Shown piece by piece: positions 1 to 64,000 of a stretch of 64,000 nt of DNA (its first letter is position 1; each line of letters opens with the position of its first letter). This stretch comes from Chrysoperla carnea (Eukaryota > Arthropoda > Insecta > Neuroptera > Chrysopidae). Below the pieces are notes generated by a model. It was not told where the DNA came from and made no database searches. It saw nothing but the letters and a program-made list of their open reading frames with translations. The position numbers and the translations under genes are program-made. The stretch lies in contig NC_058342.1 in assembly GCF_905475395.1 (NCBI RefSeq), forward strand, positions 2,180,501-2,244,500. Direction: 5' to 3'.

Positions 1-446
1 TTACATTGAACATAAATTGTTTCTACAGGTAAAATATTAACTGTATTGTCGCTTTCATGTCTTTTATTTGCATCTAGTTTTCGTTTATTAAATCCCAACA
101 TGCGACAAACAGAATCTGATGGTTCACAGTTTATTATCACAGTACACTTTATTTCACATTTTAATGTATTTGTATTAGCATTTATTTGTAGTGTCACCTC
201 ATCACCTACAGCTTCTTTTAAATAACGTTCAATATCTTCAACTTCATAAGATCCTGGCGGTATTTCTATGACTTTATCATCGTAATAAAACATATTATTT
301 TGGCCGTGAATATTAGGGATGGAATTGTACGCTTGTAAATCTACTACACCCATTTCATAATTCTCATTTTTATCCAATTCAATTGGTGGAGAAAAGTCTG
401 TTGTTAAAAAAGAGCTATCCCCCGTAAAAGTAAGCATGTATGACAT
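1..446 (-). CDS. Penton-like minor capsid protein, N-terminal 148 residues, cut by window edge
   Basis: Reading from the ATG at 446 the frame stays open for 148 codons to the edge of the window, so the C-terminus lies outside. The N-terminus runs from a short beta-strand-like 'LTFTGDSSFL' to a 'PPIEL' turn and then 'DLQAYNSIPNI'. This is the signature start of the minor (penton-base-like) capsid proteins of insect Polintons and adintoviruses, which form the vertices of the icosahedral shell. That family assignment rests on recognised pattern and on the neighbours: protease, core protein and packaging ATPase follow at once. The stop of the protease gene is only 34 bases upstream, so the genes may share a transcript. 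The major capsid protein is expected beyond the left edge. No break is seen in the visible part. Confidence 0.72.
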   Translation of the reverse strand, partial: MSYMLTFTGDSSFLTTDFSPPIELDKNENYEMGVVDLQAYNSIPNIHGQNNMFYYDDKVIEIPPGSYEVEDIERYLKEAVGDEVTLQINANTNTLKCEIKCTVIINCEPSDSVCRMLGFNKRKLDANKRHESDNTVNILPVETIYVQC

Positions 447-480
447 CTTGATGAATGATGTGAATACAAGACTTGCTGGT

Positions 481-843
481 TTATTTATTTAATAAAAATT
501 GTAAACATAGATGTCCACATATCGGAGTATTAAATTGTTGTTGTCTATCAAAATTATATTGAATGTCACATCCGTTAAAATATTGAATGACTTCCGCTGG
601 CGGTCTTAAATTTCCAAAGCTATCAAAATAGATTACATTTCTATTATACTTTTTATATGCCGTCCAGTGTGTGCCACTATTTTTAGATAAATCATGGTTG
701 ATAATTCCTGTTTCATATTTATATGGTCTTTTGGGTAGGGTGTCACGCATAAAAACACCACGAAAATACGGAATTTTAAATTGTTTAGCATACGCACGTA
801 GCTCCGTATCGTAAAGTGCTCTACGTGGTAGCGTTTCAATTAG
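481..843 (-). CDS. Adenain-like cysteine maturation protease, likely made by -1 frameshifting
   Basis: Adenovirus-type (C5 family) cysteine protease, which processes capsid and core proteins inside assembling particles. The triad is visible: His in 'GTHWTAY', Asp in 'YFDSFG' and the nucleophile in 'ICGHLC', preceded by 'FRGVFMRDTLPKRP', typical of Polinton proteases. About 120 codons are open from 843 to the stop at 481. The first ATG (750) comes after conserved N-terminal sequence, and the frame upstream has no ATG before a stop at 898-900. The frame is -1 relative to the core-protein gene and joins it exactly at an A_AAA_AAC heptamer. I infer expression as a C-terminal extension of the core protein, possibly freed by self-cleavage. 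A short form from the internal ATG at 750 would keep all three catalytic residues and is the main alternative. Confidence 0.8.
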   Translation of the reverse strand, partial: LIETLPRRALYDTELRAYAKQFKIPYFRGVFMRDTLPKRPYKYETGIINHDLSKNSGTHWTAYKKYNRNVIYFDSFGNLRPPAEVIQYFNGCDIQYNFDRQQQFNTPICGHLCLQFLLNK

Positions 844-849
844 TTTTTT
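795..849 (-). promoter_or_regulatory. Candidate -1 ribosomal frameshift signal
   Basis: On the minus strand, 849-843 reads A_AAA_AAC in the zero frame of the core-protein gene, and the next codon is its TAA stop (842-840). The -1 frame entered here is the protease frame. Downstream, CACGTAG (827-821) is perfectly complementary to CTACGTG (801-795), giving a 7-bp stem with a 19-nt loop starting 15 nt after the heptamer. That spacing is longer than the usual 5-9 nt, so the stimulatory role of this stem is uncertain. The heptamer type is an established efficient slip site in retroviruses and coronaviruses. Confidence 0.65.
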
Positions 850-1607
850 GCTAAATATAATCCCATGCCTTTGTTGTATGGTCTTAAATACAAGCCTTTA
901 CCCATTGCTATAGCTTCCATTGTTTTGTTGTGTCTTTGACTCTCATTAAGTTGATTACGAGCACTTTTATAATTTGTAACGGCTTTAGCAATACCCGACG
1001 CTCCGCCAGCCAAAGCACCTAAAGCAGAGAGTCCTGCGAATATGGGAATTAATGGAAGTACACCACCAGACTTTGGAACCGGTATTACACGTGTGGGTGC
1101 TTTAATACGTTGACCTCGCACGGCTGCTTTTGCAATTTTTACCGCTGCTTTTAAGTCCGTTGGTTGTGATTTTTTCAATGCATTTCGTGCCTTTCGCACT
1201 GATGCTGTAAAGTTTATAGTTTTCTTTGACTTTTTCGCCTTTTTCTTTTTTTTTAATCCCATACCAAGTGAAGTTTTTGCCTTCATGGCGCTTGTAACGA
1301 ATAAAGCGGATGCTTTTTCTCCAATTGTTGAATCAGATGCTTTGGTACGTTTCCAAGCGGCTTCAGCTAATTGTTTATCTGCTATATGGCGCTCCTTTAA
1401 GTCTTTACTTTTTGAATATGCTATATCATGCACCATACAAGCCTGATCCAATGCGTTTTTTGGTTTATCACCACGCGCTAATCGCTCCTTCAGCTTAGTT
1501 CCAGGTCCACAATATCGATAAGTTGGTATGTGTAATTCGAACGGTAATTTATTTATAAGTGTGTTAACAATACCGCTTCCTTTGTGTTGTTGCTTCTGAC
1601 ATGACAT
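840..1607 (-). CDS. Core/minor virion protein with parvovirus-type phospholipase A2 domain
   Basis: 255 residues from the ATG at 1607; the frame is open further upstream but without another ATG. The PLA2 fold signature is complete: calcium loop YCGPGT (residues 32-37) and catalytic helix D54-xx-C57-xx-H60-D61-xx-Y64. In parvoviruses and adintoviruses this domain releases particles from endosomes by cutting membrane phospholipids. It is followed by a lysine block (about 119-129, DNA-condensing in style), a Gly/Ala-rich hydrophobic stretch (about 181-211) and two GLYL-type repeats at the C-terminus, reminiscent of adenovirus core peptides. The gene is divergent from the packaging ATPase across ~90 bp and flows into the protease frame at its 3' end. 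It appears intact. The enzymatic role is inferred from the motif only. Confidence 0.8.
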   Translation of the reverse strand: MSCQKQQHKGSGIVNTLINKLPFELHIPTYRYCGPGTKLKERLARGDKPKNALDQACMVHDIAYSKSKDLKERHIADKQLAEAAWKRTKASDSTIGEKASALFVTSAMKAKTSLGMGLKKKKKAKKSKKTINFTASVRKARNALKKSQPTDLKAAVKIAKAAVRGQRIKAPTRVIPVPKSGGVLPLIPIFAGLSALGALAGGASGIAKAVTNYKSARNQLNESQRHNKTMEAIAMGKGLYLRPYNKGMGLYLAKN

Positions 1608-1650
1608 ACTTCGAAATGCTTTAAACAATTAGGCTCACATATATTTAAAT

Positions 1651-1690
1651 GTTTATAAAATGGTTTGTTTTGAAATTTTAGTCTTAGTTA
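1651..1690 (+). promoter_or_regulatory. Shared TATA box between core-protein and ATPase genes
   Basis: TTTATAAA at 1652-1659 is self-complementary and can serve both directions. For the plus-strand ATPase gene, an initiator-like TTAGTT has its A at 1686, 32 bases after the first T of TATAAA (1654). This places the start of transcription just before the ATG at 1699 and rules out the upstream ATG at 1660. No clear initiator is seen on the minus strand. Confidence 0.5.
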
Positions 1691-1698
1691 CATTAAAA

Positions 1699-2382
1699 AT
1701 GCGTTTCCATAAACAACAGCCCGCTCTGAGTGTTGAAAATTTAATACCAGAAAATAGAGAGACACAAACATATCATGGTCCTCTATTTTCAGATTCACTA
1801 CGAACAATAATATGTGGTGCTAGTGGATGTGGGAAAACCAATCTTATGTTGAATTTAATTTACGATGAAAACGGTTTACGTTTTGAAAACATTTACGTTT
1901 ATAGTAAATCCCTTTATCAACCGAAATATAAATTGCTAGAAGAAACTTTAAAACTGGTGGAGGGGGTCGGCTATTTTCCATTTAGTGATACCAGTGAAAT
2001 TCTTAGTCCGAATGAAGCTAATGAAAAAAGTCTTTTTATTTTTGACGATGTGAGCTGCCATTCACAACAGCGAATCAGGGAATATTTTAGCATGTCACGC
2101 CACAGAAAAATTGATTGCTTTTACTTATGTCAGAGCTATGCACGTATTCCAAAACATAACATTAGAGATAACGTCAATTGCTTGGTCCTATTCAAAATGG
2201 ACGATTTGAATCTGAAACACACATTCTACGATCATGTAGGTTCTGATATGAATTTTCAAAAATTTCAAGATTTATGTCGACATTGTTGGATGTCTCCGAA
2301 TGGATTTGTTGTAATAATGAAAAATTTCCCTATGAATGCTGGCCGGTATAGGAATGGATTCGACGAATTTATTGAATTATAG
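1699..2382 (+). CDS. A32/FtsK-HerA type DNA-packaging ATPase
   Basis: 227 residues. Walker A is GASGCGKT and Walker B is LFIFDDV, about 70 residues later, followed by a sensor-like 'FYLCQSY'. This is the compact genome-packaging ATPase shared by Polintons, adintoviruses, virophages and poxvirus A32, which pumps DNA into the capsid. The length fits the family. An ATG at 1660 in the same frame would add 13 hydrophobic residues, but it lies upstream of the predicted transcription start at ~1686, so I choose 1699. The gene is divergent from the core-protein gene. No frameshift or stop interrupts it and all key residues are present. Confidence 0.88.
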   Translation: MRFHKQQPALSVENLIPENRETQTYHGPLFSDSLRTIICGASGCGKTNLMLNLIYDENGLRFENIYVYSKSLYQPKYKLLEETLKLVEGVGYFPFSDTSEILSPNEANEKSLFIFDDVSCHSQQRIREYFSMSRHRKIDCFYLCQSYARIPKHNIRDNVNCLVLFKMDDLNLKHTFYDHVGSDMNFQKFQDLCRHCWMSPNGFVVIMKNFPMNAGRYRNGFDEFIEL

Positions 2383-2397
2383 TTTTCTCTATACTCT

Positions 2398-2520
2398 GTG
2401 ATGTGATAGCTAGTTTTTTAATTATGTAAGTCGCTTTCTTTTGATTTAAACTAATTACTAATGTGATAAATAGTTTTTTGAATTATGTGAGTCGCTTCGT
2501 TGATTTAAAAAATAATTACT
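2398..2520. repeat. Two ~58-bp tandem direct repeats upstream of microgene
   Basis: The sequence starting ATGTGATA at ~2400 and again at ~2461 repeats with about 85 percent identity (shared blocks AGTTTTTT, AATTATGT, AGTCGCTT, TTGATTTAAA). It lies between the ATPase stop and the TATA box of the small spliced gene, so an upstream control function is possible but not shown. Confidence 0.6.
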
Positions 2521-2525
2521 TTGGG

Positions 2526-2560
2526 TATAAATTTAAAAAAAGCTTTAAACTTATTAGTAC
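2526..2560 (+). promoter_or_regulatory. TATA/initiator promoter of spliced microgene
   Basis: TATAAA starts at 2526 and TTAGTAC has its A at 2556, 30 bases downstream. The ATG of the microgene follows at 2573. Other genes of the viral block show the same arrangement. Confidence 0.5.
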
Positions 2561-2572
2561 TCAAAAAAAAAA

Positions 2573-3022
2573 ATGATGCTTCACTTATATTTATATTTAC
2601 ACTATTTGTTGCATACGAGTAAGTTTAAAAATTTTGTGTGTTAATATGTTAACTAATGAATAATAATAATAATTAAAATAATTATTAATTGTATAATTTT
2701 TTGTTTTAAGTGCAAATAGAAGTAGCCAAAGATGTGGCAAAAGATTTAATAGAAGATTATGATAGACATGAATGTAAACTATATGAAATAGTTTACCTCA
2801 TAACCTACAGTAAGTCTCAATTTTTTTATTTTTCTTTAGAATAATTTATTGAAGGTGTTTTTTTTATTATTTTTAGAACCGAGTCGTTTCTATTGTCGAG
2901 CGATGATTATCGCTCAACAATTAGTTGAAAACGAACTAAAAGTTGTAAATGAAGGTGAGTTAATTGTATGGTTTTTCTTCTTTTTGTAAAATTTCTAATG
3001 TTTTTTTCTTTTTTCAGATTAA
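2573..3022 (+). CDS. Four-exon microgene, 75 residues, unknown function
   Basis: Exons 2573-2618, 2711-2809, 2877-2954 and 3018-3022 join in frame across three introns of 92, 67 and 63 nt, each GT-AG with good donors (GTAAGT, GTAAGT, GTGAGT) and pyrimidine-rich acceptors for introns 2 and 3. Phase is kept at all three junctions and the stop is only in the last exon, which is hard to obtain by chance. The product begins with about 15 residues rich in Leu, Tyr and His, continues with a charged helical part ('EVAKDVAKDLIEDYD') and has two cysteines. I recognise no family. It sits between the viral ATPase and a secreted protein and is convergent with the latter. It could be a viral accessory gene or one captured from a host. 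Confidence 0.55.
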
Positions 3023-3161
3023 TATTTTAAAATTATTATTTTTGTATATATTTTTACTATTATTATAATTTTTAAAAATTATTAAACATTTTACAATTAA
3101 AAAAATTTTTTTATTAAAATAAATCCTTCTTACATTACATTACATATAAAATATTTGATTA

Positions 3162-3695
3162 TCATCGACAATATTGGCGAATTTTTTTCGTAATTTGTCG
3201 AAGCTTTTGTTGAATATTTCTTAAATATAGGCAGGAAAAAGAATCCATATTCTGCATCTGTTGCATACATAATTCCAAAAAATTGTCGTCTGTTGAATTA
3301 GAATTATCCCATGGGATTAATTCGCTTGGTTGATCAGGCTCTATTTGTTCAACGTTGGGTTGCCATGGAAATTTTTCTGGTTCTTGCTGTTCCACATTTG
3401 GATATTCGTGAGGTACATTCTGCGGTCTTGCTGCTTTATTATAATAAAATTTTAACGTGTCTTCGATCACGTTTGGTTTCGAAGTTATATTATGTACACG
3501 AAATCCACGTTGATTCATATAAAAATTATTGTAAGTTTTCTTCAAATAACCATTATTGCTTACAGCTTGAAAATCAGAATTTTCAATGTGATTGTGGACT
3601 GGATTAATGTGATCATGAAATTTTATTGAAGCACTTTTCACTAACACAAAACAATATAAAAATATTGTTGTAATAGAAACACATTTTTGATGCAT
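3162..3695 (-). CDS. Secreted acidic protein, 177 residues, unknown function
   Basis: Begins with a clear signal peptide: basic start 'MHQK', hydrophobic core about residues 7-18 ('ITTIFLYCFVLV') and a likely cleavage site near KSA-S at 20-23. The mature part is rich in Asn, Pro, Gln and Glu, with two copies of a 'PNVEQ-x-EP' motif about residues 99-120, and it ends in a basic helical segment with three cysteines after residue 140. One N-glycosylation sequon, NSTDD, is seen. No family recognised. A TATA box with a TCA initiator lies upstream. A secreted protein in a viral block could act on the host or on the virion envelope, but nothing in the sequence decides this. Confidence 0.6.
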   Translation of the reverse strand: MHQKCVSITTIFLYCFVLVKSASIKFHDHINPVHNHIENSDFQAVSNNGYLKKTYNNFYMNQRGFRVHNITSKPNVIEDTLKFYYNKAARPQNVPHEYPNVEQQEPEKFPWQPNVEQIEPDQPSELIPWDNSNSTDDNFLELCMQQMQNMDSFSCLYLRNIQQKLRQITKKIRQYCR

Positions 3696-3719
3696 GTTTA
3701 TTACTCAAAATTACCTGCT

Positions 3720-3760
3720 AGTGTGAATAAAATTGTCACAAACAAGTTGTATTTATAACC
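3720..3760 (-). promoter_or_regulatory. TATA/initiator promoter of secreted-protein gene
   Basis: On the minus strand TATAAA starts at 3757 and TTCACA has its A at 3724, exactly 33 bases downstream. The ATG is at 3695. Confidence 0.5.
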
Positions 3761-3905
3761 TGAAAATAAGGTGGGGTCATTTCATAGATAAAAAAAACAA
3801 AAACAATTATTAATTAAATTATAGGTGTTTTATTTTTATTTTTTATTGTGAATACAAACACATTTTTAAAAACTTATCAAAGACAATCATATTCATGTTT
3901 TATTT

Positions 3906-4581
3906 CTATATACAATCGTGATCATTACTATTTCTTTCACAATCACATTTGTCTATTTCATTACAATTTGTAACACATATCCATAGCTCAAACCATTTCG
4001 GTATATTTCCACCATCCATTTGTTGGTATAGCATTCTACAGAGATTTTTAGGATCTATTTGTTCATACCATAAAAACATTCTCTCATCATGTCTACCACT
4101 ATCACCAATCCATTGTTTTCGACGGATATCGTATGTACCCCAATTTTTTCTTAAGTTACTCCCATGGGTGAAATCATCGCAACATTCATTTAGTAATATT
4201 TCAAACTGATTGAAATTTCTTTTAAAGTAGTTGAACTTTTTCGCATAATTTACAAATAGGATTGGATCCAAACAATTTCTTACTATAAATGCAGCAATAT
4301 GAAAACAATCATCAACTTCTAAATAAGAATACCGTAATGCGTCTATTAACTTTGTAGGTATACTCCAACGACATGCGTCCATAAGTTGATAAAATTCCAT
4401 CTATAAAAATATTTGGTTACAATTTTCTAAAAAACTGATCTTATCAAACAATACTCACATTAAAATATTCAGGATAAATCATCTCCGAATTTTGAAACAG
4501 ATCAATATGATTTTGTAGTGACATTGTACCCCATAATTGTAATGAATTGAAATAAACACCATTTTTTTCAAAAATATCCAT
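3906..4581 (-). CDS. Two-exon gene, 205 residues, unknown function
   Basis: Exon 1 is 4581-4459 (41 codons) and exon 2 is 4400-3906. The 58-nt intron (4458-4401) has donor GTGAGT and acceptor TTTTTATAG and sits between codons. Without exon 1 the frame would start at an internal Met at 4400, so the spliced form is the better model. The protein is predicted to be helical and soluble and rich in Trp, Tyr and Cys, with a cysteine/aspartate-rich C-terminus ('CNEIDKCDCERNSNDHDC'). I recognise no family. It lies between the secreted-protein gene and the small basic-protein gene, all on the minus strand. A viral accessory role is inferred from position alone. Confidence 0.6.
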
Positions 4582-4708
4582 AATATATTTATTTTTGTTT
4601 TAACAATATCAAAACATAAACTTTTACAATTTTTTTTGTTTATAACAATTTACAATAAAATATATATATATATATCTTACATTTACAAAATTCAACAAAA
4701 GAATGATT

Positions 4709-5053
4709 TTAAAATAACGCTTGACTTTCTTCGATGTCATCGTCTTCGAATAGGCGCAGCGTTAATTGGTGACTTCTTCCAATTTTCTCCTCCACCCTCA
4801 AATACCCCGGTTTGGTGTTAAATAACCTGATCATATTGTCCGTCAACACCGCATACCTAGATGGCAGAAAAACTCCCTCGTTTTCCGTACCATCCATGCT
4901 TATATCCAATATAACTTTCATTGATGGCCCATGTATCGTTTGAATTCGCTCCATTTTTAGTATGGTTATTTTCGTTTTCAGCGGCAAGTCGTCGATTTTT
5001 ATACACGGTCGCACTGCACAACCACTTAATAATTTTAATTCAGCTTGATTCAT
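4709..5053 (-). CDS. Small 114-residue protein of Polinton type, possible OB-fold nucleic-acid binder
   Basis: Starts at ATG 5053, just downstream of a TATA/TCAGTT promoter. After ~25 residues it shows alternating beta-strand patterns: 'LKTKITILKMERIQTIHG', then 'SMKVILDI', then 'FLPSRYAVL', and an acidic tail (EDDDIEES). Small proteins with a 'LPSRY/LPKRF' block occur beside insect Polinton polymerase genes, and I suspect an OB-fold single-strand DNA binder serving PolB. That function is inference from pattern and context and is not demonstrated. No break is seen. Confidence 0.55.
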   Translation of the reverse strand: MNQAELKLLSGCAVRPCIKIDDLPLKTKITILKMERIQTIHGPSMKVILDISMDGTENEGVFLPSRYAVLTDNMIRLFNTKPGYLRVEEKIGRSHQLTLRLFEDDDIEESQALF

Positions 5054-5084
5054 TTTGATTATTATTATTATGAATATTTAATGA

Positions 5085-5124
5085 AAACTGATATTATCGT
5101 AATGTCGAACACCTTTTTTATATG
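5085..5124 (-). promoter_or_regulatory. TATA/TCAGTT promoter of 114-residue gene
   Basis: Minus strand TATAAA begins at 5122 and TCAGTT has its A at 5089, 33 bases apart, the same spacing as the PolB promoters. Confidence 0.55.
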
Positions 5125-5159
5125 ATTACCACCACTCCAAAAAATCCCCCCAGAAATTA

Positions 5160-6145
5160 TTATCTAATCTCATAACACGTGTAAAATTATTTTAAGAACA
5201 AAAAGACGATTGAAACAAGTTTGAACAGGCTGATGACATCTCAGTAAAATGTTATCTATTCCAACTATTTTTTCCTCCCAATTAAAATTTCCGAAAACAA
5301 GATCAAAGAATATTATCCGACTGACATCCGCCACAGTCGTAACAACAAATCTTATCTATTCCAATTAGTTTTTATTAAAAAATATGTCTTTAATTATAGT
5401 CGTAACAAGAATTATTATCTAATCTCATAGCACGTGTAAAATTAGAACAAAGACGACGATTCAAACAAGTTTGAACAGGCAACAAATCTTATCTATTCCA
5501 ATTAATTTTTTATTAAAAAAAAAAAATAAACCATAAATTATAGTCGTAACAACAACAAGGTCAAATGTTATCTATTCCAGCTATTTTTATATTTTATCTA
5601 ATTTTTTATTTAAAAAAAAAATAAAAAAATAAACCATAAATTATAGTCGTAACAACAACAAGGTCAAATGTTATCTATTCCAGCTATTTTTATATTTTAT
5701 CATCACTAATGTCTACGTCCCGCCCCCCGTTCGAGTCATCTCACTCCCCCTTTCCCTTAGTCCAGCCTCCTTCACCTATCTTACGTCCAATTAAAACGCA
5801 CCTTTCCCTTATCTCATTTCGCTCGCTTAATTATAACACCCCTTTCGCGTATCTTACGTCCAATTAAAACGCTCCTCCCCCCGTTTATGTCCATTTCCTG
5901 TCTGCCCTCCACCAATTCAACTTTCACCACGCCTACCGACGCCATCTTGGTTGTGTGACGTCACCTATCCTCAACTGACGGTTCCCATTTTGACTAGGTT
6001 TGCCCTTTTTGTAAAAGTGTACCATTCTTTTGCGCCAGGAGTGGGCTGACTATACTACTTATCATGTATATTTAAAGTGTCAAATTACAATATTTTTCAA
6101 GGTCAAATCTATTTCAACATATTCTTGAAAATTGCTGACTAATGT
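5160..6145. repeat. Repeat zone related to the sub-central part of the palindrome arms
   Basis: Contains the E-box-like CACGTG-TAAAATTA block (near 5176 and 5430), the palindrome TTCAAACAAGTTTGAA (5460-5475) with a degenerate copy near 5207, and the tract ending TTGAAAATTGCTGACTAA at ~6141. All recur in both palindrome arms (12.23-12.42 kb and 14.93-15.12 kb). Between them are two ~75-bp direct repeats (~5535-5702) with TAGTCGTAACAACAACAAGG. No open frame is supported. It may be a second, diverged copy of a control or origin region. Confidence 0.55.
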
Positions 6146-6790
6146 CAACGTCCCGCCCCCCGTTCACTCTCCGCCACTATTGGTTAAAGCCAATGACGTC
6201 ATCAATGCTTAGGCAGCCATTATTCTCCTCCACCACCACACCTCCCAACGCCATCTTGATTTACTATTGGTCAATGACGTCATCCAACTTCCGAGGTTTC
6301 CAACATTCACCTAGGTTTGCCCTTTTTGGAAAAGTGTACCATCCAACTGGGCTGAAAGTGGGCTCGATTATCTCATCTAAAGTCCAATTCCCGCCCCCTT
6401 TAACCCCCACTTCCAAGAAACACACTCCTGTCAACCACGCCCACCACTATTGGTCAAGCCCCGTTTATGTCATCCCTCACCCCCACCACACCTCCCAACG
6501 CCATCTTGATTTACTATTGGTCAATGACGTCATCTATCCCCTCCAACTTCGCATTCAACCGAGGTTTCCAACATTCACCTAGGTTTGCCCTTTTTGGAAA
6601 AGTGTACCATCCAACTGGGCCAAAACGTACATGATGTCAACGTCCCGCCCCCCGTTCACTCCCCACCACTATTGGTCAAGCCCCGTTTATGTCATCCCTC
6701 ACCCCCACCACACCTTCCAACGCCATCTTGATTTACTATTGGTCAATGACGTCATCTATCCCCTCCAACTGCGCTGAAATCCCTGTGACT
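5700..6790. promoter_or_regulatory. GC-rich array of CRE, CCAAT and YY1-like motifs
   Basis: A GC-rich block in AT-rich surroundings, built from about three imperfect direct repeats of 150-230 bp (near 6142, 6370 and 6630). It holds five perfect CRE palindromes TGACGTCA (5956, 6194, 6275, 6525, 6747), CCAAT boxes mostly a few bases before each as ATTGG, and four GCCATCTTG motifs matching the YY1/Pho core (5941, 6250, 6500, 6722). A further repeated module reads GGTTTGCCCTTTTTG-GAAAA. The grouping resembles a viral enhancer. It lies 3' of PolB and upstream of nothing obvious, so its target gene is unclear. Confidence 0.55.
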
Positions 6791-7240
6791 ATACTACTAA
6801 TACAATAATATTAATACTAAATTATAAATAGATAATTAATTTATAAGATAACAATTCTATTGCTAAAAGAAAACTCTAATTAATTTGTTTAATTATATGT
6901 AAATAATTTAATATATAAGTTTCTGCAAGTCCTATGACAAATTTTAAAACATATGATTTTTTTTTTTATAAATGAGCATATATTCAATTTCTTTTAGAGG
7001 TTATAAAAATTAATTTTACGTTACACACACAATCACACCTCAATGAGATGACATTTTAAAAATCAACAAAAAAAAAACATTTTAACATAATATTAAATAG
7101 GTAATAATTAATTAATTAATTAAAGTTTACACTGATTTTTTAATAATATTGAGATTATTGAGATAACTTATGAATTCAAGAATTTCACTATAAATGATAT
7201 TAGCATCGATCTCTTCAATGAATAAGTGATATTGTCATGC

Positions 7241-10200
7241 TCACGAATTAACTATACATTTTTTCTTTTTGATGCAAGGTTCATCTATATATTCAGCTTT
7301 TCGTTTATAGGTTGTAGTATTCAAAGAATAGTGACCCCAGGGTAGTGTATCATAGGAACCAGGTATAATATATCGCTTATCATCATAAGGGCTTAGAGCA
7401 ATTTTTGTCTGAGTTTGGGTGTAAAGCTTAAGTTTATCAGATTTTATGAGGTTTTGATCAACTGATATCTCTTTAAATTCCTCCAAACATTCAACATAAT
7501 CTTCAAATGTTATTTTCGTACTAAGAACTGACCTTTTAACTCCCTTAGCTTTTTTTGTTAACCCAAGATTATTTGATTCTTGTTTAATATTCCCATGATT
7601 AAATATAGAATCATCAAGCGATTTTGTTTGTTTTTCTAGAGGGGTTGCCATTTTTAATGTATATAATTTTGATCGTAATCCTACAAAATGAGTCATAGGA
7701 GTTCCATTGTTTTCATCCTTCATCATACCAAGCACTTTCTTATTAACGCAAGGTATATTATAAACATTAGAAGGATGGTAATCACTGGTATCAAAATACT
7801 TGTGACAATCTCTTTTTATCATTTCATAAGGATCATGGTTTTTAATTTCGTAAATAACCGAGTCAGTATCTGTATAGATAGCGGTAGAATCTTCACCCAG
7901 CTGTGGAATCATATAGCCATAATGAAAATCATAAATTGTAGTTTTAGCTAAATCTAAGATTGCCATACCAATATACAAAGGCTTATTGAAGAATATATCC
8001 ATCTTTTTCAACTCAATGGCCACCAAGTTTGAATTGAAAATTGTACAAGAATGAAATTGGGGTTTAGATATATAAGCTTCTGCCCCATATCGACCCTCCC
8101 ATTTTGTAACAAGCTTTACATTAGAATGTTTCCTAATATTTTCCATTGTTTTTCCAAAGACGGCATTGTTCATTAATTTATACAAATTTTTCTCAAAATC
8201 ATTATTAGCATTCTTTCGTAGTTTGGTATTTAAATCAATATAATTATGATTGAAGCCAAGGCGACTGTTTAAATTTTAAAACTTTATGAATTTTTTCTAA
8301 TTTTAGCCCATTGTTTAATGCCTGCTTCAATGTTCTATAATGAATTACATATCGCTCTTTATCATGAAGAGTACCCATCAATTTACTCTGTTTAGAATTA
8401 GGTGCTGATCTATGTTCAGGGCAAAAAGGTAAATCCTTATGTTTATCATGAAGTTTTTCAGGATATTTGAGATCAACTTCTAAGAAATATCCATTATCGG
8501 CATCATCCGAAATTATTGAAACATCAATATTTGTATCACACCACTCAAAACCACTGTAAGGAAGACACTGACTCATCGCCCATCCATATTGATTGTTAAT
8601 GTCTAAATAAAGTAAATGCACTTCAGGCTTGGATGAATCAAATCCTGAAACGTATTTATTATTCGCTGTAGAACGTCGTTTCATACATTGACTCAAACCA
8701 CCGCGAATTCCTCGTTCAACAAACATCATCATATCTATATCAGTCAACAATTCGAACTCAATATTTGTATACTTCAACATACATTCCCACGTATATCCCG
8801 CTAATGTATAGTAATTTCTCGGGTCAAGGTTGTATGTAGACAGGCAGGTTGCTCTAAACGTTTCGAAAATATCCGTAAGTAGCATTATATCCGTTTCCAT
8901 ATAGAGATCTACATAATCACCTAAATTTGAACAATTAAATGCTGACCAAACGTTTTGCGCATGATGATACATTTGTCTAGAACACTGTTTCTCCTCCAAT
9001 CGATTATAGAATGCTTCTATGTTCGATAGTTGAGTGTAATTAAATTTATCAAACGAATCAACAAAATCATATGGCATTACACCTTTCTTTGTCAACAATT
9101 GAAACTGATTTTCCGAAATTTTAGAAAAATGCTTCCTCATGTTGGGAAATTCCAACAAGTATGATGCTAGCTTATCGAGGGAAGACGCTAAAAATCTATA
9201 CGAATCTATGAAACGGAATTTAATAGATGAATCATCAATGTTTTTGGTAAAAGAAATATATTTTTCTTTAGTAACAGGTAGTAGTTCAACGCGTCCACCA
9301 ATCTTTGTTGCAACATCCTCCACAATCAATATACCATCATAATTCGACATATTACGGAAAACTACAGGAACCACATGACTGTCTTGATAGTTAATATTAC
9401 ATGTGCGGGACCTCTATAATTAGTTCCATCTCTATATCCACCACTTTTCGACATAAGATGAAAATGGTCTCGAACTTTTTTCTCTCCATCAACAAACGGC
9501 TTATTGCATATATGACAACATGATGATTTTAGAAAATCTTCCTCTTCAATGATAGTTAATGGATCCATCTCATATGAACATAAAAATATTGTTTCTACTT
9601 CTTCAGATATTCGCATCAATTCCTTTGTAAACCAATCCATACAATCCATTCCCCGATATGAACGATAATATGATAGGGAATCATCATAAGCACATTTAAA
9701 ATAATACCCCACAACAGCAGGTATATGTTTTTGATATCGAATTTTATCATCCATTGGTTCCAATACACTTTCAATGTCTGCGTAGATAATAAAAGGTGTT
9801 TTCTCTTTATTTTTAAAATTTTTAAACTTTAAAATATTTTCTCCAACTTTCGGCATTCTTATCGCACATTCATTTATTTTCTTACAATTCTCATAATGGG
9901 TGTTCAATTTTTCTTCCGTGTAGAAATAATGTAAGCATCGCTCACAGAAAAACTTTTTGTGACCTTGTTTATTCAGTTGAGTTGAAACCAAACGGGATAG
10001 ATTTTTAATCCAAACGTAATGATAACGAGTAGGTAATAAATTATCATTACAATCATCCCCAATATCATCATAATGATTCTGAATCATCAATAAGTTTATA
10101 TGTTTAGTCATTTTATTTTTGCTCAGATAGCATGGTACAACATTAAAGTTTTTTCGATGTTTCTTCAGTACATAAACATTTATCGATACTTCATTTTGAT

Positions 10201-11095
10201 TTTCAAAATTTGGAATCTGCTTCAAGGTCATAGGGAATTGGATACTTTTCAATTTCAATACCTTTGAATAATGTGAGTATCTTAATACTCGATCATGATT
10301 CTTCTCAACAGGATACAATGCTGACGTCACAGCCCACGCAAAGCATGCATTATCATCATTCTTTACGTTTATACAAGCTTCCAGTCGTTTGATTTGGGTA
10401 GGTAGTTCAATATATGACGATCCAAGTAATGGTGTATATTTATTTATATTAACACCAAGGTTAATAATGTTTACTAGAGTCCAACCACTGTTGCGTTCCT
10501 CGAATTCTTCCAAATCACGTGTTATCGGACCGACAACATTCTTCCCAAACCATTCATTCACATCAGTATTCTGATATATTGGATTATTTGAAGTAGTGAA
10601 GTATTTGTGTTCAGTTATCATTTTGTTTGCAGATACAATTTGAAATTCTCCACAGAAAATAACGTTAACTTTTATAGCTTCATGAATTTTCAGAACGTTA
10701 CTTATTCTTCGTCGAAAAAGTGCTTCACAATCCTTCAAAAATGCTTTAGGATCTTTATGTTTCAGATTACTAATAATACCAGTTCTAAGCCGACTCTCAA
10801 ATGCAGATAGGGAATCATCCCATCGTACTCTCTTTACAGCCGTCTCTTTTCGACTTTGAACACCTGCTCCGTGCTTTAACATACACTTAAGATTGCAACG
10901 ATAACTTTTTACAAGAGCCAAGTTTGCTAACAAATTTTGCTTTTTACCAACAGATTTTGCAGCTTTCAATTTTTTACATATCCGTCGAACAGCAATATTG
11001 CAATTTTTCAAGCCATCTCTAATAATCAATTTATTAGCAGTCATGGTGTCGATAGATTTTATTTTCTCCAACAAAGTAGACATTGAGTACATCAT
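7241..11095 (-). pseudogene. Protein-primed family B DNA polymerase (PolB), left copy, broken
   Basis: Polinton-type PolB with N-terminal extension, 3'-5' exonuclease and polymerase. The gene starts at ATG 11095, directly after a leader intron (11811-11112). It is split at ~9401 by a -1 frame change shared with the right copy, and again at ~8240 by a 4-bp insertion found only here, giving three open pieces (11095-9362, 9374-8244, 8185-7241). It also differs from the right copy at about ten residues, for example GEDSTAI against GDDSTAT just before motif C. Catalytic motifs are as described for the right copy. With two frame breaks it cannot make a full enzyme without rescue. Confidence 0.88.
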
Positions 11096-11111
11096 TTTCA
11101 CTGTATGAAAC

Positions 11112-11811
11112 CTAGAAATGATATAAGAAAAAATAGGTTTTAATCCTATAATATATAAACAATAATTATAATTCAAATACATGAAGATAAACGAACTTTT
11201 ACAAATATTACTGATATTATCACATAGAAAAAATTAAATTTTATATATATGTGTACAGTAATGCTGAACCTAAAACATAATTTTGTAATAGTTTAGATTT
11301 TCATATAAACCAAACATTCTCAATATCTATGTTTTATATACCTAAATCATATAGATAACTGCCCGTTTTGTAAGCGGGTCTTACAGATATCATGATTTGA
11401 TACAATCACCCATATAGAGCTACTTCATTAATACACAGATAGAAAACGTTGATTTTAATAGTATACAATCTAATCGAAACAATAAAACTATTTCATTTTT
11501 CACTTTACTTCAAACCCTTTACGACTCTAAGATCCTATAAGTAGCTCAATTTTCATATAAACCAAACATTCTCAATATCTATGTTTTATATACCTAAATC
11601 ATATAGATAACTGCCCGTTTTGTAAGCGGGTCTTACAGATATCATGATTTGATACAATCACCCATATAGAGCTACTTCATTAATACACAGATAGAAAACG
11701 TTGATTTTAATAGTATACAATCTAATCCAAACAAAAATATATTCTAGTTTTCACTTCGCTTTATCATTACAAAGTAATAGATAGATGACGTGTTCGTGTT
11801 ATGAAACTTAC
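11112..11811 (-). other. Leader (5'UTR) intron of left PolB with 179-bp direct repeats
   Basis: Donor AAG|GTAAGTTTC at 11811 and acceptor TTTCTAG at 11112 bracket 700 nt ending 16 nt before the PolB ATG. Inside are two direct repeats of 179 bp (11549-11727 and 11297-11475). It mirrors the right arm exactly. Confidence 0.6.
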
Positions 11812-11965
11812 CTTACAACAACAATAATCAACAGTTATATATTTTTTAAGACACACAAACTTTACAACAATGTTCACGATATATAACACACTTTTATTAT
11901 AATAATTTTTAAGGCACTTTTATTATGATTATTAATAACTTGTTCACTTTCACTGTAAATATTCA

Positions 11966-12002
11966 ACTGAGTCAGGTCAAGGAAATAACTCTGCTTATAT
12001 AC
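11966..12002 (-). promoter_or_regulatory. TATA/TCAGTT promoter of left PolB
   Basis: TATATAAG on the minus strand at 12001-11994 and TCAGTT with its A at 11968, 33 bases downstream. This is the mirror image of the right-arm promoter. Confidence 0.6.
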
Positions 12003-12580
12003 GTTTTTCAAAATTGAAATATTTGAACATGTTTTGACATGTAAAAAATTGTTCTAGAACATTATTTTATAGTTTAACAATTTGAAAAATAGATTATATA
12101 TAATAGACAAGAAAGTTTTTATAAATAATAGTTGTTACATTTCCATTTTTAATGTTTTTTTTTTGTTTTTTTTGTTTTTTTTTTTTTTTAAAGTAAGCAA
12201 TATGACACTTGAAATTTACATAATAAAAATACATGTTCAAACTTGTTTGAATCGACTTTGATCTTAAAATAATTTTACACGTGTACTTTAGTCAGCAATT
12301 TTCAAGAATATGTTGAAATAGATTTGACATTGAAAAATATGATATCATCAACCTGTTACAAGTTCAAACTTGTTTGAATCGACTTAAAATAATTTTACAT
12401 GTGTCAAGACACGTGACCGGATGTTAATATTTTTTTATTGAATCAGCAAATATTTTTTTTTTTTTTTTAATGAAATAAGATGAATCAGCAGTGTAATTTT
12501 ATAAATCACAAGTATGTTCACAAAAGCGGTCCACTATGACAAATTTTTATTGTTACAAGTATGTTCATAAAAACGGTCCA

Positions 12581-12765
12581 CTATGAAATAAGACCTTTTT
12601 TATCAATATATGAATCGTGTAAAGAGTCGAACCCTAACCACCGGACTTTAAATTTGGAGCTAAGACCTTTTCCACTAAATAAATGTTTGGATCGTGAACT
12701 TTTTGTAATTCTTCGGCATAGAAACCACCCTATATATCTTCGTTGCTGTAATCCTTCAATAAATA
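12581..12765 (-). pseudogene. Integrase C-terminal (chromodomain-like) remnant, left arm
   Basis: Mirror of 14586-14770. Read on the minus strand it gives the C-terminal part of a Polinton retrovirus-like integrase, including 'GGFYAEELQKV', with one premature TAG and a frame change. It abuts the 16-bp minisatellite directly, so the catalytic core is absent. See the right-arm entry. Confidence 0.6.
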
Positions 12766-13457
12766 TGCAGGTCTGTTTCTAAACAGGTCTGTTTCTAAAC
12801 AGGTCTCTTTCTAAACAGGTCTGTTTCTAAACAGGTCTGTTTCTAAACAGGTCTCTTTCTAAACAGGTCTGTTTCTAAACAGGTCTGTTTCTAAACAGGT
12901 CTGTTTCTAAACAGGTCTGTATCTAAACAGGTCTCTTTCTAAACAGGTCTCTTTCTAAACAGGTCTGTTTCTAAACAGGTCTGTATCTAAACAGGTCTCT
13001 TTCTAAACAGGTCTCTTTCTAAACAGGTCTGTTTCTAAACAGGTCTGTTTCTAAACAGGTCTCTTTCTAAACAGGTCTCTTTCTAAACAGGTCTGTTTCT
13101 AAACAGGTCTGTTTCTAAACAGGTCTGTTTCTAAACAGGTCTGTTTCTAAACAGGTCTGTTTCTAAACAGGTCTGTATCTAAACAGGTTTCTTTCTAAAC
13201 AGGTCTGTTTCTAAACAGGTCTGTTTCTAATCAGGTCTGTTTCTAAACAGGTCTGTTTCTAAACAGGTCTGTTTCTAATCAGGTCTGTTTCTAAACAGGT
13301 CTGTTTCTAAACAGGTCTCTTTCTAAACAGGTCTGTTTCTAAACAGGTCTGTTTCTAAACAGGTCTCTTTCTAAACAGGTCTGTTTCTAAACAGGTCTCT
13401 TTCTAAACAGGTCTCTTTCTAAACAGGTCTGTTTCTAAACAGGTCTGTTTCTAAACA
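12766..13457 (+). repeat. 16-bp minisatellite, left block (~43 units)
   Basis: Head-to-tail copies of AAACAGGTCTGTTTCT with two main variants, CTCTTTCT and CTGTATCT, at the second half. Each unit holds the interrupted palindrome AAACAG-GT-CTGTTT. The block ends at ~13,458, where the unit flips to its reverse complement at CTAAACAggtaTGTTTAG. Confidence 0.95.
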
Positions 13458-14585
13458 GGTATGTTTAGAAAGAGACCTGTTTAGAAACAGACCTGTTTAG
13501 AAACAGACCTGTTTAGAAACAGACCTGTTTAGAAACTGACCTGTTTAGAAACAGACCTGTTTAGAAACAGACCTGTTTAGAAAGAGACCTGTTTAGAAAG
13601 AGACCTGTTTAGAAACAGACCTGTTTAGAAACAGACCTGTTTAGAAACAGACCTGTTTAGAAAGAGACCTGTTTAGATACACACCTGTTTAGAAACAGAC
13701 CTGTTTAGAAACAGACCTGTTTAGAAACAGACCTGTTTAGAAACAGACCTGTTTAGAAAGAGACCTGTTTAGAAACAGACCTGTTTAGAAACAGACCTGT
13801 TTAGAAAGAGGCCTGTTTAGAAAGAGACCTGTTTAGATACAGACCTGTTTAGAAACAGACCTGTTTAGAAATAGACCTGTTTAGAAAGAGACCTGTTTAG
13901 ATACAGACCTGTTTAGAAACAGACCTGTTTAGAAACAGACCTGTTTAGAAACAGACCTGTTTAGAAAGAGACCTGTTTAGAAAGAGACCTGTTTAGAAAC
14001 AGACCCGTTTAGAAAGAGACCTGTTTAGAAACAGACCTGTTTAGAAACAGACCTGGTTAGAAAGAGACCTGTTTAGAAACAGACCTGTTTAGAAACAGAC
14101 CTGTTTAGAAAGAGACCTGTTTAGAAAGAGACCTGTTTAGAAACAGACCTGTTTAGAAACAGACCTGTTTAGAAACAGACCTGTTTAGAAAGAGACCTGT
14201 TTAGATACAGACCTGTTTAGAAACAGACCTGTTTAGAAACAGACCTGTTTAGAAACAGACCTGTTTAGAAACAGACCTGTTTAGAAAGAGACCTGTTTAG
14301 AAACAGACCTGTTTAGAAACAGACCTGTTTAGATACAGACCTGTTTAGAAAGAGACCTGTTTAGATACAGACCTGTTTAGAAACAGACCTGTTTAGAAAG
14401 AGACCTGTGTAGAAAGAGACCTGTTTAGATACAGACCTGTTTAGAAACAGACCTGTTTAGAAACAGACCTGTTTAGAAACAGACCTGTTTAGAAAGAGAC
14501 CTGTTTAGAAACAGACCTGTTTAGAAACAGACCTGTTTAGAAAGAGACCTGTTTAGAAACAGACCTGTTTAGAAACAGACCTGCA
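13458..14585 (-). repeat. 16-bp minisatellite, right block (~70 units, inverted)
   Basis: Reverse-complement units AGAAACAGACCTGTTT with the same variant types (AGAAAGAG, AGATACAG). It is about 430 bp longer than the left block, which is why the midpoint of the arms (~13,675) and the flip point (~13,458) differ. It ends abruptly against the integrase remnant. Confidence 0.95.
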
Positions 14586-14770
14586 TATTTATTGAAGGAT
14601 TACAGCAACGAAGATATATAGGGTGGTTTCTATGCCGAAGAATTACAAAAAGTTCACGATCCAAACATTTATTTAGTGGAAAAGGTCTTAGCTCCAAATT
14701 TAAAGTCCGGTGGTTAGGGTTCGACTCTTTACACGATTCATATATTGATAAAAAAGGTCTTATTTCATAG
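14586..14770 (+). pseudogene. Integrase C-terminal (chromodomain-like) remnant, right arm
   Basis: One frame from 14586 reads 'YLLKDYSNEDI', a TAG stop, then 'GGFYAEELQKVHDPNIYLVE' onward, and a second frame from 14714 reads 'LGFDSLHDSYIDKKG'. This is the recognisable end of the retrovirus-like integrase of Polintons, where a 'FY-x-E-x-LQKV' strand leads into a chromodomain. It has at least one stop and one frame change. Everything upstream, including the DDE core, is replaced by the 16-bp minisatellite. It lies in the same direction as PolB, ~580 bp before its promoter. Family assignment comes from recognised pattern only. Confidence 0.6.
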
Positions 14771-14929
14771 TGGACCGTTTTTATGAACATACTTGTAACA
14801 ATAAAAATTTGTCATAGTGGACCGCTTTTGTGAACATACTTGTGATTTATAAAATTACACTGCTGATTCATCTTATTTCATTAAAAAAAAAAAAAAATAT
14901 TTGCTGATTCAATAAAAAAATATTAACAT

Positions 14930-15120
14930 CCGGTCACGTGTCTTGACACATGTAAAATTATTTTAAGTCGATTCAAACAAGTTTGAACTTGTAACAGGTT
15001 GATGATATCATATTTTTCAAGGTCAAATCTATTTCAACATATTCTTGAAAATTGCTGACTAAAGTACACGTGTAAAATTATTTTAAGATCAAAGTCGATT
15101 CAAACAAGTTTGAACATGTA
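14930..15120. repeat. Paired 16-bp palindromes in right arm
   Basis: TTCAAACAAGTTTGAA occurs at 14972-14987 and 15099-15114, each preceded by a TGTAAAATTATTTTAAG block (the second within CACGTGTAAAATTA). The left arm has the mirror copies at 12236-12251 and 12363-12378, and 5460-5475 holds a fifth perfect copy. A bound protein or replication-start role is possible. Confidence 0.5.
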
Positions 15121-15346
15121 TTTTTATTATGTAAATTTCAAGTGTCATATTGCTTACTTTGAAAAAAAAAAAAAACAAAAAAAACAAAAAAAAAACATTA
15201 AAAATGGAAATGTAACAACTATTATTTATAAAAACTTTCTTGTCTATTATATATAATCTATTTTTCAAATTGTTAAACTATAAAATAATGTTCTAGAACA
15301 ATTTTTTACATGTCAAAACATGTTCAAATATTTCAATTTTGAAAAA

Positions 15347-15387
15347 CGTATATAAGCAGAGTTATTTCCTTGACCTGACTCAGTTGA
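15347..15387 (+). promoter_or_regulatory. TATA/TCAGTT promoter of right PolB
   Basis: TATATAAG at 15349-15356 and TCAGTT with its A at 15382, 33 bases downstream, matching the arthropod TCAGT initiator. The transcript would carry a ~157-nt first exon to the donor at 15539. Confidence 0.65.
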
Positions 15388-15538
15388 ATATTTACAGTGA
15401 AAGTGAACAAGTTATTAATAATCATAATAAAAGTGCCTTAAAAATTATTATAATAAAAGTGTGTTATATATCGTGAACATTGTTGTAAAGTTTGTGTGTC
15501 TTAAAAAATATATAACTGTTGATTATTGTTGTTGTAAG

Positions 15539-16238
15539 GTAAGTTTCATAACACGAACACGTCATCTATCTATTACTTTGTAATGATAAAGCGAAGTGAA
15601 AACTAGAATATATTTTTGTTTGGATTAGATTGTATACTATTAAAATCAACGTTTTCTATCTGTGTATTAATGAAGTAGCTCTATATGGGTGATTGTATCA
15701 AATCATGAAATCTGTAAGACCCGCTTACAAAACGGGCAGTTATCTATATGATTTAGGTATATAAAACATAGATATTGAGAATGTTTGGTTTATATGAAAA
15801 TTGAGCTACTTATAGGATCTTAGAGTCGTAAAGGGTTTGAAGTAAAGTGAAAAATGAAATAGTTTTATTGTTTCGATTAGATTGTATACTATTAAAATCA
15901 ACGTTTTCTATCTGTGTATTAATGAAGTAGCTCTATATGGGTGATTGTATCAAATCATGATATCTGTAAGACCCGCTTACAAAACGGGCAGTTATCTATA
16001 TGATTTAGGTATATAAAACATAGATATTGAGAATGTTTGGTTTATATGAAAATCTAAACTATTACAAAATTATGTTTTAGGTTCAGCATTACTGTACACA
16101 TATATATAAAATTTTATTTTTTCTATGTGATAATATCAGTAATATTTGTAAAAGTTCGTTTATCTTCATGTATTTGAATTATAATTATTGTTTATATATT
16201 ATAGGATTAAAACCTATTTTTTCTTATATCATTTCTAG
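15539..16238 (+). other. Leader (5'UTR) intron of right PolB with 179-bp direct repeats
   Basis: Donor AAG|GTAAGTTTC at 15539 and acceptor TTCTTATATCATTTCTAG ending at 16238. Two 179-bp direct repeats, 252 bp apart (15623-15801 and 15875-16053), fill the middle. Each holds GGTATATAAAACAT and a small CCCG-CTTACAAAA-CGGG hairpin. Splicing explains why the true PolB start is 16255 and not the upstream in-frame ATG at 16168, which lies inside the intron. Confidence 0.6.
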
Positions 16239-16254
16239 GTTTCATACAGTGAAA

Positions 16255-19200
16255 ATGATGTACTCAATGTCTACTTTGTTGGAGAAAATAAAATCTATCG
16301 ACACCATGACTGCTAATAAATTGAATATTGGAGATGGATTGAAAAATTGCAATATTGCTGTTCGACGGATATGTAAAAAATTGAAAGCTGCAAAATCTGT
16401 TGGTAAAAAGCAAAATTTGTTAGCAAACTTGGCTCTTGTAAAAAGTTATCGTTGCAATCTTAAGTGTATGTTAAAGCACGAGGCAGGTGTTCAAAGTCGA
16501 AAAGAGACGGCTGTAAAGAGAGTACGATGGGATGATTCCCTATCTGCATTTGAGAGTCGGCTTAGAACTGGTATTATTAGTAATCTGAAACATAAAGATC
16601 CTAAAGCATTTTTGAAGGATTGTGAAGCACTTTTTCGACGAAGAATAAGTAACGTTCTGAAAATTCATGAAGCTATAAAAGTTAACGTTATTTTCTGTGG
16701 AGAATTTCAAATTGTATCTGCAAACAAAATGATAACTGAACACAAATACTTCACTACTTCAAATAATCCAATATATCAGAATACTGATGTGAATGAATGG
16801 TTTGGGAAGAATGTTGTCGGTCCGATAACACGTGATTTGGAAGAATTCGAGGAACGCAACAGTGGTTGGACTCTAGTAAACATTATTAACCTTGGTGTTA
16901 ATATAAATAAATATACACCATTACTTGGATCGTCATATATTGAACTACCTACCCAAATCAAACGACTAGAAGCTTGTATAAACGTAAAGAATGATGATAA
17001 TGCATGCTTTGCGTGGGCTGTGACGTCAGCATTGTATCCTGTTGAGAAGAATCATGATCGAGTATTAAGATACTCACATTATTCAAAGGTATTGAAATTG
17101 AAAAGTATCCAATTCCCTATGACCTTGAAGCAGATTCCAAATTTTGAAAATCAAAATGAAGTATCGATAAATGTTTATGTACTGAAGAAACATCGAAAAA
17201 ACTTTAATGTTGTACCATGCTATCTGAGCAAAAATAAAATGACTAAACATATAAACTTATTGATGATTCAGAATCATTATGATGATATTGGGGATGATTG
17301 TAATGATAATTTATTACCTACTCGTTATCATTACGTTTGGATTAAAAATCTATCCCGTTTGGTTTCAACTCAACTGAATAAACAAGGTCACAAAAAGTTT
17401 TTCTGTGAGCGATGCTTACATTATTTCTACACGGAAGAAAAATTGAACACCCATTATGAGAATTGTAAGAAAATAAATGAATGTGCGATAAGAATGCCGA
17501 AAGTTGGAGAAAATATTTTAAAGTTTAAAAATTTTAAAAATAAAGAGAAAACACCTTTTATTATCTACGCAGACATTGAAAGTGTATTGGAACCAATGGA
17601 TGATAAAATTCGATATCAAAAACATATACCTGCTGTTGTGGGGTATTATTTTAAATGTGCTTATGATGATTCCCTATCATATTATCGTTCATATCGGGGA
17701 ATGGATTGTATGGATTGGTTTACAAAGGAATTGATGCGAATATCTGAAGAAGTAGAAACAATATTTTTATGTTCATATGAGATGGATCCATTAACTATCA
17801 TTGAAGAGGAAGATTTTCTAAAATCATCATGTTGTCATATATGCAATAAGCCGTTTGTTGATGGAGAGAAAAAAGTTCGAGACCATTTTCATCTTATGTC
17901 GAAAAGTGGTGGATATAGAGATGGAACTAATTATAGAGGTCCCGCACATGTAATATTAACTATCAAGACAGTCATGTGGTTCCTGTAGTTTTCCGTAATA
18001 TGTCGAATTATGATGGTATATTGATTGTGGAGGATGTTGCAACAAAGATTGGTGGACGCGTTGAACTACTACCTGTTACTAAAGAAAAATATATTTCTTT
18101 TACCAAAAACATTGATGATTCATCTATTAAATTCCGTTTCATAGATTCGTATAGATTTTTAGCGTCTTCCCTCGATAAGCTAGCATCATACTTGTTGGAA
18201 TTTCCCAACATGAGGAAGCATTTTTCTAAAATTTCGGAAAATCAGTTTCAATTGTTGACAAAGAAAGGTGTAATGCCATATGATTTTGTTGATTCGTTTG
18301 ATAAATTTAATTACACTCAACTATCGAACATAGAAGCATTCTATAATCGATTGGAGGAGAAACAGTGTTCTAGACAAATGTATCATCATGCGCAAAACGT
18401 TTGGTCAGCATTTAATTGTTCAAATTTAGGTGATTATGTAGATCTCTATATGGAAACGGATATAATGCTACTTACGGATATTTTCGAAACGTTTAGAGCA
18501 ACCTGCCTGTCTACATACAACCTTGACCCGGGAAATTACTATACATTAGCGGGATATACGTGGGAATGTATGTTGAAGTATACAAATATTGAGCTCGAAT
18601 TGTTGACTGATATAGATATGATGATGTTTGTTGAACGAGGAATTCGCTGTGGTTTGAGTCAATGTATGAAACGACGTTCTACAGCGAATAATAAATACGT
18701 TTCAGGATTTGATTCATCCAAGCCTGAAGTGCATTTACTTTATTTAGACATTAACAATCAATATGGATGGGCGATGAGTCAGTGTCTTCCTTACAGTGGT
18801 TTTGAGTGGTGTGATACAAATATTGATGTTTCAATGATTTCGGATGATGCCGATAATGGATATTTCTTAGAAGTTGATCTCAAATATCCTGAAAAACTTC
18901 ATGATAAACATAAGGATTTACCTTTTTGCCCTGAACATAGATCAGCACCTAATTCTAAACAGAGTAAATTGATGGGTACTCTTCATGATAAAGAGCGATA
19001 TGTAATTCATTATAGAACATTGAAGCAGGCATTAAACAATGGGCTAAAATTAGAAAAAATTCATAAAGTTTTAAAATTTAAACAGTCGCCTTGGCTTCAA
19101 TCATATATTGATTTAAATACCAAACTACGAAAGAATGCTAATAATGATTTTGAGAAAAATTTGTATAAATTAATGAACAATGCCGTCTTTGGAAAAACAA

Positions 19201-20105
19201 TGGAAAATATTAGGAAACATTCTAATGTAAAGCTTGTTACAAAATGGGAGGGTCGATATGGGGCAGAAGCTTATATATCTAAACCCCAATTTCATTCTTG
19301 TACAATTTTCAATTCAAACTTGGTGGCCATTGAGTTGAAAAAGATGGATATATTCTTCAATAAGCCTTTGTATATTGGTATGGCAATCTTAGATTTAGCT
19401 AAAACTACAATTTATGATTTTCATTATGGCTATATGATTCCACAGCTGGGTGATGATTCTACCGCTACCTATACAGATACTGACTCGGTTATTTACGAAA
19501 TTAAAAACCATGATCCTTATGAAATGATAAAAAGAGATTGTCGCAAGTATTTTGATACCAGTGATTACCATCCTTCTAATGTTTATAATATACCTTGCGT
19601 TAATAAGAAAGTGCTTGGTATGATGAAGGATGAAAACAATGGAACTCCTATGACTCATTTTGTAGGATTACGATCAAAATTATATACATTAAAAATGGCA
19701 ACCCCTCTAGAAAAACAAACAAAATCGCTTGATGATTCTATATTTAATCATGGGAATATTAAACAAGAATCAAATAATCTTGGGTTAACAAAAAAAGCTA
19801 AGGGAGTTAAAAGGTCAGTTCTTAGTACGAAAATAACATTTGAAGATTATGTTGAATGTTTGGAGGAATTTAAAGAGATATCAGTTGATCAAAACCTCAT
19901 AAAATCTGATAAACTTAAGCTTTACACCCAAACTCAGACAAAAATTGCTCTAAGCCCTTATGATGATAAGCGATATATTATACCTGGTTCCTATGATACA
20001 CTACCCTGGGGTCACTATTCTTTGAATACTACAACCTATAAACGAAAAGCTGAATATATAGATGAACCTTGCATCAAAAAGAAAAAATGTATAGTTAATT
20101 CGTGA
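16255..20105 (+). pseudogene. Protein-primed family B DNA polymerase (PolB), right copy, one frame break
   Basis: Replicates linear viral DNA from a protein primer. In order: N-terminal Polinton module (~16255-17380), C2H2 finger 'CERC...H' (~17404-17460), exonuclease I 'YADIES' (~17566), a Cys/His 'CCHIC...DHFH' element (~17830-17895), exonuclease II 'NYDG' (~18006), exonuclease III 'YMETD' (18448), polymerase motif A 'LDINNQYG' (~18740), motif B 'KLMNNAVFG' (~19165) and motif C 'YTDTDS' (19470). All catalytic acids are present. The gene breaks once, at ~17949, where homology passes to the -1 frame; the pieces are 16255-17988 and 17976-20105. No slippery heptamer is in the overlap, so this looks like a mutation. 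The left copy shares it, so it predates the inverted duplication. Confidence 0.9.
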
Positions 20106-20547
20106 GCATGACAATATCACTTATTCATTGAAGAGGTCGATGCTAATATCATTTGTAGTGAAATTCTTGAATTCATAAGTTATCTCAATAATCTCAATAT
20201 TATTAAAAAATCAGTGTAAACTTTAATTAATTAATTAATTATTACCTATTTAATATTATGTTAAAATGTTTTTTTTTTGTTGATTTTTAAAATGTCATCT
20301 CATTGAGGTGTGATTGTGTGTGTAACGTAAAATTAATTTTTATAACCTCTAAAAGAAATTGAATATATGCTCATTTATAAAAAAAAAAATCGTATATTTT
20401 AAAATTTGTCATAGGACTTGCAGAAACTTATATATTAAATTATTTACATATAATTAAACAAATTAATTAGAGTTTTCTTTTAGCAATAGAATTGTTATCT
20501 TATAAATTAATTATCTATTTATAATTTAGTATTAATATTATTGTATT

Positions 20548-21340
20548 GTATATCAATTGTTTACCAATAAATTAAAAAATGTATTAGTTTCCTTTAACCA
20601 TTGAATTATTATTACCTTGTAAATTATCTATCTATTTATAATTTAGTATATATTAATATTATTATACTGTATATCAATATTTTTTACTAATAAAATAAAA
20701 ATCTAAATAATGTAATTGAGTTTCTTTTTACAAAACACTTTAAATAATATTCCCTTGATACAAATTTGTATCTAAACATTATTACAGATGAGCTTCTAAT
20801 TTTTTATGTAGATGTTATTGCAGGTAAGTTTCTGGAGAAAAAATGCTTTTAATTACATTTGGTAATGATCTTCATGATGTTTTTATAATACACAATTAGT
20901 TTTATAAATTAATTATGTTCAGATGGTCTCGCTTGTAAAATGCTGCATAATTAGTAGGTGAGGTACCTTTGAATTAGCCTAAATAAGTTGCATTTATAGT
21001 TGTGAATGTTAAATAATAATAATTCATAAGTTTTATTATTGGAAAAATTAATCATATTCCTTTAAATAAAAAATATATAATACATACATACATTTGGATG
21101 TGAGAAAAAGTTAAGAAATGGGAATCAAATTAATGATTTCTACTAAAATGTTTAAATATATACGTAACAAACAATTAAATATCAAATTACATTCAAAAAG
21201 ATTTTATTGAAAACTATGTATAAATAATATACTTGAATATTAATTAATAACAGTTGTTGACCTTCATGAATATAATATTTTAAATTTTTTTTGTAAAAAC
21301 GTTTTTAAGTTATTAACTTTTTTTGTGTATGTTGTAACAA
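20548..21340. other. AT-rich spacer beyond palindrome
   Basis: No gene seen. It starts with the degenerate tandem copy of the arm end (~20,560-20,690) and continues as AT-rich unique-looking sequence. Confidence 0.5.
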
Positions 21341-21415
21341 GGTCTTGTGGGGGAGTGGTTAGCATAGTAGACTTCCACTTATGAGGGCCCGTGTTCAAAT
21401 CTTATAGTAGTAAGT
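21341..21415 (+). ncRNA. tRNA-like Pol III promoter region (degenerate SINE head or tRNA relic)
   Basis: GTGGTTAGCATAGTAG resembles a tRNA A box and GTGTTCAAATC, 33-36 bases on, a B box. The acceptor strands do not pair, so a functional tRNA is unlikely. A tRNA-derived SINE or decayed tRNA fits better. Confidence 0.4.
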
Positions 21416-21740
21416 AAAATTTTTTTAAGCAATCCATATAATATTAATAATATTCGCTGTTAATACATGAAGAAGTTATGTTGACAATTATATCAACGTA
21501 CACTACATATGCTAAATTACAAATAATGGTAAGTAAAGAGTATGATGTAAGTGTGTTAACAAGTGTGATTCAGATGAGTTGTAATTGAATACAATATACA
21601 TACATTAATAATAAGTATGCGTTAAGGTTAGGCAACCAGCATTACATAAAAAGGAACAAAAAAGTGCAAAATGAACCTTAGAATTTCCCATAAGAAATAA
21701 CATGTAAAAATGACCCAAAGTGAGCCCGGATCGGCATAGC

Positions 21741-22497
21741 TTATCTACTCTTATTCATGTGGCCTCGAATATTTATGATCATGTCAAGAGCCCAACCGCT
21801 GTCGCGTTCCTGGAATTCTTCCAATTTTTTCAGCAAATAGTTTTTGACATGATCAGTGTACCACTCCTGCATGTCCGTTGTCAGATACATTTCCTTGGCC
21901 GACGTTATAAAAGTTTTCAAATCCTCCTCTTTGGTGCTAGGCTTAATGAAATTGCCCGTGAACATAATGTACACCTGAAATAAAATTCAAGATCTCATTA
22001 GACTATTTAAATTATAAATCTTAAATTTTACTTACCTTGAGGGGATGCTTCACTAGCTCACGCCGAACGTGTCTTCTAAACATTGGAAATGCCCGTTTGA
22101 AAAATATATTTGGATCTTTATAATCCAAATTTGTAATCATACCAGTCTTCACCCTGCCCTGGTGGTGGGCTTCAATTGTCTCCCAGATTAGATGTCGATT
22201 TTGTTTTTTGGTGACTCCACCACCTTGCTTAACTAAATCTAATCGCAGTCGGTGAAGTTGCCGCTGGTATGATTTACAAAGTCCAATATTAGCTTCAAGA
22301 CGCAGAGGATTTTCTTTCTTCAACATCAACATCTTTTTCAATAAGCGGATGTTCTGCTTATTAAGTACCATCCATCGCTCGGCTTCCGCCGTCTTGATGA
22401 GCCTCAACGCTCTCTCCACTTTCTTCATCATATCCGTGCTACCACCTTGAGGTACCGCGTTTAGCGTCTGCATAACATTTTGTTCGTAGGTGTCCAT
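21741..22497 (-). CDS. Two-exon gene for PolB N-terminal-like module, 231 residues
   Basis: Exon 1 is 22497-22036 and exon 2 is 21974-21741. The 60-nt intron (22035-21975) has donor AAG|GTAAGT and acceptor TTTATTTCAG and lies between codons. The product matches the N-terminal module of the PolB proteins here in layout: basic helical start, 'GRVKTGMITNLDYKDPNIFF' (compare 'SRLRTGIISNLKHKDPKAFL' in PolB), a 'FTGNF' strand and 'EEFQERDSGWAL' (compare 'EEFEERNSGWTL'). It stops where PolB runs on into the rest of the protein, so it is either a truncated copy or a separate short gene. Identity to the arm PolB is low, so it is another lineage. It has its own TATA/TCAGTT promoter and a possible leader intron (22555-22498). 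Confidence 0.6.
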
Positions 22498-22618
22498 CTT
22501 TCAAAAAAATTATATTTAAGTTTCACAATAATATTTAAAAAATTTTTACACTTACCGTTATATTTTCAAATACTAAGCAAAATATACGTTACCGAACGTT
22601 CAACACTAAAGTTAACTT

Positions 22619-22658
22619 ACAACTGAGTAATATTTGTTTTTTGTATAAAATATATAGA
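22619..22658 (-). promoter_or_regulatory. TATA/TCAGTT promoter of PolB N-module gene
   Basis: Minus strand TATATA starts at 22656 and TCAGTT has its A at 22624, 32 bases apart. Confidence 0.5.
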
Positions 22659-22682
22659 CTAAGTTTAGAATAATAAATATAT

Positions 22683-22685
22683 CAA

Positions 22686-22722
<37 letters not shown>
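22683..22722. repeat. (TAA)n microsatellite, target of element A1
   Basis: About 13 AAT/TAA units directly before the truncated 5' end of the first R4/Dong-like element. Confidence 0.9.
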
Positions 22723-22724
<2 letters not shown>

Positions 22725-25212
22725 GTTTTGATTCCCAAGAAAGGAGACCTTTCAGTTCCGAGCAATTATCGCCCGATTACATGTCTCAATACCGTGTACA
22801 AAGCGTTCACCTCCATTCTTAATGAACGCATACTCACAACCATAGAACCGGTTTGGCAGATGATATACGAGCAACGCGGCTCCAAACGAGGTATATCAGG
22901 TTGCAAAGATAATCTTCTTGTTGACAGATGTATCTGTCAAGACGCTCGTCAATATCAACGCGACCTGAGTATGGCCTGGGTGGATTATAGGAAAGCATTT
23001 GACACTACCTCTCACCAACTCATATTGGTGCTGCTCAAATGTTTGAAAATTCACCCCGATATCATCAGATGCATCGAAGAGCTGTTACCTTTGTGGAAGA
23101 CCAAGTTTACCATTAGATGTGGTAAACGTACTGTCTCAACAGATCTGGTAACGTATAAGCGTGGTGTCTATCAAGGCGACAGCCTTAGCCCGCTTTTATT
23201 CTGCATCTCCCTTATGCCCCTTTCCTTGCGCTTGCGAGAAGAAACTGGTTACCGTTGTGGCCCCCCGGCAGATAGGAAGCATCAGGTAACTCATCTATTC
23301 TATATGGATGACCTGAAACTTTATGCTTCTTCTGAGAGCAGTCTATCTCAAGCTCTCAAAGCTGTCCATCAGTACACGAAGGCTATTGGCATGGAATTTG
23401 GACTCGATAAATGTGCCGTCATTCATTGTAAGAGGGGTCGTGTCCCTGATTACGATGCAGACGTGCAGCTCACAGATGGAAGCATCGTGAAACATCTCGA
23501 TGAAGAAGAGCTCTACACATATTTGGGTGTCGGTGAAAACCACATTCAAAGTGTGTCTACTGTCAAGGAAGCTCTTCGCGGCAGGTATAGGCACCGTCTT
23601 CGACAAATCTGGCAATCAGAATTGTCTGGGATCCATAAGATCCGTGCTACTAATATGCTTGCAATACCCATCCTTCTCTATTCTTTTGGTTCCATCAAAT
23701 GGACAATAGAGGAGCTTAAGGAACTTGACAGAGGCACTCGCAAACTCATGAACGTCAATCGTAGTTTGCACCCACGTGCTTCTGTACCGCGTAATTACCT
23801 CCCACGCCAGCAAGGAGGTAGAGGTCTCCTATCCGTTGAATGTCTACATGATAGGGTAGTTTTAGGAATAGCTTGTCAGGTCATAAACAGTTCAGACCCT
23901 CTTATGGAACTCGTGCGCGATCATGAGTTACAGGGTAGAGGAGCATTCTTGTTCTCTGCAGCACAACATGCAGCGTCTAAATTGGGCCTTGTTTTTGATC
24001 CGTCTAATCGTGATCTTGATGATAACGTGATCCTTCTCTCCAAATCTCGACTTCGTTCAGCTGTGAAACGAGCTGAAATACGCTCCCTCTTCGAAGATCA
24101 TCGGAATCGCGACCATCAGGGAATGTTCTACCGTCATCTTGACACCTGTAGTCTTTCCGTTGATCTTACGTTCTCTTTCCTCCGATCAGCTGGACTCAAG
24201 TCCGAAACAGAAGGCTTTATCATCGCTGCCCAAGATGGTGTGATAGCGACGCTAACTCACCAAAAGTATGTATGTAAAGAAGCAGTCTCCACCACTATGT
24301 GCAGAGCGTGCAAATCTCAGCCGGAGACGCTGATGCACCTTATCTCGGCATGTCCTTCTTATGCCACGAACACCTACATACATCGCCATAACGCTGCCCT
24401 CCGCGTGCTGTACTACTTCTTGAGACACAAGTATGAAGTGGACCCTACGCCAGTTCTACCATATGCTCCAGGCGAGATCGAGTCCGTCGTCAAGAACGAG
24501 AAATGCATTATCTTCTGGAATTTCTCGTTCCCAACTACCAGGCAGCTCTCTGCTACTAAGCCTGATATAGTGCTCCAGGATATCTTATCTAAGACTATGT
24601 ACGTCATCGAGTTCTCTGCGCCTGCAGAAACGAACATAGTCACGAAGGAGGAGCAAAAACGGACTAAATATCTTGATCTCTTACAAGAACTACGACAACT
24701 ACACCCTGGCTACTCAGTCAAAATGGTTGTCCTCATTATCGGTTGCCTAGGCGGAATTCGTCCCACTCTCGAGACGAATCTATCTCAAATTCCGGTCTGC
24801 AGGTCTCATCTTCGTCACCTTATCTCTTCTATGCAGAAGGCTGTCATTATAGGCACCCTTCGTACATTGAGATCGCATCAGACTGTCTTCAAGTAACAGC
24901 CCTTGAAGTTTCTTTTTCTCTATTTTTTTTTCTTTATTTTAGTAGGTTCCACATCGCTGCGGTGCAGGGACGGAGCCTGCTTGACCAGGACATTAGACAG
25001 ACTTACGTACCACCGACTCGGAAAACAGACGGACCAACAGACGTCGCGTGGACTGACGGACGTACAGACTACACGGCCACAAGTCAGTGAACTTTCTTCA
25101 AAAGACGTAGCTGCCTTGTGAAGATTTATGTCTCTCAAGGAGATGGGAGGCTCTGGGGTGTAAATCCTGTATCCTCTCTCCCTCCTTGGCAGGCATGAAT
25201 TCGTTAATTTCA
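22723..25212 (+). mobile_element. R4/Dong-like non-LTR retrotransposon A1, 5'-truncated
   Basis: Starts inside the reverse transcriptase (position equivalent to ~36,245 of copy A2) straight after (TAA)n and ends in a ~315-bp 3'UTR followed by (TAA)n. TAA-repeat targeting and a C-terminal restriction-like endonuclease are hallmarks of the Dong branch of the R4 clade. Confidence 0.8.
22728..24896 (+). CDS. Reverse transcriptase with restriction-like endonuclease (A1), N-terminus missing
   Basis: An open frame of 722 codons. RT motifs: 'NYRPITCLN', motif A 'AWVDYRKAFD', motif B 'RGVYQGDSLSPLLF' and the active site YMDD (codons at 23301-23312). A CCHC knuckle 'CRACKSQPETLMHLISAC' (~24298-24352) precedes the endonuclease region 'KPDIVLQD...YVIEFSAP...KYLDL', which has the PD-x-E-x-K layout of restriction-like nucleases. 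It nicks target DNA and primes cDNA synthesis there. The N-terminal Myb-type DNA-binding part is lost by truncation, so this copy has no proper start and is probably inactive, although the rest is intact and could encode an active domain. Confidence 0.85.
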   Translation: MIPKKGDLSVPSNYRPITCLNTVYKAFTSILNERILTTIEPVWQMIYEQRGSKRGISGCKDNLLVDRCICQDARQYQRDLSMAWVDYRKAFDTTSHQLILVLLKCLKIHPDIIRCIEELLPLWKTKFTIRCGKRTVSTDLVTYKRGVYQGDSLSPLLFCISLMPLSLRLREETGYRCGPPADRKHQVTHLFYMDDLKLYASSESSLSQALKAVHQYTKAIGMEFGLDKCAVIHCKRGRVPDYDADVQLTDGSIVKHLDEEELYTYLGVGENHIQSVSTVKEALRGRYRHRLRQIWQSELSGIHKIRATNMLAIPILLYSFGSIKWTIEELKELDRGTRKLMNVNRSLHPRASVPRNYLPRQQGGRGLLSVECLHDRVVLGIACQVINSSDPLMELVRDHELQGRGAFLFSAAQHAASKLGLVFDPSNRDLDDNVILLSKSRLRSAVKRAEIRSLFEDHRNRDHQGMFYRHLDTCSLSVDLTFSFLRSAGLKSETEGFIIAAQDGVIATLTHQKYVCKEAVSTTMCRACKSQPETLMHLISACPSYATNTYIHRHNAALRVLYYFLRHKYEVDPTPVLPYAPGEIESVVKNEKCIIFWNFSFPTTRQLSATKPDIVLQDILSKTMYVIEFSAPAETNIVTKEEQKRTKYLDLLQELRQLHPGYSVKMVVLIIGCLGGIRPTLETNLSQIPVCRSHLRHLISSMQKAVIIGTLRTLRSHQTVFK

Positions 25213-25217
25213 AATTT

Positions 25218-25256
<39 letters not shown>

Positions 25257-25257
25257 C
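25213..25257. repeat. (TAA)n junction between A1 and B1
   Basis: About 12 units. It serves both as the 3' tail of A1 and the target of B1. Confidence 0.9.
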
Positions 25258-25327
25258 CCCCACGGGGACAACTGGTAGCCCTAGTTGTCCGGGAATTGGC
25301 GCTCCCGGGGCCCGAGCCAACCCACTT

Positions 25328-27451
25328 ATGATGGTGAATAAAAGGATTAAAAGCCTCGGAAAACAGCCGCTGCCTGGGGGTTATCGCCAGGGCACATCTG
25401 GAGCCACCGCTGGATGTGACAGTATGCGACCCGGTGGTGGTGGGTTGATGATCAGGCGGCCACCCATCACCAAAGAAGCTACAGCCGACGACGGACGAGA
25501 CACCCGTGATGATTTGCCTGTGGATGTTCCATTACCGCAAACGGAAACGGCCACCGCAGACAATTCTTCCAGGAGACGCATGAAGTGGACAGACGAAATG
25601 AATCAGTTCATACTGCGAACCTACCTGGAAGTGACCCGACTTGAACAGGATAAAACCGGATACAGACAAAAACTATACCAACAATTCACACAAAAATACA
25701 CAAAGCTTACACACATCACAGAACAGCGACTCGCCGATCAACGCCGGACAATTATCACACATACACTCATTCCCCTTACAATACAAAATCAAATTAGACA
25801 ACAAGTTCACCACCAAATACACACCATACACAACACAGGCATAATACACATGGACACACAGACAACACAAACAGCTGAAAATAACAATAGTAACAATAGC
25901 AACGATAACACATCCATCACACATATCCAAAACTCACTTAACACTGCATTGGCGGAATTCACAAATTTAGACCCCACACAGAAACACAAACTACCAAAAC
26001 TACACCATTCACGCAATCTCACCAACATAGTCAACACGCTTAACAATTACATTTTACCAGAATACTTATCACAGGACACAACATTTACAGATTTACACAA
26101 CATCATTTACTGCGGAGCTGTTGCAGCAGTTAGGTGTAATGGTCTCAAGGTAACATCACCCTTAAACATACGAAACACACGCACTTCACAAACACGCGTA
26201 CCGGCTTGGGAAAAGCGTTTAAATTCTCGTATTGCGAGTATAAGGCGGGACCTAGGCCGGATCACACAATACATACAAGGAACGCGTACACAAAAACTCA
26301 CCAAACACATACAAAACATCAAAACAACATACAGAATACACTCCAAATACGATGTACAAAACACCGCTCAAGAGGAATTTAGGGATACCCTACACCAAAA
26401 ACTCACTGTATACTCTACACGACTCAAACGATACAAAGATGCACACAAACGAAAAATACACAACACTCAATTCCAATACAACCAAAAGTTTTTCTACCGA
26501 TCACTCACACACAACAACACACCACAGCACGATACACAACCACCCACAAAACACTCACTTTTTACATATTGGTCTGGTCTTTGGTCCGAGGAAGTTCAGC
26601 ACAATGTTGAAACCTGTTGGATCGGAGACGAAATCCACAAAACAAACAACATTACACTCATGACAAAAACAACAATTACTACAAAAGACATACACAACGC
26701 TACACAACACTTACACAATTGGAAGAGCCCTGGCGTGGATCAAATACACAACTATTGGCTGAAACACTTTACATGCACACACGAACACCTCGCAAGACAT
26801 TTTACAAAATTCATACAACACCCTCACACAACACCTCCTTTTCTAATGAAGGGCATCACTTATATGATACCGAAGGATAACGATGCAATAAATCCAACAA
26901 AATACAGACCCATCACAAGTCTATCTACACTATACAAGTTAATCACTTCATGCATCACACAAAAAATTTACACACACATTACAGACAACAACATTCTCGC
27001 AGAGGAGCAAAAGGGCTGTCGGAAACTATCAAGAGGTTGTAAGGAGCAACTCATTATAGACTCGGTGGTGATCGAACAGGCCAAACACAACAACAGAAGC
27101 ATGTACACAGCTTACATAGATTACAAAAAAGCATTTGATTCCGTGCCGCATTCCTGGCTTCAGAGAGTATTGAATTTATACAAAATTGACGAACACATTA
27201 TACAATTTTTAACACACGCCATGTCGTTATGGACAACCACTCTAAATTTAACACACAATAGCACGACCATTACCACAGATACCATACACATTAGACGAGG
27301 TATCTTCCAGGGAGACTCATTGAGCCCCCTTTGGTTCTGTCTCGCTCTTAATCCACTATCACATATACTCACAGATTCGGGATGCGGTTTCAAGGTAAAG
27401 TTCGACAAAGAATTCCATAAAATATCTCACCTTTTTACATGGATGACTTGA
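25328..27451 (+). CDS. B1 first open piece: Myb-like N-terminus and reverse transcriptase up to the active site
   Basis: Starts at a real ATG after the structured leader. It has a basic Gly-rich start, then 'RMKWTDEMNQFILRTYLE', a Myb/SANT-like helix typical of the DNA-binding head of R4 elements, then a linker rich in Asn, Thr and His coded by ACA-type codons. RT motifs follow: 'NWKSPGVDQIHNYW', 'KYRPITSLST', motif A 'YTAYIDYKKAFDSVPH' and motif B 'RRGIFQGDSLSPLWF'. The frame ends within the YMDD region: a run of five T at 27432-27436 leaves the MDD in the next open piece. Copy B2 has the same break. Confidence 0.8.
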   Translation: MMVNKRIKSLGKQPLPGGYRQGTSGATAGCDSMRPGGGGLMIRRPPITKEATADDGRDTRDDLPVDVPLPQTETATADNSSRRRMKWTDEMNQFILRTYLEVTRLEQDKTGYRQKLYQQFTQKYTKLTHITEQRLADQRRTIITHTLIPLTIQNQIRQQVHHQIHTIHNTGIIHMDTQTTQTAENNNSNNSNDNTSITHIQNSLNTALAEFTNLDPTQKHKLPKLHHSRNLTNIVNTLNNYILPEYLSQDTTFTDLHNIIYCGAVAAVRCNGLKVTSPLNIRNTRTSQTRVPAWEKRLNSRIASIRRDLGRITQYIQGTRTQKLTKHIQNIKTTYRIHSKYDVQNTAQEEFRDTLHQKLTVYSTRLKRYKDAHKRKIHNTQFQYNQKFFYRSLTHNNTPQHDTQPPTKHSLFTYWSGLWSEEVQHNVETCWIGDEIHKTNNITLMTKTTITTKDIHNATQHLHNWKSPGVDQIHNYWLKHFTCTHEHLARHFTKFIQHPHTTPPFLMKGITYMIPKDNDAINPTKYRPITSLSTLYKLITSCITQKIYTHITDNNILAEEQKGCRKLSRGCKEQLIIDSVVIEQAKHNNRSMYTAYIDYKKAFDSVPHSWLQRVLNLYKIDEHIIQFLTHAMSLWTTTLNLTHNSTTITTDTIHIRRGIFQGDSLSPLWFCLALNPLSHILTDSGCGFKVKFDKEFHKISHLFTWMT

Positions 27452-29595
27452 AACTGTATGCCTCCACCCAAACACAATTACCACATTTAATGCGACTGAC
27501 TGAAATATTCTCTGCTGACATCCGGATGGAATTCGGTACTGACAAATGCAAAACACAACACATACATGCTGACCCAGGAACGCCTGTTTTATTTGACCTG
27601 CAAAATGGTGGTGTCATTAGCCCCATGGAGGAGGGACAATTTTACAGCTATCTTGGTGTGCTGCAATCACAAGGCATCCCACACACAGATATAAAACAAA
27701 CACTTACACAACACTACATACAAAGAATTCAAAACATACTCAAAAGTGGTCTTGATGGTAGAAATACCGTTAGAGCCATCAACACATACGCTACACCATT
27801 TCTCACATATTCCTTCGGAATCATAAAGTGGACAAACACAGACATTAAAAACATACAAATTAAAACACGAACAATCATGACAAAACACAGAATACACCAC
27901 ATACACTCATCATCAGCCAGGTTGGTTTTACCACGGTCTTTAGGAGGACGTGGTCTCACAGATATCCAACTATTACACGATCGCCAGCTCCATAGCCTAC
28001 GCGAGTACTTCCTGTCTAAAACACACACATCACACTTACACAATGCCATAACATCCGCAGACAAGTCATACACGCCACTTAACATGCACACAACACAAAA
28101 CTCTCTTCCACCAACCAAAACACAACACACATCCACAAACATGCAGACATGGAAAACGAAGGTTTTACATGGAAGGTATTTTCATGAGCTTAGTCACGAC
28201 TGTATTGACCGAGAGGCTTCGCAAGCCTGGTTGACCAAGTGTAATATCTTTCCGGAAACCGAGGGCTTCATGTTTGCAATACAGGATCAAATCATACATA
28301 CACTGAATTACAAAAAACACATACTCAAAGACAACGCACAACAAACAGACCTATGTCGGCAATGTCGACAAAAACCAGAAACAATACAACACATTACATC
28401 AGCATGCTCACGTCTTACCCAAACAGATTACAAACACAGACACGATCAGGTAGCAAAAATAATACACCAAAAACTCGCCATAAAACACAAACTCACAACA
28501 GACAACTCACCATACTACAAATACACTCCATCTTCAATTCTCGAAAACAACACGCACAAATTATATTGGGATAGAACAATTATCACAGACAAGGCGGTAC
28601 ACTACAACAGGCCAGACATTACACTTATACACAAACACACAAAAACCACATTCCTCATAGACATTGCAGTACCCAACACACACAACCTTCAGTCTACACA
28701 CACTGAAAAACTAACAAAATACACCGATCTAGCTGTCGATCTGAGGAATCAATGGAAAATGACATCAGTTGTTGTCGTTCCGGTGATACTAAGCTCAATA
28801 GGCGTCATACCAACAACACTTCACAACAGTCTGCATACACTTGAACTACACAAAAACACATACATACAATTACAAAAGGCAGTTATAATTAATACTTGCC
28901 GTATAGTGAGAAAGTTTCTCTCTATGGGACACAGCACTCTCCAAACACAAACATTAACCACTGCTCAACAAACAACAACAAACACAACATACTCTCCGAC
29001 CAATGCAAACACACTCATGCCAAACACGGAAACTTCACACCAGCACCCACACAACACACAGTTACACACACAAAACATAACGCAAGAAATATACCCGACA
29101 CAACACAGCACATCTACAACAACACTCACACACGCAACATCAGCACATTCTCCAAACCAAACACAAAACAATACACAAGAAACAAACTCATCACAACACA
29201 ACATCATTACTTACACTACAACAGCACTCATACACGCACCACCCCCACTTTATCGAAACGAAACACATAACACACCACCCATTGCTCGGTTAACAAGCCT
29301 CACACAAGATCAAATATCAAGACCATCAGATGTCTCAAACAAAACACAAAACACTTCACAAGAAACACAACATAGTATAACTTTATTAACCACAACACCC
29401 ATACACGTACCACCACCAATAAATCAAAACCTCACACAAAACACTTCACCCATTGTAAGACTCACAAGACTCACACATGGCCAAATTGCACACTATTCAA
29501 AACCGACGGAGAACGTCCCAATCGCTCATCGAACGCGAAAGCGAGCACAACACAATACAACACCACACACATCACCCAAAAGGCGAGGTCGCTGA
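27439..29595 (+). CDS. B1 second open piece: RT C-terminal part, CCHC knuckle, endonuclease, low-complexity tail
   Basis: Opens at MDDLKLYAS, the end of the RT active site, in the -1 frame relative to the first piece. It holds the thumb, the knuckle 'CRQCRQKPETIQHITSAC' and the restriction-like endonuclease 'RPDITLIH...FLIDIAVP...KYTDL'. After 'VVVVPVILSSIG...AVIINTCRIVRKFL', where family A stops, it continues for over 200 residues rich in Thr, Asn, His and Gln, including two imperfect ~60-residue repeats ('IARLTSLTQDQIS' and 'VRLTRLTHGQIA'), and ends in a basic 'SPKRRGR'. The tail is open in both copies and is not known to me from other R4 elements. Confidence 0.8.
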   Translation: MDDLKLYASTQTQLPHLMRLTEIFSADIRMEFGTDKCKTQHIHADPGTPVLFDLQNGGVISPMEEGQFYSYLGVLQSQGIPHTDIKQTLTQHYIQRIQNILKSGLDGRNTVRAINTYATPFLTYSFGIIKWTNTDIKNIQIKTRTIMTKHRIHHIHSSSARLVLPRSLGGRGLTDIQLLHDRQLHSLREYFLSKTHTSHLHNAITSADKSYTPLNMHTTQNSLPPTKTQHTSTNMQTWKTKVLHGRYFHELSHDCIDREASQAWLTKCNIFPETEGFMFAIQDQIIHTLNYKKHILKDNAQQTDLCRQCRQKPETIQHITSACSRLTQTDYKHRHDQVAKIIHQKLAIKHKLTTDNSPYYKYTPSSILENNTHKLYWDRTIITDKAVHYNRPDITLIHKHTKTTFLIDIAVPNTHNLQSTHTEKLTKYTDLAVDLRNQWKMTSVVVVPVILSSIGVIPTTLHNSLHTLELHKNTYIQLQKAVIINTCRIVRKFLSMGHSTLQTQTLTTAQQTTTNTTYSPTNANTLMPNTETSHQHPHNTQLHTQNITQEIYPTQHSTSTTTLTHATSAHSPNQTQNNTQETNSSQHNIITYTTTALIHAPPPLYRNETHNTPPIARLTSLTQDQISRPSDVSNKTQNTSQETQHSITLLTTTPIHVPPPINQNLTQNTSPIVRLTRLTHGQIAHYSKPTENVPIAHRTRKRAQHNTTPHTSPKRRGR

Positions 29596-29713
29596 ACACA
29601 ATAAACATACATACATTTATACACACTACAAGAACAAAAATACCCTCACAAATATACACGCACACTCACACACATTCTCCGGTTCACATGACAGACCAGA
29701 ACAAGGAAAAAAC

Positions 29714-29766
29714 AGTTTACCGTCACTTGACTGTGTCCGTGCGGTAAACTAAATCGGGCTCAGCCC
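29714..29766 (+). promoter_or_regulatory. 3'UTR hairpins of B1
   Basis: AGTTTACCG (29714-29722) pairs with CGGTAAACT (29742-29750), followed by GGGCTCAGCCC (29756-29766). Such end structures are what element RTs use to recognise their RNA; that role is inferred. B2 has the same pair at ~34281-34333. Confidence 0.45.
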
Positions 29767-29786
29767 TGCTATGAAATAGATGAGAC

Positions 29787-29788
<2 letters not shown>

Positions 29789-29824
<36 letters not shown>
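29789..29824. repeat. (TAA)n junction between B1 and B2
   Basis: About 11 units joining the tail of B1 to the leader of B2. Confidence 0.9.
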
Positions 29825-29825
<1 letters not shown>

Positions 29826-29896
29826 CCCCCACGGGGACAACTGGTAGCCCTAGTTGTCCGGGAATTGGCGCTCCCGGGGCCCGAGCCAACCCACTT

Positions 29897-32018
29897 ATGA
29901 TGGTGAATAAAAGGATTAACAGCCTCGGAAAACAGCCGCTGCCTGGGGGTTATCGCCAGGGCACATCTGGAGCCACCGCTGGATGTGACAGTATGCGATC
30001 CGGTGGTGGTGGGTTGATGATCAGGCGGCCACCCATCACCAAAAAAGCTACAGCCGACGACGGACGAGACACCCGTGATGATTTGCCTGTGGATGTTCCA
30101 TTACCGCAAACGGAAATGGCCACCGCAGACAATTCTTCCAGGAGACGCATGAAGTGGACAGACGAAATGAATCAGTTCATACTGCGAACCTACCTGGAAG
30201 TGACCCGACTTGAACAGGATAAAACCGGATACAGACAAAAACTATACCAACAATTCACACAAAAATACACAAAGCTTACACACATCACAGAACAGCGACT
30301 CGCCGATCAACGCCGGACAATTATCACACATACACTCACCCCTTACAATACAAAATCAAATTAGACAACAAGTTCACCACCAAATACACACCATACACAA
30401 CACAGGCATAATACACATGGACACACAGACAACACAAACAGCTGAAAATAACAATAGTAACAATAGCAACGATAACACATCCATCACACATATCCAAAAC
30501 TCACTTAACACTGCATTGGCGGAATTCACAAATTTAGACCCCACACAGAAACACAAACTACCAAAACTACACCATTCACGCAATCTCACCAACATAGTCA
30601 ACACGCTTAACAATTACATTTTACCACAATACTTATCACAGGACACAACATTTACAGATTTACACAACATCATTTACTGCGGAGCTGTTGCAGCAGTTAG
30701 GTGTAATGGTCTCAAGGTAACATCACCCTTAAACATACGAAACACACGCACTTCACAAACACGCGTACCGGCTTGGGAAAAGCGTTTAAATTCTCGTATT
30801 ACGAGTATAAGGCGGGACCTAGGCCGGATCACACAATACATACAAGGAACGCGTACACAAAAACTCACCAAACACATACAAAACATCAAAACAACATACA
30901 GAATACACTCCAAATACGATGTACATAACACCGCTCTAGAGGAATTTAGGGATACCCTACACCAAAAACTCACTGTATACTCTACACGACTCAAACGATA
31001 CAAAGATGCACACAAACGAAAAATACACAACACTCAATTCCAATACAACCAAAAGTTTTTCTACCGATCACTCACACACAACAACACACCACAGCACGAT
31101 ACACAACCACCCACAGAACACTCACTTTTTACATATTGGTCTGGTCTTTGGTCCGAGGAAGTTCAGCATAATGTTGAAACCTGTTGGATCGGAGACGAAA
31201 TCCACAAAACAAACAACATTACACTCATGACAAAAACAACAATTACTACAAAAGACATACACAACGCTACACAACACTTACACAATTGGAAGAGCCCTGG
31301 CGTGGATCAAATACACAACTATTGGCTGAAACACTTTACATGCACACACGAACACCTCGCAAGACATTTTACAAAATTCATACAACACCCTCACACAACA
31401 CCTCCTTTTCTAATGAAGGGCATCACTTATATGATACCGAAGGATAACGATGCAATAAATCCAACAAAATACAGACCCATCACATGTCTATCTACACTAT
31501 ACAAGTTAATCACTTCATGCATCACACAAAAAATTTACACACACATTACAGACAACAACATTCTCGCAGAGGAGCAAAAGGGCTGTCGGAAACTATCAAG
31601 AGGTTGTAAGGAGCAACTCATTATAGACTCGGTGGTGACCGAACAGGCCAAACACGACAACAGAAGCATGTACACAGCTTACATAGATTACAAAAAAGCA
31701 TTTGATTCCGTGCCGCATTCCTGGCTTCAGAGAGTATTGAATTTATACAAAATTTACGAACACATTATACAATTTTTAACACACGCCATGTCGTTATGGA
31801 CAACCACTCTAAATTTAACACACAATAGCACGACCATTACCACAGATACCATACACATTAGACGAGGTATCTTCCAGGGAGACTCATTGAGCCCCCTTTG
31901 GTTCTGTCTCGCTCTTAATCCACTATCACATATACTCACAGATTCGGGATGCGGTTTCAAGGTAAAGTTCGACAAAGAATTCCATAAAATATCTCACCTT
32001 TTTACATGGATGACTTGA
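29897..32018 (+). pseudogene. B2 first part: Myb-like N-terminus and RT, with extra frameshift
   Basis: Equivalent to 25328-27451 but with two bases lost at ~30338 (CTCACCCCTT against CTCATTCCCCTT in B1). This splits it into 29897-30364 and a piece open to 32018, and it ends at the same T5 break in the YMDD region (31999-32003). Otherwise it has the same domains and motifs as B1, with a handful of substitutions such as ITC for ITS in the YRPIT block. Confidence 0.8.
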
Positions 32019-34162
32019 AACTGTATGCCTCCACCCAAACACAATTAACACATTTAATGCGACTGACTGAAATATTCTCTGCTGACATCCGGATGGAATT
32101 CGGTACTGACAAATGCAAAACACAACACATACATGCTGACCCAGGAACGCCTGTTTTATTTGACCTGCAAAATGGTGGTGTCATTAGCCCCATGGAGGAG
32201 GGACAATTTTACAGCTATCTTGGTGTGCTGCAATCACAAGGCATCCCACACACAGATATAAAACAAACACTTACACAACACTACATACAAAGAATTCAAA
32301 ACATACTCAAAAGTGGTCTTGATGGTAGAAATACCGTTAGAGCCATCAACACATACGCTACACCATTTCTCACATATTCCTTCGGAATCATAAAGTGGAC
32401 AAACACAGACATTAAAAACATACAAATTAAAACACGAACAATCATGACAAAACACAGAATACACCACATACACTCATCATCAGCCAGGTTGGTTTTACCA
32501 CGGTCTTTAGGAGGACGTGGTCTCACAGATATCCAACTATTACACGATCGCCAGCTCCATAGCCTACGCGAGTACTTCCTGTCTAAAACACACACATCAC
32601 ACTTACACAATGCCATAACATCCGCAGACAAGTCATACACGCCACTTAACATGCACACAACACAAAACTCTCTTCCACCAACCAAAACACAACACACATC
32701 CACAAACATGCAGACATGGAAAACGAAGGTTTTACATGGAAGGTATTTTCATGAGCTTAGTCACGACTGTATTGACCGAGAGGCTTCGCAAGCCTGGTTG
32801 ACCAAGTGTAATATCTTTCCGGAAACCGAGGGCTTCATGTTTGCAATACAGGATCAAATCATACATACACTGAATTACAAAAAACACATACTCAAAGACA
32901 ACGCACAACAAACAGACCTATGTCGGCAATGTCGACAAAAACCAGAAACAATACAACACATTACATCAGCATGCTCACGTCTTACCCAAACAGATTACAA
33001 ACACAGACACGATCAGGTAGCAAAAATAATACACCAAAAACTCGCCATAAAACACAAACTCACAACAGACAACTCACCATACTACAAATACACTCCATCT
33101 TCAATTCTCGAAAACAACACGCACAAATTATATTGGGATAGAACAATTATCACAGACAAGGCGGTACACTACAACAGGCCAGACATTACACTTATACACA
33201 AACACACAAAAACCACATTCCTCATAGACATTGCAGTACCCAACACACACAACCTTCAGTCTACACACACTGAAAAACTAACAAAATACACCGATCTAGC
33301 TGTCGATCTGAGGAATCAATGGAAAATGACATCAGTTGTTGTCGTTCCGGTGATACTAAGCTCAATAGGCGTCATACCAACAACACTTCACAACAGTCTG
33401 CATACACTTGAACTACACAAAAACACATACATACAATTACAAAAGGCAGTTATAATTAATACTTGCCGTATAGTGAGAAAGTTTCTCTCTATGGGACACA
33501 GCACTCTCCAAACACAAACATTAACCACTGCTCAACAAACAACAACAAACACAACATACTCTCCGACCAATGCAAACACACTCATGCCAAACACGGAAAC
33601 TTCACACCAGCACCCACACAACACACAGTTACACACACAAAACATAACGCAAGAAATATACCCGACACAACACAGCACATCTACAACAACACTCACACAC
33701 GCAACATCAGCACATTCTCCAAACCAAACACAAAACAATACACAAGAAACAAACTCATCACAACACAACATCATTACTTACACTACAACAGCACTCATAC
33801 ACGCACCACCCCCACTTTATCGAAACGAAACACATAACACACCACCCATTGCTCGGTTAACAAGCCTCACACAAGATCAAATATCAAGACCATCAGATGT
33901 CTCAAACAAAACACAAAACACTTCACAAGAAACACAACATAGTATAACTTTATTAACCACAACACCCATACACGTACCACCACCAATAAATCAAAACCTC
34001 ACACAAAACACTTCACCCATTGTAAGACTCACAAGACTCACACATGGCCAAATTGCACACTATTCAAAACCGACGGAGAACGTCCCAATCGCTCATCGAA
34101 CGCGAAAGCGAGCACAACACAATACAACACCACACACATCACCCAAAAGGCGAGGTCGCTGA
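32006..34162 (+). CDS. B2 second open piece: RT C-terminal part, endonuclease and low-complexity tail
   Basis: Nearly residue-for-residue the same as 27439-29595 in B1 (for example THLMRL for PHLMRL near the start) and also 718 codons long. CCHC knuckle, PD/E/K endonuclease and the long Thr/Asn/His tail are all open. Confidence 0.8.
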   Translation: MDDLKLYASTQTQLTHLMRLTEIFSADIRMEFGTDKCKTQHIHADPGTPVLFDLQNGGVISPMEEGQFYSYLGVLQSQGIPHTDIKQTLTQHYIQRIQNILKSGLDGRNTVRAINTYATPFLTYSFGIIKWTNTDIKNIQIKTRTIMTKHRIHHIHSSSARLVLPRSLGGRGLTDIQLLHDRQLHSLREYFLSKTHTSHLHNAITSADKSYTPLNMHTTQNSLPPTKTQHTSTNMQTWKTKVLHGRYFHELSHDCIDREASQAWLTKCNIFPETEGFMFAIQDQIIHTLNYKKHILKDNAQQTDLCRQCRQKPETIQHITSACSRLTQTDYKHRHDQVAKIIHQKLAIKHKLTTDNSPYYKYTPSSILENNTHKLYWDRTIITDKAVHYNRPDITLIHKHTKTTFLIDIAVPNTHNLQSTHTEKLTKYTDLAVDLRNQWKMTSVVVVPVILSSIGVIPTTLHNSLHTLELHKNTYIQLQKAVIINTCRIVRKFLSMGHSTLQTQTLTTAQQTTTNTTYSPTNANTLMPNTETSHQHPHNTQLHTQNITQEIYPTQHSTSTTTLTHATSAHSPNQTQNNTQETNSSQHNIITYTTTALIHAPPPLYRNETHNTPPIARLTSLTQDQISRPSDVSNKTQNTSQETQHSITLLTTTPIHVPPPINQNLTQNTSPIVRLTRLTHGQIAHYSKPTENVPIAHRTRKRAQHNTTPHTSPKRRGR

Positions 34163-34355
34163 ACACAATAAACATACATACATTTATACACACTACAAGA
34201 ACAAAAATACCCTCACAAATATACACGCACACTCACACACATTCTCCGGTTCACATGACAGACCAGAACAAGGAAAAAACAGTTTACCGTCACTTGACTG
34301 TGTCCGTGCGGTAAACTAAATCGGGCTCAGCCCTGCTATGAAATAGATGAGACAA

Positions 34356-34378
34356 TAATAATAATAATAATAATAATA
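34356..34378. repeat. (TAA)n junction between B2 and A2
   Basis: About 8 units. A2 starts at GGGCAGGC straight after it. Confidence 0.9.
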
Positions 34379-37371
34379 AGGGCAGGCAATCCCTAACCTC
34401 ACGTCCGAGCCTAACACTAGGACACGTGCCATACCCGGAAACCATCAATTCCGCTCAAAGTGATGGGCTAACGAGGTGGGTCCGTGCTGACTCAGCGGAG
34501 CTAAATGAGTCAAATCCAAAAATGTCAAATTTGAGAAGCAGATTTTTCGGTTCTCAGGCGGGTAGTAGTCGACCCAGTCCTACAAAACCCCGCCCCCCTG
34601 CAGGTGACGCTTCTACCTTACCTATAGGGGGTAGCTCTCACGGATATGAGGGAGAGCAATCAAATTTGGCTTTGGATCCCAGGCTAGTCCCAGAGACTAG
34701 ACGGGCCGCTGACGACGAAGAGCCATCTCAAGGCACTTCTCAAGAAAGTCGATCGAGCACACAAAACAGTCGTCTTCAGCGCTTTCAATGTACGAAGGCA
34801 CTTAAGGCTGATCTGCTCACTTGTTACGAAGCAAGTGAACCATCTAGACGTGGCTATATGGGCAGGATGCACACCCTCTGGTGCGAAAAGCATTCCGAAC
34901 TTTCCCATATGAAATCGCAACATCTACGCGATCAAGTATCTCGTCTCAAAAAAACCGGATTTGACAAACCCCGAGCAGGACAAGAAAAACGATGCAGGAC
35001 TACGCAAGCGGAAGTGAATCGAGGTGATGAGATAGAGCCGGCTGCTATTGGTGTAGTTCATTCTACACGTGAGACATTAGTCGCTGAGACGCAGTACGGA
35101 ATATCTCAGGATGAGCCAGTATTAGAGAGTGAGAGGTCTGATACTGAGACACAGGATCGGGTATGTCAAAATACCCCACCTTCACCTGTGTTAGAGGCTT
35201 CACCACCTACGCCTCCGATACCCGGAGATATCCCAGCACTACCTCACTACCTGTGTTAACGGCGGAAACAGCCACGCCACTCACTTCGACCACGGAAGCG
35301 AACGTAGAGGAAACTCCGATCCTTCCTGCTGAGCCACCAAACACTCGTTTGGAAGAGCTTAAAGAACGGTTTCAAAATATCCTGTTCAAAACCGATAATG
35401 ACCTTTCCAAACGCAAACGTCCCAAGTACCGCAAAACGTTTGCCAAAGCACAAGACCTTGCTTTGATCAACCAGATCGTCGACGATCATCTACATCACAC
35501 AAGTAGCCTACTCGAAATCGATAGCTCAGTCTATGCTGCAATGTGTGCTCTTTCTCCTGCCCCCAAGTCTATTGAGACAGCCGAGGAGAAAACACGCAAG
35601 CGTATAGAGCAACTTAACTCCAAGTTAACCCCTCTTCGACAGACGTATTACGTATCGAGTGTGTGTTAGAGTACCAGAAAGCAGGTAAACCCTTCACCCC
35701 AAAGGTGCGAGCCTTCGCGCTTGAACTCAGGCACCAACACCACACACTAAAGAAGGGTATCCTGCTCACTATCAAGCAGCGAAACATTGAGAAGATACGT
35801 GCACTAGCTCTCGCACGGAAAAAGCTAGTTAAACACGAAAAGTGTATTTGAGAGAACAAGATCTTTGTATCGAATCCTTCCCGTTTATTTGCTAAACCCC
35901 CTTCTCTCGTCGATAATCCACCTTCGATAGAGCAAATCGATGACTACTGGCGTGATTTATATGAAATGTCGACTAGTGTAGATAAAAATATATGACCAAT
36001 CAAACTGTTCGAAAGGTTCTGCAACGCGCGCCTAGCAGAACAAGCTGTCCTAACATCTGTTACCGCTGATGAAGTATCCCTTGCCTTCAAAGGCAAGAAG
36101 AATCATTCGGCGCCTGGCATGGATGCTGTGTCCAACTTCTGGTGGAAACGTTTAACTTCCACACACGCACATCTTGCTTGGCACTTTACTTCATATATCC
36201 TTGGGTACGGGACCTTTCCAACGTGGTTCGCGGAAGGACGAACAGTTTTGATTCCCAAGAAAGGAGACCTTTCAGTTCCGAGCAATTACCGCCCGATTAC
36301 ATGTCTCAATACCGTGTAGAAAGAGTTCACCTCCATTCTTAATGAACGCATACTCACAACCATAGATCCGGTTTGGCAGATGCTATACGAGCAACGCGGC
36401 TCCAAACGAGGTATATCAGGTTGCAAAGATAATCTTCTTGTTGATACATGTATCTGTCAAGACGCTCGTCAGTATCAACGCGACCTGAGTATGGCCTGGG
36501 TGGATTATAGGAAAGCATTTGACACTACCTCTCACCAACTCATATTGGTGCTGCTCAAATGCTTGCAAATTCACCCCGATATCATCAGATGCATCGAAGA
36601 GCTGTTACCTTTGTGGAAGACCAAGTTTACCATTAGATGTGGTAAACGTACTGTCTCAACAGATCTGGTAACGTATAAACGTGGTGTCTATCAAGGCGAC
36701 AACCTTAGCCTGCTTTTATTCTGCATCTCCCTTATGCCCCTTTCCTTGCGCTTGCGAGAAGAAACTGGTTACCGTTGTGGCCCCCCGACAGATAGGAAGC
36801 ATCAGGTAACCCATATATTCTATATGGATGACCTGAAACTTTATGCTTCTTCTGAGAGCAATCTATCTCAAGCTCTCAAAGCTGTCCATCAGTACACTTA
36901 GGCTATTGGCATGGAATTTGGTCTCGATAAATGTGCCGTCATTCATCGTAAGCGAGGTCGTGTCCCTGATTACGATGCAGACGTGCAGCTCACGGATGGA
37001 AGCATCGTGAAACATCTCGATGAAGAAGAGCTCTACACACATTTGGGTGTCGGTGAAAACCACATTCAGAGTGTGTCTACTGCCAAGGAAGCGCTTCGCG
37101 GCAGGTATAGGCACCGTCTTCGACAAATCTGGCAATGAGAATTGTCTGGGATCCATAAGGTCCGTGCTACTAACATACTTGCAATACCCATCCTTCTCTA
37201 TTCTTTTGGTTCCAGCAAATGGACATTAGAGGAGCTCAAGGAACTTGATAGAGGCACACGCAAACTCATGAACGTCTATCGTAGTTTGCACGCACATGCT
37301 TCTGTGCCCCGTAGTTACCTCCCACGCCAGCAAGGAGGTAGAGGTCTCCTATCCGTCTAATGTCTACATGC
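34379..37371 (+). pseudogene. R4/Dong-like element A2, 5' end present, 3' part lost, many breaks
   Basis: Supplies the 5' end that A1 lacks. From ATG 34522: a Ser/Pro-rich start, then a Myb-like region 'CTKALKADLLTCYEA...HLRDQVSRLKK' (to ~34960), and a linker. Frame changes occur near 35250 and 35660 and between ~35850 and 36115. RT pieces: 36119-36319 (ends in a TAG), 36380-36901 with 'VDYRKAFD' and YMDD (ends in a TAG), 36911-37138 and 37142-37360. Motif B reads QGDNLSLLLF, changed from QGDSLSPLLF of A1. Homology to A1 stops at TGTCTACATG (37371), so the endonuclease and tail are gone. Dead copy. Confidence 0.8.
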
Positions 37372-38098
37372 ATTTTGTTAAAATATATCCCCTTCAGGAC
37401 TCACAGTAAAAATATTTAGCTAGATTATAAAATAATTATTAATTAGCTAGACCGGTTTCGATTGCTTTGGCAATCCTCTTCAGTAGCATTAAACCTCTTA
37501 AAATTAAAAAATCTTAAAATTAAAAAATAAATAAATTACAAAATCCGAAAAAGACCGCAACACCCTGAAACAAAAAAAAATAAAATATTACCCTTAAAAG
37601 TAAAATAAAATTATTTACCAGATTAAAATAATAAATATTTATGTTACACCCTCTACAACAATATATCTGCCTGCTTTCGCCTAAAACACAATAAAATATT
37701 CAGTTTAAATCCTAAGGTAGGATTATCGTTATGAATATATCAAACAAACTAAGGGATTTAGCCTGGGAATAAAAGAATAATAAGAAAAGTTGTGAATATT
37801 AAATAAAAAAGCCAGAAATCAACAAATTAAGAGAAAAATAGATTCCCAACAAATTAAAAATTTTTATCCTCCGTATACCTAAAACAGAATAAATAATTAG
37901 AATTTAAAAATTCTGTAACAAAACATAAATCAAATTAAATGAAAATAAGCAAATTAAAAATAAAACAAAAAAATTAAAAATAGAATTAATTAAAGAACAA
38001 TAGAATAAGTATTTCCAAATGAAGTAAAACAATGTACCTAAAACAGAAGAAATTATTGATTAGTGTACCTATAGACCAACTGAATTGAATTTTTTTAA
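37372..38098. other. AT-rich non-coding stretch with small hairpin
   Basis: No gene seen. Near 37,460-37,482 GATTGC-TTTG-GCAATC lies within ACCGGTTTCGATTGC...CTCTTCAGT, a motif I associate with insect transposon ends, unproven. One unit of the 40.4-kb minisatellite sits at ~38,036-38,070. Confidence 0.4.
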
Positions 38099-40402
38099 GG
38101 AAAAAATTAGATGCAGGATCGGACCCATTTTTTTGTGTAGGACTAAATGTGTATAACTGAGGAAAAATATTTAAAACAGTTGAATTTGGCCGGAAAGGGG
38201 TGCGCCGGGGGTGGAAATAGGGAGCAAGTGGTTTTTAGCGATTTGTGGCTAAAGTATTAATTATACTGAAAAAAAGTTAAATAGAAAAGTTCTTGGCAAT
38301 AAAAAAATACATAACTTTTGTGCTTACCATTTTTTCACATAACCTCAAATTTAACGAGTAAAATGTAAAAAACTAATTTTTTTGTTTTTAGCGTTTCTTC
38401 TTTAGAAGAAAAATCGGAAAAACTGGATATGTTGAGGAAACGTTCTGTGTTTTATTACCAACAAATTGTTTTTTGATTTAAAAAAAAAAATTAAATAGTT
38501 TTTGAGATATTCAATTTTTTGGCAAAAACCACCCCTTTTTTCAGCTGGATGAACAATCTATTTTTTTTCATCGTACAGTGTTGACCATGGTCTCATTTTC
38601 TTTGTTAAGATGTATATTTTCATTTAAAAAAGTAAAAACATATCATTGCAATGAAAAAACATTGTTGAAATCGCCAAAAATTAAAAATTCAATTTTTTCA
38701 TTTACACATTTTTTCAATGTCTATGATAATTATACAATTAAAAATTAAAAACTTTATAATTAATATTTTTGCTATCTGACATTTTATATATAAATATTTA
38801 AAAAATTTTCATTATCATTGCTGGGAATATTAGCTTTTTAAAAATAATTGAAAGAAAAAAAGTAAAAATTTTAGAATTTGGAACAGTTTTATATTTTTAA
38901 TATTATACAAACTTAAACTTAAACTCCTCAGATTATTTTCTCGCCGTCAATTTTCTTCGTTCTCTTCGGGTTCTTCTTCTTTTTCTTTCCCTTCCTGGTC
39001 GATTATTGACGCAGGTTCTATAGCAATTCCTTGTTCTTCATCTTGATCAGAATCGTCATTACGGTCATAAAATACCACCTTAGCATTAGTGCAGTTTTCT
39101 AAATCGTGACTGTTAGTACATAAATTAGTACATTTTAAGGCATGTTTTCTGCAACCGCATTTGGAGGTTGTACACCCTTTTTCACACTTGCAAGAAATTC
39201 TGTCCAATAGATTTTCCAATTTTTGAAATAACATGCATAGTCAGTGTTGATTTCATTATATATAACACACACATACCTGATATTCAAGTATAGAACATAC
39301 TATAAAATTTTCGCCTAATTTGCGCCCTCACGGGTAAACAGTGATGTTTACGAAAAAATGTTTCAACTAAAAGTTGTTTATTTTTTTATAAGGAACATTT
39401 TTATATTTAAACTTTTGTTCTATCTCTAACGGTTTACAAGATGGATCCTACGGACCGAAGACCCAATTGGCCTAAGATGCTCATTTACAAACTCGACCTC
39501 ACTGTTGACGTCCTGAGTACCCTGTAAAAATTTCAGCTCGATATCTTTTTTCGTTTTTGAGTTATCGTGTCCACAGATGGACGGACGGGCGGAAATGGAC
39601 TAATTAGGTCATTCTATGAACACCTATACCAAAATTTTGTGGGTAGCATCAATATTTTTAAGCGTTACAAACTTGGGACTAAACTTAGTATACCTTGCAT
39701 ATTACATATATGCATGGTATTAAAATCGAAAACATTAATTATGAACGCGGTTTTAATTTTTTATTGTATAATTATCATAGACATTGAAAAAATGTATAGA
39801 TGAAAAAATTGAATTTTTAGTTTTTGGCGATTTCAACAATGCTTTTTCATTGCAATGATATGTTTTTACTTTTTTAAATGAAAATATACATCTTAACAAA
39901 GAAAATGAGACCATGGTCAACACTGTACGATGGAAAAAAATAGATTGTTCATCCAGCAGAAAAAAGGGGTGGTTTTTGCCAAAAAATTGAATATCTCAAA
40001 AACTATTTAATTTTTTTTTTTAAATCAAAAAACATTTTGTTGGTAATAAAACACAGAACGTTTCCTCAACATATCCAGTTTTTCCGATTTTTTTTCTAAA
40101 AAAGAAACGCTAAAAACAAAAAAATTAGTTTTTTACATTTTACTCTTTAAATTGGAGGTTATGTGAAAAAATGGTAAGCACAAAAGCTATGTATTTTTTT
40201 ATTGCCAAGAACTTCTCTATTTATTTTTTTTCTGTATAATTAATACTTTAGCCACAAATCGCTAAAATCCACTTGCTCCCTATTTCCACCCCCGGCGCAC
40301 CCCTTTCCGGCCAAATTCAGCTGTTTTAAATATTTTTCCTCAGTTATACACGTTTAGTCCTACACAAAAAAATGGGTCCGATGCTGCAACTAATTTTTTC
40401 CA
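38099..40402. mobile_element. Long-inverted-repeat element with ~665-bp arms
   Basis: 38,099-38,765 and 39,735-40,402 are reverse complements at roughly 95 percent identity (landmarks: ATCGGACCCATTTTTTTGTG, GGCCGGAAAGGGGTGCGCC, GCGATTTGTGGC). The ~970-bp middle holds a CXC-domain frame and a conserved-looking block (TTTGCGCCCTCACGGG...GTGTCCACAGATGGACGG, ~39,320-39,600) of a kind I associate with insect transposons. It looks like a foldback or long-TIR DNA transposon without a recognisable transposase. Confidence 0.7.
38947..39234 (-). CDS. CXC-type cysteine-rich protein, 95 residues, inside inverted-repeat element
   Basis: Residues ~15-45 have the pattern 'CKCEKGCTTSKCGCRKHALK' followed by C-x3-C and a last Cys. 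This is the single CXC (tesmin/TSO1-like) zinc-binding motif that occurs at the ends of several insect transposon proteins and binds DNA in host proteins. The rest is an acidic tail (Asp/Glu-rich, 'EEEPEENEEN'). A TATA-like ATATATAAT lies ~30 bp upstream. The frame may be the last exon of a longer transposase gene, since a splice-like CAG/GTATGT lies just upstream, but no upstream exon is recognised. Confidence 0.5.
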   Translation of the reverse strand: MLFQKLENLLDRISCKCEKGCTTSKCGCRKHALKCTNLCTNSHDLENCTNAKVVFYDRNDDSDQDEEQGIAIEPASIIDQEGKEKEEEPEENEEN

Positions 40403-40417
40403 AAAATTATTAATATC

Positions 40418-40645
40418 AGATGTATTTAGCCTGGATTACTATAACAGAAGAAATTATTAATTAGTGTACCTAAAACAGAAGAAATTATTGATTAGTGCAC
40501 CTAAAACGTAAGAAATTATTAGTTGGTGTACCTAAAAAAGAAGAAATTATTGATTAGTGTACCTAAAGCAGAAGATATTATTAGATAGTGTAACTAAAAC
40601 AGAAGAAATTATTAGTTAGCGTACCAAAAAAAGAATAAAAATATA
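40418..40645 (+). repeat. ~36-bp minisatellite, about 6 units
   Basis: Units of AGAAGAAATTATT-GATTAGTGTACCTAAAAC type, 80-95 percent alike. A single unit also lies on the far side of the inverted-repeat element (~38,036), which suggests that element landed inside the array. Confidence 0.7.
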
Positions 40646-40988
40646 AAATAAATAATAAAATGAAATTGACGTAAGCAAAATTATAAAGAAAAATATAAAA
40701 CAAATTAAAATACAAGAACGTAAAATGAAAAATAAAAATTTACCAAATGACTATCTGAAACAAACAAAAATCAAATTAAGTAAAAATCATAAGCAAAAAC
40801 AAAAAATAAAATAAAAATCAAAAAATAATAATAGGAAAGAGAAATAAACTAAACTAAAGTCAACACGGCCCAAATTGTGTTGTTTTTCGATCACCATTCA
40901 ATCCCTTCAAATAAAACAGGTTAAAAGTGTACATCACAAGGAGTAAACTTAATCGTCACATGTACTCTAGTTAACTAAGCCTACCTAA

Positions 40989-41889
40989 TTAATAATAAAG
41001 ATACTTTTTTAATTGTTGTTTGAGCTTTGCGTTGTACTTTTCTCGCTGTATAATTGTTGCTAAGTTTTGAAATATTTTATATCCAGCATATAAAGGTCTA
41101 CGATCATTGAACGTTATGCGATGAAATAAGTCATATTTGTCCTCGGTTCGCGTATTATATTGACCCGTTGTTGCTTTATTTGTTTCCAGTAAATTTTTCG
41201 AATGTTTGTCTATCAAGAGCTCATAGGCATAGATTGCGTAAATGGTAAATAGTTTATTTTTAAGAAAACTTCTCACGCATGTATCTCTGTATTTCATGTT
41301 CAGCAATAATCGAACGATGCGCTTTTGAGCTATTAATTCCCGGCCAATTTCAGTACATTTACCGCAGATAGTGATACCATATTTTAAAGCAGAATAAACG
41401 TGAGCATAGTAGAAGATAATCAAATCTTCATAATTCAGGTAGCTCTTTAATATGCGTAATTGATTATACGTTTAGTTGAGCGTTTTACAGGCATGATCTA
41501 TTGCTCTATAAATCTTAAGTTGCTGTCGATAAAAATAAATAATAACTTTGTTTGGGTAGTGTTTATAAGGCTGTGCTCCTGATATGTGATGATGATTTCT
41601 TGTTTATTTGAATGAAGTGTAAAATGAATTAAACTTCTTTTCGGTATGTTAACAATCAGTTGATTTTTGTAACACCATGTTTGAAATTGTTCAAGTGTAT
41701 TTCAGCTTCTTCTATTGGTTCAGTTAGTATGGACTTTGATATGAACACTGATATATCATCAGCATACATCAAGAGCTTCCCAGTTCTTAGATGTTGTGGT
41801 AGATAATTTATATAGCAATTGAAAAGTATAGGCCGTAAATTGCTTCCCTGGGGTACCAATCTTTTTATTGGTCGTTGGTTCACATTCAT
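40989..41889 (-). pseudogene. Decayed APE-type non-LTR reverse transcriptase, C-terminal half
   Basis: 41889-41656 carries 'VPQGSNLRPILFNCYINYLP' and the active site 'LLMYADDISV'. 41423-40989 carries the C-terminal region ('ALKYGITICGKC', 'KRIVRLLLNMKYRD', 'YNTRTEDKYDLF') typical of Jockey/CR1-group RTs. The ~230 bp between contain frame changes and stops. No endonuclease is seen. Confidence 0.7.
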
Positions 41890-41899
41890 CGTATGCTAC

Positions 41900-42434
41900 T
41901 CTAGCGGGCTTAACGTAATCGAATTTGTGTAATAAAAAATTGAACTGTCTATACTCATATAACTTTACGATTACGATTTTATTGTTAAGCTTTTTTTACT
42001 GCATACAAATATAATACAATTCACAACACTTTTATTTTAATTTTATGCTGATAGATGAATTCTTCACTTCACTCGTTCTGTGGTTATCCTGAAGAGTATG
42101 TATTTTAGTCTCACCGTATTGTAATCTCTCGTATTGTAATCTGACTTATTGTAATATGAACTGTTGTAATTTATTTATTCATTTATACGGATAAATACCC
42201 AGTTACCAATTTTTTATAAATTAATCAGATAATAGTAACTAAAATTATAAGCAATATAATGGCTTTAAAATTTACAGCGTAAAATAATAAACTAATACAA
42301 ATGAAGGTATTTAATTTAGAAAAAATATAAATAATAGTTTTAATAATCGTAATAATAATAAGAGCAATAATAATGAAAATAAAAATTATTTTTAAAACTT
42401 GAAATAAAAACAAGAATAAACTTTATTAAACAGA
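41900..42434. other. AT-rich spacer
   Basis: No gene seen. A short degenerate run of TATTGTAAT units lies at ~42,117-42,170. Confidence 0.4.
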
Positions 42435-44501
42435 TTAAATGCTATTAAGGTAACTTTTAATTTGTGACAGTGAGTTATGAAATATATCTATGTGATGAGG
42501 AAGCAAGTTTGCATTGGTTACTGATCTAGGCAGACTTGAGAATTTGTGGCAATCAGTTTGTAATAATTTATTGGAAAACGATATCTTTTGTCTTGTTTGA
42601 ATCTGTGGAATGTGGAAGGATATAAAGGAAAGAAGGGAAGGACATTCAATAGAATTGTGAAGCAGTTTGTGAATAAAGATGATGTCTGTTGAAACTCTTC
42701 TGGAGGATAGTGTTTTTAGACCGGTGAGTTCAAGGAGAGAATCATAGGCAGTATCATTAAATAAACCCGTTTCACGGTACCAAAACATACGTAAAAAGCA
42801 CCCTTGCACATTTTCAACAGCATCAATAAGTGCTTTGTGATATGGGCTCCTGACAATAGCTCCATATCCCAGTAAAGGGCGGACCATGATTTGTATAGAA
42901 AGATGAAGGGATATGTAGAAGAAAAGCGAAGAGTGTTTCTGTTTATAAAACCTAGGGTTTGGTTAGCTATTTTAACTACGGATGAGACATGTGTTTTAAA
43001 GGATAAATCATGGTTGAAAATTTTTCCTAAATCTTTTATTGATTGCTCTCTGTCTAAGGGTATATCCTGTAATTTGTATTCATAATATAATGGAGCATTA
43101 ATTTTATAAAATGATATGACTACTTTTTTATATTGAGAGACATATTATGGAGATGGCACCACTTTTCAATCACACTGAGAGCATTCTGAAGATTAAAGCA
43201 GTCATTGGTATTTTCTATTTTAGTATATATTTTAAAGGTCGCCAGCAAAAAAGCGAAGCACTTACTGATGGAAGAAAAGAGATAATGTGATTTTAGAAGA
43301 TTTTAAATATAAATGGACCGAGAAGAGACCCCTATGGTACTCCACAAGGAACCAAATATTTGTTTGAGATTGCTGAAGATAATTTGACTGATTGAGATCT
43401 GCCACTTAAGTAAGATAAAAACCAGTTTAAATTGGAACCATGTATACCTATACAAGCAAGTTTGTTTGTAAGAATATGATGATCTTCTAGATCAAACGCT
43501 TTTGGGAAGTCTAGGTAAATGGTGTCAGCTTGTTTTTGAGAAGCAAAAGTCTCTACTTCATATTAGTGAAATATTAATATATTTGTACGTGCTGAGCGAC
43601 CTGAGTGAAAACCGTGTAGCTCAAAAATAATCTCAGCGTCAATAATTGGCTGAATTTTGCTTAACGCCAATGCCTCAAGTATTTTTGCGATAGTGGGCTG
43701 AATACATATAGGTCTATAGTTGGTAACATAAGATTTATCGCCCGATTTAAAAATAATTTTCACAAAACTATATTTAAGAATGGTAGGAAAGACACCAAGA
43801 GTTAGAGAGTTATTCATTATTATTAAACAGGACGGTCAGGATATAAGCAACAGACGAGGCACCAGACTTCGACAAAACTGGAGGAAAATATCAGGACCAG
43901 GACTTTCTTTACATTTGACAGAAATCAATTGTTTTTGGATACCTTCTATTTAAAATTTTAAATGTGGTAAGTTAGTTAAACAGATTAACAATGCCATGGT
44001 TATCATTTGAAAATTCACCATTCAAACGAACAAGACAAGGATTATCATCAGATTTTCTTAAAGTATTAACATAATTCCAAAAATTATATATTGACTCAGA
44101 ACTGCACAAAGAAGATTCGATATGACTTATGTATGAAGCATAACATTTTTTTGTTAACTCCTTACACTGACTACTAACACTTTGAATTGGCAATAATCAC
44201 TAAAAAGATGAGGCTCTTTGTACACTTTTTGGGTGATCTTTTTCTTTTTTACCATAGTGATTAGTTCTTTTGAAAACCAACGTGGGAACGAAAAATTGAA
44301 GATTTGTTTAAATAGCGTGTGTAGATATAAATAGTTTTAACACATTGTAAAACTCATCGAAAGCAGTGTCCACACTAGATATACCAAATAAACTTATCCA
44401 GTAATATTCGGAAATATCTTTGGATAGAGATGTATAATCACAGTTATTGAAGTCGTAGACTAGATTAGAGTGGTTTACAGAAGAAGTATCATAGTCGAAA
44501 A
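42435..44501 (-). pseudogene. Decayed Jockey-like reverse transcriptase, longer copy
   Basis: Read on the minus strand from 44501: endonuclease-RT linker, 'FWNYVNTLRKSDDNPCLVRL' (~44080), 'VTNYRPICIQPTIAKILEAL' (~43700), a degraded motif A-B stretch with stops (43.56-42.9 kb), then the RT C-terminus 'VRPLLGYGAIVRSPYHKALI' to ~42435. At least four frame breaks. It is a separate copy from 40.99-41.89 kb. Confidence 0.7.
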
Positions 44502-45890
44502 AAAGTCTCCGACCTTAGCCACATTCCAATCATCCGTGGGTAAAGTTGTTAGAGTCTGCATATCGTTGCAAAAAAAGTTGTTAGAGTCTGCATATCGTTG
44601 CGTTGTCGCATAAAAAGATTTATCTTTGCCTTTTCTTTTTCCTCGGTTATACTTTTCGCCCATTCCTTCAAGACCCTTGCTTGTTTAGAAAAGCTTTCAT
44701 CCGAAATGGACTTGGAGGCGATCGAGAAGTCGATAGGCTGCCCTACAGATGCAGAAAATAAATATGCATTGTACCAGTGCCCCATAGTACGTTAAGTTCT
44801 GCAGCTCGCAATGGTGCTGCCCGAGGTGAACAGATACCGTACAGGCTTCGTTAAAATACAGCTGGCGTACGCTCTGACTGCAACCAATCCAATAAGCACG
44901 AGTGGCATGTAACTCCATAGATTAAAGTATTCGTGAATCTTGGCCTGACTCCCATAGACTCCCACAAGGGAGTTGACTTTATGTCTTTTAAGATTTGTAT
45001 GTTGAAATATTAATTACAGAATATCAATGAGAGGTAGAAAAGTAATAAAGTATTATTTCGAAAGTTCGTCATTACCAAATTTTCCAAATTTTCTGGTGGA
45101 TGATATTCAATTGAAGTTAACTTAAGTGTCACTCACAATTGGAAATATAAACGATGAACTTACGAACACTATATATCTCTTGCTTAACTCTAATAGTACA
45201 ACCTTCTGTAGAAAATAATTAATTATAGATATTGAAATTCTAGCTTTGTTAATGATTTGTGTCCACTAAAATGCAAATTAGGTTCTAAAATAGTAATTGA
45301 TTCAAGAATTTTGCGACAAAAATAACTTTGTTATTTCTATTAAATCGAAAATGTGAGTTCACGTAAGTACATTATTGATTATGTATGTATGATTTCTGTA
45401 GTGACGCTCGACTTTTTTAAATCGTTTAAACGGAGAAAATTAAAAATTTTCACTGTAACCGACAATACTAAATTTAAAACTTTCGGTACGTCTAAATTGC
45501 AATCGAATTCTCTAAAGATTTAGAGTTTGGACTAAATTTTCTCAAAAAATGCAATTTAAAAATAGACTTCAATAACCGAACGTTATTGATTCGTGCGAAT
45601 TCATTACTTGGAACGACTCCATTTAAAAATGAATACATCTCAAAATTCTTGTTTTTACTCTAAATATACTTTTCGGAACGGTTTTTATACATTGCACAAA
45701 ATTGATGAACCTCTTGGATTTGGGAATTTGTAGGCAACCATGTTCAATGACGTACTGGACAAATAACCAACTTCAAATAGTTTTTCTGATTTATTACTCC
45801 AATCAGTAGGTGGAAAAAGTGGGGCTAAGTGGAAATAAATCAAAAGTTAATGAATATTTGGGATGTTGCCCAAAGATTGTTCCTAAAAAT
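44502..45890. other. No supported gene; one 33-bp direct duplication
   Basis: GTTGTTAGAGTCTGCATATC is repeated in tandem at ~44,545-44,605. Overlapping minus-strand frames of 60-80 codons (44.55-44.92 kb) match nothing I recognise and overlap each other. The rest is AT-rich. Confidence 0.4.
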
Positions 45891-45899
45891 TTTCTCGAG

Positions 45900-46470
45900 T
45901 TTTCGACCTCGAGAAAATTTTTACCATTACCATTTTCATTTTTACAATTACTTTTTTCCTTACGCCTAACGGCAAAAGCATGGCGTAACTTTTTTGAAAA
46001 GCTTTAAATTTCTTACAATCTTGTTCATTCAAATATGTGTGTATCTCCATTCGATACCGAGACATGGCGCTTCGATACAAAGATCAATTATCAAAGTTCG
46101 CTAAAAAAATGTTAAACTATTCACAATTCCACCTTATTTCTGCTGTTTTACCCGAATCATGATGAAGCATTTTTTAATTATGGTTTTTGGTTGCAATCGC
46201 CAGTTTTAGAAACCGAATCTAGCCATGAAAAATGTGAAAATTCAAAATGACGGCTGGGAAATATAATTTTTAGCTAAAAGCTCCGTTTTGACCCCCAATA
46301 ATATAAAAAACACGATTACAACAAATATATTAAGAAATTAATATTGTCAGTCGAAAGTCCAAACTAGCAGCCGTAAAACTTAATTTTCCCCAAAAAATCC
46401 TCTTTTGACTAACTAAACAAAAATTAAGTCAGATCTCTTTTCTTTATTATTTAAATTTTATTTTTAACCA
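45900..46470. repeat. Left partner of a diverged inverted repeat
   Basis: Landmarks recur inverted at 50,870-51,390: GAGATCTCTTTTCTTTATT, CTTTCTT/GCGTAAAG, CCTTATTTCTGCTG, GTATCTCCATTCG and TTTTTGAAAA/AGTTACG. Identity is only about 75 percent. The pair brackets the decayed Jockey-like element. Confidence 0.5.
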
Positions 46471-46984
46471 GTTGCGTGAAGAAAGTGGTGTTGGGGTGGA
46501 GCTTTGATTGAGTTTGTGAATTTTGAAGAAATGAAGTTAAAATCGGAAAAGGTTGTGACACTCGCTTCCGTTTCTTACGCTGTGATAACTGCTGCTAAAA
46601 AATTTACTGCCGATCTTCTCACTCTCTTCAGCCATGTCTACATTACCAAAAATTTAAAAAAGGTCTGATAGAAGTCTTTAAGTTTGAAATTGCACTCTCA
46701 CCTATGCTACTTCGCAGTCAACACACGTCGGCCAAAGTAGGCAGACGTATTTATTGTTAAAAATAATTGCTTAATTATAACTTAATTATTGTAATTATAA
46801 AAATCAATTGACAACGTAATCAAAAAATTAAATCAATAAACACGTGTGACATAATTAACTGAGGCATTTATGAAAGAGTGTAATTTTTAAAAAATGTACG
46901 CTTAAATCATTGTGCTTTGATCAGCATTTCTTCAATGTAGGTCAGTTAATTTTATTTTGAAATTTTTATAATGGAATAAACAAA

Positions 46985-49900
46985 TAATATGCCGTATGAT
47001 TATTCTTCAAATTTAAATGTAACGCCACCGATAATACACTCTCAAAAAACGTCAAACTCACTACTCGATGATCTTCTAGAAGTAGGCATTAGTCATCAAA
47101 AAACGCAACCATTTTGAAAATTAAAGACTATCGCCACAGCATATAGAAGCAGCACAGAAAGTTTCATTCGTGCAAACGTATCAAGAAGATTGAGCTTATC
47201 ATCTCACGAAAATCACCCAGTGAACACTATGGCAGACCCCACCAACTATTCAACTCAACCTCCATCATGGAAGAAAGATGACTGCATTACTGGCTCTAGA
47301 AAATCGAAACGTAGCTCTGAAGTAAACGATCGATGAATTCGGCAGCAACAAGATGCTAACTCGTCTAATATCATAACATAAAATCGGTTTGAACCACTGT
47401 TATCGGAGTCTGTAAGCGATAACTTAAGGGATGAACTTCAAAAGCCCAAAATCCAATTTTTGTTACCAATATGATACTAAGCTCTGAAACATTATCAAAT
47501 TGAAAAATACATTACCGACCAAATTCAAGTGTTGTCGTTGAAGATTGGATGGGCCCAATCACATTTTTGGATGTGTACTACCCTACAAGACATTCAATTA
47601 GCCAAGAAATGTTTGACAACTTTTTCGATACCCTTGGTAACAGATTTATCTCTGGCGGCGACTACAACGCCAAGCACACATTTTGGGCGTTCAGACTCAT
47701 CAATCCGAAAGGCAAAAACTTATTGAAGACAATAAGAGAAAATCATCTTGAGCAATTCTCCACTGGAGAACCAACTTACTGGCTTTCAGATTTAAGCAAG
47801 ATTCCTCATCCTGAAGATTTATTTGTCATTAAAAGAATGTCTAAGCAGTACATGCTAATTAAATCATATCATGATCTATCGTCCGACCATTCTCCGGTTT
47901 TACTATCGATATGTACCCAATTCATTCATAAGAAATGTACTCTCTACTTTACCAATAGACACACAGATTGGAGCTACTTTCTATGGCAACTTGATTGTAC
48001 CCTTAATCTAAGAATTTCTTTAAAATCAGAACAAGACATTGATTTAGCTGTACAAAACTTCACAGAAGGTATCCAAAAAGCAGCCCAAGAATCAACTCCT
48101 GGTGTCAAAAGATTTAAGCCCAAAGCTTCACTTCCACAAAACATCAGATATCTAATACAAGGAAAGCATAGGTTAAGAAGAATCTGGTAACAAACTAAAT
48201 TTCCAAGGGATAAAAATAAATTAAATAGATCGTCTCAAAACTTGAAACCTTTGCTGGAAAATTTTAAACAAAATTATATTCAAGATTATATTGAAAACTT
48301 ATCTCCCACCGAAGCTTCGAATTATTAATTATGGAAAGCTACAAAACGTTGCAAGCAACCAAAACAACAAGTGCCACCTCTACGCAAACCAGATGGATCC
48401 TGGGCAAGAAGTTGTGAAGAAAAGGCTGATTTATTTGCACAGGACTTGAAAGAAGTTTTTTCCAATTCACGAGAGGCACCAGACGAAGAAATTTTGGAAT
48501 TTTTGAGCGCCCCTCTCCAGTTATCTCCACCCATCGAATCTTGATTCTCAAAGAAAATAAGTACGGGAATTGAAACACTTAATCGTAAAAAAACGCCGGG
48601 ATTCGATCTTATGACAACAAAAATTTTAAACGAGCTTCCAAAAAACGAAAGAATGGTCTTCATTTAGTATATTTTCAATGCTATCTTAAGATTGGGCTAT
48701 TTTTCGTGTCTTTGGAAGATATCACAAATTATACTTATTCCTAAACCTGGTTAACCGGTCAACGAAGTGAAATCATATCGACCTATAAGTGTCTTGCCAA
48801 CATTGTGTAAGCTCTTCGAAAAATTATTTTTAAGTAAACTAAAAGTAATATTGAAAGAGTCTCGAATCATACCTGACCTTTTTTTTGGGTTCTGTGAGAA
48901 ACATTCCACCATAAAAAAAGTGTACCGTATAGTAAATACGATTACGAAAAGTTTTCAAGAAAAAAAATATTTTACAGCAACATTCCTCGACGTCAGCAAA
49001 GCCTTTGGTAAAGTATGGCATCCAGGCCTGTCGTGCAAATTAAAACATCAAATTCCAAGTTCTTATGTCTGTGTTTTAAAACCATACTTAGAAGACAGAC
49101 ACTTCCAAGTCAAAATTCAACAATAACTTTCTGATCTGTTTCCTATCCAATCTGGTGTACCTCAGGGCAGTGTTCTGAGCCCAACTACTTATTTAATTTT
49201 TACTGCGGATCTACCGGTCGATGACACAAAAATAAAAGCTACATTTGCAGATGATACTGCCATTCTATCCATTGATGTGGATCCAAATTCAGCTTCTCAA
49301 AAACTGCAGACAAGTATCGATAAAATACAGCATTGGTTGAATGGCGTATTCAAGTTAACGAAATGAAATCCGTTCAAGTAGCGTTCACTTTGAGAAAAGA
49401 AACGTGTCCAGCTGTTATAATGAACGGTGTAAATTTGTGACAGGCAAATGAAGTCAAATATCTGGGTATACATCTTGATAGAAGACTTACTTGGCATAAA
49501 CACATCTGGTTGAAAAGAAAACAGCTAAACTTGAAATTTTCTAATTTATATTATCTCTTGGGTCAAAATTCCAAGCTCTCCTTGAACAATAAAGTGTTAG
49601 TTTATAAAACAATACTTAAACCTGTGTGGGCCTGTGGCATTCAGATATGGGGAACTGCTAGCAATAGCAATATCGAAATCCTGCAATGATTTAAATCAAG
49701 AGTGTTGCAAACAATTAGCGATTCTGCGTGGTGTGCCCGTAATGACGATATTCACCGAAGTCTCGAAGTGACCACAGTGCGTGAGGAAATTGCGCGTTTC
49801 AGTGTTAGATACCTGGAACGCATTGCGCAGCATCCAAACTCTGAAATAAACAAACTCTTGGACAAGTGTGATAGTGTGAACAGACTAAACAGACAAAACG

Positions 49901-50180
49901 TGCTAGATTTAAGATTAAGATTTATTAAACAGTCATCGTGAACAGACTAAACAGAGAAAACGTTTTAGATTTAAGATTTAGTTTTTAACAGTCATTTTGA
50001 ACAGACTAAATAGACAAAATGTGCTAGATTTAAAATTTTGCTTTATTTAACATAATCATTAGATTAAGGCAATTTATGCACTTACTTAACCATATTAAGG
50101 TGCTCACCAGTGGGTAGATCGCTCAAGTTAACCTTTTAGTCACTAGATCTATTTATAGTTCTTTTAAGAACTGATAATAG
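46985..50180 (+). pseudogene. Jockey-like non-LTR retrotransposon with AP endonuclease and RT, decayed
   Basis: A possible gag start near 46,990-47,340 is too broken to be sure. The endonuclease (47549-48190) shows 'ISGGDYNAKHTFW' and 'SSDHSPVLLSI', the catalytic layout of apurinic endonucleases. RT pieces: 48767-49126 'SYRPISVLPTLCKLFEK', motif A changed to 'FLDVSKAFGKVWH' (usual D to G at the last position), then 'GVPQGSVLSPTTYL' and 'FADDTAIL' in a second frame, and the C-terminus at 49702-49941 'MLQTISDSAWCARNDDIHRS'. Several stops and frame changes; inactive. Confidence 0.8.
49870..50045 (+). repeat. Three ~57-bp tandem repeats at Jockey 3' end
   Basis: GAACAGACTAAACAGA-AAAACGT...TTTAAGATTTA...ACAGTCAT occurs three times, starting within the last codons of the RT and crossing its stop. 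Confidence 0.7.
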
Positions 50181-50306
50181 AAAATAGGAATCAAAACAAA
50201 CAAAAACTTAAGCTACTCATCAAATGCTGCCAAAAAAAGTGTGTCCACACCTTTAGTAATAATGATGAAGCTATCGTTGGCCTTGGATATAAACAGCACA
50301 ATGTCA

Positions 50307-50603
50307 TGTTATTCTCATTTGTCATAGCGCTTGGCCACTATGACAAATGAGAATAACACGACTTTGTTTGTTTCTTGTAATGCAGAACAGCGACCTCGTT
50401 CTGCATTTTGGTGCTTGAATAACCCGTGTTAGTGGGGTATCGATAAAATTCAACATCACAATGCTGTCAAAGTGTCTCTGCACGTAGTTTATATATACTT
50501 GTGGATAAAAAAATGCGGCAATTTGCTTTCATCAGATATATTTGGGGGCATTAAAACACATATTAATTAATGCGTATTTTTCAACCACCAAATATATCTG
50601 ATG
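50307..50603. repeat. Cluster of three strong hairpins
   Basis: A perfect 21-bp stem with 10-nt loop (50307-50327/50338-50358), AATGCAGAAC/GTTCTGCATT with 9-nt loop (50379-50388/50398-50407), and a 16-bp stem CATCAGATATATTTGG/CCAAATATATCTGATG with 42-nt loop (50530-50545/50588-50603). They may be small inverted-repeat elements; a structured RNA is possible. Confidence 0.7.
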
Positions 50604-50869
50604 TACAGGAAAGTGTTTTTTGTCGCAAGTATACGTCGAACATAGTATCTCAAATATGTTTGAGAGTTTTGTTCCACACCACTTTAGGTAACAGGTATCT
50701 TCCATCAATCACGTTACATTTCCTGTTGCCAAGGTTGACTTCCTCTATGAGAATGAAGGTTAACTTCATTGCAAACTTTGTTCTCTTTCGCATTCCCTCT
50801 TCACCGAGTTACAGGATCGACAGTGAATTTCTTACCCGGAATTTTTAAGAAGCAAGAACCGGAAGCGAC

Positions 50870-51390
50870 TTCACTTTCTTTACGCAACAGTTTAAAAAAG
50901 AAATATTAAGAATAAAGAAAAGAGATCTGGCATTATTTTTGTTTTATTGGTCAAACTAGGATTTTTTTGCACAAAAATAAATTTGTAAGTTCAGATTTGG
51001 ATTCACCAACCTCGAAAACTAGATATCATTTTCTGAATATATTTGTTGTAATCGCGTTTTTTTATTATCCGGAGTTGAAACGGGTCTTAAAGCTAGAAAT
51101 TGAAATATGTGGACGCTTTTTGAAATTTGGTGATATTAACCAGAAACCATACAGTACAACAATGTTTCATCATAGTTCGGGTATACCAGAAGAAATAAGG
51201 TGGAATTCTACATATTTTGGCATCTTTTTAGTGAATTTTGAAAATTGACCTTTATTTTAGGCAACATATCTCGGTAACGAATGGAGATACACCCATATTT
51301 GAATGGACAAAATTGCAGGAAATTTTACTTTTTTCAAAAAAAGTTACGGAATGTTTTTGCCGTAGGACATAAGAAAAAAAGTTATTGAGG
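50870..51390. repeat. Right partner of the diverged inverted repeat
   Basis: Reverse complement of 45,900-46,470 at about 75 percent identity. No coding content supported. Confidence 0.5.
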
Positions 51391-52796
51391 ATAAACCGGA
51401 GACTATGAAATTGTAGGAAATTAAACGTTCTACAAAAATGTTAATTAACCATATCTGAACAACATCTCGAAGATTCGTTAACTTTCGATTTATTTCAACC
51501 TGAAACTAACGGTCCACTGGCCTATACAAGCTAAATTCGAAGGTAACCTCCGACACAGTAAAAGTTAAAGAAGTTTTTTTTCTTCAAATGCACGACAACC
51601 TTCAGCTTTTGCCTTGATGAAACAAAAGTTATTGAAAGCACCGAAATTAGGACTTGTATTTCGAACACTGAAACTATTTTAGCAACAAATTCCTCACATA
51701 CTCGAACATTGAATGTATCTAAGTATCTTGAACGTTACTTTACAAAATGACTGATACTGAACACAGTTTTCCAATGCAATATATATATATAATATTTACA
51801 ATAAAAAGATTTATTAAATGTCATAGTCAAATACAATGAATATTCGTTGTAACGAAGATAGCGAAAACTTCCGCTTAATCGTTTACCGAAAATTAATTCA
51901 ATTTCATTATCATCAAAAGATGATTCAAATTCGATCGTTAAATTTAATTCAAATGACGAAATGAACTTCTCTCTTAACAGTATACTTGTTAAGTTTAAGC
52001 CTAATTTGGTTTTTCAATGTATTTTAATATTGTGGAAAGTCTGGACTTTTTGGAAATAATATTTAAATTAGTTTGTTTTTAAAATTATTTTTAATATTGA
52101 ATTAATATTAAATTTTTCTTAAATACAAACTAATTATATTATTCTTTCAATTTTCAAGTAATGTGCATTTCTGTGAACCACTTACAGTAGTTTGTTTTGG
52201 GGTTTTACTCTCACAATATTGAATATGTATTTATTTTGATGTTATATTGTGAGTTTTTGTATTGCAGGAGATAGTAATGTACCGACCTGGCGATCTTATT
52301 TCATATATTTCTTTGGTTACGCTTATAACCAATTACCTTCATAAGCTAGGCTTCAAGACATGAATCAAGTTGTGTTTATTTCCTCTCCATGATTCATCAT
52401 TCATATGTAAGAACAATCTCTTACAAGTCCCTGTCGGTAACACTGGCTTAGTCCCCAAAGCCAAAGTCATTACAATACACAGAACTTGTCGTACCGGCCA
52501 AGGCAACCCCCAGATGGTCAAATTTTTACTTGTAATAGTAATTAACTTTGTAGAATCGGATTCTTCTGCCACAATATGAGCATAAAATTAATTCCTTGTT
52601 TAACTAATTCTGCATAATAGTACGAGAGCCGACCGATTAAATATCCTATGGATCAGATACATGGGAAGTTTTTGTTGAGTGAGTAGAGCTTTAGTAGACC
52701 TAACAGACGACACTCGCCAAAAAAACAATTTTGCCCGCATGCAGAAATAGGGAACAACTTCCGGCAATAAATATGCACCTTATGTCAATGTATAAG
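51391..52796. other. AT-rich stretch, no gene supported
   Basis: Short (TA)n at ~51,780-51,792. A 77-codon minus frame at 52.34-52.57 kb matches nothing recognised. Confidence 0.4.
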
Positions 52797-53113
52797 ATAC
52801 AGGGATCAGACTTAGGTTGAAACGTAGATTTTAATATGTAGAATAAGAAAATCTAGGGTCGACGAGTTCAATCTGTCCGCTTCCTCGAGTCGATCTTTTG
52901 AAAGTTTTTTATTTCAACGAATTACTAATGTTGGAAACGAGGCATTTGACTCATACAGGAATCAGATTTAGGTTGAAACGTAGATTTTAATATGTAGAAT
53001 TAGAAAATCTAAGGTCGACAAGCTCAATCTGCCCACTACCTCGAGTCGACCTTTTTAAAGTTTTTTATACCAACGAATTACTGATGTAGGAAACAAGGCA
53101 TTTGACTCAGGAA
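52797..53113. repeat. 158-bp tandem duplication
   Basis: GGTTGAAACGTAGATTTTAA...GCATTTGACTCA is present twice head to tail (about 52,797-52,955 and 52,957-53,113) with ~90 percent identity. Confidence 0.75.
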
Positions 53114-55019
53114 AAACTCCGCGACAACTTATTTTTATGAAAACAAGTGGAAATTGTTTTTCTGAGTGTCTTCAACAAAATCATATTAATGAGAACTTAT
53201 GCATTTTCGTTTTACGCCCATGGGTGGGTAGAAGTTCCCTACTTTTGGGCACCATCTTCACTTTATTTACATTTAAAAAATAACTGGATTTTATATTTTG
53301 GATAATATTCAACAGTTCTTCATCCCTAACTTTTTTTATCTCACCTCGTTTTCGAGATATTAGCCTTTGAAAATAAATGCGGAAATTTCGTTGAAAACTC
53401 GTTATTGACGAAACTAAAGATTATTTTGTAGTTCTGGTACAAAATGTGCTGTGAAAACAATATGACTGTATATTTAAGACAATTCTACACACTTTTTAAC
53501 TCGTGGCATTTTTTACCTTGCCTAGGCGTTTTCGATATCGAAACGTTTGAAAAAAAGGGGGGTTTCTTAGCCGACTTCGATATCTGAGATATTTGATATT
53601 GTCGGATATCTTTCGAGATATTTTAATTTTAGAGATCTTTTAATCACTTGACAGCGGCTTACAAAATCGATCATATCTTTACTACAAACATTGTACAGTT
53701 ATGAAACGCGTATCAATTTGGAGAGGAACCATGGAGATTCTTAAGAAGTATAAGAGTTTTCAATTACAAACAGTCTTGCCATGAGATTTCCGAATGTCAT
53801 GAGAATACTTCGAGTCAAAGGGTATACTGGAACGTATAGCCGATCTTATCTTACCAACATTTTATCCTAAAATGGGCTCTTAGATGTTGTAATTAGAATT
53901 ATATCTCAATTTTTTTACTTAAATTTGTTTTTAAATTATAGAGATAGTAAAACAGATGATATTATGTCGAACAAAAAACTCCCAGTATTTTAAGTATTTA
54001 TTATCAATATAAAAAATTATGTATCTGTATGTTGAACTACATTTGTTACTCCGATTACATACTTTGAACTCAAATTACACAAACCATAAATGGTAAAATT
54101 TATTACTTATATTATTCAAACGCTCCGAAACAATTTAACTTTCTTGAAATAGTTTTTCTATGAAAATTAATACCTCGCAAACTGAGCAGGTAGGTCTTCT
54201 TTTTATATTTAAATCAGTCAAATTTTAAAACTTTTCTATTGGTTCAACTACCAGTAGACAAGTTAAATTGAATTAGAACACTAAGAATATTTCCAATTTT
54301 ATTTAATTTTTTTAAATCCCTTGTAATGATTTAATGTATATTTGCTGATTTTATGATTTGGTAAATACTTCTTTCAAATAATCTTGAACTCGTTAAAATA
54401 AATTGTTGTTAGTTTCAAGTTATTACTTGAAAGCCATCTCTTGACAAAATATTCAACGATAGATATACATATTAGTACGTCGACTATATTTCGTTATTAT
54501 CAACACCAAATAATGGATGTATTTCAGTCTTTCTCCAAAACGATGCGCAGATAAATACCTTTTCATAGACTTTTTTTCTACTATGTTTCTCTATAAAATA
54601 GATTTTATACAGGCTTACTTTATATGCAGTCAAAAGTATACAATATTTTACATCCCGGTGCAATTTTAATTATTAATTATCCTAAGTATAAATTAAAAAT
54701 ATTTTCACGAGTTTGCAAACACATTACTTTAAATTTATTAAGTTTAAATATAAATTTGTCACTTATTTTAATATATATTTATTTATTTCATAATAAACAC
54801 TCTTAATATAAAACAATTTTTTTAGTTTTTTTAGCAAAATAACACTATATTAAATATCTAGAAAGATAATTACCATTGGAGTGAATTTAGGTTGAAAATT
54901 TTTTAGCAAATTTTACACAAAAGAGTTGGTGTGTATTAAGCTAAATTCAATTTTATACCTGAAAACCACCATGGCTTTATCTCGGGACGTTCGATAAATT
55001 TGACTATTTTCAAAGTAAT
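53114..55019. other. AT-rich stretch, no gene supported
   Basis: Contains sequences like TTTTCGAGATATTAG of the kind found in old transposons, but no frame or structure I can assign. Confidence 0.4.
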
Positions 55020-55990
55020 AAATCAAAGTTTTAACTCTTGGAATGAAGGCCATCTTAACACTGTTCGACCTATCAAAAGCGTTCGATTGTGTGGATCACG
55101 ACCTTCTATGTGAGAAACTTTACCACTTTGGCTTTCGCGGAATGACATAAAAGTAATTCAATTCTTATTTATTTAGTCGCTCACAGTCTGTGAACTGAGA
55201 CATTTCGATAAAAAATCACCTTAAAGTGATCCTTTCTGATAGAGAAATCATAAGAAAAGGTGTCCCACAAGGGTCAATTCTCGGGCCTTTGCTTTTTATA
55301 ATATATATTAATGATTTTACAATTTTGTTCGCTGATGACACCACTGTTGCTTTCGATCAGTTGAGTGAGGAGAGTTTGAAGGCCTCTATATCTGAATCCT
55401 TAACATCTCTATCTCAATGGTGCATCGAAAATAACTTGAAGCTGAACATAGAAGAAACTCAATATATAAATTTCGGCGAGTATGGCCCTCTTAAAACTAG
55501 TTCCAGCTTTAAAAATTCCAGCTTTTGATAATTTTTCTCTCTGTGATCAGGTAAAATTTTTGGGCATCCATCTTAAAAATTAGTAAGTACACTAACCTTT
55601 TGCGTACGATCAGAGAAACTGTTCCAAAATCAATTTGATTTAGCATATAGTACGCTTATATTCAAAGAAATATGCGATATGGAATTGTGTTCTGGGGAAA
55701 TTTTCCTCGTGTAAAAAATTTATTTATAGCACAAAAAAGATGTTTAAACTTTATATGATTTGCATGTGTATGAATGTTCAGTATTCATAAAAAATATTCC
55801 TATCTTTCCGTGAGTAACTATATGGATCATCAACACGAATCTCGTAATAAAAATAAATTAAAAATAAATTCTTGTACTTTAACAAATAATTCGAATTTTT
55901 GACAACATACCACATAATATCAAACATCTACCACTTCGACTCTTTAAGGGCAATTGAAACAGTTTCTTTATACCTTGAATCTTATTCTTC
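55020..55990 (+). pseudogene. Fragment of APE-type non-LTR reverse transcriptase
   Basis: 'LFDLSKAFDCVDHDLL' (motif A, ~55060-55110), 'RKGVPQGSILGPLLFIIYIN' (motif B, ~55254-55315) and 'ILFADDTTVAF' (active site, ~55324) are in order, with about 20 residues missing between 'YINDF' and 'ILFADD'. A recognisable C-terminus with stops runs to ~55990. It is distinct from the other RT copies here. Confidence 0.75.
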
Positions 55991-56079
55991 AAATGAATCT
56001 TAAACTCAACATAAATCTGAACATGTATTTTTTTTCTATGACGTTTTGTGTACCTGTTATTGATCAAACGCAAATAAAT

Positions 56080-58431
56080 ATTATTATTATTATTATTAAA
56101 TTTGAAATATTAACGAATTCATGCCTGTCAAAGAGGGAGAGCGGGTACAGGATTTACACCCCAGGGCCACCCATCTTCTTGAGAGACATAAATCTTCACA
56201 AGGCAGCTACGTCTTTTGAAGAAAGTTCACTGACTTTCGTCCGCGACGTCCGTTGGTCCGTCTGTCTTCCGAGTCGGTGGTACGTAAGTCTGTCTAATGT
56301 CCTGGTCAAGCAGGCTCCGTCCCTGCACCGCAGCAATGTGGAACCTACTAAAAGAGAAAAAAAATAGAATAAAAGAAACTTCAAGGGCTGTTACTTGAAG
56401 ACAGTCTGATGCGATCTCAATGTGCGAAGGGTACCTATGATGACAACCTTCTGCATAGAAGAGATAAGGTGACGAAGATGAGACCTGCAGACCGGAATTT
56501 GAGATAGATTCGTCTCGAGAGTGGGGCGAATTCCGCCTAGGCAACCGATAATGAGGACAACCATTTTGACTGAGTAGCCAGGGTGTAGTTGTCGTAGTTC
56601 TTGTAAGAGATCAAGGTATTTAGTCCGTTTTTGCTCCTCCTTCGTGACTATGTTCGTTTCTATAGGCGCAGAGAACTCGATGACGTACATAGTCTTAGAT
56701 GAGATATCCTGGAGCACTATATCAAGCTTAGTAGCAGAGAGCTGCCTGGTAGTTGGGAACGAGAAATTCCAGAAGATAATGCATTTCTCGTTCTTGGCGA
56801 CAGACTCGATCTCGCCAGGAGCATATGGTCGGACTGGCGTAGGGTTCACTTCATTCTCGTGTCTCGAGAAGTAGTTCAGCACGCGAAGGGCAGCGTTTTG
56901 GCGATGTATGTAGGTGTTCGTGGCATAAGAAGGATTTGCACGCTCTGCACATAGTGGTGGAGACTGCTTCCTTACATACATACTTTTGGTGAGTTAGCGT
57001 CGCTATCAAACCACCTGGGGTAACGATGATAAAGCCTTCTGTTTCGGACTTGAGTTTAGCCGATCGGAGAAAAGAGAACGTAAGATCAACGGAAAGACTA
57101 CAGATGCCTAGATGACGGTAGAATATTCCCTGATGGTCACGAATCCGCTGATCTTCGAAGAGGGAGCGTATTTCAGCTCGTTTCACAGCTGAACGAAGTC
57201 GAGATTTGGAGAGAAGGACCACGTTATCGTCAAGATCACGATTAGACGGATCAAAAGCCAGGCCCAATTTAGACGCTGCATGTTGTGCTGCAGAGAACAA
57301 GAATGCTCCTTTACCCTGTTACTCGTGATAGCGCACGAGTTCCACAAGAGGGTCAGAACTATTTATGACCTGACAAGCTATTCCTACAACTACCCTATCA
57401 TGTAGACATTCAACGGATAGGAGACCTCTATCTCCTTGCTGGCATGGGAGGTAATTACGGGGTACAGAAGCACGTGGGTGCAAACTTCGATTGACGTTCA
57501 TGAGTTTGCGAGTGCCCCTATCAAGTTCCTTAAGCTCCTCTTTTGTCCATTTGATGGAAGCAAAAGAATAGAGAAGGATGGGTAATGCAAGCATATTAGT
57601 AGCACAAATTTTATGGATCCCAGACAATTCTGATTGCCAGATTTGTCGAACACAGTGCCTATACCTGCCGCGAAGAACTTCCATGACCGTAGACACACTT
57701 TAAATGTGGTTTTCACCGACACCCAAATGTGTAGACCGACACCCAATATGTGTAGAGCTCTTCTTAATCGAGATGTTTCACGATGCTTCCATCTGTGAGC
57801 TGCACATCTGCATCGTAATCAGGGACACGACCCCGCTTACAATGAATGACGGCACATTTATCGAGTCCGAATTCCATGCCAATAGCCTTCGTGTACTGAT
57901 GGACAGCTTTGAGAGCTCGAGATAGACTGCTCTCAAAAGAAGCATAAAGTTTCAGGTCATCCATATAGAAAAGATGAGTTACCTGATGCTTCCTATCTGT
58001 CGGGGGACCACAACGGTAACCAGTTTCTTCTTGTAAGCACAAGGAAAGGGCATCAGGGAGATGCAGAATAAAAGCGGGCTAAGGCTGTCGCCTTGATAGA
58101 CACCACGCTTATACGTTACCAGATCTGTTGAGACAATACATTTACCACTTCTATTGGTAAACTTGGTCTTCCACAAAGGTAACAGCTCTTCGATGCATCT
58201 GATGATATCGGGGTGAATTTTCAAGCATTTGAGCAGCACCAATATGAGTTGGGGAGAGGCAGTGTCAAATGCTTTCCTATAATCCACCCAGGCCATACTC
58301 AGGTCGCGTTGATACTGACGAGCGTCTTGACAGATACATCTGTCAACAAGAAGATTATCTTTGCAACCTGATATACCTCGTTTGGAGCCGCGTTGCTCGT
58401 ATATCATCTGCCAAACCGGTTCTATGGTTGT
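56080..58431 (-). pseudogene. R4/Dong-like element A3, 5'-truncated and broken, inverted
   Basis: Family A in reverse orientation: (TTA)n tail at 56,080-56,098, 3'UTR to ~56,390, then frame pieces 56391-56981, 56851-57300, 57319-57696, 57764-58042 and 57979-58407. 'MDDLKLYAS' and the endonuclease block 'YVIEFSAP...KYLDL' are visible, but the zinc-knuckle region has lost bases. The 5' truncation (CACAACCATAGAACC) abuts the (TA)n satellite. Dead copy. Confidence 0.8.
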
Positions 58432-58705
58432 GTCTTATATATATATATATATCGTTATGTTGTGTCCCAAATATACTTCGATGATTTCTTTCATGATTAT
58501 ACTTTCGATCACTTTTGCCTGATTTATAATACTCGAGAACAACTTCGTAATCTTAATAAAAGATGATGCGGAGCGCCACTAAGGTTTTTCGAGAAACGTA
58601 AAAAACGCAGCTTTAATTTAATCCTAAGTATTATAAATCAGGCAAAAGTGATCGAAAGTATAATCATGAAAGAAATCATCGAAGTATATTTGGGACACAA
58701 CATAA

Positions 58706-58763
<58 letters not shown>

Positions 58764-58827
58764 GTGTATATATATATATATACACGATATATACGATATA
58801 TATATATATATATATACACGATATATA

Positions 58828-58883
<56 letters not shown>

Positions 58884-59134
58884 TTATGTTGTGTCCCAAA
58901 TATACTTCGATGATTTCTTTCATGATTATACTTTCGATCACTTTTGCCTGATTTATAATACTTAGGATTAAATTAAAGCTGCGTTTTTTACGTTTCTCGA
59001 AAAACCTTAGTGGCGCTCCGCATCATCTTTTATTAAGATTACGAAGTTGTTCTCGAGTATTATAAATCAGGCAAAAGTGATCGAAAGTATAATCATGAAA
59101 GAAATCATCGAAGTATATTTGGGACACAACATAA

Positions 59135-59222
<88 letters not shown>

Positions 59223-59230
59223 GATATATA

Positions 59231-59294
<64 letters not shown>

Positions 59295-59470
59295 TTATGT
59301 TGTGTCCCAAAGATACTTCGATGATTTCTTTCATGATTATACTTTCGATCACTTTTGCCTGATTTATAATACTCGATAACAACTTCGTAATCTTAATAAA
59401 AGATGATGCGGAGCGCCACTAAGGTTTTTCGAGAAACGTAAAAAACGCAGCTTTAATTTAATCCTAAGTT
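58432..59470. repeat. Alternating inverted satellite around (TA)n
   Basis: Two modules alternate in mirrored order: S (~80 bp, CGTTATGTTGTGTCCCAAA...CTGATTTATAATAC) and U (~90 bp, AAGATGATGCGGAGCGCCAC...TTTAATCCTAAG). Order: S, U, inverted S, (TA)n, S, inverted U, inverted S, (TA)n, S, U. The two (TA)n tracts are 150-170 bp and interrupted by ACGATATATACGAT. Every junction is palindromic. Confidence 0.85.
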
Positions 59471-60650
59471 CCTCTTGCGTTACATTACTATTTTTACCGC
59501 CGATAATTTATTTTTGGTGTCCTCAATTCTGCGCATCGATTTATTAATAATTATTCAATCTAAACACGTCTGAAGGTTATGTTTAAATAATGAATAGTTA
59601 TTTTACACAATATTAAATCCTTGCATTATAAAAACAAAACTCAACCGATTATAAAAATCTTACAATAAAAATACAATGACATAATTTGAACTTGACTATT
59701 ACTTGACTTGCAGTAGTGTCTGCATTGCCGCCTTTTTTATATGGAATGAGACAATTAAATAAGTTTGATAATTTAATGATTCCATATTTGTAGATGTAGT
59801 GAAGTACTAGTGCTGATAATAAACCAATTACATTATAATAACACGCCCATTGATATATCGTACTTTCATATCTTATCAAAAATGGCTTATTTAATTGCGA
59901 TTGTAAGTTTTGATCCATTTGTTCCAGTTAATGATGAGTATATTTAGATCCAGATAGGTTATTTTTAATGGTTCGAGATATTCTAGAGATAAAGGTTAGG
60001 TTCGATTTTGGTACTTGCAGCAATCGTGTCAGAAGGTATCTACTTCAGGAATTTTAATGTAAGAGGAAATATTTTAAATTGATATTTCAGGTTGTAGGAG
60101 AATATTGGTTGTATAATTTGACAGTTGTTTGTGATTTTCACTAATTTAATACCATTGATTTTTTTTTTTTTTTTTTTTTTTTTACATTTTCCTGTAATAG
60201 GAGTTAGTAAGTTGACGCTTTGAAAGACAGACGTGTTATTGGTGCTGTGGAATATCTAACTTCAAAATGTACTTTAAATAGGAATTTATATAAATTTTAA
60301 TGTGAAAACGTTCATATAGATTCTACTGTATAAAATCAAAATTTTTCGAGTAAAAAAAAAAAGTGACACTAATCTAAAAAAGAAAAAAAAAAGAAATCTT
60401 TAACATAACCAAAGTGTTTACGCAACCATAGTGAAAAACGTACCAAACAAGAATTTAAGTGCTATAACATTGTAAAAGTGAGCTAGTTATGAAAATAAAC
60501 ATCTAAATGCTGATAGAAAATAGATTCAACTGAAATTGAAAATTAAAGAAAGTAAAAAAAAAAAAAAATTTATTTTTATTTTTTATACTCTAAACTAGAG
60601 ATAGGCAAGCACTGTCTGCTTGTCATATTAATAAACTTTAATGTATTTGC
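59471..60650. other. AT-rich stretch, no gene supported
   Basis: Holds a T22-23 run near 60,160-60,183 and other homopolymers. An 89-codon minus frame (59,649-59,918) has no recognised match. May include the 5'UTR of the retrotransposon that follows. Confidence 0.4.
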
Positions 60651-60652
60651 TA

Positions 60653-60740
60653 TCGCAAACGTGGTGCAGTGGGTATAGTGTGCGCTTTATAATATAGTAA
60701 ATGCTGAAACCTGAGTTCGATCCCCGTTGCTGGCGACTTT
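60653..60740 (+). ncRNA. tRNA-like sequence (SINE head or tRNA relic)
   Basis: GTGGTGCAGTGGGTATAGTG resembles a tRNA A box and GAGTTCGATCCCC is a near-perfect B box. The 5' CGCAAACG and 3' CGTTGCTGGCG partly pair. Probably a tRNA-derived SINE or mutated tRNA; anticodon not assignable. Confidence 0.45.
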
Positions 60741-61084
60741 AATACCGTGCACTTTTTGTTTTGCATTTTTTTTATTTTTTCTGCTTCTAATCACATTTGT
60801 GTATAAACTGCAGATTTTAAAATTTGTGTATTTTAAACCAATTATTTTATAACCCATTTTACATAAAACGATAGTGAGAACTTCTGATAGCTCTGTGGAA
60901 ATAATTTTTTTTTGCTGTGCTGTAAGTGTTCTAAACATATAAAAGGAAATAAAATAAAAATAAATCTATTATAAAGCTTGTGGAAGTTAAAAATTGTGTC
61001 GCTTGAGATTATTTTAAAAAACAAAATTTGCTAATTTTATAATTAAATTTTGTGTTTAAATAAACGGTATTACCTCTTTAAACA

Positions 61085-61930
61085 ATGCAGGCCAAAGAAA
61101 TTAACGATTTAACTGAGGCAATTCGCGGACTTACTTCGAAGGTCGCCGACACCAATACTGAATTGAAAGAACTCAAATCGTCTATTATTCACATGAATTC
61201 AGAAATTAAATCATTAAAAAAAGAGATAAAAACATTGAAAAACGATAAATCGGAAATGAAAGCGATAATTATCAAACAAGATAATAGCATCAAAAATCTT
61301 ATGCGCGATAGCCGTAAAAAGAACTTAATATTTCATGGGTTGAACATACAACAGGAAAACATTAACTTGAAAGAAAGTATTTTAGAAGTCATTCGATCCA
61401 AGCTGCAAATTAACATAGATCCTGCTGAGATCGAGGAAATACAAAACTTTAAAAATAAATCCTTAATACTAGTAAAATTTCGCACTGAAAAAACTCGCTA
61501 CGAAATTATGAGAAAGAAGAAAGTGCTAGCTGGTTCGGAACTATATATCTCGGAGCACTTTAGCAAAGAGGTTTTAAGCGATAGGCGGGAGCTGTTGCCT
61601 TTTTTTAAAGATGCCAAATCTAAAGGTATGAATATCCGCTGGAACTATGATAAAGTTGTCCTCCATGATGAGAGTCTGGGCGTATATGACCTCGAACGCA
61701 TACAACATTTAATATACAAATACGATAACCAAGGAAAGAATAGTTATAAGTCAGACACCAGCGAATATTTATCTGACGAGGCCAACAATATACACGAGAG
61801 CATTGCTACACCCGAAAGAGAACCAAAGAAGCGAAAACGTATTTCGAATAAGACAAAGAAAATAAGCACTCCTGGCCCAATCGAAAAATATTTGAGTGAT
61901 GCTTCCAATGCAAGACATTCTAAGCATTGA
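61085..61930 (+). CDS. ORF1 RNA-binding protein of non-LTR retrotransposon
   Basis: 281 residues from ATG 61085. Residues ~5-78 form a long heptad coiled coil (Leu/Ile spaced, many Lys and Glu) that should trimerise. 'RKKNLIFHGL' at 77-86 begins an RRM-like fold as in L1-type ORF1 proteins, with strands through ~195, then a basic nuclear-signal-like 'EPKKRKRISNKTKK' (~246-259). It coats element RNA and chaperones it. It ends at a TGA (61928-61930) that is in frame with ORF2. No frame damage seen. Confidence 0.8.
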   Translation: MQAKEINDLTEAIRGLTSKVADTNTELKELKSSIIHMNSEIKSLKKEIKTLKNDKSEMKAIIIKQDNSIKNLMRDSRKKNLIFHGLNIQQENINLKESILEVIRSKLQINIDPAEIEEIQNFKNKSLILVKFRTEKTRYEIMRKKKVLAGSELYISEHFSKEVLSDRRELLPFFKDAKSKGMNIRWNYDKVVLHDESLGVYDLERIQHLIYKYDNQGKNSYKSDTSEYLSDEANNIHESIATPEREPKKRKRISNKTKKISTPGPIEKYLSDASNARHSKH

Positions 61931-64000
61931 CAACCAGACAGCGATTATAGCAGCTTTACTAACACCAACAACCATACTCAAAATTTTAAAATTTCCTTCT
62001 GGAACGTCTCTGGCTATAAAAACATATACAACGCTTCCTCTGATTACGAAAATATTCTAACGGAATCTGATATAATTGGTCTCGTAGAAACCTGGTTAAT
62101 TGAAACTGATGTTCCCCTACCTACATTCCTGGAGAATTTTGTGTCTATTGAATGTAATGCCACAAAAGAAAAATCAATGGGTCGTGCTAGTGGAGGCCTC
62201 ATCCTATTAATTAAGAAAACACCAAACTTCACATATAAGATTTTGGGCTCAACTAATTTATTTATATTCGTCAAAATTTTCTATGAATTGGAGCCCATCA
62301 TTGTAGGTGTAGTATATTTTAGACCGGACCTTGATTCACAACGTTCTATCAGTTTTCTGACAGAAACCATCAACGAAATACTTACGACACACGAATGCAT
62401 GCTGATTTTGGTCGGTGACTTTAATAGTCGGATTGGTGTATTAAATCAGGACTTTGACGAATCAGTTTTTAATCATTCGCACTTGTCCTACAAAAGAAAA
62501 TCGTCAGATTTAATAGTTAATAAGCGCGGCCGCCTGTTGGCCGAGTCTTTTAATGCCATGGATTTCGTCGCCTTAAATGGTAGGGCCCCCAGCGACCCTA
62601 TAGCTGCTCCTACATATATAGCTTATAATGGTGCTAGCGTTATCGACTTAGCATGGGTACACGGTGCATACTTGGACCTGGTGAAGGATTTCACGGTGAA
62701 CGAATCAGGTGAATCTTCCCATTTATTGTGCTCCATTATTTTGGAAAATACTTTTCAGTCTCGTTCTTTTCCAGGCTGCAGAAACCATCAAAAGCTTGCC
62801 TGCGTTTATTCCGATTATTTTCAATGGAAGGAAGATAAATGTTTTGAATATGCGATCAGCATGGCAAGAGATAAGCGCCTCTACTTCAACAGTCAGAGTG
62901 TTGACGAACTTTTTCAAAATCTTTTGTATTGTATCTACGATTCGGCTATTAACTCAAACTTGGCCGTTCAGCACAAAGTTGCACTCACAAACAGTCATCC
63001 CACATTAAAGAAAAATTGGTTTTCGAAGGACTTAAGAAATTTGAGAAGGGCACTAAACACTGCTTACAAAAGAGCGAAAAAGCAAGGATTTATTGAACCT
63101 TACCTACATGACTATCGAAAGCTTCGAACCGAATACAGGATGTCAGTTAGGAACGCTAAACTGGACTATTCAAGAAGAATTACGGATGCAATAGCCTGCG
63201 CCAAAGATAATATCGAGTTCTGGAAGGTGGTTCGTAAGTTTTCTGGTAATATAAACTCCCGAAACAACGATCTTGATCCCGATGTCTGTTTTTCATATTT
63301 CTCAAACCTATATGGTCAAAAAACTCAACATTCTCTGTCTTTTCATGACTCCTCTCACCCTTTTTTAGACAACGAAATCACCCTCGACGAACTTCAACTT
63401 GGTCTGAGTCAAAGGAAGAATAACAAATCTCCAGGCATCGACGGAGTTACCAATGAATTCTACAAACACCTACCTCCCAACTGGATCCATTATATTCTGA
63501 ACATGTTTAACAAAATCATATCCTCTGAAACTCTCCCAAAACAGTGGACAGAATCTCAAATTGTTCTTATTCATAAATGTGGAGATACAAAGGATCCGAG
63601 AAATTACCGTCCGATTGCACTGTTAAATACACTGCTTAAGCTGTTCACGACTATATTAAATTATCGTTTGCAAACCTGGATTGAGGAAAAAAACCTACTA
63701 CCGGAAAACCAAAATGGTTTCCGAACCGGTCGCAGTTGTGTTGATAATATCTTCATCCTGAACTCACTGCTAACGATTCAAGTCCAAATCAAGCGCAGAC
63801 ATGTCTATGCTCTGGTTGTAGATTTCAAAGCTGCGTTTGACTCCTTAAACCACGAACTACTGTGGGCAAAATTATACGACATCGGAATCTCGGGGAAAGC
63901 ACTAAGAGTGGTTAAACATCTTTATACCAACGCTAAGGCAAGAATTAAGTTGCATGGAAACCTATCGAAATACATTGATTTGACGTCAGGAGTTCTACAG
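61931..64000 (+). CDS. ORF2 AP endonuclease-reverse transcriptase, in frame after UGA, cut by window edge
   Basis: 690 codons without a stop to the window end, in the same frame as ORF1. Endonuclease: 'SFWNVSGY' (Asn), 'GLVETW' (Glu), 'LVGDFNSRIG' (Asp/Asn, ~62413), 'VIDLAW' and 'SGESSHLL' where SDH is usual, so the last Asp is replaced by Ser. RT: 'NKSPGIDGVTNEFYK' (~63425), 'NYRPIALLNT' (~63602) and motif A 'VVDFKAAFDSLNHELL' (~63815). The window ends just before motif B. The first ATG in frame (62177) is already inside the endonuclease, so ORF2 has no good start of its own. Confidence 0.85.

What the first reader, a model, noticed from the sequence alone, without database searches (positions are those of the whole stretch)
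795..900. Slippery heptamer A_AAA_AAC fuses viral core protein to its protease
Seen: the core-protein gene ends AAA AAC TAA with the preceding base A, a perfect slip site in the correct phase. The -1 frame entered is the adenain-like protease, which has no upstream ATG before a stop at 898-900 and whose conserved N-terminus begins at the slip. A 7-bp stem (827-821/801-795) follows. Known: A_AAA_AAC is an efficient -1 site in retroviruses. Inference: a Polinton/adintovirus sets the core:protease ratio by frameshifting, as retroviruses do with gag-pro. I know of no such description for this group.
Basis: partly seen in the sequence, partly recalled or inferred. Interest (0 to 1): 0.78.

Follow-up and report, generated by a model that had tools for sequence, protein, structure and literature searches.

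The report
Transposon virus fuses protease by frameshift
In an insect virus-like transposon (Polinton), the gene for an inner capsid protein ends on a "slippery" sequence that should make some ribosomes slip back one base and add the maturation protease, much as retroviruses do with Gag-Pro; related copies in the same genome keep this layout.

Summary
The PLA2-domain core ORF (840-1607, minus strand) ends GC[A AAA AAC] TAA. The adenain-like protease lies in the -1 frame, which is open only from 897 and has no ATG before Met 748-750; starting there would cut off a conserved helix and strand. I fetched 89 of 150 scored protease matches in the window's own genome. Both landmarks were recognised in 66: the protease is -1 in 63, and 60 of those carry a canonical phase-correct heptamer in the overlap. 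Seven group representatives keep A_AAA_AAC exactly, while 2 of 38 comparable codon columns are invariant. A further group mostly has A_AAU_UUU/U_UUU_UUU at the same place; another has only upstream heptamers (G_GGU_UUU). Of 120 listed core homologues, 111 end in K-N within five residues, with neighbours fitting A_AAA_AAY_T. Best explanation: a -1 programmed frameshift making a core-protease fusion; translation is unmeasured. Three groups also have an ATG at the junction, so reinitiation may contribute there. One preprint suggests -1 frameshifts in adintovirus Penton and Hexon-Adenain ORFs; my searches found no description for core-protease.

The parts
840..1607 (-). PLA2-domain core / minor capsid-like protein (the insect Maverick CAP; Phospholip_A2_4), 255 aa, ends ...LAKN*
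   Evidence: ORF; Pfam PF08398 E 2.5e-15; 2263 homologues at E<=0.001, 120 listed
843..849 (-). slippery heptamer A_AAA_AAC in the correct phase, directly before the core stop codon
   Evidence: conserved in other copies and groups
840..842 (-). core stop codon TAA
481..897 (-). -1 frame, open from after the stop at 900-898 to the protease stop; protease-like from about 846 on
   Evidence: AlphaFold2 mean pLDDT 94.1; best PDB matches are adenain
748..750 (-). first ATG of the protease frame (Met 33 of the 121-aa -1 translation, in FRGVFM)
   Evidence: starting here loses helix 13-22 and most of strand 28-33
795..827 (-).
1660..2382 (+). packaging ATPase (Pox_A32-like), neighbouring Polinton gene
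3..446 (-). ORF cut by the window end, downstream of the protease; probably a capsid protein (inferred, no Pfam or PHROGs hit)
7241..11182 (-). PolB region, in three ORF pieces in this copy; the DNA_pol_B_2 match is in the middle piece (the first piece is assigned by eye)

Best explanation
Insect Polintons/adintoviruses of this group make their adenain-type maturation protease by -1 programmed ribosomal frameshifting. Most ribosomes end at the core stop and make the PLA2-type core protein. A minority slip back one base on a heptamer just before the stop (A_AAA_AAC here; A_AAU_UUU/U_UUU_UUU in one group; perhaps an upstream G_GGU_UUU in another) and continue into the -1 frame, giving a core-protease fusion. 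Shown: the layout, its phase, its conservation, the predicted adenain fold, and selection on the -1 frame upstream of the internal Met between groups, including groups without another ATG (C, F, I, G). Inferred: that slippage happens, at what rate, and that the fusion carries the protease into the capsid as Gag-Pro does. No stimulatory RNA structure was identified.
For: (1) 63 of 66 readable junctions (of 89 fetched) are -1; 60 of 63 carry a phase-correct canonical heptamer in the overlap: AAAAAAC 40, GGGTTTT 17 (7 of them also TTTAAAA), AAATTTT+TTTTTTT 3. (2) Seven group representatives keep xxA AAA AAC in 7 of 7, while 2 of 38 amino-acid-invariant codon columns have identical codons, and the spacing of K-N from the rest of the C-terminus varies; background use in core bodies is AAC 50 of 179 Asn codons, AAA 383 of 506 Lys codons. 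(3) Group H lost A_AAA_AAC but in 3 of 4 loci has A_AAT_TTT/T_TTT_TTT, and its -1 frame opens only 13 nt before the core stop. (4) Of 120 listed core homologues 111 have K-N within 5 residues of the end; the residue before is never one that cannot end in A (0 of 111, control 46 of 191) and the next position is T-startable in 110 of 111 (control 26 of 191). (5) Representatives of groups A, C, F, I, G, H have no in-frame ATG before the internal Met, yet the -1 N-terminal codons show pN 0.03-0.15 against pS 0.24-0.74 in nine of ten between-group or within-G pairs. (6) The predicted structure makes this N-terminus part of the fold. (7) A distant IMG/VR contig (L001) repeats the layout: -1 protease, A-run ACT AAA AAA AAA AAC, a -1 stop overlapping the start of that run, first ATG in FRGVFM.
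Against: No translation or proteomic data. No conserved downstream structure. Representatives of B, D, E have an in-frame ATG at +5, -1, +5 nt of the core stop. Group G's G_GGU_UUU lies 30-33 nt upstream of the stop in a 43-67 nt overlap, where some canonical heptamer would occur by chance in roughly 20-30% of cases (my estimate). Nine of 120 listed core homologues lack terminal K-N; 3 of 63 own-genome junctions lack a canonical heptamer (L035, L072, L096). Among the near-identical copies of family A the variable -1-frame columns show no third-position excess (7, 2, 4 at codon positions 1, 2, 3), so selection is seen between groups, not among these copies. In-frame fusions exist: copy L049 and at least one database protein, P0168. 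Apart from L001, all core-protease junction DNA comes from one genome.
Confidence: 0.86

Rival explanations
1. Termination-reinitiation or leaky scanning: the protease starts at an ATG at or just after the core stop and the heptamer is incidental.
For: Representatives of groups B, D, E have an in-frame ATG at +5, -1 and +5 nt relative to the core stop; many of the 120 listed protease homologues begin close to M(K)LPxRAL, although that list holds called ORFs only, so it favours those with a start codon.
Against: Representatives of groups A, C, F, I, G, H have no such ATG, and C, F, I, G still keep the -1 N-terminus; B, D, E keep AAAAAAC exactly. Near-cognate codons occur in several groups but at no shared place, and none before LPxR in H1.
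Confidence: 0.07
2. Splicing joins core and protease in frame.
For: A TTTAG lies just 5' of the heptamer in the window, and an AG lies shortly before the LPxR codons in several groups; splicing cannot be excluded from DNA alone.
Against: Read by eye, there is no AG between slip site and LPxR in L078, and the AGs elsewhere are not at one shared place; splicing would not explain exact heptamer and codon conservation or replacement by another heptamer. No RNA data were examined and no splice-site program was run.
Confidence: 0.03
3. Transcriptional slippage on the A- or T-run yields a pool of mRNAs, some with the protease in frame.
For: The A6, T8 (group H) and A11 (L001) runs are homopolymeric; the protein product would be similar.
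Against: A6 is short for polymerase slippage (general knowledge, recalled); G_GGU_UUU in group G is not one homopolymer, but that site is itself weak evidence.
Confidence: 0.03
4. Decay: the -1 offset is an inactivating indel in an old in-frame fusion and the heptamer is chance.
For: The window copy has a split PolB; degraded copies are common.
Against: The same offset occurs in 63 of 66 junctions, across groups that separate at 85% DNA identity; the three in-frame ones of the 66, and L049, are copies with local length changes.
Confidence: 0.01

Closest known systems
Retroviral gag-pro -1 frameshifting (A_AAA_AAC sites; recalled)
   Same: A structural protein ends on a slippery heptamer, the -1 frame encodes the maturation protease, a minority fusion product is predicted
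   Different: Here in a dsDNA transposon/virus, with an adenain-type cysteine protease and a PLA2 core protein; no conserved downstream stem was detected
Suggested -1 frameshifts in adintovirus Penton and Hexon-Adenain ('Hexain') ORFs (PMC11071296, section 16 read)
   Same: Same virus group, same kind of proposal; one case also ends in the protease
   Different: Those were KnotInFrame-based suggestions for Penton C-termini and a similar relation for Hexon-Adenain; here the partner is the PLA2 core protein, with comparative evidence
Insect Maverick CAP and PRO ORFs (Sf Maverick 1 and 2, PMC5803895; passages and part of section 11 seen)
   Same: Same kind of gene pair: CAP with a PLA2 domain (258 aa) and adenain-like PRO (133 aa)
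   Different: Treated there as separate ORFs; no frameshift proposal for them in what I saw.
Adenovirus adenain with its pVI-derived cofactor (recalled)
   Same: Same protease fold, functionally linked to a core protein
   Different: Adenain is a separate protein in adenovirus; here the core C-terminus would be fused to the protease

Membership tests
-1 programmed ribosomal frameshift site | X_XXY_YYZ heptamer in the 0-frame phase inside the ORF overlap | tested here: met
   Window; 60 of 63 -1 junctions:
-1 programmed ribosomal frameshift site | Downstream ORF in -1 without its own start codon | tested here: inconclusive
   Met in the window and in representatives of A, C, F, I, G, H; not met in B, D, E and in copy L014 of A
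-1 programmed ribosomal frameshift site | Heptamer conserved beyond coding need | tested here: met
   7 of 7 group representatives identical against 2 of 38 codon columns; protein-level signature. Group G does not have it
-1 programmed ribosomal frameshift site | Stimulatory stem-loop or pseudoknot 5-9 nt downstream | tested here: not met
   No conserved structure; common in known sites but not strictly required (recalled). Pseudoknots were not modelled
-1 programmed ribosomal frameshift site | Measured -1 product | not testable with these tools
   Needs reporter, profiling or mass spectrometry
Polinton/Maverick (adintovirus-like) | PolB plus packaging ATPase plus adenain-like protease | tested here: met
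   DNA_pol_B_2 and Pox_A32; adenain fold
Polinton/Maverick (adintovirus-like) | Retrovirus-like integrase and double jelly-roll capsid | not tested
   Neither was found among the nine ORFs scanned; no targeted search was made, and the element runs off the window's left end
Adenain (Peptidase C5) | Adenain fold and family match | tested here: met
   Foldseek: the six best matches are adenoviral proteinases, TMq 0.68-0.73; profile hit 1avp E 3.8e-5; Pfam C5 at E<=1 in 24 of 38 members, none for the window sequence alone. Catalytic residues were not checked

The most novel reading that the evidence does not exclude
Gag-Pro-style frameshifting is the ancestral and general way in which insect Polintons/adintoviruses, and some other polinton-like viruses such as IMG/VR L001, produce and package their maturation protease; slippery heptamers have been exchanged during evolution (A_AAA_AAC, U_UUU_UUU/A_AAU_UUU, G_GGU_UUU) while the -1 phase was kept.
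Probability: 0.6. Interest if true: 0.82.

Novelty: new variant of a known kind. Interest (0 to 1): 0.72.

Why it matters
It would add a retrovirus-like mechanism to eukaryotic dsDNA virus-transposons, suggest how the protease could be counted and brought into the capsid, and mean that such Polinton proteases are mis-annotated when given as short ATG-started ORFs. Conserved translational control also argues that these elements are, or recently were, functional viruses. It gives a directly testable prediction in many genomes.

Tried and rejected
Downstream RNA structure: dinucleotide shuffles (13 representatives; z of -3 or lower in two, L055 and L093), synonymous shuffles as a null (13 representatives; MFE p <= 0.02 in three: A, F, H2), consensus fold of seven representatives (only a 4-bp hairpin) and Rfam on window 480-1100 (no match at E <= 1). 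A long-range pairing between the LPxR and FRGVF codons looked promising in some groups, but against synonymous shuffles it reached p <= 0.05 in only two of 13 (C and F).

Viral contigs: nothing with the single protease, one useful contig with its alignment (L001; L100 is the same contig), nothing with the core alignment. Genome contigs gave L002, a protease with its own ATG; among the ORFs listed beside it I recognised no PLA2 core, by eye. Homologues of L001's core-like ORF: only itself. Attempts to find further groups in the own genome failed because the tool was busy.

Rows dropped: of 150 scored matches (190 candidates) I fetched 89, chosen by hand, leaving out mostly near-identical copies and short fragments. 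Of the 89, 14 have no core hit. In one search, 23 of 89 were left out because one or both motifs were not recognised. In one search the rows in which the best core match is upstream of a frame break (such as L044, L067, L072, L074, L077, L081, L095, L096) do not describe the junction; I read those.

Full report
What is there. The left part of the window is part of a Polinton/Maverick (adintovirus-like) element that runs off the window's left end: a PLA2-domain core protein, an adenain-like protease, a Pox_A32-like packaging ATPase and pieces of PolB. On the minus strand the core ORF (840-1607) ends TTA GCA AAA AAC TAA. The last base of GCA plus AAA AAC is A_AAA_AAC at 849-843, in the phase of a -1 slip site. 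The -1 frame is closed at 900-898, contains no ATG until 750-748 and runs through the protease to 481.

The protease and its N-terminus. AlphaFold2 on 38 aligned sequences gives mean pLDDT 94.1, and the six best solved matches are adenovirus proteinases (TMq 0.68-0.73; profile hit 1avp E 3.8e-5). The window sequence alone has no Pfam hit; 24 of 38 members match Peptidase_C5 at E<=1. Helix 13-22 and strand 28-33 lie before or end at the internal Met 33, so initiation there would delete them.

Comparison inside the same genome. The window's genome (559 Mb, 337 contigs) has 150 scored protease matches, from 100% to 42% identity. I fetched 89 with about 900 bp upstream. A core match lies upstream in 75 of 89. 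Both the core C-terminal motif and FRGV(F/Y)M were recognised in 66; the protease is -1 in 63 and in frame in 3 (L034, L039, L058). L034 and L039 differ in length just after the slip site, L058 shows a local length change. In the 63, a canonical heptamer with the right phase lies in the overlap in 60: AAAAAAC in 40, GGGTTTT in 17 (7 of them with TTTAAAA too), AAATTTT plus TTTTTTT in 3. The three without are L035 (premature core stop), L072 (a substitution in the run) and L096 (last base G). Background density is 49 of 3049 codons for any canonical heptamer and 3 of 3035 for AAAAAAC.

Groups. I use nine labels (A-I), drawn by hand from junction type. DNA clustering of the protease region at 85% identity gives ten clusters: it merges D with E, splits G in two and leaves the short L099 (A by its core match) alone. 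A (window), B, C, D, E, F and I have xxA AAA AAC ending 0-6 nt before the core stop. In one representative of each, AAA, AAC and the preceding third-position A are identical in 7 of 7, whereas among 38 codon columns with one amino acid in at least six of the seven only 2 have identical codons; B and I were represented by shorter open stretches (142 and 49 codons). The distance of K-N from the rest of the C-terminus varies. In family A the heptamer is intact in 31 of 31 copies compared. H has four loci: L077 and L078 end ...AAC AAA AAT TTT TTT TAA, L093 has CAA for the AAA, and L072 has lost the heptamers; in L078 and L093 the -1 frame opens only 13 nt before the stop. So A_AAT_TTT and T_TTT_TTT stand where A_AAA_AAC stands elsewhere. 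G has no slip site at the stop; a G_GGT_TTT lies 30-33 nt upstream in the overlap. I count that as weak evidence, because some heptamer in a 43-67 nt overlap would occur by chance in roughly 20-30% of cases.

Start codons. In the representatives of A, C, F, I, G1-G4 and H1-H2 the -1 frame has no ATG before the internal Met; in those of B, D and E there is one at +5, -1 and +5 nt of the core stop. Copy L014 of A has an ATG 55 nt before the core stop. The 22-27 codons up to and including FRGVF show pN 0.03-0.15 against pS 0.24-0.74 in nine of ten pairs, drawn from B, C, D, F, I and within G; the tenth (L078/L093) was misaligned by an insertion and is not used. Between groups this stretch is thus selected in the -1 frame, and where no ATG exists it must be entered from upstream. 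Among near-identical family A copies the 13 variable columns fall 7, 2, 4 on codon positions 1, 2, 3, so no such signal is seen there.

Beyond this genome. Of 2263 core homologues in the protein database the 120 best are listed; 111 have K-N within five residues of their end. The residue before K-N is always one with a codon ending in A, and the next position is T-startable in 110 of 111 (stop 35, F 34, Y 17, C 15, S 6, L 3; V 1 is not), as A_AAA_AAY_T demands; controls from K-N elsewhere in the same proteins are 46 of 191 not A-codable and 26 of 191 T-startable. These are related proteins, not independent draws. The nine without K-N include poly-lysine ends and an apparently truncated sequence. 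The longest of the 120 has 306 residues, so none is a full in-frame fusion; at least one of the 120 listed proteases, P0168, does read from a core C-terminus into the protease in one frame, and so does copy L049, which differs in length upstream of the heptamer. A distant IMG/VR contig (L001) has a 207-aa core-like ORF ending TKKKNPEF*, with the protease in -1, a -1 stop overlapping the start of the A-run and no ATG before FRGVFM. L002 has a protease with its own ATG and no PLA2 core recognised beside it by eye.

What was not found. No conserved stimulatory structure.

Literature. PMC11071296 (passages and section 16 read; [quoted passage not shown] PMC5803895 (passages and part 1 of section 11 read) treats insect CAP (PLA2) and PRO as separate ORFs. 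PMC4642659, PMC8363768, PMC8097293 and PMC12567637: passages only; none of these passages describes a core-protease frameshift. The listings of searches showed no title or abstract start describing one; the main adintovirus paper (PMC8502044) is not held, so this is not proof of absence. Statements on retroviral sites and on what polymerase slippage needs are recalled.

Verdict. A real, conserved -1 frameshift cassette with high probability; translation itself is unmeasured. It works like gag-pro; it is a new variant of a known kind.

Noticed in passing
window 7346-20000: Two PolB halves lie as a near-perfect inverted duplication (arms 8245-12467 / 14883-19105 with 14 mismatches in 4223 nt, and 7346-8242 / 19104-20000 with 3 in 897).
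   Followed up: partly
window 12773-14583: At the centre of the inverted pair is a tandem array of a 16-bp, nearly palindromic unit, about 113 copies.
   Followed up: no
window 7241-11182 and 16168-20105: PolB looks broken: three ORFs in the left copy (606, 368, 310 aa), two in the right (606, 701 aa); the inverted arms are interrupted near 8243, and the 606-aa ORF ends early in both.
   Followed up: partly
L041, L047, L059 (of 14 loci without a core hit): Protease relatives of the window family with no core upstream; by eye, the sequence before the protease resembles the reverse complement of the window's ATPase start region, as in internal deletion derivatives.
   Followed up: partly
window 22000-38000 and 56391-56981: ORFs that look reverse-transcriptase-like by eye, two long ORF sets almost repeated at 25328-29595 and 29897-34162, in a stretch with partly strong GC and AT skew: probably LINE-type elements; no family search was made.
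   Followed up: no
L001 2333-3363: IMG/VR polinton-like contig with a core-like ORF unlike the PLA2 core and the same -1 protease layout on an A-run; the protein database gave only that ORF itself.
   Followed up: partly
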